Source: Eretmocerus hayati (lineage: Eukaryota; Arthropoda; Insecta; Hymenoptera; Aphelinidae). From it: DNA of 64,000 nucleotides. The notes beneath the pieces are model-generated. The model was not told the DNA's origin. It searched no databases and worked only from the letters and a program-made list of their open reading frames with translations. The position numbers were made by a program, and so were the translations under genes. The stretch is taken from the NCBI GenBank assembly GCA_029851415.1, contig CM056743.1:27504905-27568904 (forward strand), given 5' to 3'. Below, one piece after another: positions 1 through 64,000 of this stretch (its first letter is position 1; each line of letters begins with the position of its first letter).

Positions 1-200
1 TCTCACGTTTGTCTAAAAAAATTAAAACCAACAAAACTCTGGAATATCTGTATCCCAAAAATGTTAATCATCCTGCTCTACACTTGTAACTCATTATTCC
101 AAGCTCGTTGTCATCTTAGAAGAGACTCTCCCCAAGATTGCAACTAATATTCAGCTATACACTTACCTACTCTTTCTCAAATTCTCATTTTTTATTTCAG

Positions 201-850
201 CACCCGATCGTGACAAGTATCCACTTGGTGGCCTAAGCCTAAACAACAACGGCGGCTCTGCAAGTAACAACATCAACATCTGTTCAGCCAACAATAACAA
301 CGCCAACAACAACTCAAACAACAACAATTCCAATAACAATGCCAACATCAATTCTACCAACCTTCTACATCCTTACACTCGTCTCAGTGTTGATATCCAA
401 TGCACTACATCAGTAGTCACCCCTACAAATCCTGGTATGACCTCATCAGCAAGACGAGGATCTGTACCAGCTGATATATCTGAACTTCGAGGTTGCCGAG
501 ATGTTCTTTTAGTTCGTGGTGGTAGTGTAAATGGTTGTAAATCTCGAAGTCGAAAAAAGCAACAACAACAACAACAACAACAACTTCTTCGTCGACGAAG
601 CAGTGGTGGACCTGAAATGTTTGCCTGTGCAGCAAATACAGGAACTTTTGATGAAACACCACAACAAATTTCTGGGAGCGGTTCTAGAAAACGTGAACTT
701 GTTGGCCAGGGTGGTAATAATAGAACAAAAGGTGATGAAGCTTGTCAATCGTCACAAGGAGGACAGCAAGCTAAAAGAAGAGGATCTTTACCTGTAGATG
801 TTCTTGCTTTATCACTTGGTCAACAACCAAGGTATCTTCAACACAGATAG
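201..850 (+). CDS. Last coding exon of an unrecognised gene (Asn- and Gln-rich C-terminus)
   Basis: A pyrimidine-rich splice acceptor ends at 200 and an open frame runs from 203 (after 2 bases completing a split codon) to a TAG at 848-850, giving about 215 residues. The first third is Asn/Ser-rich low-complexity, then come a conserved-looking segment around residues 75-110, a run of eight Gln, and three basic Ser sites of protein-kinase-A type (RRGSVP, RRRSSGG, KRRGSLP). The two RRGS(V/L)P-(A/V)D blocks resemble each other. There is no transmembrane segment and no enzyme motif. The pattern suits the regulatory tail of a signalling or neuronal protein, but I do not recognise the family. Upstream exons are outside the window. 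Coding status rests on the acceptor, the length and the non-random composition. Confidence 0.6.
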
Positions 851-3800
851 GATCGAGCGCCGCGCGCTTCCCGCTGATGACGCGCGCCGCGTGACTGAAT
901 TTTTGTCACGAAGCATCATACATAGCAAAACCCCTCAATTTTGTAACGATGTAATTCATCCTCCTCCCGTCGCCCTATTATAATTAGATTTGCGAAGGAA
1001 TATTGAAGCAATTTCGATCGATACGCTTCAATTTTTTTGAAAAGATCTAAATTTGCGCGTGCGTATTTCTGTGTGACAAAGTATTTTATTATTTCATCTT
1101 GCCGTTGACACTGCCCAAGTTATATCATTAATTGTTAACGCTCGTTTTTATTCAGCGTTAATTTTTTTTAATACTATTTATCTGCCGCCAACGCACGCTT
1201 CATCCCGTCTTCATTTGCGCGATATAAATGACAAGATTTTACAATTTTATGGAGAACAGACATTGCCAGAAATGAAGTAGAGAGAATGGTGAACACTCAA
1301 TAACTGGAAAATTGAAATAAAAAAAATAGCTGAGAGGTGATGATAAAATTCAGTGTGTGAGAAGATGCCAAATGAATCATCTGAGCGAGCTTCCAATGGC
1401 GAAATCTATAGTGCAATAGATTTCTAAAAGTTAATCTTAATCTAAGGTGCACTGTATCGAGTTAAATCTTTGTGCAGATATGTAGGCAGCAAAAAAAAAG
1501 AGTCTTATAAAGTTGTAGAGGATTTATCTAATGATGAGATGTTTTGAAAGTCATGGTATCGATATCTCTCCGGTCAAAATATGGATAAATCTCATCATTT
1601 GGTCGAAAAAGTCAACATCCATCCGTTGGGAAAAAGTGTTCATCTTCGTAATCCTCGTGTTATTTGCGAGACTGTTTTAAGATATTCAATTAATAGTTTT
1701 AGCAGTGTCAACACTCTAAACCGTCACAATAATTTACGATGAATTTTAATCTTTGATGAAATCAAAATTGTTTTTATACTTGGTTTTATCCATGCGCGGA
1801 GTCTTTACACTGTCATAGTCGTATAATCGAATCAATTATTATGTAACGGCGTTCTCCATTGCCAATTTATAATTACATGCATGAATTCTGTTATGAATTT
1901 ATTTGAAAGTATAGCTATACTGTGCGTTCTGTATTAAATTGAGCACGTTAGTGCGTCAAATCGACGACGCACTGCGATGTAAACGGCAAGAGCCTCTATA
2001 ATACTACCCCCAAATGTTTTTTTTATCTCAAATCGAATTGAGAATGAAATTGTAATCAGTAATTAGTGTAGTCATCGAGTCACAGATTATATCGTTCATT
2101 CATCAAGTACGTTACACACGCATCGTGTATAAAATTATCATTTAGGTAACTAAAAAAACTTTGGGAGTATCGTTGTAAAAGTCGAGTAGAAATGGCTTTA
2201 AAGATATTTTTACCCAGAGGAAATAAGGCGAGTGTGAGCTGAAAAATGACAATTTTCATCATAGTTTCTAATTGTTACGTTCACTCGTTTATCATTGTAA
2301 ATGAAAGAAGAATGTATTAAGTCATGTATTATATGTATGTATATCATCATAGAATTGCTATTGGTTATCGGAAACTATTTCGATTCAATTTTATTGAAAG
2401 TAATCGCTCGTCTCATTACATGTACTTGTAGATATGCACTTACAATGAAAGTTTCACGTTTATGAATAAGAATTCCATTCCATCAACAGATTGTAATGAG
2501 TTCGAAAAGTTCTGGCATTGATCAAATTTTATATGCGCATTCTTCGCATTAATATGCTTTTGATGTGTGCTTGTCCACGTATATGTTCACCGTTGTTCAT
2601 GAGAAGAGGGAATCTTCAATGTAGTTGTCTTTGGATTTATTCAATGAATATCAAGTTCCACAAGTCTTCCTATGGGAATTTTACAAGTCTGGTCGAGGAA
2701 ATATGCAATACGCGCGCCAAATTTGTGAGTGCCATATTTTTTTATCCTCAAGTCAAAATTTCGCACTTGCCTCTTGATCATGTCCTCTGCTCGTTGTAGA
2801 TAAGTTTGTTGATATTATATGATGATTGGAATTTTTTAAATAAAGAACATGACGGAGTAAGGGTTAATGAAAAGAATAATGATTTCAATATGGTGCAAAA
2901 GAATAAATAACCGGTAGATGAGTGAATGAAAGCAAAGTGTCAGGGTTGGACAAGATTGTTTTAATGGTAACTGCATACAATGTGAACCACGAATCTTGCA
3001 TTTGAGTGTTAAGAGGATCCATCTATGAAAGTGTTGGGAGATTTTTACTAAGTAAGTCGTACGAATGAGTCCCCTAGTAGCTTGTACGTTTAAGAGTGAA
3101 AAAATATCGTTCAAATAATAACTAGGCTGAATTTTGCAAGCTTGAGTGCATATTTGTTTATCAATGATCCATTTTTGAGTCGCTATCTTGAAATAGACCT
3201 ACGAATTGCGGAGTATTCTACGATAACTAGTTATCAGCAGCACGATGTCCGTAAAATTTTGTAATCGTATGTAACTCTTCGTGAACAAAAATATCTACTG
3301 CCATGTGTAAGACGTCAGCTATGTTACATTTTAGAAACAAAAACATCATAAGCTTTCACAGCCCTTGAACATTCAAATCCAGATCAAAGTTTGAAATCTA
3401 AAACCTCAAATTAGGATGGAATGAGAAATAGCCAACGTAGCTGATAGTCACACAAGCAGGTCATGATTAAAAACAGAACATTATCATCAATCCTGATTGT
3501 AATAATTCTTTTTATACCTGGCATTACTCTTCGGTGTTGATCCATTCTATATAATTTCAAAAAAATGTGAATTATCCATGGATATCTCTAGATACTTAGA
3601 CAATAGACTTCTGATAGAGTAAACCGATCTGGAATTGTCACGAACTGATACAAATTTTGGAGAATGGATGCATGACTGAGAACCTGAAAATTATGAGCTG
3701 CTAATGGATTTTCATTTCGTTTTGGAAAAAAGTGTATGGCGTACACGTTGATCTTTCTTCAAATTACTCGGCAATACTTGATGTGATGGCAATGATAAAT

Positions 3801-6716
3801 CAGATAAATTCAAAAAAATCAATATCCATTTCTGTGTTGATAGAGAAAGCATGTAAAATTTCGATATGGCATACGTCTATACATGCTAAAACGTTTAGAG
3901 ACAATCAAAGTACAACGTTCTTGAGGAATGATCAGTTCTGAAGATGAAGTGAAAAATTGTGAAATTTCATTGACATGACATGTGGATTTTGTTTGTAATG
4001 GAAGGAAAATCGTTGATCGTGACAATGTTGCACTGTTTCACTCGAATTCGCAAATGGTAGCGTAAGGTATCGTGACCCGAAAGCTTAAACATCTTTCATT
4101 TTCGCTGTGATGATTGAGTACACATTGTAAGTGATACATTTGATCCCCCGATCTAAATCTCTAGGATTTTCTGTCAGATAAGCCTATGAAAAGTCGAGAG
4201 AGGAAATGACAAGAATAAAAGGTGGCTGAAACGTTCTACAGGCTCGAATATTATAGAAACCTCGTGTTCTTTCGTGTGGGCTAATATTTCTTTCAATGAG
4301 TCTTAAAAATTTTCTTGTTCAAGAACGAAGTTCGCCACCAAAATGGAGCTAAGTTTCTATTCTTTTTGGCAGTAATAAATTTCTATTATTATTTTATTGA
4401 TAATCAGTTTGATTATCATAGATAATTTCATCAGAATGACTTGGATTATTTCTCTATTCACATTTTCTCAACACACATTTTCAAATGCTGAATTTGAAGA
4501 GAGCCAAAACAAACGCTCAATTTCATAGCATCCTCAATACCCAAAAGCCTTATTTTCCATTGTTAGAAGCCATGTTCGGCTGCTAGATGATCAGAAAATT
4601 AGCCGTGGTGTTACAATTATCACAGATCTGCATGTAATACAATCTTAAGCAATGTCACTCGAATATCGTATTTAACAGTAGGACACAGATATCTGGTTGA
4701 CTCTGATTCTTCCATTCTTATTCTGAAACTTCGGCGATTTTCTGAAACCCTGTTCAGATTTCATTGAGACGTCGGAAGTATAAATATTAAAAATGACTCT
4801 AGTCTAAAAGAAAAAACTTTCAGAAGACGGATTGGAACCAATGAAGAATCGATTCGTGGATTTTTATCCGATCATGCACTATCTGCTTTTCCAATTTCAC
4901 CAAGCATCATAATTTTAGGATGGAAGAATCAATGAGCAATCTTTGTAGAGCCCCATACTACACCCATTATTGTACTCCGCCATAATATTGTAGATTCTTT
5001 GGTGACATCGTGAGTTGACTCGTCAACATGTCGAGACTGATAAGCGACTCAAATTATAGGTAAAACAAAAGAGAATTGTAAGTGTAAGTCGACTGCCCTA
5101 GTTAGTGAAATTTCGTTTAATACAATAAAGAATGGTTAAAAAGTAAAACAACTCGTTGGGGTTTTCATTTTGCGCCTACAATTTCCGTAGTGGAGTCGAT
5201 ACGTAATGTAGAAACAGGGCACTCCACGACGGACTTGGGAAAAATCGGAGATCAAGAGTTGAAAATTTGAGGAAAGATGAATGATTAAAAATCTTTAATA
5301 ATCAGTCATTATCCTGCGACCTGGTTCTTCGACAATTGATTGTCCATCATATTTTGATTCCCTGCTCCGTTTGCGACGAGTGTTCCGTAGGATTGAGAAT
5401 GGGATTGTGAGCTCCTCGAACGAGACTGTTTCATAACTGGACGGGAGTCTCTTGTGGTATTCAAAAAAATGCAGACCGCAAAAAAATGTATAATTCGCAA
5501 CAAATGAACATAAAACTTTTGAAGAGGAAAAGTTGTCACGTACTAAGATTTTATCCTTGCCTCTAATAATAAACATGGTAACAAATTTTTTTTCAACACC
5601 AAATTTGAGTAGTTTTCATACTTTGAGTCTACAAGGCTTTTGTTGCATACTGGTCAAAATATTAAGACCACCCAATGAATAATTTTTCATTTTTTCACAG
5701 CTCGTTATCACGGAATATCTGGCCGTAAACGAGCCAGGGTTACTTAGTCATTTTAAAACTTTTTCAAATTATATCATTATACATTTTTTGGCAGTTTTAG
5801 CCTGTGTCAGCCCTGAAGAAGTTTACTTTTTCAATATATTACACGTGAATTTCCATTCAACTTCACTTTTTTACGGAAGTCAGTGTGATTAATGATGAAA
5901 ATCGAGCTATATATATGTGGAAGTACATTACAATTCAAACATTTCATCTTTCATTTTTAGGAGTCTTTTATTGTAACTCGTTCCTGGTATTGTATGACAT
6001 TATGTGTGATGACAGATTTTTCTCAAAATTTAGACTCATCATTGAGTATCGATGGGAAAATTCATAGCTCGAGTATAGTAAACATTATTTTCTCGGTTCC
6101 TTTCATATGTAACTTTAGAGGAAAAATTGAAAGAAATCAAAAAGTGTGGTTCTTCATCGTCGTTGAATAATTAGGGTTTTCTCTTGATCTTCATCCACTC
6201 AAACATACCTATTCTACTTCAAAACATTTCTTTTCTTTTGCGTTACTCATAATTGGAACAAGTCTTGCTCGTTATATCCGCACTGAGGGAGTCGGACTCA
6301 AAATGATTGTGGATACCAAGGTTTTCCTAATCTCAACCTTTTTAGAACAGGTAAATGAATTTCAACCTATTCCAAATCCCACTCAATGATGTCTCATGCC
6401 GTGTGTTCTTCGGATCGACGGGACGATCGGCACGTATAGATCCGGTCTGAGACCGGCGAGAACGGTGACGGACGTGCTCTTGTTTTTGGCGCGCAATGCG
6501 CAGTAACAGAACGCGCAGTATAAACAGCAGACGGCTGTTGCACTTTTTACAACACAAAACACAACAATAACAACAGCATGACAACGGCCAGCATCTTCAA
6601 CACATGTTTCATTTAAAGTGATTACAAATTTACGATTCAATTCTTGAAAATGTCGAATTAAATGTTGGCTCAATTTTTGCCCTTCGTTTGTAAAGTTGGC
6701 GCGAAATCATCGAAGC
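851..6716. other. Gene-free stretch, probable long 3' UTR then intergenic
   Basis: AT-rich DNA with only short, unconvincing open frames on both strands. AATAAA-type signals occur near 2837 and 5123, so part of it may be the 3' UTR of the gene ending at 850. From about 6390 the DNA becomes richer in CG dinucleotides and unusual words; this piece directly continues the host sequence seen again at 25742 after the TE1 insertion, so 6390-6716 is probably upstream regulatory DNA of the ANKRD-like gene. Confidence 0.5.
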
Positions 6717-6724
6717 ACTCCGAT
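6717..6724. repeat. TE1 target-site duplication, left copy
   Basis: ACTCCGAT, repeated exactly at 25742-25749 on the other side of TE1. Joined, the host sequence reads CACTCCGATTGGCTG, which contains an inverted CCAAT box. Confidence 0.85.
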
Positions 6725-6781
6725 CAGGGCCCTCCAACTCGCATAGGCAAAACGGCGTGAGTTTCGAGGACCGAGCCGAGG

Positions 6782-7421
6782 TGTAACGTATTGGTGGGAG
6801 GATGATAATGCATGCGCATGATCGAGAATCTCCATCTCTCCGAGTCATGTGTAACGTATTGGTGGGAGGATGATAATGCATGCGCATGATCGAGAATCTC
6901 CATCTCTCCGAGTCATCGAGAATTGAGCGCGCATGATCTTGGAATTGTTCTCTCTTTTCACGTCATCAAAAGTGGAAGGGTTTGGTTTCGATATCATACG
7001 TCACGAGTTATCCATACGCAGCCACATACGCAGACGCATAGAATCATCTCAATTGTGGATGAGACGCACCTATGCGTCCCTTTTTCTATCTCACTTGTTC
7101 GAGCATTCGCGTACAATATCTTCTAACACCATTCCACCACCTCTCTGCTGCGCTTTCACCCCACTTATGAATTACCCTAATACTCTAAGTTTAATACGTA
7201 ATCATCGTCATCAAGATCAACCCTGCTCTAGGTGCGCATGAGTAATCCTCGTCATCAAATGCATTTGTGGCGGGGGTTCCCTTAAATACACCAAAATACG
7301 CCCGGAGCGGCACTTCTTCTTGTTCTTTCATGCCGATCATACCTGTTTGATATCTAAATAAACACAAGTCATACTGCCTCTATATCAACGAGTTATATAT
7401 TGAACCCACGAACACATTACA
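6782..7421 (+). repeat. 5' LTR of element A
   Basis: 640 bp, TGTAAC...ATTACA. It opens with a 68-bp tandem duplication (6782-6849 and 6850-6916), identical in the 3' LTR. An AATAAA signal (TATCTAAATAAACAC near 7353) fits an R-region polyadenylation signal. Confidence 0.93.
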
Positions 7422-7444
7422 AAGTGGTGACAGCGGTGTTGGGT
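7422..7444 (+). promoter_or_regulatory. Primer-binding-site candidate of element A
   Basis: After the LTR come three bases and then TGGTGACAGCGGTGTTGGG. A TGG start complements a tRNA CCA end. I cannot assign the tRNA. Confidence 0.5.
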
Positions 7445-8416
7445 TAATTACGAGGCAGTGAATTGAAATATTCAATTATCCAAAATTTTTAAAAACCATT
7501 TTTCGAAATTTTTGAAAATTTCGAAACTTTTATTAGAAATTTATCCGAAAAATCTGATAAATTTCTTAAGCGAAGCATTCGCTCGTGGGAAACGAATCCT
7601 GGTCCCTATCACAATCCGATGGACTAACAGGAACTCGCAGCAGGCGAATCCTGTCATCATTGGAAGGACACCTTGGAGATATTGCATCTCTATTCAGAAA
7701 CTGCTATTTCATCGGAGCTTGAAGCAGAGTTACAAAAGGATCTACTGTTGCAATATTCGGCATCATTGGGAAATTACTCATCATGGAAATTGTGAAAAGT
7801 TGTAGTGAATGGCCTGTCTTGAGATGTGGATTATGAATGAGTGATACGATAACTGCGGGTTAAGTGAGCTGTGAATTGGCTGGCGCTGTGGCGGCATATC
7901 TGTTCAGTGGCAGTGCGCACATCTGAGCGTTCATCTCTCGACGAATTGCTGATTGGGGCAGCTGTGAACAGCAGTTGGAAATTTCGACGCGCGTTACTGG
8001 AAATGATTTTTGAATTGATAAGTACTCTGGATAATTGGACTGAGTGAAAACTGAACTTGTGCTAGGCTGGAACAACTAAAAATTCATGATTTTCATACAC
8101 GAATCATCTATTTGGAGTGAGTAAATTAAATAGAAAATTCATGGGAAATATCAGGAAAGTAGCAATTCGAGTCGTTGTGACAATATTTGAATATTCATCT
8201 GGATTTCTGTGAGATTTTTGGGTATCACTTTCATTCTGGTCAAATCCTGTATTCAAAGGTTGATAATCTACATTGGGATTAAGGACTGTGTTAAGTGATC
8301 AAAATAGATCTAAATTCAAAACTTAACTGCATGAATGGTTTTCAAATCTGACTTCAGTAAGTATATTGACAGAATAGTGTTTATTCGATCACCATTTTGG
8401 TGAATAATTTAACAGA

Positions 8417-9169
8417 ATGAGGTCTTCAAAAATTCCAAACGTACAAAACATACCGAATAGTGTCGGGAGATTTACAGTAGCAGAAATTCTGAAAATACTA
8501 CCAACATTCGATGGGGAAAATATGCCTGTTTCTTATTTCATTCGACAATGCACAGAATTGGAACAATTACTCGGAAACACAGAAAAATCAGTATTTATAC
8601 ACGTTGTAAAATCAAAAATTACTGGAAATGCGAAAAGTTACATTGAAACACATGCATGCGATTCGGTTGTTGAAGTATTCCATGTTCTCAGAAGAGCCTA
8701 TGGTCAGAATAAAACTTACTCCAGTTTGCTCCTTGATTTGTCAAGAATCGTAAAAACCGAGAGTGAGTCAGTTTTTGCTTATGCACGTAAAATTCTTAAA
8801 GTACGAAATGACATATTCGATCTGATTGACAATGAATTTGATGAGAGATCAAGGATAGAAGCTAAAGAATTTTCGAACAAAAATGCAATTCAACAATTTG
8901 TCAGAGGCTTGAGTTATCAATATTTTTACCAGATGAACGATAGTGACTACAGTTCTTTGAATGAAGCTATAGATGCTGCTTTGGAAATTGAAAAGAAATT
9001 GAGAGATTATGACGATTTGCACGGTAAAGAAACCGAATCATTACTTTCTGTTCATATCACAAAGCTCGATAAAAAACGTAGGAGAAAAGGGAGACTGTGT
9101 TACAGGTGCAGGAAGAGAGATCACCTCGCGCAAGAGTGTGAAGTTCCTTGCATACGTGAGGTCAAATAA
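8417..9169 (+). CDS. gag: Gag protein of element A (gypsy, mdg1-like)
   Basis: A 250-residue ORF from ATG 8417 to TAA 9167-9169. Residues about 20-190 have the layout of the retrotransposon gag capsid domain seen in mdg1-type gypsy elements: a PTFDGENMPVSYFIRQC-like opening, then alternating charged helices, and an AIQQFVRGL segment. The C-terminus is basic (KKRRRKGR) and carries one zinc knuckle, CYRCRKRDHLAQEC, with C-x2-C-x4-H-x4-C spacing. Gag packages the element RNA and forms the particle. It stands alone: no pol frame follows or overlaps it. Intact gag without pol, next to identical LTRs, suggests a non-autonomous element whose Gag is still made, with enzymes coming from a relative elsewhere. 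Confidence 0.85.
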   Translation: MRSSKIPNVQNIPNSVGRFTVAEILKILPTFDGENMPVSYFIRQCTELEQLLGNTEKSVFIHVVKSKITGNAKSYIETHACDSVVEVFHVLRRAYGQNKTYSSLLLDLSRIVKTESESVFAYARKILKVRNDIFDLIDNEFDERSRIEAKEFSNKNAIQQFVRGLSYQYFYQMNDSDYSSLNEAIDAALEIEKKLRDYDDLHGKETESLLSVHITKLDKKRRRKGRLCYRCRKRDHLAQECEVPCIREVK

Positions 9170-12100
9170 ACATACACGTCTATTTTGAGTTCACTCACAG
9201 TACAGTCAATACTTGTGTGGTATTAGATTCAGAAGTTTCGTTGACAACGGGGTTGATAACTGTGTGGTATCAAACTCGGATCTGTGTGGTCATGGGATCG
9301 GTGCGTATGTCGTATCGTATCTCAAGTTCATATGTCATCGAGTACGGTGGCGTGTGTCGTACCGGTACTCTTGGTCTGTGTGACTATGACAGATTGAACG
9401 AAGAAACGCAGAACGATATTTCTTGATGAACATGATTGATTCAGTATTGACATGATTTCTGTTGGCATGAAGAATGAACTCTGAACTGATGTTTGCAGAT
9501 GAAAAGGTCAAGATGAATTTCCGTTGATATCTGTTTGGCTATAACAAAAACACAGTCTATTGAGAGAACGAGGCTACAATGCATGAATTGAGAATGGTTA
9601 CGGTTAGTCTGTGTGACTGAGAAACCACAAAAATATAAAGAGACAAGCTTGGATTTTTGACTAATGAAGATTTTTTGTAAATTTCATAAGTTGAGATTGC
9701 AAAAAGAAAAGGGTACGTGAGACATATTGAGAAACAGATTCAATACCGATCACAAAAAATTTCATTACACACAAGTGAACTCCAACGTCACAAAAAAAAA
9801 ACCTAGTAGAATTTTTTCCATGTTGGCACGAGATATTGATACACTTTGGATGATTTTGTGAGAGAGAAATTATAAGATTGATTCCCATGAAACACAACCG
9901 AATTTCTGGAATTTATCGGAATAGTGAATGAAATCACGACTTTGGCATGATATCTGAAGATCATCTTCGACACACACATTAAGAAAGCCATCTGAAAAAA
10001 TGAGGGGGAATTAATAGATGAGATCACAATAAATCTATCACATGTTCAATAAAATACAGAATTGGAGTACTTATCCATGAAAGAATTTGAATTGTTGAAA
10101 CAAGGTCTGCACAGCATGAATGTCCATAGCTTGGGGTAAAATGTTAGCACCTGCAAAGCCCGTTACACGCATACAAACTTCATACTTATAGGGAACCACA
10201 CATGGCTGCATCTAGGGAAATATGAAGTATGAGAATAAGGACAACATTTTTACTGATATTTACTATCCAGAAGAAGTGACACTCAGTGAATTAAAATTAT
10301 TTGGGAATATTCTTGACAAAAATTTTGATGAAAAAGCATTCGACAGAAAATCCAAGAGTGAGAAGTTCATTGTAAAATTGAGAAAATCATTCTACATTCT
10401 TCGTGGTAAAGGTAGCTGACACACGAGTTTGTTCATTTTGTGGGACGGAAAGATGTACAATAGGGAAAAAGTAATATGTTCAATTTGATTAGAAAATTGA
10501 AATGAGCAGAATGGTCCATTATTATCACAGTCACATAGCTGTAAATTTGTGTTTTTGGGAAGAAGATCATAGATTTTATGAACAGAACTCATCTTCATGG
10601 GATACAATTAAATATGACAAACTGAAAATTCGAATTAAGTAGTATGAGATTGCAGCTAAGTAAAGGCACATAAATCCAAAATAGTTAGTATGTTGAGCAT
10701 GGTGAACATATTTATGCATGTAGATTCGGGTCAAAAATGACAGTGAGGAAGAAAAAGAAAGTAGAATTCTAGTAAAGAATTGAGTCATTCCAAAAGAATA
10801 CCTGGAGCGAAGAAACATTTTTTTTTTCCTCCTTAAGTACTTATTGATTTGTGCCACAATACCAATGCGACCTAAAAAAGAAAAAGTTCAAAATTATGGT
10901 TCTTCACATTGAGTCGAAAATGGATGATCAAAACTAAATTACTTGGTATTTCGAAGAATAGCATCTGGTGTTGAGAAGAGTGCCATTTTCATTCAAGCGT
11001 AAACCTTTTGATCGAAAGCACATCTATGGCAGTACACTTATTCTTGCAGGTTTTCTCATCATAGAATGGATATAAAACAGGAACACACTGGTCACATGGT
11101 CAACTACACATACAAAACAAAGTTAGAAGAGAGAGACAAAATTTTGTACAAGTTGCAGATATACCAACAATCAGATTTTTTGGTTTCACTAAAACTCCAA
11201 AGAACCTCCATTCGACAGTGAAAATCAATCTCAAAAGAAAAGTCTGTGGCAGGGGGTCTAAACAATAGCACTTTTCACAATGAGAATGATTTTAGTGATC
11301 AATCTACAAAATTGCCCCAGCATGGTTCAGTAAATCTTTGAATACAACTACTTACGCCAAATACAGATGAATGGAATTTTGAAACAAAATAATGAATGCA
11401 CATGTTGGTACATACCTTGAGAATGTGAAAATTATGACTGTCCAGTTGCAAATGGAATAAACAATGTCAAATGCACTCATAGACCAACTTTGATGAATAA
11501 CATGTAAAAGCGTTAACAGGGCGTACCTCATTTGAGAGATTATCTTCACTTCTGGGAGTAGTAGAGTCCTCGTCCAAATTACTAGATGATTGTATAGCCC
11601 ACAAAAAGTGTTTCATGAAGTCTGGAAGAAGTACAGAACCCTAGTAAATAGGTTGACTGGTAACATCTTTACAAAGTTTGAAAATCTTGATTGGAAAGAA
11701 TGCGACATTTAGTTGACAAGTAAATGAAACAAAATAGATAGTCACTGGATGTTGGTAGCAATAATTGAAATGATATAACAATGGTTGGAATCAGTTGAAT
11801 TATCAAGAAGTACTCAGAAGAAAGATTCCACTTCAAGTATAGGTAGTCCCATACTACAGCATAGGAAATATGTCCAACTTGTAACATCCGATAACTGAAC
11901 TGAGTAACATTATGAAAGACATAAATAGGTTTCTTGAGTTTTCCAACATTAAGCGCAAGTGCAACAAGTATTATGGTACACAGAAGACATCATTATTTTG
12001 GAATAGCCGTGAATCAAATTTGGTATGCATTGTCAAGGAGAATTTTGGACATAGCTTCAAATATGAGTGATACGGTTTTGCCAAAACTCACGTGTGTTCT

Positions 12101-12986
12101 TCCTGGGGCATCGGTAGACAATATATGCATGCATACATACCTCAGATTTATCTCAAAGTGCTCATTTCTTACAAAACAGTTGTCTTTTACGCAGCGTGTT
12201 TACACCGCATGACAGAATCACAACAACACTACGCCATCTTGAGCGCCAAGCGTCTGCTAGGCGTGTGCACCAATGAGCGCATATAGCACCACAGGCAACA
12301 AGTAGCGCGCGGAAAAGACCCTCATTTGAATTACATGTAGTAGAGAGTCACACACTATTCTGTCAATGATAATACTTTGAGGAATCCCTAGATTGAATGA
12401 ATGCAAAACTTATATGCAGTGGCGATGTGGATTGTTTATATTACGTAATTCTGTCTGAAAAATTTATGAATGAGAGTTGTTCTTGTCAATTTCGAACGAA
12501 AGAACAAAAAAATAATAACGCCGAGGACCTTGATTATGATATGGAAATTTTATCCAGAAGGAATGCAACATTGTTGAGTATGTAATATAATTTTTTAGAG
12601 ATTTTATATTCGCTCAAATTTTGAGATGACATAAGAACAAAAAGAAAGAGGTGAAGTCCCCGTGTAAAAGGAATCACTGTATTTGTAGGAAGTATGAAGT
12701 CTCTTGGACTAGGTTTCTCTTTGAATTTTTTCCCACGAGGTTTTGAAGAGTTTCCCTGAGTCCACGGGTCTGCGACCCGGGCAAATGCGAGAGGCATAGA
12801 ATAAAAATAGAGAAGAGTTTGGAAAAGTATTTGACTTTGATATTGTAACCAAAATTATCAATTCATGCGAGACAACGCTATTGCACGGGCTTAAGATAGT
12901 TCAATAGTAATGTATAAGGAAAATTAATGTGTTGTGGATTGAGGTCTCTTTGTTAAAAATGTTCATCTTGTATTCACATTTTTTCG
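9170..12986. other. Internal region of element A without recognisable genes
   Basis: About 3.8 kb between gag and the polypurine tract. Only short frames are present (for example 65 codons at 10222-10419) and none resembles protease, reverse transcriptase, RNase H, integrase or envelope. Either pol was replaced by unrelated sequence or it has decayed beyond recognition; the intact gag and identical LTRs argue for replacement. Confidence 0.6.
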
Positions 12987-13001
12987 GATAAGAGGGGAAG
13001 G

Positions 13002-13641
13002 TGTAACGTATTGGTGGGAGGATGATAATGCATGCGCATGATCGAGAATCTCCATCTCTCCGAGTCATGTGTAACGTATTGGTGGGAGGATGATAATGCA
13101 TGCGCATGATCGAGAATCTCCATCTCTCCGAGTCATCGAGAATTGAGCGCGCATGATCTTGGAATTGTTCTCTCTTTTCACGTCATCAAAAGTGGAAGGG
13201 TTTGGTTTCGATATCATACGTCACGAGTTATCCATACGCAGCCACATACGCAGACGCATAGAATCATCTCAATTGTGGATGAGACGCACCTATGCGTCCC
13301 TTTTTCTATCTCACTTGTTCGAGCATTCGCGTACAATATCTTCTAACACCATTCCACCACCTCTCTGCTGCGCTTTCACCCCACTTATGAATTACCCTAA
13401 TACTCTAAGTTTAATACGTAATCATCGTCATCAAGATCAACCCTGCTCTAGGTGCGCATGAGTAATCCTCGTCATCAAATGCATTTGTGGCGGGGGTTCC
13501 CTTAAATACACCAAAATACGCCCGGAGCGGCACTTCTTCTTGTTCTTTCATGCCGATCATACCTGTTTGATATCTAAATAAACACAAGTCATACTGCCTC
13601 TATATCAACGAGTTATATATTGAACCCACGAACACATTACA
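13002..13641 (+). repeat. 3' LTR of element A
   Basis: Same 640-bp sequence as the 5' LTR including the 68-bp tandem duplication at its start. It is preceded by the polypurine tract and followed by the target duplication GAGG. Confidence 0.93.
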
Positions 13642-13645
13642 GAGG

Positions 13646-13952
13646 TATGGGCCCCTTTATGCCCGTGACTTTACTGGTCGGGCCGCGGGGCTACCATTTC
13701 CCATTGGGGGAATTATTGATACGGACCGGGGCGATTATTGACCAACTCGTCAATAGATTTACTTGGATTTATTGATAGGTTATGTAGGTATACGTTGGTA
13801 TACAAACTGCGAGCTAGTCATAGCTAGCCGCCGGTAACGTAACTCCTGAGCGCAGGCTCTCCAGCCTTGCTCCCCATGCTTCCCCTACTCTCCCGCCGGA
13901 GGGGCGGTTGTAGCTATATAGGTTATATCTATGAGGGCACTCGGTGCCTACA
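13646..13952 (-). mobile_element. Probable solo LTR (element B)
   Basis: A 307-bp segment bounded on both sides by GAGG (13642-13645 and 13953-13956), in the middle of the TE1 arm. Read on the minus strand it begins TGTAGGCACC and ends GGGGCCCATA, contains AATAAA (in ATCAATAAATCC), and has a GC-rich hairpin block CCGCCCCTCCGGCGGGAGAG placed like that of the LTR of element C. This fits a solo LTR of a CsRn1-like family left by LTR-LTR recombination. The ending TA rather than CA is imperfect, so a MITE is the alternative. Confidence 0.6.
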
Positions 13953-14845
13953 GAGGACCGCGCGCTGCGCCATCCGTCGGATTTTTTCGGGAAGCTTGTA
14001 AACTAGCCGCTGCCGCGGGGTAATCCGGGTTTTACAGAGCACCGACGAGATGCTCATCAGGGGTGCTCAATGAATTGCTCGAACATGGAATTAGGATTCG
14101 CGATAGCTGTGGTTAATAGTTATGTAGAATCTGTATAACGCAGTATATGTCTCTTATCATTGCCCTAATCATTATTTGATCAGTACGTTATAGTTGATGG
14201 CCAGGTACAGAATTTCAAACTGAGATCCCATATGGGGGTCGACAGTTTATGTATAAGCTTTCATCCCACTTATTGTACAACCCGTGTAGTGAAGTGGTCA
14301 CGAGCTTCGCCTCGCACGCTCGGGAGCGTGAGTTCGAACCCCGGCTGAGGAATTTTTTTTTCCACTTTTACAAGCTGATTTATTTATTTATTTATTTTTT
14401 TTTTTCTTCTTTATGAAGATCAACTTTTTTTTCATATCTCGTTGTAAAGGGAAAAATTGTTATCCGTGGCGACCTGAAATTTTACGAAATTTTTTATTAT
14501 TTCCTAACTTGCTCTGGAACTATGCATTCTTTTGAGGCAAAAATCGTTCCCAAAACCTAGGGAGGTAGATCGACCCCCAAATGCTCTCGGACCGAAAATT
14601 CTTTTGAAAATAGATTCATTCCCAAAACCGAGTAAAGCAATGAATCCCCGAATACCCGTATGCTCGGATCGAAATTTTTTCTGAAAAAAGAATCATCTAC
14701 AATATTTAGGAAGGCAGATAATTCCGCGCTTGTCTTGTTAGACTGTATATTCTTTTAATAAAATAATTATTCCCTAAACGACGAAGGCAGATGAACAACC
14801 AAATGCTCGAAGGCTCGGACCAAAAATTGTTTGGAAAAAAAGAAT
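13953..14845. repeat. TE1 inner arm, left
   Basis: Reverse-complement match to about 18603-19495: position x on the left pairs with about 33448-x on the right. Pairing is close to perfect up to about 14825, with one substitution and a short T/A-tract length change noticed, then it decays into related tandem units. It includes a tRNA-like segment and a TTTA microsatellite. Confidence 0.85.
14279..14351 (+). other. tRNA-like segment with Pol III boxes (left arm)
   Basis: TAGTGAAGTGGTCACGAG resembles a tRNA A box and AGTTCGAACCCC a B box. The middle (CTTCGCCTCGCACGC) is close to the anticodon arm of eukaryotic tRNA-Val genes. A run of nine T follows, as in a Pol III terminator. The acceptor and T stems do not pair, so this is a tRNA-derived relic or SINE-type promoter, not a working tRNA. 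Confidence 0.5.
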
Positions 14846-14846
14846 G

Positions 14847-17800
14847 ATTCCGAAAACTGAGGAAGACAATTAATTAAACCCGCAAATCCCCGTATGCTTG
14901 GATCGAAAATTCTCTTGGAAGTAGAATATTGTTCTCAAAACCCAGAGACAAATTAACCAGCAAATGCTCAAATGTTTGGACTGGGAAATCTTTTGGAACA
15001 AGAATCTATTCCTAAACCCGAGGAGGGCAAATTAACCCCCGACGGCCTTGATGCGCGGAACGAAAGTTTTTTTTTCTAATCGAATCATTCCCAAAACCAT
15101 GAAGGTATTAGGTAATGACCCAATCATGCTTATGATAGATGCTCGGACCGAAAATCTTTTTGAAAAATATGTGTAAATCATCCTTGAGTCCAAAGAAGGC
15201 AAAAACCATCGATATATTCGTATGCGCGGACGAAAAATTCTTCAGTGAAAAGAATTATTCCCAAAACCGGAGGAAACAATAAATCACGCAATACAATAAT
15301 GCCATGCTCGGACCAAAAATTCTGTTGAAGAGAGTTTTGGCTAGCTTAATCTATTTCGACTCGTACTTTGAAGGAATGTTCTCTTTCCCGAAAGAAGTTC
15401 CGGCTCATATGATGGATAATTGCGGGCATATATTTCCCGTTATGAGTTCTAAAGGAGATCTTTTTTCGGAAGAACTTTCGGTCCGAGCATACGAATTCTG
15501 CGGCTTTAAATGCCTTCATCGATGTGGGAATGATGCTTTTCCCAAAAATACTTTCAATCTGGGCATACGATGGCGATTTCAGTCACCTCCCCCGGTTTTG
15601 CACGTGATTCTACTTTTGAAAGAATTCACTGAGAAAAAATTCTCGGTCGTATAGCCACGCGTTTTGCCATGCGATCAGAAACGGTTGGAGCGCAACATTG
15701 ATCTTGTCACTACTCCAGGCCATCGGAATGATTTGGCATCTGGTATTTCTGCCAGAATAAATAACCACAGACCATATATTTCGAGTGACCCGATACTTCA
15801 TCGAGTCACCATTGAATGGTTGGGAGTTGGAACGGTATACAGTATACAGTATACCTTTCAGTATATATACAGTATACCTTTCATAAGTAATGGATCGAGT
15901 AGGGTCTCACTTAAACAAAGATATATCGAAGATACTTTGACGTAAAAAAATTTCGAAAAAGCATCTCAAAAATCACAAAAAAATCTATCGATTCATGTGT
16001 TCAAAACATTCCTTGCGCCCTTTTCGAGTACCCGTAGTCAACGATGAAAATCTAAAAAATTTCTCCTTCAATAAGTCACTCACAACTTTTGCGGGAAATA
16101 TCCGATCACAAAAATTTCACGGGATCTTGTGGATCTTCTCAAAACCTACAATTTCCTATTTTTAAGTTCTCTCTACGTTCTTTCCTGTCCAAGTAACAAG
16201 CTTGGAAAGAAAATTTTGTATTACATGAACTGCTTATGGAGATATTAGGAGATACCTACCGCGGCTGGCGCCGGGTTTCGTCTCGCCTTGCTCTATTCTA
16301 GCACAAAAATTCATCAAAAAATATCATGGCCCATGATTTTGACGTAGAATAATTTCATCTTCCAGAATATTTGATCAGATTTGGTCTTGGATTGGAGGCA
16401 ATCCCGATTCCTCAAGTTTTACCGAGAAAATTGATTAATTTCATGTTTTGTCCCCATAGATCACATTCAAGGCAAAATCTGATGAGATATTCTGAAAGAT
16501 GGGATTATTTTACGTGAAAATAATGTGCCATGATGTTTTTTGGAGAATTTTCGCGCTAGAATAGAGCAAGGCGAGACGAAACAGGCACCAGCCGCGGTAC
16601 CTCCATAAGCAGTCCATGTAATACAAAATTTTCTTCTTAGATCATTACTCGGGCAGAAAAGGTCGTAGAGAGAACTTTAAAAAGAGGAAATTGTAGGTTT
16701 TGAAAAGATTTACAAGATCCCGTCAGAATTTTTGTGATCGGATCACTTCCGCCAAAGTTGTAGGTAGGTGATTGATTGAAGGAGAAATCTTTTAGATTTT
16801 CATCGTTGAGCACGGGCACGCAAAAAGGATGCAAGAAATGTTTTAAACACATGAATCAATCAGATTTCTGTGATCTTCAAGGTGCTTCTTTCAAAATTTC
16901 CATACGACGAAGTATATTGAAAATATCACTGTTTTGGTGAGACCCTACATGACCCATTATTTATGAAAGGTACTGTACCTCGAAAAAGTCCACTTAATGG
17001 GAAAACGAGAAAACATGGGAAACCATTGAGGAGTTTTCCAAGGATGAAATGGAAACTCATATCGCTCTTCTGCTGAGCTGAATACCATCGATTAATGCTG
17101 GGAAGCAATCAGAAAATCTATTTGTCCATCCAGGAGGAATCTATTTATGAATAAACCAATTTTCAGCAGTTTTGCCACGGAAGACATCAAATTCTTTGCA
17201 TTTTTTTGATACTGGTGAATTGATCTATTAATCCAAAGATCTTTGGAAATTATTTAACTGAAATAACAAACCAAAATACTGTGATGGCAATCCAGTAATG
17301 GTCGTACAGCGATACCACGTTAAATATACAGTCGTATTTGTTTGGACGGCAATAGTTTACTCTCTGTGAATTTTTGGTCCAAGCACTCACGAATTCGCTG
17401 GTTCATTTGCCTCCCTGTAGGTTATCGAAATGATTTTCTGGGAAAAACATTTTTCGGTCCGGGCGTACATACATACATACACCGGTATTTGCGATTTTGA
17501 TTGCCTTCTATAATTTTGAGAATACTTTTTAGCTCCAAAAGAATTTTCGGTCCCGCGCGTAAGTGTATATGAGTAGTTCCGTTGAAACTTCAACACTTGG
17601 AGGCCGAAAATGTGCCAACCCCAAATCCCACTTCAGAGGGTTCTGATGTGTATTTTTCAAGTTCTTCAAACATATAATGTATAATTCATGTCGCGCACAG
17701 ATTTAAACACGGAACCTGACATTTTGAGCGGCGCACGGAACCCGACATTTGACACTAAAATTGATCTCACGGCCAAACGATTCAAGCTACAGTCTTGAGG

Positions 17801-18602
17801 TTTTGGGGTCTTCATTTGGCCACCAGATACTTTGAAAAAAACTGAATAGGGCCTCCGTAATCTCGCGTTTGAGAGTCGCACTAGTACCACACGGAACTGA
17901 CCAAAAAATTTAGCAATACCAGATTTTCGCGGGAAAGAGATCCGCAAAGTATAAAAATCAATTTTTTTCGAAATTCTGGGGCATGAAAGAGTTGCGCCTG
18001 ACGATTTACCTTAAGAATAAGTTGGTGCGGAAAAGTCGAGAATGAGGCAAATTCACTTTTATCGAGGAAAACTGAGCGAGTAGATTTTCAAGTAAAACTG
18101 CACCACAAAATGTATGTGCTCCGCGCACATGCAAAAAGTGGTATTTGGGCTCTTATAGCAATGGAATTTGGTGCTTAATACTATATGATATTTGATTCAT
18201 TTGCACGCACGAATCTTAAACGAGCCTCACTGCGGCGCTTCACGCCCATAAAGTCCGAAAAAAAAAGAAAACCACAACGCACGGAACTAACTGACATTTT
18301 GACCCTTTTTTCGATGATAATTTTTTTGGGTGGCCCTGGATCGTCAAACTAATGATTGCGCCATAAAGAGCACCGGAAATACGCCGAAAATGACTTACAC
18401 GAATTTTTTCCCAAGCGTTTTAAGGGTTCGTACAAGCAGGCATAAGTACATTATTTCAAAGTTTCCACAGAACTACTCATATACATACCTATTGCGGTTG
18501 TAATTGCCTTCCACGGTTTTTGGGAAACATCCCTTCTTCAAAAAAAATTTCAGCCCGCGAATACGGGTATCGGTTTCAATTGCTGTGCTTAGTTTTGAAA
18601 AT
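14847..18602. other. TE1 interior: degenerate tandem units and a 1.1-kb palindrome
   Basis: 14520-15330 and 18480-18900 hold degenerate units of about 80-110 bp, each with an AATTC/CCAAAACC start and a GCTCGGACC word, in opposite orientations. A TATACAG-type simple repeat lies at 15833-15885. About 15870-16985 is a nearly complete palindrome (separate entry). The frame at 15304-15654 (116 codons) and others here show no known domain. No transposase is seen. Confidence 0.6.
15870..16985. repeat. Inner palindrome (foldback or MITE nested in TE1)
   Basis: The left arm (about 15870-16400) and right arm (about 16470-16985) are diverged inverted copies. For example GCGAGACGAAAC near 16570 mirrors GTTTCGTCTCGC near 16277, and ACCTTTCATAAGTAATGG near 15876 mirrors the segment near 16965. 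The loop is short. The centre lies near 16430 while the TE1 arms are centred at 16724, so this is a separate inverted element. Confidence 0.7.
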
Positions 18603-19495
18603 GATTTTTTTCCCCAAAACAATTTTTGGTCCGAGCCTTCGAGCATTTGGTTGTTCATCTGCCTTCGTCGTTTAGGGAATAATTATTTTATTAAAAGAAT
18701 ATACAGTCCAACAAGACAAGCGCGGAATTATCTGCCTTCCTAAATATTGTAGATGATTCTTTTTTCAGAAAAAATTTCGATCCGAGCATACGGGTATTCG
18801 GGGATTCATTGCTTTACTCGGTTTTGGGAATGAATCTATTTTCAAAAGAATTTTCGGTCCGAGAGCATTTGGGGGTCGATCTACCTCCCTAGGTTTTGGG
18901 AACGATTTTTGCCTCAAAAGAATGCATAGTTCCAGAGCAAGTTAGGAAATAATAAAAAATTTCGTAAAATTTCAGGTCGCCACGGATAACAATTTTTCCC
19001 TTTACAACGAGATATGAAAAAAAAGTTGATCTTCATAAAGAAGAAAAAAAAAATAAATAAATAAATAAATCAGCTTGTAAAAGTGGAAAAAAAAATTCCT
19101 CAGCCGGGGTTCGAACTCACGCTCCCGAGCGTGCGAGGCGAAGCTCGTGACCACTTCACTACACGGGTTGTACAATAAGTGGGATGAAAGCTTATACATA
19201 AACTGTCGACCCCCATATGGGATCTCAGTTTGAAATTCTGTACCTGGCCATCAACTATAACGTACTGATCAAATAATGATTAGGGCAATGATAAGAGACA
19301 TATACTGCGTTATACAGATTCTACATAACTATTAACCACAGCTATCGCGAATCCTAATTCCATGTTCGAGCAATTCATTGAGCACCCCTGATGAGCATCT
19401 CGTCGGTGCTCTGTAAAACCCGGATTACCCCGCGGCAGCGGCTAGTTTACAAGCTTCCCGAAAAAATCCGACGGATGGCGCAGCGCGCGGTCCTC
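18603..19495. repeat. TE1 inner arm, right
   Basis: Inverted copy of 13953-14845, interrupted at its outer end (after CCTC at 19492-19495) by element C. Confidence 0.85.
19097..19169 (-). other. tRNA-like segment with Pol III boxes (right arm)
   Basis: Inverted copy of the tRNA-like segment at 14279-14351, with the same boxes and the same T run on the minus strand. Confidence 0.5.
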
Positions 19496-19776
19496 TGTGG
19501 GGTTCATATATGTGTAGTATAGTTATATATCTCCCTCTCCCCGCCGCAGCGGGGAGAGAGGAGAAGCGAGCGAGCCGCGCCGCGCGCAGCAGAAATCTCT
19601 CGGCTCTCGAGCAGTAAAGACGCGCCATTGTAAATACTTGTATCCCGTAGTCTAATAAACAGTTTTTTAATATTAACTCGGGCCTTCTGAATTTGTGTGT
19701 TCCTGACCACAGTACGCCGGGTGTGGGGCCCGGCTTATATATACTTTTGTGCACCCCTGCACAGTAAAATCCCACA
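19496..19776 (+). repeat. 5' LTR of element C
   Basis: 281 bp, TGTGGG...CCCACA, with a GC-rich hairpin (CTCCCCGCCGCAGCGGGGAG) and an AATAAA signal (CTAATAAACAG near 19650). Confidence 0.94.
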
Positions 19777-19795
19777 TTGGTGACCTCGACAAACA
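19777..19795 (+). promoter_or_regulatory. Primer-binding site of element C (tRNA-Trp type)
   Basis: TTGGTGACCTCGAC directly after the LTR. TGGTGACC-CGAC complements the 3' end of tRNA-Trp, the usual primer of CsRn1-clade elements. Confidence 0.7.
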
Positions 19796-20212
19796 AGTGC
19801 GCGTCGCCTCGAGAGTGTGCCGGCTCGCGAAAAAATTCCGAGCGGTTTCTGGGCAGCACGACTCAAGTGTCGTCCTGAATTTCGGGTTGAGGCAGCCTAT
19901 TTGTCCTCCCCGAATCTTGCATCAACCAGTTGCACGAGTGCCAAGCTTCGTCATCGTCTGGGACAGCAACCCGGCGTGGCGGCCATATTGTCAACTCAGC
20001 GGCGTTTGGCGCCAAATCGCAGCAGCTCCGCGAGGGCCCGAGATTTGTACTCCGGGTACTCCAGCGGGCCAGCAGCAGCCAACGTCATCATCGCAGCCTC
20101 TGCAGTGGCCCAAGCGTCGCACGTCGACGCAGCGCATCCAGGCCACGCCGTGGGCAACGAGCAGGTGCAGCCTGCGACCTGGGTGCAATCCCCGGCATCG
20201 AGCTTCGGCGAG

Positions 20213-20565
20213 CTTTCTGCTCGCAGTCGCCGGGTCCATCGCGCGCGGCCAGCGTGTGGACTCACACCGTGGGATCAGCATCATCGCTTTGGCGGGCTTT
20301 CTGCTCGCAGTCGCCGAGTCCATCGCGCGCTTCAAGCGTGTGGACTCACAACGAGGGAAAATCATCGTTGGCGGGCTTTCTGCTCGCAGTCGCCGAGTCC
20401 ATCGCGCGCATCAAGCGTGTGGACTCACAACGAGGGAAAATCATCGTTGGCGGGCTTTCTGCTCGCAGTCGCCGGGTCCATCGCGCGCGGCCAGCGTGTG
20501 GACTCACACCGAGGGAGCACCATCATCGTGAGCAATCTGCTCACAGTCGCCGAGCACTGCGTGCG
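20213..20565 (+). repeat. Tandem repeat in the leader of element C
   Basis: Units starting CTTTCTGCTCGCAGTCGCCG begin at 20213, 20297, 20376 and 20455, with a degenerate fifth near 20533; period 79-84 bp. The leader between primer site and gag is 1.3 kb long. The frames read through this region (19749-20578) are repeat artefacts. Confidence 0.85.
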
Positions 20566-21076
20566 GGGTAGCACGTAGGCTCATCATCGTCGTCGGCATC
20601 GGTGCATCTGCGTGCAGTCAGCGCGCATTTCTCCGAGCCTCGCAGCAGCGTGGCAGCTAACGGCGGGCGACAGCTTTCCCGCGCTTTCACCAGCGCCGGC
20701 GGCCATTTTGCTCCAGTATCTGCGCGTAGTCAGCGCGCAGTCTCCAAACATCGCAGCAGGTATTTCAACGAATCGACGATTGAATTCCGCGCTCGCGTAA
20801 ATTCTGGGCAATTCGCCGCACCATCGTAAACATTTTCGAATCATTTTTCGAGAAACTTACGAGGAACTTGAGCAAAAATTTTTCTGTTTTTCACGTTTCC
20901 AATTTTTACTCATTTGACATTTCGAAAATTTTCAACTTTTGACAAATTTCTTGCTGAAACGCTGAGCGTGTATGCTTGTATGTGTGGGTAGGGCAAAATT
21001 GTCAATTGTGTTTGTAACTTGTCTACGTACAAGAGCTAGGCTTGCCTGCGAGCAAGAATCTTTTATTGTTTAGTGT

Positions 21077-22153
21077 ATGCAGAGACTGTTAGATTTTCTG
21101 TTCGAAATGAGTGACGCAGAGCGTGCTGACCAGGCCGAAGCTAGATTAGCCGAGCTCACGGGTGAACTTGAAACGATGCGGCGTGAAATGGATGCTTTGA
21201 GAAACGGAAACGCTCAGCGTAATAATATTAACAATGCAAATAATGGTGCCAGCAATGCCAACAATGTTCCTGCTCAGCAGCCTATTGTTCCTCAAGATCC
21301 AATCGGTCACGTAAATGCGTATGCACCAAAAATTGCGCCTTTTATGGCAAAAGATCCGGTTTTATGGTACATCCGAGCAGAATCGTCACTTAGAACCGCG
21401 AGAATAACTTCGGATGCTACAAAGTTAGACTACCTTGTTCAACAGCTTTCTGAAGCTGCGCTCGTTGCGGTTAGAGATATTTTAATGCTCAACCCACAGC
21501 CGGCTGATGCATACCAACAAGTGAAGGACAGGTTAATTTCAACTTTTGGTACTTCTGACGAGCAAACTTTGCGACAACTTTTACGGGGCGAAGTAAACCT
21601 TGATGGCAAACCTTCTTTTATTTTGAATCAACTTAGGAATAAGAATCAAGCGAATTGCCCAGACGACGTTTTGCGATCGATATTTTTAGATACGCTTCCG
21701 GAAAATCACAGGTACATTCTTGCGGTTACGAATGCGACTGATCTCGATGGTCTTGCGGCGGCCGCGGACAAATTAGCTGAAATTCCTAGCTTGAAAAGTC
21801 AAGTGTACAATGTAAATAGTAGCTCATTTTCCAACTCTAGTGCCAGTAACGTTCAATCTTGCGCAGCAGTTAGTTCTTCGAAAGACTTTGATGACGCGTT
21901 TAAGAAAATGAATGATAAAATCAATGCTCTCAGCTCAAAAATCGATAGGCTTTTCTCTCAGAACCGCGGGCGTTCTCAGCAGCGTGCAGGAAATAGTCAA
22001 GCGAGCAACGAGCAGCAACCACGTGATCCGCAAAAAATTTGCAAATTTCATAAGAAGTATAATGAAGGGGCTCGGTACTGCAAGCCGTGGTGTTTTAGCT
22101 ATCCGGATTTTGTCAAAGCTCAAGCTAAGAAAGAAAGTTCAAAAAACGATTAA
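21077..22153 (+). CDS. gag: Gag of element C (CsRn1 clade)
   Basis: A 358-residue ORF from ATG 21077; a second in-frame ATG at 21107 (MSDAERADQ) is an equally likely start. An N-terminal coiled-coil-like, Glu-rich segment is followed by an Asn-rich linker, then the capsid-like region (APKIAPFMAKDPVLWYIRAE...) and, near the C-terminus, CKFHKKYNEGARYCKPWC. That is the C-x2-H-x9-C-x3-C finger typical of CsRn1-clade Gag rather than a CCHC knuckle. The frame ends at TAA 22151-22153. The last sense codons carry the heptamer A AAA AAC at 22141-22147 in the right phase for -1 slippage into pol. Role: particle formation and RNA packaging. Confidence 0.92.
   Translation: MQRLLDFLFEMSDAERADQAEARLAELTGELETMRREMDALRNGNAQRNNINNANNGASNANNVPAQQPIVPQDPIGHVNAYAPKIAPFMAKDPVLWYIRAESSLRTARITSDATKLDYLVQQLSEAALVAVRDILMLNPQPADAYQQVKDRLISTFGTSDEQTLRQLLRGEVNLDGKPSFILNQLRNKNQANCPDDVLRSIFLDTLPENHRYILAVTNATDLDGLAAAADKLAEIPSLKSQVYNVNSSSFSNSSASNVQSCAAVSSSKDFDDAFKKMNDKINALSSKIDRLFSQNRGRSQQRAGNSQASNEQQPRDPQKICKFHKKYNEGARYCKPWCFSYPDFVKAQAKKESSKND
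22141..22147 (+). promoter_or_regulatory. -1 ribosomal frameshift heptamer (gag to pol)
   Basis: A AAA AAC; in the gag frame the codons are (tc)A-AAA-AAC, the classical X-XXY-YYZ phasing, with gag stopping two codons later. Slipping -1 enters the frame of pol, which is open across the overlap. Confidence 0.75.
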
Positions 22154-22164
22154 TTCCTTCCGTC

Positions 22165-25100
22165 ATGGAGGCGGGCGTGGAAGGTGGCAGTCAGAATCGT
22201 CTCTTCATGCGTGATCTCAATTCTGGTAGATTGTCGCTCCAAGATACGGGCGCGGATATCTCCTTAATTCCTAGAGATCCAAAATTACATACCAAGCCGT
22301 CAGGTTTCTTGTACGCGGTCAATGGTTCCAAAGTAAATGCTTATGGAGAGAGTTTTCTCATGATTCGATTTCCCGGTATCAAACGCGAGTTCCCTTGGAA
22401 ATTTCGTGTGGCCGATGTAGATTCAATGATTATAGGTGGAGATTTTTTGAAGCACTACAAGTTGATGGTCGATTTAGATGGTAGACGTCTTGTTGACAAA
22501 GAGACAGGCTCTTATGGCTTAGGTACGTGCAAACCTTCACCTCATGTTTCAATTAGATCAGTTGATCCTAATCCCGTTGCTGACGCTCAAGTCAATTCAA
22601 TGCTTTCGGAATTTCCAGAAATCACTGACACTTCGTCAGTTACTCCACCAAAAAACATCGATGTGCGTCATCACATCACCACTTTTGGGCCTCCGGTAGC
22701 TGAACGCGCGCGACGTTTACCACCCGATAAACTGAAACACGCGAAACGCGAATTTGCTGCGTATGTCAAAGCTGGGACCGCTCGTCCATCAAAAAGTCCG
22801 TGGGCCAGTCCATTGCACATGACGCCCAAGAAAGATGGAACGTGGCGTTGTTGTGGCGATTATCGCGGTCTTAACGCGAAAACAAAGCCCGATAAATATC
22901 CCACGCCAAATCTACACGATTGTACTGCGAATCTGCATGGCAAAAAGTTTTTTACAAAACTCGACCTGTACAAAGCGTACCATCAGATACCTATGGCCGA
23001 GGAAGATATCGAAAAAACGGCGGTAATCACACCGTTCGGATTGTTTGAATTCTTATTCATGACTTTCGGGCTGCGTAACGCTAGTCAAACATTTCAACGG
23101 TACTTACACCGCGCTCTCGGTGATCTTGATTTTGTTTTCATTTATATTGACGACTTGTTGATAGCGTCAAATACCCTAGAAGAACATTATCAGCACTTAC
23201 GTATTGTTTTTGAAAGATTGAAACAGTTTCATCTCAGACTTAACCTCTCGAAGTGTGTCTTTTGCACCTCTGAGCTTGAATTTTTAGGCTATTGGATCAA
23301 TTCCGAGGGAATTCGTCCCACTGATGACAAAGTCGCGGCTATTCGCGAATTTCCTAAGCCAAAAACTATTGAAGATTTGCGTCGTTTTCTCGGGATGGTA
23401 AATTTCTATCACAGAAACATGCCTCACGCTGCAAGCGCGCAAGCACCCCTCAATGTCTACTTTAAAGACTCGCGGAAAAATGATAAGCGCGTGATCAATT
23501 GGACTCCAGAAGCCGACGAGGCTTTTGAAAAAGTAAAAAATGATCTGGTAAATTCCACTCTGTTGAAACATCCTCGCCCCGGGGCTAAGATACGCATCGT
23601 CTCAGACGCATCGGACGTGGCGGCTGGCGCGGCGATGGAACAATCTTCAGAGAGTGCTCCAAATGGCTGGGAACCTATTGCGTTCTTTTCAAAAAAGTTC
23701 TCACCTACCCAGACTAAGTATAGTACGTACGATCGTGAATTGCTAGCTATGTACCTTGCACTCAAACACTTTCGTAGTCTAGTAGAGGGGCGTGAATTTA
23801 CGATTGTGACTGACCACAAACCGCTGATTTACGCGTTCATGCAAAAATCTGACAAGGCATCACCTCGTCAGTTGAATCATCTCTCGTTCATTGCACAGTT
23901 TACTACTTCAATCGAGTACTTGCGTGGACAGGATAATGTGGTTGCTGATTCGTTGTCTAGGATAGATGCGATCCGTGTACCCACTGATTTCGACCTTGTT
24001 CAGCTCTCCGAGCTTCAGGAAGCTGACGAGCAATTGAAAAGCTTGCGTGATGATCCTGAGTTTAAGAATAATTTTAGAAAATTTACCTATGGGCCAACTC
24101 ACACACCAATTTACTGTGAAATGTCAAGCGAATCAATAAGACCATACATTCCTGTGAGTCTTCGCGAGACAGTGTTCAACATGTTCCATAATCCTGCGCA
24201 TCCTAGTGCTAAGATTACTGACCGTACTATACGTCAACGTTACGTGTGGCCTGATATGCACAGAGATATCGCGAAATGGTGCAAGCACTGCCTGAATTGT
24301 CAACAGTCCAAAATCACTCGTCGCGTCAAACGCACGCCTGAGCAATTTGTTGCGCCTGATGGTCGCTTTAAACACGTTCACATCGATATCGTCGGTCCAC
24401 TAAAAAATTGTGACGGATACTCTTATATCTTGACCATGATTGACAGATTTTCTCGGTGGGTCGAGGCTGTGCCATTGCGCGATATCTCTGCAGATACTGT
24501 ATGTAGAGCGTTTTATGACACTTGGGTTTCCCGCTACGGCGTACCAGAAATCATAACTTCAGATCAAGGGGGGCAATTTGAGGGTAGATTGTTCGAATCG
24601 CTTCTAAAACTGCTTGGTTGTCAGCGCATTCGAACAACCGCTTATCACCCGGAAGCAAACGGAATGATAGAACGCTGGCACCGCGTTATGAAGTGTGCGA
24701 TCAAATGTATGGATGATGATAATTGGGTGAAACATTTGTCCACTATTCTCGTAGGTTTAAGAAACCATGTGCGTGTGGATGTCGATGCTAGCCCTGCTGA
24801 ATTTTTGTTTGGAACTACTTTGAGGCTCCCAGGAGAATTCTTTTTGCCTTACGATTTCAATCCTGAGCCAGATATTTTCATCAGTGAGTTTCGTGAGTAC
24901 ATGCGAAAATTGCGTCCGATCCCTGTAACTCATAAGCATAAGGTCAAACCCTTTGTATTCAAAGATTTGTACACTTGCTCTCATGTATGGATGGAAGTGC
25001 CTGTCAAAACTGGACTTGATCGTCCGTTTGATGGACCGTTCAAAGTTGTGAATCGTGTCAGTGACATTCTCTTCGATGTTGAAATTCGAGGAAATGTGAA

Positions 25101-25251
25101 AAGTGTCTCAGTGAACTTATTGAAGCCTGCGTACATAATTCCAGAAGACTTAGAAGCTAGACTTGCCACAGGTGATCAACCTGACAGTCGTCCTCCATTA
25201 CGGACGTACTCGAGAAAGAAAAATGTAACTTTTGCGTCTACTGTAACTTGA
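22165..25251 (+). CDS. pol: Pol polyprotein of element C (protease, RT, RNase H, integrase)
   Basis: 1028 residues from the first ATG at 22165; the frame is open upstream into gag, so the natural N-terminus is probably made by -1 frameshifting. Domains in order: aspartic protease with DTGADISLIP (residues about 27-36); reverse transcriptase with FGLRNASQTFQR and YIDD (about 328); RNase H ending with TDHKPLIYAF (about 549); integrase with an HHCC finger (HPSAKI...CKHCLNC, about 675-715) and DDE residues in HIDIVGPL (about 740), TSDQGGQFEG (about 799) and HPEANGMIERW (about 836). A C-terminal FDGPFKVVNR segment resembles the GPY/F module. No stop codon or missing catalytic residue is seen. The RT-RNaseH-integrase order is that of Ty3/gypsy. 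Confidence 0.95.
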   Translation: MEAGVEGGSQNRLFMRDLNSGRLSLQDTGADISLIPRDPKLHTKPSGFLYAVNGSKVNAYGESFLMIRFPGIKREFPWKFRVADVDSMIIGGDFLKHYKLMVDLDGRRLVDKETGSYGLGTCKPSPHVSIRSVDPNPVADAQVNSMLSEFPEITDTSSVTPPKNIDVRHHITTFGPPVAERARRLPPDKLKHAKREFAAYVKAGTARPSKSPWASPLHMTPKKDGTWRCCGDYRGLNAKTKPDKYPTPNLHDCTANLHGKKFFTKLDLYKAYHQIPMAEEDIEKTAVITPFGLFEFLFMTFGLRNASQTFQRYLHRALGDLDFVFIYIDDLLIASNTLEEHYQHLRIVFERLKQFHLRLNLSKCVFCTSELEFLGYWINSEGIRPTDDKVAAIREFPKPKTIEDLRRFLGMVNFYHRNMPHAASAQAPLNVYFKDSRKNDKRVINWTPEADEAFEKVKNDLVNSTLLKHPRPGAKIRIVSDASDVAAGAAMEQSSESAPNGWEPIAFFSKKFSPTQTKYSTYDRELLAMYLALKHFRSLVEGREFTIVTDHKPLIYAFMQKSDKASPRQLNHLSFIAQFTTSIEYLRGQDNVVADSLSRIDAIRVPTDFDLVQLSELQEADEQLKSLRDDPEFKNNFRKFTYGPTHTPIYCEMSSESIRPYIPVSLRETVFNMFHNPAHPSAKITDRTIRQRYVWPDMHRDIAKWCKHCLNCQQSKITRRVKRTPEQFVAPDGRFKHVHIDIVGPLKNCDGYSYILTMIDRFSRWVEAVPLRDISADTVCRAFYDTWVSRYGVPEIITSDQGGQFEGRLFESLLKLLGCQRIRTTAYHPEANGMIERWHRVMKCAIKCMDDDNWVKHLSTILVGLRNHVRVDVDASPAEFLFGTTLRLPGEFFLPYDFNPEPDIFISEFREYMRKLRPIPVTHKHKVKPFVFKDLYTCSHVWMEVPVKTGLDRPFDGPFKVVNRVSDILFDVEIRGNVKSVSVNLLKPAYIIPEDLEARLATGDQPDSRPPLRTYSRKKNVTFASTVT

Positions 25252-25402
25252 ATGTTGCCATCATGTATCTTATACAATCTCCTTTTTTTTTTCTTTCCGT
25301 GACTAGCGATCATCAATTATCACAAGCGTAATTTGTTCTCTGCGCAAAATTGTCACAAATTATAATTCTTGTTTTCATATCGCTGTCACTGGGGGGGGAG
25401 TA

Positions 25403-25683
25403 TGTGGGGTTCATATATGTGTAGTATAGTTATATATCTCCCTCTCCCCGCCGCAGCGGGGAGAGAGGAGAAGCGAGCGAGCCGCGCCGCGCGCAGCAGA
25501 AATCTCTCGGCTCTCGAGCAGTAAAGACGCGCCATTGTAAATACTTGTATCCCGTAGTCTAATAAACAGTTTTTTAATATTAACTCGGGCCTTCTGAATT
25601 TGTGTGTTCCTGACCACAGTACGCCGGGTGTGGGGCCCGGCTTATATATATTTTTGTGCACCCCTGCACAGTAAAATCCCACA
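25403..25683 (+). repeat. 3' LTR of element C
   Basis: 281 bp, differing from the 5' LTR by one visible substitution; preceded by the polypurine tract and followed by CCTC. Confidence 0.94.
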
Positions 25684-25741
25684 CCTCGGCTCGGTCCTCG
25701 AAACTCACGCCGCTTTTTTAACACGGAGTTGGAGGGCCCTG

Positions 25742-25749
25742 ACTCCGAT
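25742..25749. repeat. TE1 target-site duplication, right copy
   Basis: ACTCCGAT, identical to 6717-6724, directly after the terminal GGGCCCTG of TE1. Confidence 0.85.
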
Positions 25750-25937
25750 TGGCTGTTGCCGTGTTGCGTCATATTACGCACCGGACACGAGAGCTGGGCT
25801 ACACGGAGCAGCAAAAAGTTTAGCAGGAGGGAGAGAACTCGAAGTCAACTGAACCTGGAATATACACATAAATAAATCGCGTGTTTGTGTTTGTGAATAA
25901 CCCGGAGCACCGGGAGCACGCAGTGTTTTTGTTATTA
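25750..25937 (+). promoter_or_regulatory. Host segment between two transposons: probable promoter/5' leader of the ANKRD-like gene
   Basis: Once TE1 and TE2 are excised, host DNA reads from 6716 through ACTCCGATTGGCTG (an inverted CCAAT box), GCGTCATATTACGCACCGG and a purine-rich leader into 29532, about 125 bp before the first ATG of the ANKRD-like gene. ATAAATAAATC near 25868 is a possible TATA-like site. Placement as promoter is inference. Confidence 0.45.
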
Positions 25938-26209
25938 GATTTGTGCAGGGCCCGTCAACTCGTATAGGCAGAACGGCCACCATGCTAAAGAGATACGGAA
26001 GCCACGAGCATAGCGGCAAGCGGGAGAAGAGTGGATGGGAGAGACGAAGAGAGGCCACAAATGTACGACGGGTCACTTGGGAGCAGGCGCATCGGTGGCT
26101 CGCCGCGCGCTGTTCGTATACAATATGTATATAATATGCGGCTGCTCTTTGCGGATGGCAACGTGTGTAGAAGGCTGCTCTTTTGAGCTGGATTCATTAA
26201 TAAAACTAA

Positions 26210-27050
26210 TCCCAAAACCTGAGAAGGTAATCCACACATAACCAGATACTCGGACAACAATTTTGTCGGCAGAGGAAATTAACCCCAAAACCTAGGAAGG
26301 CAAATTAACCCGCAAATAACCGGATGCTCGAACCGAAAATTCTGTTGGGGGAGAAATCAACCCCAAAACCCAGGAAGGCAAACTAACCCGCAAGTGCCCG
26401 GATGCTCGGACCGAAATTCTTTTCGGGGAGGAATCAAAACCTAGGAAGGACAATTAACCCGCAAATAACCGGATGCTCGAACCGAAAATTATGTCGGGGG
26501 AAAAATCAACCCCAAAACCTAGGAAGGGAAATTAACCCGCAAATAACCAGATGCTCGAACCGAAAATTCTGTCGGGGAGAAAATTAGCCCCACATCCTGG
26601 GAAGGCAAATTAACCCGCAAATGCCCGAATGCCCGGACCAAAAATTCTATCGGGGGAAAAATTAACCCCGCAAAACCCAGGAAGGCAAATAACTAACCCG
26701 CAAGTGCCCGGATGCTCGGACCGAAATCCTTTTGGGGGACTAATCAACCTCAAACCCCAGGAAGGCAAGCTAACCCGCAAATGCCCGAACCGAAAATTCT
26801 GTCGGGGGAAAAATCAACCCCATAACCTAGGAAAGAAAATTAACCCACAAATAACCGGATGCTCGAACCAAAAATTCGGACGGGGGAGAAAATTAGACCC
26901 ACATCCTGGGAAGGCAAATTTACCCGCAAATAATAGGATGCTCAAACCAAACATTTTCTCGGGGGAGAAAATTAGCCCCACATCCTAGGAAGGCGAATTA
27001 TCCCGCAAATAATCGGATGCTCGAACCAAATATTCGTGCCGGGGGGGGGG
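26210..27050. repeat. Tandem units of TE2 left arm
   Basis: About ten degenerate units of roughly 80 bp of the form CCCCAAAACC-(C/T)AGGAAGGCAAATTAACCCGCAAATAACCGGATGCTCGAACCGAAAATTCTGTCGGGGG (described here in pieces, not as one sequence). The array ends in a G10 run near 27041. Confidence 0.85.
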
Positions 27051-27189
27051 GACGTGCAAACATTTGGAAAGATTGACCCAAAAAAAACCGTGTGGAATTG
27101 CATTGGTTTTGATTGACTAATGTAAATGTTGGACGTTACGTTGTAAAATTTGATCGCTAATTGTCGATTTGGTCGTTTAGTTTGAAAAA

Positions 27190-28040
27190 AAAAGATCTTC
27201 ATCTACATTAATCAAGATAAAAATGTCATTGAGTCCTCCAAAAACCAAGCGATGCACTCGATATTTTCCGATTAAATTTTTATGCTTCCACCGTCCGATC
27301 TTTACATAAAAAATCAGAATCGATGCAATCCTTCAAGGCTCTTCTTGGCATTGCCTCTGGAAAAGTTTTCAGAAGAGTATCACATCATTCTTATGGATTA
27401 GATAAAGATGTGTTTCAGTTTTTTGAAGACTAATAAGCAGTGACGAACTCAATTTTTTCTATTCAAATTTCATCCTTCCAATGTCCAATCTTCACATAAA
27501 CCAAGCCAAATTAATGGTTTTTTATGGTCCTCTTTTAGAATAATCTTTGGGAATGTTCGAAAAAGAGGCTCTCATCATCCTTATAAATATATGTAGGTGA
27601 AGATGTCATTTAGTTGTTCAAAAACTAAACGACGAACTCAATATTTTTGATTGAATTTTTATCCTTCCGATGTCTGATCTTCACTCATATACGAATCCAA
27701 ATCGATACAGTTTTCCGTAGTTCTTTTAGTATAACCTCTGTGGATACTTTGAGGAAAGTATCTCATGATACTTACATGGATATAGATGAAAATCTCATCA
27801 CTTTTATAGATGTAGATGAGGATCTCTTTTTGTTTCTTAGAAACTAACCGACAAACTCGATATTTTTCAATTGAATTCCAATCCTTTGAATGTCCGATTT
27901 TAACATAAAAATCAAAATCAATGCGAACTTTTACGATTCTCTTGGGATAACCTCTGGGAATGCTTCGTTGTCAGTATCAGTATCTCATAATTCTTATAAA
28001 CTTGGATGAAGATGTCTTTCAATTGTTTCAAAACTACTCT
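27190..28040. repeat. Degenerate ~190-220-bp tandem repeat in TE2 interior
   Basis: Four diverged units, marked by CGTCCGATCTTTACATAAA (27291), TGTCCAATCTTCACATAAA (27481), TGTCTGATCTTCACTCATA (27670) and TGTCCGATTTTAACATAAA (27889), each followed by CCTCTGGGA- and TATCTCAT-type words. No coding potential seen. Confidence 0.7.
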
Positions 28041-28309
28041 GGAAAAAATTCCTTCCCGTTTTCCATAACAATCGTATTGTGAACTTTTTCACTGGGCATA
28101 TTGAATATTGAATGCATTGAACCGTTCTTCAGCACAGCTCTATGGAGAGTAACAATTTATATTGAATATTAATTGATTACGTCTTGAATACCGTGAAAGT
28201 TCGTAAAATGAACGTTTTTTATGTTAAAAAAGTATTATTCAAAGATCTTTGCAGAGTTACTGAAATATTTTTGAAAGATTTCAAAAGGTTCCTGACAGAT
28301 TTCTCGCGG

Positions 28310-29280
28310 GTTTATTTGCCTTCCTGGGTTTTGGGGCTAATTTTCCCCCCCGACAGAATTTTTGGTTCGAGCCTAGCATCCGGTTATTTGCGGGTAAATT
28401 TGCCTTCCTGGGTTTTGGGGCTAATTTTCTCCCCCGAAAGAATTTTTGGTTCGAGCCTAGCATCCGGTTATTTGCGGGTAAATTTGCCTTCCTGGGTTTT
28501 GGGGCTAATTTTCTCCCCCGACAGAATTTTTGGTTCGAGCATCCGGTTATTTGCGGGTTAATTTTCCTTCCTAGGTTATGGGGTTGATTTTTCCCCCGAC
28601 AGAATTTTCGGTTCGGGCATTTGCGGGTTAGCTTGCCTTCCTGGGGTTTGGGGTTGATTAGTCCCCCAAAAGAATTTCGGTCCGAGCATCCGGGCACTTG
28701 GGGGTTAGTTTGCCTTCCTGGGTTTTGGGGTTGATTTTTCCCCCGATAGAATTTTCGGTCCGGGCATTCGGGCATTTGCGGGTTAATTTGCCTTCCCAAG
28801 ATGTGGGGCTAATTTTCTCCCCCGACAGAATGTTTGGTTCGAGCATCCGGTTATTTGCGGGTTAATTTTCCTTCCTAGGTTTTGGGGTTGATCTTTCCCC
28901 CGACAGAATTTTCGGTTCGAGCATCCGGTTATTTGCGGGTTAATTTTCCTTCCTAGGTTTTGGGGTTGATTCCTCCCCGAAAAGAATTTTCGGTCCGAGC
29001 ACCCGGGCACTTGCGGGCTAATTGGCCTTCCTGGGTTCTGGGGTTGATTTTTCCCCCGACAGAATTTTCGGTTCGAGCATCCGGTTACTTGCGGGTTAGT
29101 TTGCCTTTCTGGGTTTTGGGGTTGATTTTCCCCCCGATAGAATTTTCGGTTCGGGCATTCGGGCATTTGCGGGTTAATTAGCCTTCCCAGGTTTTGGGGT
29201 GTATTTCCTCTGCCGACAAAATTGTTGGTTCGAGTATCCGGTTATGTGTGGATTTGTTTAGCTTCTTAGGTTTTGGGATT
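28310..29280. repeat. Tandem units of TE2 right arm
   Basis: The same roughly 80-bp unit in inverted orientation, about twelve copies. It can be read as long repetitive frames on the minus strand (28281-29166), with a repeated peptide of about 28 residues; I take these frames as by-products of the repeat. Confidence 0.85.
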
Positions 29281-29656
29281 AGTTTTATCAATGAAACCAG
29301 TTCGAGAGAGCAGCCTTCTACACACGTTGTCATCCGCAAAGAGCAGCCGCATATACGAATCGAATAGCGCGTGGCGAGCCACCGATGCGCCTGCTCTCAA
29401 GCGACCCGTCGTACATTTGTGGCCTCTCTTCGTCTCTCCCATCCACTCTTCTCCGCCGCTTGCCGCTGCTCGTGGCCTCCCTATCCTTTAGCACGGTGGC
29501 CACATTTTTAACACGGAGTTGACGGGCCCTGGATTTGTGCGAAGTGTGTAATGGTCTTATCCTCCGCGGTGAGGTTAACGCGATAGAATTCTGTGGGGTG
29601 CCTCTAAGTTCTCTCCTCGAAGAAGACGTGCTTGCACGAGTTATGAGGCTAGCGGG

Positions 29657-32600
29657 ATGCCCGCAGGCGGCAACAGTCGGTTCCGCGGTTACCCATCGCG
29701 GATGTCCGAGCGTCAACAACTTGCTCTCATATTGCAAATGACATCTCAGGATGTTCCTGGATCAGGTTTGTAGCTTTTTCCTAATCCTTCTTGAGTGTTG
29801 AAACGTCTTCGCAGTCAATTTCTGTTGTGTAAAGTACCCCATGCATACAGCTGCGACGCGCGTTCTCCATCCCCCTCCCCCCTCTCGTAGAGCATCAAAA
29901 CAATCGCTTGGACACAGCTCCTGCTATCTTCTGGTACATCTTCTACACGGTTTTAGGTGGTTTCTGACAAAGTAATGTTATGTTCATTCATGAGATTCAT
30001 GTATCACGTTGCTGGGTTTGTTTATTTGATTGTTTGAGAAGGTTGAAATTGAGGGCTGCGTAGTCGTGTAAGGATGCTCTGAAGCATGTTCTGGATCTAG
30101 CACGTATTACCATTCAGATGTGGGCATAGCGCTGAGTAATGTGTTACATTGCAGGTTCATCAAGTAGATCTGAGAGTAATAGCGTGAGCAATGCTAGATC
30201 TTCCCCAGTTCATCATCACAAGAATTCTGCAAAGTCACGTTGGTCTAACAAGAGCTCTGAACTCCAGGATGCCAATACGCAATTGAGCCAGCAAGATGAC
30301 AGATTGCATGGTTTGAGCAGCTGTGATTCCAAAGAAAGGAATGGTAAGTGTTACGAGATGTTATGTTGATGTATTGGTTCGGTTACAGAAGTCGGCATTG
30401 GTAGAATAAGAGTTGATAAAGTCCATCAGCGTGAGTAATGCATGAAGATTATTATGTCTGGTATAAGTTATCATTTGTATCTAACAGTCCCTTACTAGGT
30501 TTTGTAAAGGAACAAAGTAGCTACAGGTTTACAGTCTTGATTCATAATTTTGGCATTTTGACTTTTCCTTTCCATAGCTCATTAAGAGATTCGTCTCTTC
30601 AATTTTTATAGACGTGACGCGTGAACAATGTGTTCTAGTGCAGTGCAAATGTTGCTTCTATACCAAACTTGAGTTAATGATGCTACCAATTATTGTTTGT
30701 CGATTAATTTACATTTGAATCCAATAAAAGCACAAAATGAATTTGTATCACTACTCAAGCTTCCACTTCAATGTCTCAGAGTCATTGATTTATTCAATCC
30801 GTGATGAATTCTGCTTGGTTAATTTTGTTCATACTCTCAAAACTCATTTGGGAGGGAAAATGTCATCTCTGGAGGAAAATATTGAAATCTGATGTGTCGA
30901 TTTCTTTTGGTTCAATATCTGTATCATCTAATTTTAAATATGATACTCAGGTTGTTATAGGCTTATTTCAAGGCTATATTTAGTCTGTAGAATTTTGGAC
31001 AACAAATCTGCAGTTTTATTGGCTAGTTAAAGTGCTGAATAGCTCAGTAAGATGGATTTTAATTCTCCCTTCCAGTTGGGGATGATCAAATGAGATTGCA
31101 CTCTGATGCTTTCAAATGGAATCTGATTAAAATCTTGAGAATCTCTCCTGTTTTGAAACTATTTGACAATCAATTCAATACTTGAGAGAAATTCCTATAT
31201 TAAAATTGAGGATCGAGTAATATATTTTTGAAGCGTGGTTATTTATAGTGCTTGAGTAAGTTGAGTTAATTCCATCAGAATTCCAATAGTGAAGAGCAAA
31301 AAGCTGCTCCAGCTATTACCAACCTGATCATGATTTTGATTCTGTTCCATAAACAGAATTTATGTACACAATTGAGTATAAGGATAATTTTGATACAATC
31401 AATTCTTCATTGATAACAATCAAATTTCGCAATTTGCAAAATTCACTTTCCCTTTTTCTTTACAGAGTAAGAGAAAATATAACGGGCATTTATGCAGAGT
31501 ACATTCAGCTGAAGACTCGCATATACAAGTCCGAGACATTTATTAAATCATCTTGAACTATCTGCACGAAAATGCCAAGTAAATTTGCACATGGTTGTTT
31601 ATCCGCATCAATTTAAATAACGGCAACTGCTCATGATGGGTATGAAGCCGCGCTCTTCATTCCTCGCGCGGTCTCGGTTCGATGTCATCAAACCACGTGC
31701 GGTTTGATTTGACTTCTGCTTCAACACTTGAAGCTTATCAATGATAACGCCCGGCTTTCAAATCGACGTCCACGTGGTTTTCTTTACACAGTAAAACGTA
31801 GGCATATTTCAGTCTCCCACCAGATGACGCCGCTCGGCGTCAGTTTTCTGAACAGCTTGAGTGATAAAACATATAAGAGTGTGGGAGACCCGGAGAAACT
31901 GGGCGAGGAATGCTCAGCACCAAAAAAGTCGTCGGCGAGAGTGTGCGCGTGACTTGCGACTCTTGTATACGTAACGAATTGAGCTTACTGTTCTCATATA
32001 CGACCGGTCTTTGAGGTTAAAAAGAGCCCTGGTTGCAAGTTTATGTGTCAATTTTTATTTTATTTTATTAGAAATCATCATCTGTGTTTTTTACAGAATT
32101 TGCGGGCTCGATATCGCCTGACGAAGTGAGGCAAGCAAGTGGTGCTGAGAGTCCGTTGGCGGCCGGCTCACCCGCTGAGTCTGCGGCCACCTGCACCACA
32201 TCCGCGGCCGCCGCCGCCCCGGACAACCCAGCTACCATCAGTCAGGATCAAGACGATTGTGAAATGCGTGGTACACCCCTACAAAACAAAGGTTTGTCTG
32301 TGAGCTAATCATATTTTCGAGCTACAGCAACATCTGGCGCAATTGTCAATATTAATTGGAGATGTGCATCGTTATCATTCGCTTGAAACTGATTTGCATA
32401 TCTTTCGCAAAGACTGACGTAAGCTCTCTATGACTCTCCCCTTCTCATTTTTCTTTCTCTTATTGATTTACCTGCTGGTTAAAGAATCCATCGATTTTTT
32501 TAAAGCATTTATCTACGCTGGCGATTTTATTGCGTGACAACAGATTGTTGAATTTGAGTCAATCTTCCACCTGATTTTCACAACTGTATAACACAGAATT

Positions 32601-35600
32601 CTTTCAATAATACGCGAGGGGAATCGTTCGGCTATTCAGCTGAGAATTGTTTGATGAATGTTTTGCTTACGTGGAACCGATTGATTTTAAGGATATGACT
32701 GAGTTCCGTCGTATTTTCTTCTGGTTGTTCCTAAAGTCTTACCCTACTCATTGATTCTTTTTCCTCGTCAATCCCGAAAAAAATATTTGTTTTGAGCAAA
32801 AGAACGTGAAAAATCTGAGCAAACATGTGCGTATTTGAAGAAGAAAAAAGGTTTTTCAAAATTTGCCAGAGGCTAGTCTTATTTTAGAGGTTTCATGACA
32901 GTCCCAAATTTTCGCATAGTTAAGATATTTTGATTGAGAATGAAATGACTCCCTTCAATCAATTTCGAGACTAAGTGATTGTGCCATTGAAAAACTTGTG
33001 ATAATTTGAGAGGTTTCTTCAAAATTCTTCGACATTGAGAGTGAAGATAGAGTGTATATTTTTACAAGGATAGTTTTTGTTCACTAGTATGAGATCATGA
33101 CATTATCTAAGGTAAAAGTACCCAACTTGCCTCTGTACCCAACTTGCCCCCATATGCCGATCTCAGGAATGGGCGCTCGTTGACCTTCCCGCAATTTTTT
33201 TTACGTTTGTTATGTTAAAATATGAGAAAATACGTAGTTTTCATCGACCTCGGATCATTTTTGCGTTCTCCAGAAAATATAAAGTGAGTTTTCCATTTTT
33301 CGTGTTTGCACGGCTAAGAAATCGAGGAGGAAATCGCGTTCACTAAAACCGGTGCCAATTTATTTTTATTCGACCAATCTTGACGTACCTTAGCGCATTC
33401 GATTTCTTGTCTCAAGACCTTCAAAATCCGTTTCTCAGGGTTGCAGAACTCTGATTTGGAGCGATTCTATGTACAAAACACGAAGATGGTTTGAGGATCA
33501 AGAAGGCTGACATCGGAGTGTACCCAACATGCCCCCATATGGTTATCTCGGAAAGGCGTGCAGTATGGCTTTTTTTACCACTCAGAACGTATTTATCACG
33601 TCAAAATAGGTCGGAAACGATGTCTTGGGCCAGCTAAAAGCTACAAATGCCGCTGCACGGTGATCAAAACGGATCAAAGCGATTCTATTCACTTCATCGC
33701 CGATTTACATTGTTATAAATGATGGGGGCAAGTTGGGTACACACTTTTGTAAACTCTCAAAAATCACCTTTTGGGAGAATTCAAACAGCTCGGCTCCACT
33801 ATATCCAAATTGGACGTAACTTAGCTCATTTTAAAGGTCTTGAGACAAGCTTCAAAATGAGCTGAGGTACGTTGGAGAATATGGAGATGGGCCAAAGTTA
33901 TTAAGAAAATGGCTTAATGGGGGCAAGTTGGGTACACTTACCTTATCAACAAAGTACAAATTCACAAACTTTGGAATTTTCTAAATACCTATGTTCCGAG
34001 AGATCCCGCTCATCAATCCGCAGGCTAATTGAGAAGTTGGTGTATCTTGAATTTTCCGATGTCTCATTTTTTTGTCAAGCTGTGTACGTTTAAAGGACAT
34101 GTTTTTGTACAACTCTGGAATCTATTTAAGCTGCAAACAATGTGATGTATCTCAACTCCACGTATCTAGGACCAAATGATATTATATTCAAGATATTTTG
34201 TGCCGATGGATATCTGTAACCTCATGCACTATATTGGGGATTTTCGAATGAGCTTGCTGCAACGTGCGGCGTTTATGCATCCCCTCGTGCATCCTCTTTT
34301 CTTTCACCTTCATATCCATTATAAGACACTAGAGTCAAATTTCTGTGCAGCCTGTGACTTGACTTGATTTAATAGTATATTATGTACCGAGTTGCGGAAA
34401 AGACGTTTTTCCGCAAGAGATGCATATAGTATTTTATTGCTGAAAACGAAGGAAATGTCTTTTCCAACCGTTTTCGCGCAGCGAGGACACCTTGCAAACG
34501 TTTTTTAAATTATGAAATTGATTTGATTTAGGTTGTTCTGGAACGCTTGGACCTTTCCTCCTGTTTGTAAGTCTGAGTGGAAGAGGTGTTGGAGTTTCAA
34601 ACGCTGCAAATTGACTTCTTGAAATTTGTTCGGCAAATCAACAGTGTGTTCCACACTTACATACTACAACTCACGCATCTCGAATTCTGAAAAAAATCTG
34701 ATTATCCTACAAATGAATAACTATTGTTCAATGAAAGTTCTCTCCTCATATCATAGTAATTCAAAAAGTTACTTAGCGCCCGAGATAAAATAGGCGAAGT
34801 TACTGCCATTTTGTGAGAAAATATGCTGATTGAATTTTTTTGGTGGGATCCTCTTCTCAAGACCTCCCCTTCCCGTCCTTGAGCAGTATGTTCCTAAGTC
34901 AAATCTGGGTGCATAATTGTTTCAACCGAAATTGTTTAAACAGTTTGATAAAATTGTTTATTTCACATTAAAATACATATCTCTTCGAGGTGATTTGGAG
35001 CATTTCAAACAAAAATCAAGTATTGTCATTTTTCTGTAGGAGCCATCCTTTCTGACTTTTAGGCATTTTTAGATTGGTAAAACGCAAATTTTGCGATTTT
35101 GAACGTAAAATAAAAGCAATAACAAAGTAAAAAATCAATTCTGCCAGTACCGGAATAGGAACCGGAAAGGAACGTTCAAAATAGCAAAATTCTTGTTTTT
35201 TCACTCTAAAGATATCAATAAGTCAGAAACGATGACTCTTCGCGAAAAATGAAAAGAAAACTTTTGTTATAAAGTTCCAAATTATACCTATATAATAATA
35301 GTTTGAATGCCAAAGAAGCAGTTTCATCTAATTATTTAAACAATTTCGGTTTAGACAATTTTGCACCCAGATTCGACCTAAGAAACAAACGTCTCTAAGA
35401 CCAAGGGGGGTCTTACAAAGAGGATCTCACAAACAAATTCCATCAGCTTTCTTTTGCACACAATGACGGTAACTTCGCATCGTTCAAGAAGAGCTTCTAT
35501 AGATAATAATCCATACTACTTCCCGTAGCAGCTTATATTTTTGACAAGCTGTGATTCAAAGTGAAAAATCTGTGCGAAGAAGGCATCCTTGCGCACACTG

Positions 35601-38600
35601 TCAGGAAATAGCATTTGCATCTGGTGGCACTCGTTGCGCTGATTCAAAATTTTGGAGAGAGTTGCGGGCAAGGGTACCGTGACACCGAAATTGTGAGCTG
35701 TGGAAAATCGAAAAAGACAGATCGATGCACCGAAAATTCTACTTCCCGAATCTGCAAGGGAAAAAACTCTACCTTTTTCCATTTTCTTTAAATTACCAGA
35801 AAACAAGCTCACTCCACCCATTTTGGTGCGCTTTAACCCTTGCTCGTAGCGACACACCCTTTGCCAGAGTTGCGCTGCGATTGCGAGGCTGACAAAACGC
35901 TCTAAACTCAATGAAATTTGTAGAAGTGGTATTTGTCTCGATACATTCGAAGTCATTCAAGAAATATGAGGTTCGTTTGGATCACCTTTGGTTTCAAAAA
36001 CTTACGGCACCGGGTACGAAAATAGAATTTTTAGAAGTATTACAATTAACTAATTTCTACTTTCAAGTGGCAATCGTTTTTCGGTCAGTAGAGAGATACA
36101 CGTATGTTCATGAACTTACACGAAAATTCATTCATCGCTCAATGATTAGCTTATCGATTTCCTAAAGTGTATCGATGGTGTTAAGGACTCGAATCTAAGA
36201 TAACTATAACAAAATGTATGATACTCGATTGTCAAAATGGTAATGGTATTCACAAAGAGGCTCGTTCAGAGTATTTCGATGAATTGGATGACGAAACGTC
36301 AGCACAAAAAATGATGCGGTCAAAATGGACTCTGGGATCACAACTATTCAAAGAAGCAGAAAAATAGCTGTTCTTAGAAGAATTTCATAAGAAACCGATA
36401 AATTCAACATTTCTATTTAACCTGGTTCCTGCGACAAAGCTCTCATCTAGAAATTCATAAGAAACTGTCGATATTGAAGAGCAAATTTGCTGGGTTGAAA
36501 AAGCCTCTAGATCTTGTGAGTCCCGGAAATGAACTGTAGCAGAATAGATGACGTGCCAGTTTTGAGTCTTAGAGTATTGAACGAGGTATTGAAAGTGGTT
36601 AATATTAGATTCTCAAAAATTACGCATGAGAATCTCATTGATGGACCTCTCCCTCCGCATAATATTGATTTTCTAACTCCTAAAATTGATAAATTTTGAC
36701 TCTTGAAAATGATTCAAAAAGTTCTGTAAATGTCTGGAAATTCATCCAATCCGGTATCGGGGATCGAGTAGACGTCCTGAGACTGATATAGAAATTTACT
36801 TCATTTTATGATGAAAAAGCGTGCGAAAAAGAGACACTCAAGCTTGCATGGGGCACATTAGAATTTTCTGTGAAATGATGATTCTCTGAAAGATCAATTT
36901 TCTTTAGTTGAATCTTTCATAGAAAAATATCTCATACATTGCGTTTTAAAATTATATGATACTTACTCGTCGAAATTTTTTCCAACTAAAAACGCACATC
37001 CTTATCTTGAATACGGAATATACCGCTTTCACACACACACACACGCACGGAGTGAGGGATGCGATTGGTTGATTGCTATATTATACATCAAGAGAGGGGA
37101 TCTCACATTATAGTTTCGTGCGATGAAAGGAGAGAAAGACTAGAAAGAGAGAGAGAGAGGAGAGTCAGTGGTTCGCGTCCTTTCGTCGCCGAAGAATCGT
37201 TTCCTTGTGCGTCGTCCGCTGACTGTTCTATTACAAAAGCTTTACTAGGGTCCCTATAATTAACGGGTCTAGACAAGGGGGGGTAATCTTTCTGATTGGC
37301 TCCGCCATATTCAGCGATCCCATGCTTTTCAGATGGGGACGCATCTGTGTGAGTGCGCACACACCGGTGCGCCCGTGTACGTGTAGGTAGCTGAATATGG
37401 CGGCTGCCCCCCCTTGTCTAGACCCATTAATTTTAGGGACCCTAAGCTTTACCCATCATCAGCGCCATCAAGGCCTTTGACCTTCTCTGCGCTTACCTCG
37501 TAGCATAAGTGTAACCCATTGAGTGAGTTTTTTTTTTTACTCAATCTCAACTTTGGAACTGTGCCAACCTACCATATCATCAACAGTAGACAGGTCTACT
37601 TCATCGTCGTCTTCTTCATTATCATCGAGTGGAATACATCAACGAAGTCAAGAACATCAGCGAGGACGCGTTTTAAAATTGGTTCAAGTTCGGTCCACGA
37701 GGGATGAGAAAAAGCCCATCATCGGCCCTTGCTCAAGCTCAATTAGCAGCAGTGGCGGTGGCGGTGATATCAATAGTGGTGGTGCATTGCATCAGGGACA
37801 GGCACATCATCATCTAATAACCGGTACATCATCCTCGCGTCTACCTGTTTTGGTAAGTTTTTACACTTGCATCCGACTCCAATTCACAAATTTAGGTTAT
37901 AATTATACTTGCTTTATATGTATATTGCGGTATGTGTATAATAGCTACGTGGCTTTGTGCGACACTTGCAATGAGTATTTTGTATTCATGACGCCGAGAG
38001 ATACGCATCAGTCATTTTCGGATCTATTTTGTACGTATTATAAGTAGAGTCAGACAGAGTGTGATCGATAAGCCGATAAAGTGCTAATTGTACTTTTTAG
38101 TATGACTCAATTCAGGTCGAAGCTAGATTGATTCGTGTCGTGTGGCTGGGTATAGTGAACTCGTTGAAACGCGAATTTTACGAGTGTTATTGAGACCCCT
38201 TTTTCGTAGACGATTCAGGGCATTTAAATTCGCTTGTAGAATCTTTGTTTACATACAAATGCCGTGCCTATAGAGTTGTTTCCATACGTCCAGTAGTAAA
38301 CATGATGATATATGAATGTTACTATTAAAGCACTATTTTTCTGTATCTTTTAAATAAATACTTATTAAGAGCTAATAGAAACCAACTCACTTAGATTGTC
38401 ATACTGGGATCTTACAAAACTTTAATATTCGAAGAGGTTAGTTTAAAATTTTAACCTTTCTGTTACGCAGAGCTCAAATCAGATGGATTCTTCAAGTCAA
38501 AAGTCATCGAATACCGGAGGCGCCTCATCGTCGACGATGACTGGTGTCACATCGAGCGGTGGAAACTCCACAGGTGGAGCCAATTCGTCGGCGTCTTCGG

Positions 38601-41600
38601 CCGATGGCGGAGATGTCTATGAGTTCAAGAGCTCGAAGGAAGCGACGCCTGTAAGAGGCTCAAGTTCATCACCCAATCCAAATATGGATAAAGATGGTAA
38701 AGAGTCAACGACGTCTTCTGTTGGTGGAGGTTCTTTATGTGGAGGCAACCAAAATATTGGCAGTGGATCTGCTAATCCTTCTGGTAATCCCCCGACAGGT
38801 GAGTACATAAATATTGTATACGATCTCGCTTATTATTACTTTTGGGGTTTGAGAATCAGAGAAAGTCGATTGTGTGTAACTATACCTTGTGTGTTTGATG
38901 CATCTAATTGTTTTATGGTAATTTGATTGTTTACAAAGCTTGTAGCTCTCAATTAAGCTGTATGTTTCATGGTTATGGATATAAGGCATTGTTCATCCTG
39001 ATTTCCATCGCAGTTATTTCGTTAGAAATCATCAGACACTCAAGGGTGAGATGATAGTGTCTGAATAGATAAGTTGTTGAAAGTGATAGAGCTTGCCTTG
39101 TAATTACTCGGAGTTTTTCTTGTTAGCAAGTTTCAAAATTGAATCCAAGACTCATTGCTTTGAATGTGCAGGATTGAGAGGGAAAATCCACCTTTTGGCT
39201 TGTTGATATTCCAGTTTACACTGCGCACTCAATTTTAATTCTAGGAGAAAAAGTGTGCAAGAACCAAAGGAAGACCAGTTTAGTAGTTTGTAGCAGAGAA
39301 AGAGCTTTTCGAACAATACCAAGTCCTCCTTTTGTCTATGATGATGAGATAGTTAAGTGTATCGTAGCTAGATGCCCTACTGTCAAAACTTTGGTGGGCA
39401 AAATTATATCAACGAAAAAACGATCTGAAACCTCACTCACAGCTATGATCGCAAACATCAAGAGATACCAAACCTTCAAGAAAGAGCATCTATCAACGCC
39501 AATCTACCAAGATACCATTCAAGATCTTCTAGAAGAATTTAGTGTTGGAAGAAAGTTACATGCTATTGCCTTATCGAATGTGACAAAAAATGTGAGCAAA
39601 GACAAATCTCCAGGACTGCCTTGGATTTCCAACAATAGTACCCCGCCTAGTGCAGACCTTGTCATGACAGGTTGTATCTCTTCGTTTGAAAAATACTGGA
39701 GTGATGTTGGGCAACAGCTACCAGTTGAAGATTTGCCCGACTGTGCTGCTTGTGTACACGAATCGATTGGCACCTTCAAAACTACTGAATTACAAGATGA
39801 TTGGGTGTATCCAATCCAAGTTTCGTGTCAAGAAGCTCGCTTTTTCATGCCACTCATTAAAGAAATTACGGAGCAGAGAGCATTCTGTTCTGCTGGATAT
39901 GGTGCAGAAATCATGAGAGGTGGGATGATGTGGTTAGATCAAGAAATGAAATCGGTTGCAGATAGATATCCTGACTGCAAATTCGTCATTCTAGAATACT
40001 CTAACCATTTCCAGTATGCTTTACCTGAATGGCTAATTCATGATTGTTTCGATATCATCAAACAAAAGTTTGATTTCTCACAAGTTGACTGTGAACAAGA
40101 AACAAAGTGTGTAGACGGCGAACAAGAACTCAGGAAATTTGAGAAACTTGTAGAATATTTTATTGATACCCCGATCAGACTTACTAATGGCCGTCGGTGG
40201 AGAAAATCTAACGGTATCCCGTCGGGTTCGTTGTTCAGTCATCTAATTGGGACGATGGCGAATTACTTAGTGAGTGATACCATAATTAGGATGGCTACAC
40301 AAAATAGGCCAATATGCAAAGTCGTTTTTGGCAGCAAATCTCTCATTGTTCTCCCTAAAAATGCTGTTGTCAACTTTGGCACTCTGAGTAGGATTGCTTT
40401 GAACTCATTCAATCTTAGAGTAGACGAAAAAAGTTATTGGACTCGAAACAGAAATAACATCAAATTCTTAGGATATTATAATCAAGGAGGAATACCTTTC
40501 ATCAAAACTGCAGACATTCTTCCGCGGCTATTACTTCCGCGATACGAAAAAGTGGATTGGACTTACAGAGTTAGTAAAGCCTTGCGATTTCTCTTAGTTT
40601 CTGCTGGTTCAAACTCTCTAGCTCATAAAATCGCAATGTCTGTGTACGAATGTGCATCTCAACACGATCCTGACGCCGTAAAGAAAGGCATAGCATTAGT
40701 CAAAAAAGAGAAGAGGAAATTGAAAAATCTAGGATGCATTGATTGGGAATTCTCAGAAGATCTATTTTCTGGTGTTAGTCCTCGCACCAATTGTCAAAAG
40801 CTCACTAAACGAGTTCATTTGGTGTAAACGTGCTCATCGATGTTGACGTTTTTCATCTCTAACTGAATTAACTTCTATCTCGTCTTTTTTCTCTAGATTG
40901 AACATTTCAATCAGCCAGCCGCACCTAATTCAATTAGTTTTGATCTATCATTTTGCTGGCAGAATGACAGGGTACCTTGTAAACAATGTCTTGATCTTAT
41001 TCTATAATGAGCCCATAGACTGATGATTTATTAGTAAGATGACTACTTGAAATATATTCCGATTCATGAGTTATGAATTTTCGTATTCTTTTTTTTTACT
41101 CTATCAAGTTTCTATCTGTTTCTTTTAGGCTTCATTACTTTTAGTATTCAAATAATGGTTTAGACAGCTATTGAATTTTGAGACATAAGGAAAAAAAAAC
41201 TAATGCTTAAACAAAGATGAATTTCACTCGTTAAGGCGGGAAGTCACTGAAGTTTGGAGCTCTATTTAAAATGAATTTGGGTGGCATCTTGTATTTGAAC
41301 TTTTTTCTATGTACACTTCGTTTTTTTCTTAAGTATCAACTTAAGGCAAAAGGAGAAATGCAAAATTATGTATTCATATTTTTATATAACAATAAAATTG
41401 AATTTATTTACTGGAGTCTGCGTTCTCTTTTGAAATCAAAACATATATATAGAAGTACCTTGATTACTTTATTGAATAACTAGATTTGATGTATGGTGAG
41501 TGATTGTCATTAATGCATTTGTGTCATGTTCTCGATTCTCAAACCTCTGCAATTCATATTATTACTGAGGATAGGCATGACCAACATCTTATTTTTCATT

Positions 41601-44600
41601 CTAGGTGGAGGTGGGCCTCAAAATCCAACAAGTGCTCTTGGGTGTTCGAACACTACAGGCACATCATCCACCAGTTTAGGTCTTTCTTCATCCTCGGCGT
41701 TATCGTCATCGCTGGCAACATCGGGAACTACAGACGATCCAATGATGTCGAGCACGACGTCGCCTCAATCCTCGTCGGCAAAGCGGGCTTTTGACAGCGA
41801 GGGTAGTTTGGCAGACGATCAGGATGAAGAAAGCCGTAAACGAAAGAAGAAGGACGTTGAGTCTGCGAAAGATTCATCAGGAGCTAAGGCAAACATTGCT
41901 GGAAGACAAAATATGCCTAGAAGTAATCCCTGCAGTATAGACAAGGTATGCACTTTGAATTACTAAAAAATTCCAGTAGAAATACTGACTGCCAATCATT
42001 CCTAGAAGATGAGGCTGAGCTTTTACGATTTTCACATGTCAACATTGGGAATTTTCATTACCTCAAATTGAAAACTTCATTATGTAGTCAGTGTGAAAAC
42101 TGCTGCAGTCACTATTTTTAGAGTGTGTACTCTAAATGCGATCTAGAATCTTGTACCAAATGCTTACACCAAGTGAAAACTTTGTTCTATTTTGGAGTAT
42201 CAGTCGCGAAAAATTTATACTGATTCAGACTTTATTAGTTTGGATTCCAAGTGTAATTGTGGCATAAGTGATGCGTTGTCTCTTTGACCTCTTCCTGAGT
42301 TTATTAAGAATGAGAGCAACTCCAGTTAGAGTAATGTAAAGACATGGTTTTTGTGTTTTTGAATCTTACCTGGACTTGAATTCTCACAATTCTGAAATGA
42401 TAGCAGTTGTGTTTCAGTCTGCAGGTAAAAAAGTACATCTATGGTCTTAACGACTGAATTGCGTAGAGTGCATTTGAGTTTAAACAGCCATTGTACATTC
42501 ATATGCCCATTATTGGAACATAATACGGTGTACCGGCACGTGCAAGATTCTTGCGAGAGATTGGTGTCTATTTATTCAAGTGGCAGATAAAATTCCATTC
42601 GTATCATCCCAACCTTTTATTTTGGCAATTATCTGAGAAATATTCTCTCACATCTGATGTTGAGTCAAAGCGGAGTTATTTTATTTTCGAATCTTGTTTT
42701 CGCGCGCTACATGTCATCTTATTTTACGAGCTCATCCTGTGAAAACGAAGAAATGTATTTTGCAAAAAACAAGTGTCTCAGAGCTAAAAATCTCTCACTG
42801 ACTAACAAAATTCAAGACGAAACCAATTCGATTAGCAATTTCTTCAATGAATATTCTAATCACTCGTGCTTATCTCTATCATTCAAGAACGCAAAACCAG
42901 GCAAACAGGCAGTGGGTGCAACTTCAGTGCCCAAGAGCAACCAAATGGGCAGTGGCATAAGTAGCAGTAGCAGCAGTACCATCGGTGTTGGTGGTAACAG
43001 TGGTGCCAGCGTTAGTGGAGGAGGCCCATCATCTAGTAGCGATCGCAAAAGTCCAAGCTCCAGTCTCACGGCTAACAGTCCAAAACCATCCACTGCAGCA
43101 TCATCTACCGGTGCTAGTTCAAAAGGTGTTGGTACACCATCGGGTAGTATCGAGTCTGACGGTGAAGATGATCGATCAAAAGGTTCAGATTGCAGTTCAG
43201 CACCAAAAGTGCCGCCTCTAAAAATCGTAATACCTCAGAGCGCGGAGCAGGAGCAAGGTAATCGCAATGGCAAAAACCTATTGAATCGCTCGCATCAGCT
43301 ACCTTACGTTGTGGCTAGCTCCAACAACAGTAACGATTCGATGGACAAGGAAATGAGCGGAGCACCGGGCAGCGGAGCTACAAGTCCTCTCGATGGGTCT
43401 GCTTCTAAAGGTTCGAATGCATCTGGTGCAGCAGACGATAAAAAGGACTTCAGCGGTGCTTTCGACAGCGAGTCCAGGTCGCATCAGCGTGTTCTTAGAA
43501 GTTCACATAGATCTGGAGGCAATGGCGGTAATGGTGGTGGTGGTGGCGGTGGTGGTAATCCTGGTGGCGGATCAGGAAATGGTAATGGTGGAGGTGGTAA
43601 TGGAGGCTCTGGAGGACCTGGTTCGGCAGGCAATGGAAACTACTCTAATTCGTCGCCATTACCGGCGAATTCAGCTGACAGATCGAATAACTCGTCACCA
43701 CAGCAGCAGAGGCATCATTCTCCGACACCCGAATCTACAGGGGCACCTATGGAGCAGAGTAGTGGTAAACCCGTTGATTTACCTGTGCAAAATTCACCAG
43801 CTGGAAAGAATAGCAGCAATCCAAGTGGCAGTAATAGTTCCAATACGAGTAGTGGAGCTTCTACGACGGACAAGAGTAGCGAAAAAAATGTAGAGGTGAA
43901 GAAGGAGTCAGTTGAAAGCTCGGACGCAGCCGTGAAGAAAGAAAATCCCGGTGAAGCGACAAGCAGCTCGTCATCGCAACAGCAGGCGCAGGTCGATTTG
44001 CATCCACGGAAGAGGAAATTGAAATCGAGTAAAGAGGCACAGCAAGCTGCTGCTACCGCAGCAGCAGTAGCGGCTGCGAGCGAACCACCTGAACCTATTA
44101 GCAGTGGTCCAGAGGTGCATCCACATGATCAACCCATTACAAATTGCGTCCAGCTATTTCTAAATATCAGAAGACAGGTGAGTTTCATATATAGATGAGA
44201 TTCTTCTGATACCCGATAAATTACTGATTTTCATATGTGTTTTACTAGATTGACCGAAGAAGAAAAGGTTTGTTCCCTGTGCAGCCCAAACCACCACAAG
44301 GTTTTAAAGATTACTTAATGAACCGATGTACTTACGTCCTTGCCGGAAATGCAAACAAGGAACCCAACATTAATCCTCCTCCTAATCTTACGGGGCCAAT
44401 GAAAGATCTCTACATAGAACAGGAAAAGGAACGATATAGATTGCGGATGCAACATGTTGTTGAAAAAGAGAAACTTGTCTTGTCCGTTGAACAGGAAATC
44501 CTGAGGGTGCACGGCCGAGCCGCAAGAGCCTTGGCCAATCAGTCATTACCCTTTTCAGTGTGCACGATTTTGAAAGATGAAGAAGTTTACAATGTTATTA

Positions 44601-45133
44601 CACCAGAACAAGAAGAGAAAGATAGAAATGCTAGGAGTAGATATAACGGACGTCTCTTTTTGAGCTGGCTCCAAGATGTGGATGACAAATGGGAAAAAAT
44701 TAAGGTATACTATTTATAGTTCATCCGAAACTCTTTCTAACTACCCAAATAGAGTGCAAGATTAGGTTACCAAATCCTGAATCTTAACAATTTGGGTAAG
44801 ATCAAACAGCAATGGCAAACCTACTCGATTAGTTGCATCTGATCTAGTTCAAAAGTCCATTGTACATTAGAGTCAATTGCTTGACGTTATATCCTTCTTA
44901 ACAATTTTTGAAGGTTAGAGAACAATTCAGTTTTCATGATACTATTTTTACAGGAATCTATGCTTCTAAGGCATCACAATGAAGCTGAATCGTTACATGC
45001 AGTACAGCGTATGGATTGGGAATGGAAGCTCAAAGAGGTGGGTCTCTGCGAATTCAAAGTTACACCTCAAATAGATGATCTCCATGTACCAATGGTTCAT
45101 GTCTCCGACGACTTTGATCTTTTACCTGCTTGA
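29657..45133 (+). CDS. ANKRD11/12-like chromatin regulator lacking ankyrin repeats
   Basis: Nine exons, all phases consistent: 29657-29765, 30155-30343, 32097-32291, 37587-37852, 38471-38798, 41605-41945, 42888-44177, 44249-44704, 44954-45133; 1117 residues. Exon 1 encodes SERQQLALILQMTSQ, the segment that precedes the ankyrin repeats in ANKRD11/12. Exons 8-9 encode the conserved C-terminal domain (EQEILRVHGRAARALANQSL, FLSWLQDVDDKWEKIK, AVQRMDWEWK, VSDDFDLLPA). Between them lies low-complexity Ser/Gly/Asn-rich protein with basic nuclear-localisation-like stretches (SRKRKKKD, RKRKLK). In vertebrates these proteins are nuclear corepressor-binding factors that recruit histone deacetylases. I find no ankyrin repeat codons in any intron or exon. 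Start chosen at the first ATG of the open exon; a 5' exon may exist. A viral-like ORF lies in intron 5. Confidence 0.85.
31630..31970. other. CG-richer island in ANKRD intron 2
   Basis: Base composition departs from the flanking AT-rich intron (GACGCCGCTCGGCGTC near 31826, AAGAGCGCGG inverted near 31650). A 74-codon frame at 31728-31952 has no recognisable domain. It could be an alternative promoter, an alternative exon or a transposon remnant. Confidence 0.35.
33108..33942. mobile_element. Inverted-repeat element with GTACCCAACTTGCC termini
   Basis: 835 bp in ANKRD intron 3. The left end TAAGGTAAAAGTACCCAACT and the right end AGTTGGGTACACTTACC are inverted. Internal copies of the same word occur near 33137, 33517 and 33723. 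A 5-bp direct repeat TTATC flanks it (33103-33107 and 33943-33947). No protein-coding frame. Confidence 0.65.
34794..35479. mobile_element. Foldback/MITE with GCGAAGTTAC ends
   Basis: The arms are diverged inverted copies: GCGAAGTTACTGCCATTTTG at 34795 against an inverted match ending at 35478, with TGGGTGCATAATTGTTTCAA near 34910 mirrored near 35360. About 690 bp. Target duplication not resolved. Confidence 0.65.
37030..37245 (+). promoter_or_regulatory. Possible internal promoter of the ANKRD-like gene
   Basis: A CA repeat, then GCGATTGGTTG (inverted CCAAT) and CTATATTATACATC (TATA-like) within 30 bp, followed by a GA-rich and CG-containing leader typical of an insect 5' UTR, about 350 bp upstream of exon 4. 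Transcripts starting here would skip exons 1-3. Confidence 0.3.
37246..37444. mobile_element. hAT-like MITE
   Basis: 199 bp. The ends TAGGGTCCCT and AGGGACCCTA are inverted, extending over about 36 bp with a few mismatches (GGGTCTAGACAAGGGGGG and its inverse). The 8-bp target duplication AGCTTTAC lies at 37238-37245 and 37445-37452. TAGGG ends plus an 8-bp duplication fit hAT. Confidence 0.85.
39178..40827 (+). CDS. Endogenous partitivirus-like RNA-dependent RNA polymerase ORF with altered catalytic motifs
   Basis: Uninterrupted frame of 550 codons in ANKRD intron 5, same strand as the gene; with residue 1 at 39253 the product is 524 residues, close to a whole partitivirus RdRp. Diagnostic features: KDKSPGLPW (116-124), LPEWLIHDCFDII after motif A (257-269), motif B NGIPSGSLFSHLIGTMANYL (320-339) and IKFLGYYN (403-410). 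Motif A shows ILEYSNHFQ, with Glu and Gln where active enzymes have Asp. Motif C shows FGSKSL, with Ser-Lys where active enzymes have two Asp. So it should not polymerise RNA. There is no ATG before 39445; a TTTTAATTCTAG acceptor at 39244 is in phase with exon 5. An AATAAA lies at 41391. It is an old integrated viral gene with its frame kept, perhaps exonised. Confidence is high for RdRp origin and moderate for expression. Confidence 0.85.
   Translation, partial: EGKSTFWLVDIPVYTAHSILILGEKVCKNQRKTSLVVCSRERAFRTIPSPPFVYDDEIVKCIVARCPTVKTLVGKIISTKKRSETSLTAMIANIKRYQTFKKEHLSTPIYQDTIQDLLEEFSVGRKLHAIALSNVTKNVSKDKSPGLPWISNNSTPPSADLVMTGCISSFEKYWSDVGQQLPVEDLPDCAACVHESIGTFKTTELQDDWVYPIQVSCQEARFFMPLIKEITEQRAFCSAGYGAEIMRGGMMWLDQEMKSVADRYPDCKFVILEYSNHFQYALPEWLIHDCFDIIKQKFDFSQVDCEQETKCVDGEQELRKFEKLVEYFIDTPIRLTNGRRWRKSNGIPSGSLFSHLIGTMANYLVSDTIIRMATQNRPICKVVFGSKSLIVLPKNAVVNFGTLSRIALNSFNLRVDEKSYWTRNRNNIKFLGYYNQGGIPFIKTADILPRLLLPRYEKVDWTYRVSKALRFLLVSAGSNSLAHKIAMSVYECASQHDPDAVKKGIALVKKEKRKLKNLGCIDWEFSEDLFSGVSPRTNCQKLTKRVHLV
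39233..39244 (+). promoter_or_regulatory. Candidate splice acceptor in front of the RdRp-like ORF
   Basis: TTTTAATTCTAG followed by GA-GAA-AAA. Exon 5 of the host gene ends with one base of a codon, and this acceptor supplies the other two and stays in the RdRp frame. The phase match alone has a one-in-three chance of being accidental. Confidence 0.45.
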
Positions 45134-45565
45134 AATATGGTAACTAATTCTGAATCACGCTCCTTCCATATTATGTGGATATTTCAAGATTATATCTGTG
45201 ATCCCTTCATGTATGATGTGTAAAATACAGACGCGCCTGATATGTGTAGTGAGAGTTCATGAAGCACAATAATGCACTTGCTGGCGTCACGCTGAACGAC
45301 TGATAGTAATTATGATCGAATTTGAAGTTTTCTTTTATTATCAAAAGGAAACAGCGCAGTTGAGATGTACATTTACATCTTTTACATGGAAACATACGTA
45401 AACTTGTTCACTTTGTCTATAAAATGATGGTATTGCTTCTCCGTCTAAACACGGATTTTTGCATGTGTAATTAATACAGTCATTGTACAATTATATCTTC
45501 ACTGGATGTACATATTTTGTAACTGAAATTACCTCATTATAATGCTGATGATACCCTTAATAGAA

Positions 45566-45571
45566 AATAAA
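45566..45571 (+). terminator. Polyadenylation signal of the ANKRD-like gene
   Basis: AATAAA about 430 bp after the stop codon at 45131-45133 and 55 bp before the stop of the convergent TMEM70 gene. Confidence 0.5.
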
Positions 45572-45626
45572 TGATGACAAAGCTCGCGTACTTTGTCAAG
45601 ATCGCAACAGTATGGAAATGACTAGA

Positions 45627-46532
45627 TCAGTTGGACTCCTTTTTGGGCTGGGGCTCCTTGGTGTTGTTGGTAGGATCTAGATCCACAGGTTTGTCGTAAC
45701 CCATGAGCCTTATGTAATGATCTTGGTTGAAGAAACACTTTGCATCCAGGAAAAATTTCTTTCCTTTGATAGCACAAGAACAAAACATTCCAAGAACAGT
45801 CGGGACTGTCACATCCTCCACCGTAAACTCAGTCTATGAAGGAAGAAGATGAATGTCGTTAGACTTACATTTGTCAACAACATAACAAAGCAAAGTTTTA
45901 TAAATATTTTACCTTTTTCTCCCTTGCAAACAGATTGAAAGTTGTAGCCATATACTTGTCTTCTTCAGGGAAATAGTGAACATATAAAACATATCTTCTA
46001 GTAAAAGCGTGAATCATTAGAGGTGTTCCTATGGCAAAAATTCCAACAAGAGTAAACAGTGGTAATGTCATGCTGTTAATTGTTCCAGCTTCCATAGCTT
46101 TTTGATACACAAATGGTTGAACTGATAAGCCGATTGTTGAAGTACACAGTGTAAAGATTTTGAGATTTCGAATGTTTTTAATCAGCATCCCCTCATAGAT
46201 CAATACTTTTTTATCGTCTGTATTATCTGCTGCAGTGGCAGGCTCACTTCTGGAAGAATAATGACGAGTTGTGCTGATTGTTGGCACACTGATGGCACCC
46301 TGTAAAGAAATATGATTTGGACAATAATGATAATTATCATCATACATGCAAATTTACCTTTTGATACTTCGTTTCACATAGTTCATTTTAGAAAGTATTC
46401 AGAGATTACTCTAACCTTGCATCTGCAGTGACACGCTGTTGCAGGTAGATCGAAGCTGATTTTTATGAGTTTTGAGCTTGAAGCACACCATTTCAAGTTT
46501 CCATTCCGAAGAATAGCTCTGAAAACTGACAT
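45627..46532 (-). CDS. TMEM70: TMEM70-like mitochondrial ATP synthase assembly factor
   Basis: Three exons on the minus strand: 46416-46532, 45913-46299 and 45627-45833; all phase 0; 236 residues. Start chosen at the ATG at 46532 (MSVFRAILR), which gives a basic, Ser-containing mitochondrial presequence; an acceptor-like site just upstream suggests a 5'UTR intron. The body starts with VLIYEGMLIKNIRNLKIFTL, followed by two hydrophobic segments (about residues 88-108 and 117-139), then FTRRYVLYVHYFPEEDKY and the C-terminal HYIRLMGYDKP, all recognisable from TMEM70. In the family the protein sits in the mitochondrial inner membrane and helps build the ATP synthase c-ring and complex I. It is convergent with the ANKRD-like gene; a minus-strand AATAAA at 45334-45339 would make the 3' UTRs overlap. 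Confidence 0.88.
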
Positions 46533-49388
46533 GTTGCCTATTCTTTGCAAATTTCTGTAAAATAGTGAAGACAAACGATTCCGGCGATCTCGTGAGTTCG
46601 TGAGTGACCTGAGCCTGAAAATTCAGCTAGCAGTCGACAAAGCTTATTAGCGAATCAAAATCGTTCATGACGGGACAACCAATGAGAGACGGACAGATTT
46701 CGTACCGCCAGAATCAAAGCTAATCTGAAGTTTTTGATGAAAGAAGTTGTAAGAAATGACGTCATATTATTCTTCGTGTATCTTAATACTTTTTCGTCGC
46801 AGAATGAACCCGTATCTCAAATTGAATTCGTTGCCTGACCTTCAAGTAACTTGCCTCTATTCATAGATCTATCACAGTGGTTACCATGGCTGAATAGGAA
46901 AAGAATTCTCGAGCTATGATGGTACGGATTTCATTGACTCGGTTGGAAGAGGTTCATTAAAATTATTCCAGTAAATCAGTATTTATGAAGGGTAAATTCA
47001 TAGTGAATTTATTTGAAAACGTTAAAAAAAATCTGTTCAAAAGTGGTATGACTCAGAGAGTCATTGTCTTGCTTCAATACATCTTACAGAAAATTAGCCG
47101 AATAAACAGAGTTTTACTTCGGTTCGGAAGCGTCGTTTGATGAACGATCTTTGAGAGGAATAAAATTAAGAGCCCCATAACTTACTCGAAATCAATAAAT
47201 ACTCGTTGGATTGAAAGAATCAATAGAATTCTGATTATTTTGCAATATAAGAATGTTAACAAGAAATAATCACTTCATCTATATACTAATGATTCGAGAT
47301 AATATCAAAGCTGAATCAGCGCAAATCTGCGATTTAGTATGCACTCGCGTAAATGGTATCTCGTAATCTTTTCTCGGGTCTCTCAAAAAAGCTGTGATTA
47401 CATTGACATAAAAATGGCATGTGGTCGACCCTGGATTCTATTTTTCTCCTTACTCCGCGCGAGTAAGGACGAGTGAGCGCAGCTCACAGTAGTGCATGCA
47501 GCAATGCGAATTTGTGGCCTTCTCTCGCTGACTCTCTCATCAATGTGAAGGTATATAGAATCTCCTCCTGAAAGGATGATGGAAATAAGAAAAAAAAAAT
47601 CAAACTAAAAATTAGATTATATCGTAGTTTGAATGGCAAAGTTTGTTATTGCCAAATCATGTGATCGCAATGTTATTTTTTAAATTTTTGTAAAAAGGTC
47701 TTCGCGTCAGGCGACTGATTCAAAATAAAAATGAGAAAAAGTATTAAAGAAATGGGAAATTCATCGAATGTTGGGCAGGTGGTTGATATTGACACTAAAT
47801 TGCACTAAAATTTTCTGAAAAAATTCTTACAAGTCCAGTTTCTCAATTTTGATATTTATTATCATCTTCTGATTATTAATTTGCATTTTCTGTTGACTGT
47901 AACGACTAAAGTAACGAGGAAGATTCATATTCATCACGATTTTCTCTAAAACTATCTTGTTCCACCGACAACCACCGCGACAAAAGATTTCATATTCGAA
48001 GAAATAGTTTACAAAAATATGCAAAAGTCGAAATAATTTACAAAAATGTATGCGCGCTATATACTACAGCCCATAATCATTTGCTGTGTTTCCTGCTGGC
48101 AATTATTGACGTTGTGTGGAAGGTGTCATAATTTATTTTTACGCCAATTGCTTTGTGGCGAGACAATAAATCGATAACACCGTCTCGATAAAGTTGAGCA
48201 AGCAGCGCATGTTATGACGGTACGCATCGCAGTTTATATCGAAAGACAAACGAATAAATAGTAATTGACACTCATCAATCGGTATCAATTGGCGATCGAT
48301 TTGTCCAGAAATTTTCTGTTGCTTCTGATTATTATCAACCAACTGAATTTCCCATGAAAAAAGCTGAATTTTTTTACCGTAAGATAGGTAATTAATTTGG
48401 CAATTTTTCACTCTTTTGAACAGTTAATACAGAGGTATGCCAGTTTTCTGGAATCTCTAAAATTTAACTGATCCTTGGCATTTCCCTAGAACATCTATAT
48501 TAATCGAGTCTTTAATTTTATGAAGAACAAGATGTTGTCAATTTTCTACCTTTATTCTTCACGTCGATAAAAATAAACGATCCCAATTGAAACTGTGGTA
48601 TTGCACTTTGCACGCATATGCAACAGACTTTGATTGTTTATAAAACAAAATGTAAGCAATCCATATATCTATTCCTATTTTCCATTCTCGATCTCATATT
48701 GCGTTGATTCGCACACATGACACTATCACAAATCCACGGCACTTTTCCATTTCCCCCCATCACTGCGCTGCGGCGCCCTGATCGATTTTTTTTTTTTTTT
48801 TTCACTATAAGCAGACGCTTTTTTTACCGGCTTCCCCATCATAACCTGCCATAACCCCATTTCAAAGCCCCACACTGACCTCAATAACCCAACGGTTTTT
48901 TTGCAGTCAGTTGCAGTGCAGTCAGCAGTTCGTTGGTTTGCGTGATCTCACCCTTCGTGTAATTTTACGTATTCATTCTGCAGCAGGTGATAAAACCCGA
49001 GAAAAACGATATAAAACCATGAATGACTCACTCTCTTTGCGTGGACACGCTACACATATTTAATACACGTAAGCGTACAAATAATTGCCTAAAAGAAGGA
49101 GGAGTTTATATCCAAGTCACCAAAGTATTATTACATCGCCGGCACATGCTCGGGGATATCCCCGCCCGCGTTTTGACGACGATGATGGTCTGATGATGGT
49201 CTGATCAGTCGCTCGCGCGCCTCGTGTTGCGCGGTATCATTTTTTATCGCCGTGGAACACGCATTCATTACATTCCATCCTCTGAAATAATCGAAGAACT
49301 CGAGAAACTTACTTACTTAATATATCTCATTAGGTATAGATAGTGAATACATTTTAGTGCCGCGTGGAAGACGTTCTTAACGTCCAAA
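46533..49388. other. Divergent intergenic region between TMEM70 and EPT1
   Basis: No convincing gene. Short frames only (for example 48139-48411 minus, 90 codons, no known domain). A T20 run lies near 48785. The last 600 bp before 49389 probably hold the EPT1 promoter and leader. Confidence 0.5.
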
Positions 49389-51126
49389 ATGCGGCTGGAA
49401 TACGAATACCTATCGCAGAAGCATCTCCAGGGCTTCGAGTCGTATAAGGTAAGAATTTATAAGCATAATAGCCTCGTATTATCCTTGCTCGATTGATTTT
49501 ACCCGGTGTATACTTAGCTCTCCAAGGGTTGCCAGTTTATACTCTTATTTCACATCCTTTATGTTATTACAGTACAGTTCAGTGGATAATAGCCCCATCA
49601 GCATTTATGTGATGCACCCGTTTTGGAACCGAGTCGTTCGGGTGAGTGATACAATCAGAACTTGACCGATAAAAAAAGCGTTATCTAAAACTCGCGTGAT
49701 CATATATTCCTCTTTGTCTACTCTGATTACAGTTGTTTCCTAAGTGGGTGGCTCCAAATGTTCTTACCTTTGCTGGATTCCTATTTACGGTGCTCAATTT
49801 TGTACTATTTGCATGGTACGATTACTACTACTATGCTTCGAGCATAGTAATGCCTCCAGGTATACCAAACTATCCACCAGTGCCTAACTGGGTTTTTGCC
49901 ATGGCTGCTTTCAATATATTCATGGCTCATACTTTAGGTAAGCTTTCAAGTGTCTTGATTTCATTTGTTTTCATGTAATCGAGGGTATTCATTAATTGAT
50001 TTGGTGTCAATTTTTTTCAGATGGAATCGATGGAAAGCAAGCTAGAAGAACGCAAACTTCTGGTCCCCTTGGCGAGCTGTTTGATCATGGATTAGACAGT
50101 TGGACTGCCATGTACATCACCACTTGCATGTTTTCTGTGTTTGGCAGGACTGACTTTAGTGTTTCGCCTCTCAGAATGTACTTCATATTATGGAATGTGT
50201 TTGTTACCTTTTATCTTAGCCATTGGGAAAAGTACAACACTGGAGTACTATTCTTGCCATGGGGATATGATGCTTCTATGATAGCAACAGCAGGAGTGTT
50301 CCTACTGACTAGCATTTATGGTTTCCAAATGTGGAAATTCACTGCTTACGGAATTGACTCTGGTTTGATATTTGAAATAGTTTTGTATGTGAGCGCGTTC
50401 ATCTCTAGTACGCCTGTAGTTTTGTGGAACATCTACAAGTGAGTTGATTTTGTTTACAAGTCGAGTAAGATACTGTTGGACAGACAGCATTAATTTTGCT
50501 TCGTATTCTCCGCACAGGTCCTATAGAGATAAAACAGGTAAACTGTTATCTTTCTCTGAAGCCATGAGGCCCTTGATTCCTCTGATGATTCTGGTTGTAA
50601 CAACAACTGTTTGGGCATCGTTCTCCCCATCCAGAATAATTGATGCTGATCCTAGGATCATTTTCTTCACTACAGGCACAATCTTTTCCAATATATGTGT
50701 AATTATCTGTTCACTGATAACATTTCAATTATCAAATATTCTAACCAGCACTTGTCTGATGATGCTGCTTCAACTTTTCAGAATCGCTTGATTGTGTCCC
50801 AAATGAGTAATACAAGGTGTGAAGTCTTACCATGGATACTTTTCCCTGTTGTTGCTGCAGCACTTCTTGCATTTCTTGTGCCAGCCATTGATTTGCTGCT
50901 TATGTACTTATTGGGTGCTTTTACCTTGTTAGCTCATATCCATTATGGTACATGTGTTGTACGTATCATCTTTTATTACTTCTTTTATTATGATCAAAAT
51001 ATTTAGTCATTCTAATTTTAGCAAAATCCAAATTACTAAAACCGTCTCTATTCATTTTTGTAGGTGCGTCAAATGTGTCGACATTTCCGTCTGAATACTT
51101 TCAGCATAAAAGATCATTCAGAATGA
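49389..51126 (+). CDS. EPT1: Ethanolaminephosphotransferase 1 (SELENOI/EPT1 orthologue)
   Basis: Seven exons, phases consistent: 49389-49448, 49573-49641, 49733-49937, 50021-50438, 50518-50698, 50782-50958, 51064-51126; 390 residues. The start [20 protein letters not shown] and YVMHPFWN match the family. The CDP-alcohol phosphotransferase signature D-G-x2-A-R-x8-G-x3-D-x3-D is complete ([10 protein letters not shown]...[12 protein letters not shown], about residues 112-138), followed by [19 protein letters not shown] and several membrane helices. It transfers phosphoethanolamine from CDP-ethanolamine to diacylglycerol in the ER/Golgi membrane. The intron at 50699-50781 is only 83 bp. The stop is a UGA after KDHSE, aligned with the selenocysteine codon of vertebrate SELENOI (see findings); only seven sense codons follow before the next stop. 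Confidence 0.92.
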
Positions 51127-52765
51127 CTACTTGCTGGCAGTACATGCTGAAAACGAAGCTGACCACGTCTGAAGTCGAATTGAGCGTAGTAAAAGGGCAT
51201 GAACAAACTAGAATCAAATTCACCAACATTACAAACTCAAGCATTGAAGTATGTACATTTCAGTTTTCAATTTGGTCTGCTATAAATATGTATGTCAAAT
51301 CTGTCCTGTTTAGCGAGAAGTTTGTCAACAGAACTTGACTGTTGACAGAATTTAGCTGTTTGCTATTGTATCACCTATCTTCTTGCATTCCTTGGATGTG
51401 AGATTATGATTTGATAGATAGTGTTAACAAGTTATTTCCGCTACAGCTGTGATACTTGTGATTGGTAAAAACTTCTTGATCTCTACTAGAACTTAATGGA
51501 CAGTTAATGAAAAAAAAATCCGAAAAACCCACGTCCATTATGATTCCGACGATATGCATCTTTCCACACTTATTCAGCTTGGTTTAAGCTCAAAAGCGAG
51601 TGAACTTCGTTTTGATTGTGTACTGTCCCTCGGATGTTGAATATATTTTGCTTTAAAGTTAATCGTTGTAGGTATTGTGAAACAGTTCTAAACGTAGTAT
51701 TTTGTGTCACAAATTGAAGGAACGATTTCCAATCGTTTGAGGATTCCAATTTATCTTCATCAGCTGCAAATTCTTTTCAATAAGAATGGGTAGTATAGAT
51801 CAACAATATGCAGAGTTGCTGTATATTGTCAGATATACCACCCAAAAAGTTATGCAAGGCGTTGATGTACTCTCTAGTCAAATAAGATTACATCGATCCA
51901 CTATTATTTTGAATTGACTCGATAGTGAGTTGTATGAATTGAGAATCACAAGATGTAGGTTCTGAGTTCCTGAGATCTTAGATCTAGATTTTGCAATGCG
52001 TATCAGTGGATATTGCTGTGCTTTTTTATCCATTCTGCGTTATACCATCACACAGTTATTCTATTCCTATGTCTTATTACAATTACAATGCTTTTCCAAA
52101 GTTGATTTGTATAGATTATACTACTTGTAATACAAGAATGTATGTTGTAAGTTTGAGGAAATGTGTGTGAAAGAATGGAAGGAAAATTTAGACTCGCTTG
52201 ATTCGTCTTTTATTGTACAATCGTCATAGATGATTCTTTGTACACTAGAACATTTATATTACACTGAGAAATGTAAAATAATGATGTAGCTCGGAAGTAT
52301 TAAACTTTGAGCCAAATTTGTAAATATGACAAAATGAACAGTTCTTTCTCTTTAAGGAAGCATGCACTACAAGTGATCGAATGCAAAAGAAATTATTTCC
52401 TTTTCAGCAACCGTTGTAACTAGGACGTTGCGCAAATTTTTGAGCATCAGTGAGCTTGCGTTACTTGTACAATCTCTTCGGATGTTATGGATTTGTGTGT
52501 ATTGACTTAGATTCAGTCATGAATTTGTAAAATTAGATATTTTGAGCAATTCCTAAATATGTCCTATGAAATATTTTTCGCTATGAACAAATTAAGGTAA
52601 TTTTCTACAATGAGATATCAGTTAAGAACGAGCAAATCACATCCTTAGAGCGTGTCTTATTAATAAAAAGTTTATGTTATGCATCCGTATTATACATTTG
52701 TTCTACAAAATTAGCCATTTTCTCCTTTACCAATCTATGTACAGTATTTACAAGGTAGAAATATT
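51127..52765. other. Shared 3' region of EPT1 (+) and CHCHD7 (-)
   Basis: No coding frame supported. An AATAAA at 52659-52664 could end EPT1 transcripts. The two genes converge here. Confidence 0.5.
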
Positions 52766-53307
52766 TCATTTTCCTAAGTTACTTCTGATTCTTTGGAAGA
52801 ATTCAGCCTTTATTTTATCCCTTTCCTCAGGAGGTGGCAATTCTGGATAAATGCTTCGTTCTCTTCGATCCTTCCTTACTGAATTCTGATCACAAAAAAT
52901 AAAGTTATGGAATCGCTTGTAAATTACGAAGAACCACAATATTGTGAAATACTTACCCAGAAACTTCTACACATGTTGTAATTGTCAAGGTAATCTCTAC
53001 AAATTTCCTTGTCGTACTCGTTGTTGGACATGCACTTGAACGATAGTTCATGTTCCTAAAAGGTGAAATATGTTTTCATTAGTACAAAATGATTCTAGAT
53101 ACAAGTAAATATTGTAAAGTAAAAAGCTTCACATACCGTAACGCAAGGATTTGATTCTGTATTGTTGAGTTTTACTAACTTTCCTTGAGCAAGTTTTTTC
53201 TCTTCACTCACTCGACGTCTCTCCTCTCTTGCTTTTTCTTTGTCAGGATTCACAGGCATTTCACGCAACTCCTCTTTTACTTTCTCTGTTTGAGATCTTG
53301 CAGTCAT
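52766..53307 (-). CDS. CHCHD7: CHCHD7/COX23-like twin CX9C mitochondrial protein
   Basis: Three exons on the minus strand: 53137-53307, 52957-53055 and 52766-52885, all phase 0; 129 residues. Start at the ATG at 53307 (MTARSQTEK). Residues 1-50 are highly charged (REERRRVSEEKKLAQGK) and longer than in vertebrate CHCHD7. The conserved core follows: NPCVTEHELSFKC, then NNEYDKEICRDYLDNYNMCRSFWNSV. That gives two C-x9-C pairs, the CHCH fold, and FWNSV as in the family. Such proteins enter the intermembrane space by the Mia40 relay and support cytochrome oxidase assembly. Convergent with EPT1. Confidence 0.87.
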
Positions 53308-54500
53308 TGTCTGGAGAATGCGATGATTGAGGAATAAGATCACAACAATAAATTATCAGCCGAATTACAGGCAGATAATATTCGGTATTGCAATTTATTC
53401 ATTTTTTAAACGAAGGCGATATGGTGAGCGAATTTTTCATCGAGCGTTGAGTCGGTCCAGATCAATAACCAGATTCGCATAGGTATCGTACCCTCATCAA
53501 TAGAATAGAACGGTGATGAATCAAATGATACATTGTATTGAAATCTTCTTGTATTTTCTCAAATAATTTGTACATACAAACTTGAAATTTCACGAACGGG
53601 CGTCTCGATGCGATATCTTACGTAAACATTTATAAAGCAAGTTTTTTTCAAAGGATAGTTTCTTGATTGCGTTTGATTCATCTTTGAAGATATCTTGGCA
53701 ACTATATCAAACTATATCGATAAATGTCCGGATGGTTAGAATTATTGGTAATAAAAAAAAGTAACAACTGAGTATTAATTATCTCAGAAAATCACGGTTT
53801 TGGCTCAGGGAGAACGATTTCTAAATAAATACGCAGCATTACTATTTATAATTACGAAAACTACCAATTGGAATCATGACTATTATTGTGTTATATATGT
53901 TTCTTGTCACTGCTCATTGATAAATGTGAATTTCATGCGGTGTTGAACATATCTTCCTAAGAATTTGATCATTTATCCATTAGTTATCCATTGTACTCAA
54001 TATAATCAGGCTGAGGTTAATGTGATTGCAATTTTCTGTGCAAAAGTATGATGTGATACGGCACACGGTACTTACATCAGTGTGCTGGTGTGCAATTTTT
54101 ATTAAATGTTTATCAATACTGACAGGTTGTTACGCAACGGTTACACCATTGATTTTCTTTGGCATGGAAAATTTTCTGAGAAGTAGAATTTTGAGGGTCA
54201 AAATATGATATTTCGACCTTATTTCGACCATCATTGGCACGACGACAACATGCCAACTTGAAGGCACTCCACATCACGCACACACGATCATATTGTGCAG
54301 GGCGGCAGTGCATATACTTAAATGGTAAACCTGTGCTCGGGCGGCGTCAACAATTTAAAGTTTGAAGACTGATTTCAAGCTTCAGTTCATGAAGATTGGA
54401 CCGAACAAGGAAATCAAGAGACTCTCTACAGAATTTTCTAAGAAATTTTCTGTCAGCACAGTCTTTGCTTCAATGAACGGAGTTTTCCAAAATGTGTTGA
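53308..54500. other. Intergenic, nothing recognised
   Basis: AT-rich sequence upstream of CHCHD7; presumably includes its promoter. No coding frame or repeat that I can support. Confidence 0.4.
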
Positions 54501-54700
54501 TCGAAGATGGTCGGAATGAATCCGCGCTGAAAATCTAGGCAGGAATTTACGCCGATGATTTTATGATCGCTCATTCGACTCAAATAATCGGGGACTTTTG
54601 AACCGTTTCATTGAGGTATGGTCACTTTTCTCTCTTAGAAGAAATTTACTTTTTTTAAATGACCAAACTGCGAAACTCTTAACGACAAGTGTAGGTAGTC
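54500..54700 (+). pseudogene. Decayed reverse-transcriptase fragment (LINE-like)
   Basis: One frame reads AGIYADDFMIAHSTQ, a typical FADD/YADD box of non-LTR reverse transcriptases. It then hits a stop, and the next frame continues with RFIEVWSLFSLRRNLLFLND, which fits the segment after that box (a Trp-containing helix and an N-L-x2-N step). At least one stop and one frameshift are present. Too short to assign to a clade. Confidence 0.45.
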
Positions 54701-54882
54701 CTAAATCAGATCATCAGATGATCTCAACTTGGACGAGGAACAGTTATTACGTTTCCGAAATTTGTTCTATAATATCATCAGAGTTCACATTTTTTGTTGT
54801 AGTTCGAAGAATTATGGCATAATGTTAATGATTAGAGATGTATATCTCGAAATGCATATAAACAGTTTTGAATTAAGTTACC

Positions 54883-55016
54883 TACTCTGTAAAAGTCAAC
54901 CAGTGAAATTCACTGGAAACCAGGCGATTTTTACTGGTTATCCAGTCCAGAGCCGTTCAATAAACGGATTTGGACTAGTTTTCCAGTGAGTTTCACTGGT
55001 TGATTTTTACAGAGTA
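54883..55016. mobile_element. Short palindromic MITE
   Basis: 134 bp with near-perfect inverted ends, TACTCTGTAAAAGTCAACCA and its reverse complement ending at 55016. If the outer TA is the target duplication, the ends are CTCTGTAAAA. No coding capacity. Confidence 0.75.
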
Positions 55017-55612
55017 TCTTTAACCCATCAACTTCAGTATGAGCCAAAGTTGAAGACGTGGTTGAAAAAATTTGGTCCAAGTCGGTAGTCTAATTATATT
55101 TTCAGGGAAAAAATGATACCACGGATCGTTGATTGTAAATGAGATCTACTCAGCTTAGAAGTGAATGACCGACTCAGACTATTTTTGTTTCAAAGTGAAG
55201 TAAACGTATGGATCAATTAATTGTCGAAAAAAAAACAGTGATACGTGATGAGAGACTAAAGAGTACAGTATTTCTTACCGTATCAAAGAAAGTATACAGC
55301 ATTAATCGATATTCAAATATCTTCATTAACTTCATTTTTATCTACCGGAGATATGATAACTTCAACTGAAACACAGTTGTTCAATCACTCGAATTTATCC
55401 TTGAATTCTCAGGGTCTTTAAATTTTGTTCAGGTTTTACAATATTTTGTACGACTCAGAAATCACACAAAGTCAGTATCTTGAAAAATCGATTTCTCACA
55501 CGGAATCGAGATGATAAAAGAAGACATAGTTATCCATTGAATAAAATTTTTATATTTGACTCGTTGGTATCGTTTTGGTGAATTCATTGATGAAAAAATT
55601 TTGGCCTAAGAT

Positions 55613-56592
55613 ATGAATTCCCCCCTAGTTGTTCTTTTTTTCATTTATTTAATTGCTGAGATCCAAGCTGTCCTGCCGGAAGATGGTAAGTGAAAACCCG
55701 GTTAAATCACGTATGAGATTTATTTTGAACTGATTTCTGGAAAATGATGATTCTTTGCAAAGCGTGCAGGATGAAAATAAATATTCAAGTTTATTGAGAG
55801 AAAGAGAGTATTAACTAACTAGAGATGAAATATGAGAATGATGAGTACAAGATATATTAGTGAATTTCAACTTCTTGAATGTCGTCTATGTGATTTCAGA
55901 CGAGCCAAAACAAGGGAGAATTATACTACTAAGTGAGTCAATAGTTCATTTTTTTTCTTGTCCTGATCAATTTGAGCATTTCAAGTTTCAATCAAGAACA
56001 TCATTTATCGAATAGAAGTTCGAAAGGCTTGCGCTCATTCGTTTCTTTCTTTTTGAACAAACTTGTCTGCAAATTAGTCACTTTAAAATGAAAGGTTACC
56101 CGGAAAAAATTCAGAAATCATTGCAGAATAATTTGTGATTTGAGATTACATCTGTAAGAAATTATTCGTTTTCATTCAATAACGTTGAACTTCAATATGC
56201 GGTATATCTTCTCTAGACTCGTGCCTAGGTCGATGTAAAAGAATACGCAGTTGAAAATTTTTTCCAAGAAAATGAATCAAAATCATTCAAATTGCACTTT
56301 ATCTCACTTTTGACGCTCGAGCTAGATTTTACACAGGCTTTTTGAAGATTGTCAAACATTCTCAAGAATAGGTATCTGAGAAAATGTGTAAAATGTGTAA
56401 TGTCCTAACATGTTTCAGTTCAAGTATGAATTAGTGCCAATTGAAACTTCTCAAAATTTTTTCCAAGCACATGAGCGGTTCGGCTGCCTGTATGAGGGAA
56501 TCAGAGTCAGCAACGAGGGATGCTTTGCGTTGTGTCGAGCCAAGAATTATATCAATGGAGAATGCCAGCAAAACGAGTGCAAGTGCACATGA
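55613..56592 (+). CDS. Secreted cysteine-stabilised (defensin-pattern) peptide, exon joining unresolved
   Basis: An ATG at 55613 opens a 24-residue segment that looks like a signal peptide (hydrophobic LVVLFFIYLIA, then AEIQA), with a GTAAGT donor at 55686. A second possible exon is 55900-55932 (DEPKQGRIILL). The last exon follows an acceptor at 56418 and encodes about 57 residues ending at TGA 56590-56592. Its cysteines follow C-x11-C-x3-C-x9-C-x4-C-x1-C, the CS-alpha-beta spacing of insect defensins. The simple joins I tried are out of phase by one or two bases, so either a small exon escaped me or the gene is broken. The role, antimicrobial or venom-type, is inferred only from the cysteine pattern. 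Confidence 0.5.
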
Positions 56593-58512
56593 AGTTGCAA
56601 AGAAGCTCCAATACAGCGAGTATTTTTTTAACGATAAATGTCTTCACATTAGAACAAAAAAGAAGCAATATTTGACATAGTGCGACTAAACGGCTATTTT
56701 TTCCTCCTGACTCAAATCAGAAAACTGACGTTTAGTAGCCCTGCGATACCAAAAAATAGTGTATGTGCCTTGCTCTTCGGGTTGTTTTGGAAAATGGGGA
56801 ATATTTTCTTTTCGTTACACGCAGCAAAAATTGATCCTCGTGCCCCAAAACAACCATTTCTCGCATCGTTGCATAATGTACTATTAGACGAATTGTAAAT
56901 CTGAGATGTTGCACCAATTAAGTCAAGGGAATGATTCAGAAGAGTTGTCCTGAAAATCGCTTAAATCCTTCAAAACCGAAAAAAATGTTCTACCGTACTT
57001 TGCACTAAGTAGCTTTGACATTCACTCTTGACACACATTGGTGAATGTAATTGTCACATTTGGTGTGACCCTCACGCGAGAGTTTCAATGTTGAAATGCA
57101 TCTATCGAATCAGTTCAGAGCGTTATGAGGATGATGCAGTTCGGTTATTTAGGTTCAAATTTATAAAAGTTGTTAGAGGTCAGTAAGTCTTGTCGTTACG
57201 TTCGAAATTTGGAAATCTGGATAAGATCGGTAATTAATGTTTTCACTATTTTCACGAAGATGAGATCGTTTCAATTTTATAGTCCACCGGTGACAAGGAG
57301 GTTGCTTCATAGGCTTTTATGGTAAGGAAAAATTACAGCACAAACAGTACCGAGAGTTATACCAGTCATAAGAAAACTTTGTGAATATAACAGCAGATTT
57401 TTAGTTAGCAAAGAGATGAATGTCATAATACTTTATCAAATTCTCAGTCGTAAAAATTTTGATGCGTGTAAAAGGTATACTTGATGATTACAAACGCAGA
57501 AATCTATTTCATGCATGCATAGATATTAAAGGAATGCATAAAACTCACTTACTTCAATCACTATGAGCAGAAATGTGAGAAAGTAATGAGAAAATTGGTC
57601 TCTCTCCTACAATTGCCGATGATTATCATTATTTCATTTGGTCAATTTGGTGGAGCTCCACGATAGTTCATCTACAATACCATGAACTCGAACAGTGTCT
57701 GCCGGTGAATTTGATCACGTTAACTTTGCTCATCAAAACTAGAGTCTGCTGCGTAAGAAATTTCACCGACTCAAACATTCGTAGATCCTGCATACTTTCT
57801 ACGTGATCGCGGGAATCGGGTTCTTATTATCGAGAACCTACGTTATCGTGAGAAAGATACACAAAAAAATCCTTGCAGTTCTTCACGAAAAAAAATACTT
57901 CGGAACTGTTATCGCTTCGAGTTTTTCGGACTTACTTCATTCCCAACATGGGTTTTCAAAAGATCATGTGAAGAGTTTAATTTGTAAATTTTGTTTATGA
58001 GGAATGAGGTACAAAAGAGCCTTAGAGGGTTTTCAAGAGTATACCTTATGTCACTTCGCAAGAACGATTGAGTGTTCAGGAAAGAGTCACTCAATGAACA
58101 GAATAAGAGGGATATGCTTAGAAAAATATCTTGTATTTCACATGAGGAATTCAAGTTCATTATAATATTTTGGCATACTTCACTTTTCATGCGGTTTCTA
58201 TCATTTCTCAATGTTGGTCAATGATATATATATGTAGTATAAAACATCTGAAATCTTTACTTACAATGAATCAGAAAAATATACAAAAAATACCATACAT
58301 CTATGAGACATTGAAATATCATTACCATTGTAAAATGTGTAGGGGTTCAACTGAATCTAGCTAAAGTAAGGTCCTTAATAGGCCTTCAGGCAATACTATC
58401 AACATCACCATCAACAGAAAATGATTTATAACATTCACTCTTAATTTTGTATAACAAAGGTTTGACCAAAGCCAATAACGATGTATAAAAACCCTAAAGA
58501 AACATTACTGTG
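56593..58512. other. Intergenic, nothing recognised
   Basis: AT-rich; the open frames (100 codons at most) have no known domain and no convincing splice structure. Confidence 0.4.
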
Positions 58513-59011
58513 TCATTTTATGAAAATCCACAGGGTGAAAAATACTACTAGTGCAAACAAGAAAAGATACACTGTGTAGTAATTGTGACGTCCCTTTGCC
58601 AACCTCAAGACCCTCGACATTGACCCAAATAATGTCGAATTGGTTCTCTCAAAATCATCATCCTGAAAGTGTTAGTCGACTTAGTTTACAATCTGTCTTT
58701 GGAATTCATAGAGAATATGAACCTCAGTGATTTAAGATTTTTTTTAGTAATCTCACCATATCATGAAGTATTCCATTTTGAAATTTGACTTCAGATCCTA
58801 TATCAATCGACAAAGATTTCAAGGCTTGGATTTTACCTCTCAATTCTTCAGCCATCCCATCATTCTCCTCCTCCAGCGAGTGAGAAGATGAAGTGGGAAC
58901 TGGCTCATAGCCACCATATCCTGATGGAAGCAAGGATCATTCGAATAAGAAATAAAATTAAATAATTTCTAATACTGCACCAAAATTAATACCTGAGTGT
59001 GTCCGCCTCAT
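58513..59011 (-). CDS. BET1: BET1-like ER-Golgi SNARE
   Basis: Three exons on the minus strand: 58993-59011, 58757-58920 and 58513-58662; phases 1 then 0; 110 residues, close to human BET1 (118). The start MRRTHSGYGGYEPV resembles the vertebrate N-terminus. The SNARE motif runs from about EEENDGMAEELRGKIQALKS through LSIDIGSEVKFQNGILHDMDDDFERT, with Gln in the central layer region (VKFQNG). The C-terminus is one transmembrane helix (VYLFLFALVVFFTLWIFIK) with nothing beyond it, a tail-anchored topology. It works as a Qc-SNARE in vesicle fusion at the early Golgi. It is transcribed away from Par-6. Confidence 0.92.
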
Positions 59012-60367
59012 TTTAGAATTTGAAGGCTCCACTTTGTCTGTTAATTAACGGTAAAACCGTATATTGCACGAATCATTCAATAATTCTATTATCATTTAAA
59101 TCTAAAACGAGGACTGAAACATTTTTGGATATCTTTTCAACTTGTCATTTCAACAGCTGTGACTTTTGCACAGATAACCTGATGTTTTCATCATCAACTG
59201 ATCAAAAAAAAAAAAAAAAAAAACGATACGTACCGCCTCTACCGGCTGTCAGAGCAAACTCCACGCCTTCGGGCTAATATACGCAGGCGCAAAACCTCAA
59301 TATGTATAGATATAATTTCGTATGTTATGGCGTTCGCCACAAGGGTAGCCCTTCAAAAGTTCAATCCCTTACCTCATCCGCCTCCGATTTCACCGCTTGT
59401 ATCCGCGCTAAAAGTTTTCGCCGAAAACTTTTGCTCGTTTCCCCCACTCTTGCCTAAAACGTAACTTCATTGATAGTCAACTTCAGTAGAAACAAACAAT
59501 CAACACTCAAATAAATGTTCAAAAAACTCCAACAGATGTGTCATCAAATGGCCTGGTCAACGGTCATCTAATCTTCCTGATGCAGTGGCGCAGCACAGTG
59601 AGTGTGAGCGAGTGCACCTAATCTAGCGTTAGCTCGCGGATGAGTGTCGCCTAAGCATGCCTATAAGCATTCATCTATATATATATCGTAGAGTTGATAT
59701 ATCTATATAGTACCAGGTGGGCGCTACCACCGGGGTGCGAGAGAGTCCGCATTCCTTAGCTCACGCACACCTCCACGGTAACGCAATTCACCGATATATC
59801 TTTTTCACGAGTAAAATCGGAGGAGAGAGTGCAGTACTTATTATACTCGCTGCTGCTGTTGCATTGTAAAATAATCCTACAAGTGCGTTGGAGAGGCTCT
59901 CCGATGGCTAGCCACTACTGCTGTTACTCTGCCTCTGGTTTACTCGGTGCCGAGGTTTATACTGCATCAGCATCAGCAGGTCGTCAACATTATTAGTATT
60001 AGCAACAGTGATGTGTGCATCGGGCGGCGCCGCTTATTTGGACGCTCCTCCAGTGCACGACGTTCATGTAAAAAAAACGTGACTGTAGTGTACTTAGTGA
60101 ATTTTTTAAAAGTGTGAAGTGTTTCATCTTCAGGGCGGTGCATTTTATCAGTTTGTGAGAGTGCAAGGCTTTTATTGAAGAGCTAGCAGGTGTCCGTGAC
60201 GTCATGTACAGCACGCCAACACTCATCCCATTGAAATGCGGCTGTTTTTGATTCATCGTAAAGGCTCTCTATAGCGATCAAGCTCTTGAGAGAGCCTACA
60301 TCAGCTATATTTATTTTATTCAAGACAAGAGTGTAAGCGCGATTAGCGCGCAACAGATATCAACAAA
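59012..60367. promoter_or_regulatory. Divergent promoter region BET1 / Par-6
   Basis: 1.36 kb between the two start codons. An A-tract of 21 bases lies near 59204-59223. CTATATATATATCG near 59676 and ATATATCTATATAG near 59697 are TATA-like sites. About 59820-60367 has a CAG/CTG-rich leader composition typical of an insect 5' UTR for Par-6. No protein-coding frame is supported. Confidence 0.45.
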
Positions 60368-61971
60368 ATGTCTAAACACAAGATGCACCACCACCAGGTA
60401 TACAGCAACCTTGTGGCTGTCAAGAGCAAGGTAAGACATTGGTCTGAGATATATGACTGTTTTAGATATGAGATTTGTGATTCATGAGATTTAATTTGCA
60501 GTTTGATGCTGATATTATAAGATTTTCCTTGGATCGGAACAAGGAAACTAGCTACGAGCACTTTAAACAATTGCTGGCAGAAAGGCATGGGACGGGACCA
60601 AATCTTAAGTTTGATATATGGTATACAGATCCTACGGATGGAGACTTGTTACCTATCAACAATGATGATAATATGGCAGCTGCGTTCAAGGCTGCAAAGC
60701 CTCTTTTGAGAATACTCATACAGAGTAAGTAACTGTTGGAATGCACTCTCCTTGCGTTATGATTCATAAGCTGGCATTGGTTATTGATTCGCTACATGCT
60801 GCTATGCATGCTAATGAGACTCTTTGATTGCAGGACATGGAGTAGGTGATATGAATGGAACGAGTACGCTGAAGCCAAAAAATCTGATATCTAGCATACT
60901 GGGTGGAACTCCTGGCAAGTCCAAATCTATAGACATATCTAATCCAAAAGATTTCAGACAGGTGGGTCCCTGTCCCTTTTCATTACTCAAGTTGATCTTG
61001 GAATTTGAGAGATATTTGGATGAGATAAGGTTGACATGATGTGTATTTTACTTGTAGGTTTCAGCAATCATAGATGTAGATGTTGTACCAGAATTTTGTA
61101 GACGTGTCAAATTATTGAAGCATGGTGCTGACAAGCCTCTAGGTTTCTATATTAAAGATGGTGAAAGCTATCGACAGACTGAGGGAGGGGTTATTGAGAA
61201 AGTGCCTGGTGTTTTCATAAGTAGGCTTGTACCAGGAGGATTAGCTGAGGGTACTGGTTTGTTAGCAGTCAATGATGAGGTGCTTGAAGTAAATGGCATT
61301 AATGTCTCAGGAAAAACGCTTGATCAGGTATGTTTACATTTCTTCCTTCCCATTGAGCTATACATTTTTTAACTCCAGAGATCATTTATTTTTTGAACTG
61401 CTATTTACCAGTAACGTTATGAGCCATGCAATTTTTGATCATGGAAATGAATTGATTCTAACAGCTTGTTATTGTTGCGATTAATGTTTATGACCTTTAA
61501 GAAATCATCTGCCTGACATCATCATCCATTGTCAAACCTCTATCTAAGTATTGATTAGATTTAGGAAATCCATTGCAGTGTAAACCATCTGAGCTGTGTT
61601 TATAAATCCCACCATTTTTTCCAAAATTCTTTTTGCATTATGAAAATTCTAGAATGGATATTTCAATTGAATTTTGTTCAATGTTTATAGACTTTGTTGA
61701 AATTCCTTGAAAATTTGTGTAGGTCACGGACATGATGATCGCGAATTCGGCCAATTTGATCATCACTGTTAAACCTGCGAATCAACGAGCTGTGCTGTCG
61801 GCACCTCGCCGAGGCTCTTTCTCACGTAACAGTCAGTTGTCATCTGGTAGTCAACAATCCATGCAAAGTGCTGCTACTGGTAGTGACGACGATGCCGATG
61901 AAATTGTGGATTTAACGGGTGTGAATCTGCATTCAGATACCACAAGCTCAACTTTAACACAATTCTATTAA
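60368..61971 (+). CDS. par-6: Par-6 cell-polarity protein
   Basis: Five exons, phases consistent: 60368-60430, 60502-60724, 60834-60961, 61058-61327, 61723-61971; 310 residues. An N-terminal PB1 domain (about residues 20-97, with [20 protein letters not shown] as the acidic OPCA-type motif) is followed by a linker and a semi-CRIB ([20 protein letters not shown], about 139-158). Directly after it comes a PDZ domain with PLGF (about 165) and [20 protein letters not shown] up to about residue 245. The last 65 residues are Ser-rich and acidic. Par-6 binds atypical PKC through PB1 and Cdc42 through CRIB-PDZ, in the apical polarity complex. The protein is shorter than Drosophila Par-6 mainly at the C-terminus. 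Confidence 0.96.
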
Positions 61972-64000
61972 TTATAAAGTCGGCGCTAGAAGACTACAAA
62001 ACAGATTTTCGCTTGTCAAAAATGACATCGATTCATTTAAGCGAATTTAGATGGTATCACGACTATGTATGTGGTATTGTCAAAATGATCAACGTCTGAT
62101 CTAATTGTATATTGTTTAGTACTTACAACTCAGACTTTTATTTTTTGTAGGAATCAACTTTTGTATGCTTTTGCATCATAATCAATTTCTGCAGATCTAT
62201 TTACGGTTTATTTTTTATTCTTTTTGAATCTGAAATCACAATATCAAACCTCGAGGCCGTATTCATAGAATTTCGAATTGGATGTCGGACCCAAATTAAA
62301 ATTTTTAATTCACTAGCAATTCAGAGAGCTTGTATCTTTTTAGTGTGCTATACAGTCTCCGAATAATCGCCGTGCAAAGGTGAAAAAATGCCTTACTCGT
62401 TGCAGAGTTACATTGAATTTCAAATTAGAATGACGAAGCAATAATAACAAGTTCCATGAAAAAAACTCTTGATAGTTCAAGCATGTAATGATGTTTTTTC
62501 TTTTTTGTTTCACTTTGTTCAGACATTTACATAAGCGAGCCTCAATCATGAACAAAGCTGATATTATAAAATCACATATATTGATGCCTTACACCTGTAC
62601 ATATTGAAAGGACGTATATAGTAAGTTAATCAAATTCAGAGGCCTTTATAAAAATCTAAATATTTATATTTGTAAATAAGTAAAAGTGAAGGAAATCAAT
62701 TAGATCAATCAATAAAAGAATCAATTATGGATAGCGAATTTATACCTGAATACTACTTATACAGCAACACCTACGAGAATACTAGCTTGTTGTTCAATGG
62801 CCAATACGATTATCTAGTTTCAAGTGTACTTAACGTCGACAACCACTGGATCTTTTATTGTAATTTTCGAACTTTCTTCCGGTAATTGTAATCGTGCTTT
62901 TCCAACATGGCGACTTGAGCATCGTGTATGTACTTCTTAGCATGTTGACGTTTTTGAATTTTAAATCCATTTTTTAACAATATGTTACTTGTTGTCGAAT
63001 GAGCAATAGATATTAATTGTATAAATGGAATTTTTGTAACCAGTGCTGTTTCGCGCAGCTGTACGAAACGTATTTACAATATATATCATCACCATTTTGA
63101 TCATGAATATCGTTATCATTAATATTAATCTTTTCTATCATTAACTTTACGATAGGAAAAAATCATCTTCTGCTGTATTTACCATTCATGAACTCATGTC
63201 GTGAAGTGAGCATGATAAAATACGATATGAATATTTTGTTCAGGAGTATTTTCATGAAAATATTGAAGCATATTTAGGGTTCAGTCTTTTTCATGGAAAA
63301 GAACAGTTGTGATGAAAATTGTATTCATTTTTGGTCAAGTATTGCTACTTTGAGTTCTCTCAAAATTTGTAAAGTTATAGAAGATGAAAACTATGACTAT
63401 TGTATTCTTTGGTAAACTGCATGAAAGACTAAAATTCACTCGTTACAGCATCACCGTTGCTGATGTCATTTTCATCATTTGAATTACGTCTCAGATACTT
63501 CAAAATTCTTAGAAAGGAGAACTTCTTCATTGATGCCTCATGTGATTTAAAATGAGAGGAAATTTTTCCTGAAAGTATTATGCTGTATGAAGAAATTTGA
63601 TAATATTTATAACATCGTGATAACTGCCGATGAAAAATAAAAGTATTTTACCGTATTCAAATGGCTCTTTTCTACCATTAGAAAATGATCACCCCCGCCA
63701 TTCTCTTCTTTTAAATACTCCAGAATTTATCGATTTTCATAAGAGCGTTTTGCACCTGTGAAAAGAGAAAAGAAAAGAGTATTTAAGTATACAGTGGAAA
63801 GAAGTGTTAGTGACTGTCCTTTTGGTTCGAGAAGAATTGAGACTAATTTTTCTGTCTTGATATAGTCATGAATGGAGGACACCTAATACATTCTGAAGTC
63901 GAAAATAGCGGATAAGGGATCACAATATCAAATATCCCTCCTATAATTGATTTTTCAGACACTTTCGCTTGCTCTTACTCGAAAAAATAGTACGGCAAGA
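61972..64000. other. Par-6 3' UTR and following intergenic DNA
   Basis: AT-rich with no supported coding frame. AATAAA at 62711-62716 is a likely polyadenylation signal for Par-6, and another lies near 63636. Confidence 0.5.

What the first reader, a model, noticed from the sequence alone, without database searches (positions are those of the whole stretch)
39178..40827. Partitivirus-like RdRp preserved as a 550-codon open frame but with all catalytic acidic residues replaced
Directly visible: a nearly full-length RdRp-like frame without stop codons in a host intron, keeping the structural motifs (KDKSPGLPW, WLIHDCFDII, GIPSGSLFS) while motif A has lost both Asp and motif C has Ser-Lys in place of the two Asp. 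Established: partitivirus-like RdRps need these acidic residues, and neutral decay of an integrated viral gene normally produces stops quickly. Inference: the fold is under selection for a non-polymerase role, for example RNA binding or interference with related viruses.
Basis: partly seen in the sequence, partly recalled or inferred. Interest (0 to 1): 0.92.

Follow-up and report, generated by a model that had tools for sequence, protein, structure and literature searches.

The report
Dead viral polymerase kept by host
An animal genome, probably an insect's, carries an uninterrupted copy of a virus's RNA-copying enzyme whose working parts are gone but whose shape seems preserved, as expected if the host now uses it for something else.

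Summary
39178-40824 is a stop-free 549-codon frame reaching the relatives' C-terminal end, inside a GT-AG intron (38799-41604) of a gene resembling ANKRD11/12 by recall. It descends from partiti-like RdRps (PF00680, E 9.4e-15 on a piece) and nests among six RdRps with mostly intact active sites (support 100/99).

None of 83 relatives has its residues at the four catalytic Asp positions. Losses are uneven: of 38 columns at least 98% conserved, 8 of 12 charged but 2 of 26 uncharged are lost (p=3.5e-4). The motif F loop is 18% identical to relatives that are 81% identical among themselves; motifs D/E keep 55% against 58%. Uniform neutral decay fits badly.

Best reading: a domesticated pseudo-polymerase, perhaps an antiviral decoy. 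Against it: the N-terminal part is poorly kept, there is no ATG before codon 90, and 56 of 128 clade-invariant columns are lost. Selection is inferred from one genome; orthologues, dN/dS, transcripts and host species were untestable here. Partiti-like RdRps in insect genomes are known; one with an open frame and a dead active site was not seen in the library searches made.

The parts
38483..38798 (+). first coding exon found of the host gene (ATG at 38483, ends in phase 1)
   Evidence: reading frame and GT donor at 38799
38799..41604 (+). host intron that holds the RdRp-like frame, same strand as the host gene
   Evidence: GT donor, AG acceptor; best-scoring of 175 AG sites is exon start 41605; exons join in frame
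39178..40827 (+). partiti-like RdRp-derived open frame, 549 codons plus TAA
39445..39447 (+). first in-frame ATG (codon 90)
39598..39624 (+). KDKSPGLPW, retained fingers motif (motif G by recalled naming)
   Evidence: alignment
39748..39807 (+). motif F loop (codons 191-210; motif name recalled), lost: 17.7% identity against 80.7% among the six relatives
39982..40032 (+). motif A (codons 269-285), both Asp replaced, one residue inserted between
40207..40272 (+). motif B (codons 344-365): Ser-Gly kept; conserved Thr is Ser and the Asn beside it is replaced
40318..40356 (+). motif C (codons 381-393), GSK where relatives have GDD
40423..40500 (+). motifs D/E (codons 416-441), kept at nearly the relatives' level
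   Evidence: 54.5% against 58.3%
39243..39244 (+). candidate 3' splice site (exon start 39245) that would join the host exon in frame with the RdRp frame; speculative
   Evidence: hand-made acceptor weights, rank 5 of 175 AG sites; out-of-frame sites 39297 and 39172 score nearly as high
41391..41396 (+). AATAAA, possible polyadenylation signal after the frame; speculative
   Evidence: the one AATAAA/ATTAAA in 40701-41700
44249..45133 (+). last host exons found, C-terminal domain resembling ANKRD11/12
   Evidence: frames; the name rests on recall, no Pfam match above cut-off for 44249-44719, 44912-45133 not scanned

Best explanation
An RdRp gene of an arthropod partiti-like virus was copied into the genome, in sense orientation in the first coding intron found of an ANKRD11/12-like gene, and has been kept as a protein-coding frame after losing catalysis. 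Shown: homology, clade, open frame to the relatives' C-terminal end, uneven loss hitting metal-binding Asp (motifs A, C) and basic residues of the motif F loop, with most structural invariants kept. Inferred: purifying selection on the folded protein. Proposed mechanism (inference, about 0.3): the protein still folds as an RdRp hand and occupies viral RNA or RdRp-partner sites without copying, a dominant-negative decoy against related partiti-like viruses. Expression might use the ATG at codon 90, an own promoter, or in-frame splicing from the host exon; none is shown.
Against: One sequence from one genome: no orthologue, dN/dS, transcript, peptide or small-RNA data. No ATG before codon 90; the N-terminal part 25-140 is poorly kept (14.4 against 34.2%) and its piece matches no RdRp family. 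Broad loss: 56 of 128 columns invariant in the six siblings are lost, against 1 to 21 when each sibling is compared with the others. The mirror test, polar columns turning hydrophobic, is weak: 12 of 63 in the core (0.29 expected, p 0.046) and 23 of 88 over 25-549 (p 0.28). Charge does not favour RNA binding. The end branch is long (2.46), so part of the change may predate integration. The model's alignment was 44 of the 83 relatives, nearly all with an intact active site, so its confidence partly reflects them. Motif sets were fixed. For the analogous bat eEBLL-1, the minireplicon test in PMC4865735 showed no effect on virus polymerase activity (passage).
Confidence: 0.6

Rival explanations
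1. Ordinary neutral endogenous viral element, recent enough to have no stop codon by luck; the active-site changes are random hits.
For: Insertion age unknown; no early ATG; no expression data; broad loss of conserved columns; at 0.01 substitutions per site 45% of simulated copies keep the frame, ignoring indels.
Against: The same low divergence does not give the active-site changes (7 of 12 bases: below 1e-6 at 0.05; the codons were picked because they changed, so this overstates it), and losses are not spread evenly over conserved columns.
Confidence: 0.13
2. The losses arose before integration, in a viral or satellite-like segment encoding an inactive RdRp paralogue that lived on a helper virus; the genome then caught a recent copy.
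For: Long branch. One clade member, P0077, also lacks a stretch with part of motif F and has changes in motifs B and C, so damaged forms exist among deposited sequences.
Against: None of the 83 relatives has these residues. The protein searches showed no such protein, but they are of limited sensitivity: one search did not return five of its own six database members. P0077 may itself be an integrated copy.
Confidence: 0.1
3. The element works at the RNA level, for example as a piRNA source against related viruses, and the frame is incidental.
For: Virus-derived insertions in arthropods are often piRNA sources (recalled).
Against: RNA-level function does not require an open frame or sparing of structural residues and hydrophobic columns. 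Sense orientation in the host transcript would not by itself give antisense RNA.
Confidence: 0.1
4. The frame is an alternative 3' exon of the ANKRD11/12-like gene: host exon spliced to 39245 (phase 1 to phase 1), ending after AATAAA 41391, giving a chimera of about 105 host residues plus 527 RdRp-derived residues. Compatible with the best explanation.
For: In-frame acceptors at 39215 and 39245, the latter resembling the host acceptor at 41605.
Against: Acceptor weights were written by hand; out-of-frame acceptors 39172 and 39297 score about as well, and three sites downstream of the frame score higher; phase agreement has a one-in-three chance.
Confidence: 0.12

Closest known systems
Partitivirus RdRP-like proteins in insect genomes (PMC12027680; 12 of 17 matching passages seen)
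   Same: Partitivirus-related RdRp genes integrated in cellular genomes, over half of 52 in insects
   Different: That paper describes shared motifs and suggests they may act as RdRPs or RTs; here the active site is lost. Its 52 proteins (Table S3) were not examined here, so some may also be dead
eEBLL-1, bornavirus L-derived RdRp gene of Eptesicus bats (PMC4865735; passages seen)
   Same: Long RdRp-derived open frame kept after endogenisation; same kind of stop-codon simulation
   Different: eEBLL-1 keeps its RdRp motifs and has shown transcription and dN/dS below 1 on two branches; another virus group; here motifs are lost and expression is unknown
Machilis hrabei endogenised partitivirus RdRp (PMC6955108; passages seen)
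   Same: Genomic partiti-like RdRp with well conserved coding capacity
   Different: No active-site loss mentioned in the passages seen
GE061_018588 of Apolygus lucorum (P0021)
   Same: RdRp-like protein of the same wider family on a 66.6 Mb contig, hence apparently chromosomal
   Different: Keeps all four catalytic Asp; another branch of the tree
EBLN nucleoprotein-derived genes (start of abstract of PMC4982594 in a search listing; antiviral itEBLN in a passage of PMC4865735)
   Same: RNA-virus genes exapted by hosts, one with antiviral effect
   Different: Nucleoprotein, not polymerase

Membership tests
Partiti-like RdRp family (PF00680) by descent | significant match to family profile | tested here: met
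   E 9.4e-15, 54.7 bits against cut-off 23.9, piece 39781-40824; N-terminal piece no match
Partiti-like RdRp family (PF00680) by descent | placement among partiti-like RdRps | tested here: met
   clade of 7 with six relatives, support 100/99; long branch
Active RNA-dependent RNA polymerase | metal-binding Asp in motifs A and C | tested here: not met
   all four Asp positions replaced, one by Glu
Active RNA-dependent RNA polymerase | right-hand fold | tested here: met
Endogenous viral element | flanked by host sequence on both sides | tested here: met
   host exons at 38483-38798 and from 41605
Endogenous viral element | target-site duplication or poly(A) trace of integration | tested here: inconclusive
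   short direct repeats only, not compared with chance
Exapted EVE gene (eEBLL-1 type) | open frame over the gene | tested here: met
   no stop to the relatives' C-terminal end; but no start codon before codon 90
Exapted EVE gene (eEBLL-1 type) | dN/dS below 1 across orthologues | not testable with these tools
   no related animal genome reachable; the genome search (own) gave no answer in nine calls
Exapted EVE gene (eEBLL-1 type) | transcription | not testable with these tools
   no RNA data
Exapted EVE gene (eEBLL-1 type) | RdRp motifs retained | tested here: not met
   a difference from eEBLL-1, not a requirement for exaptation in general

The most novel reading that the evidence does not exclude
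A host gene that is a pseudo-polymerase: selection kept an RdRp fold and removed catalysis, making a protein decoy against partiti-like viruses, possibly expressed as an in-frame alternative end of an ANKRD11/12-like protein, and possibly arising more than once, since clade member P0077 also has damaged motifs B, C and F.
Probability: 0.2. Interest if true: 0.85.

Novelty: new variant of a known kind. Interest (0 to 1): 0.62.

Why it matters
Endogenous RdRp genes are usually read as fossils or as possible working polymerases. A copy in which the active site is stripped while the scaffold is spared would be evidence that a host uses the fold of a viral polymerase, not its chemistry. It gives a concrete candidate for testing protein-based immunity against dsRNA viruses in arthropods.

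Tried and rejected
Searches that gave little: viral contigs with P0001 and with A2, and genome contigs (bacteria and archaea) with A2, found no relative. The single-sequence protein search found one relative among 1644 candidates, the two-sequence profile 83 among 4953, the clade profile 4 among 4322, all already known. One search did not return five of its own six database members (P0071, P0073, P0074, P0075, P0077), so it says little about absence; together show only that no close orthologue of similar length turned up. Solved structures: a single piece gave nothing relevant, the profile gave RdRps. Elsewhere in the window (1-39000, 41001-64000) blastn of three pieces gave only two 15-16-base matches, tblastn of two pieces none at E 0.1, and the 83 relatives one weak hit, E 0.005, in the reverse-transcriptase part of the LTR element. 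Repeats in the intron gave no clear target-site duplication.

Considered and rejected: 'all acidic residues replaced' taken strictly, since one is Glu; RNA binding through the nucleotide channel, since that loop lost its basic residues; the structure model as evidence of selection. In a draft of this report I wrote that the template side gained positive charge; one search shows that codons 141-190 went negative, so the decoy role was lowered from 0.35 to 0.3. In one search the label for the second motif A Asp pointed at a neighbouring column; the correct counts come from the conserved-column table of the same call. A checkpoint note gives the first ATG as codon 89; it is codon 90.

Papers: 10 searches (one search was rejected for a sign in a term). 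That an open-frame, active-site-dead partiti-like EVE was not seen in print rests, on that library only, mostly from listings; supplements were not read.

Full report
What is there. The frame 39178-40824 is open for 549 codons and ends at TAA 40825-40827. Its C-terminal end aligns to the C-terminal ends of the six nearest relatives, so the stop is about where expected. Upstream an in-frame TGA lies at 39175, and the first ATG is codon 90. The frame lies in sense in a GT-AG intron, 38799-41604. The 5' exon (ATG 38483) ends in phase 1 and reads on in frame into the exon at 41605. The C-terminal exons of the host gene (44249-44719, 44912-45133) resemble ANKRD11/12; that name is recalled, and Pfam gave no match above cut-off for the first of them.

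Kinship. The piece 39781-40824 matches PF00680 (E 9.4e-15); the N-terminal piece matches no RdRp family. A two-sequence profile found 83 relatives among 4953 candidates, including named arthropod partiti-like viruses and one protein from the Apolygus lucorum genome. In the careful tree the frame sits in a clade with P0071, P0073, P0074, P0075, P0077 and P0079 (100/99), inside it next to P0075 and P0079 (76/86, weak). Its end branch is 2.46 against 0.11-0.88 for those six. A long branch makes the exact place unsure.

Active site. In the relatives the motif A Asp are present in 82 of 83 and 83 of 83 rows, the motif C Asp in 82 of 82 and 81 of 82. The frame has Glu and Gln in motif A, with one extra residue between, and Ser-Lys in motif C. 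It also lacks conserved basic residues of the motif F loop; in motif B the conserved Thr is Ser, a mild change, and the Asn beside it is replaced. PMC5850383 (passages) says the first motif A Asp and the GDD Asp serve catalysis, the second motif A Asp takes part in sugar selection, and the nucleotide and template channels are lined by positive residues. PMC4831847 (passages) names the first motif A Asp and both motif C Asp as the metal-binding active site of picobirnavirus RdRp. The motif F and G positions in this family are assigned by recall.

Is the loss selective? Of 58 columns at least 95% conserved, the frame departs at 15; the next worst of 83 relatives departs at 9. Of the 38 columns at least 98% conserved, 8 of 12 charged and 2 of 26 uncharged are lost (Fisher p 3.5e-4); at 95%, 9 of 16 against 6 of 42 (p 0.0023). 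Counting Asp-to-Glu and Thr-to-Ser as kept: 7 of 12 against 1 of 26 (p 4.3e-4). With textbook motif positions: 7 of 10 against 3 of 28 (p 8.7e-4), or 5 of 10 against 3 of 28 with the mild changes kept (p 0.019); with a wider set, 9 of 13 against 1 of 25 (p 3.8e-5). These two sets were fixed, so the charge-based split is the fairer test, though it too was chosen late.

By region, mean identity of the frame to the six against identity among the six: 25-140 14.4/34.2; 141-190 34.9/45.0; F loop 191-210 17.7/80.7; 211-268 36.5/51.3; motif A 36.5/72.9; 286-343 47.3/52.2; motif B 50.8/68.8; 366-380 21.3/21.1; motif C 38.5/55.9; 394-415 17.4/23.0; D/E 54.5/58.3; thumb 31.8/46.7. The most conserved region of the relatives is among the least conserved here, while the palm scaffold and D/E are near viral level. 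Against this: of 128 columns invariant in the six, 56 are lost, where leaving out each sibling in turn gives 1 to 21 losses; and at columns at least 95% conserved the frame matches in 74%, siblings in 92-98%. Constraint, if present, is weaker than in a virus.

Neutral decay. Simulated neutral change of the frame gave no stop in 45% of 400 runs at 0.01 substitutions per site, 24% at 0.02, 2.5% at 0.05, 0.5% at 0.1 and none at 0.2, before indels. Change at 7 or more of the 12 bases of the four Asp codons has probability 4e-7 at 0.05 and 1.8e-3 at 0.2 (the 7 counted by hand). The four codons were chosen because they changed, so these values overstate the case, but no single divergence fits both facts well. 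In core columns (141-549) hydrophobic in all siblings and changed from all of them, 29 of 38 stay hydrophobic (0.55 expected, p 0.006); over 25-549, 37 of 51 (p 0.009). The mirror test is weaker: polar columns turned hydrophobic in 12 of 63 (0.29 expected, p 0.046) and 23 of 88 (0.30 expected, p 0.28). The tests share one sequence and are not independent, and some change may predate integration.

Mechanism. PMC4831847 reports that picobirnavirus RdRp prefers the conserved 5' end of viral RNA and proposes co-packaging with RNA, perhaps also in partitiviruses (passages). A polymerase-shaped protein without catalysis could occupy such RNA or its partners. Charge gives mixed signals: F loop +1/+2 to -3, codons 141-190 -1 to +7 against -4, motif C region -2/-3 to +2, thumb -3 to +5 against +9, whole frame +15 against +9 to +16. 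So nucleotide entry and part of the fingers lost positive charge, while palm and thumb gained it. A decoy is inference, about 0.3. Alternatives are a host-protein partner role, or an alternative ANKRD11/12 end through the in-frame acceptors at 39215 or 39245, both untested. In PMC4865735 the analogous bat protein did not affect virus polymerase activity in a minireplicon test (passage).

Against known cases. Partiti-like RdRps in insect genomes are documented (PMC12027680, PMC6955108, PMC3832450; passages). [quoted passage not shown] The present case differs by losing the active site. P0077 in the same clade also lacks a stretch with part of motif F and departs in motifs B and C, which may point to repeated loss, or to a second integrated copy; not resolved.

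Verdict. Observation confirmed; exaptation of an inactive RdRp is the best reading at about 0.6, the antiviral decoy role at about 0.3. Orthologues and expression decide it.

Noticed in passing
window 6779-13298: LTR retrotransposon-like element with two end repeats identical over 300 bases, 6220 bases apart, each holding a 68-base tandem repeat, and a frame at 8408-9169 with weak gag and zinc-knuckle matches below cut-off; identical ends suggest recent insertion.
   Followed up: partly
window 19496-25683: Second LTR element with end repeats identical over 281 bases and an open 1040-codon pol frame (RT, RNase H, integrase), preceded by a 359-codon frame that was not scanned.
   Followed up: partly
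window 26238-27045 and 28306-29277: About 78-base satellite arrays whose consensus units look like reverse complements of each other by eye.
   Followed up: no
P0077 (protein search hit, contig 2718 bases): Relative in the same clade that lacks a stretch of about 30 residues holding part of motif F and departs in motifs B and C; possibly another damaged or integrated copy.
   Followed up: partly
P0021, Apolygus lucorum: Partiti-like RdRp with all four catalytic Asp on a 66.6 Mb contig, apparently a chromosomal copy.
   Followed up: no
window 45898-46353 (-), 49996-50791 (+): Neighbouring host genes: a TMEM70-family protein, and a CDP-alcohol phosphatidyltransferase (Pfam match in 49996-50442), probably ethanolamine phosphotransferase by recall.
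   Followed up: no
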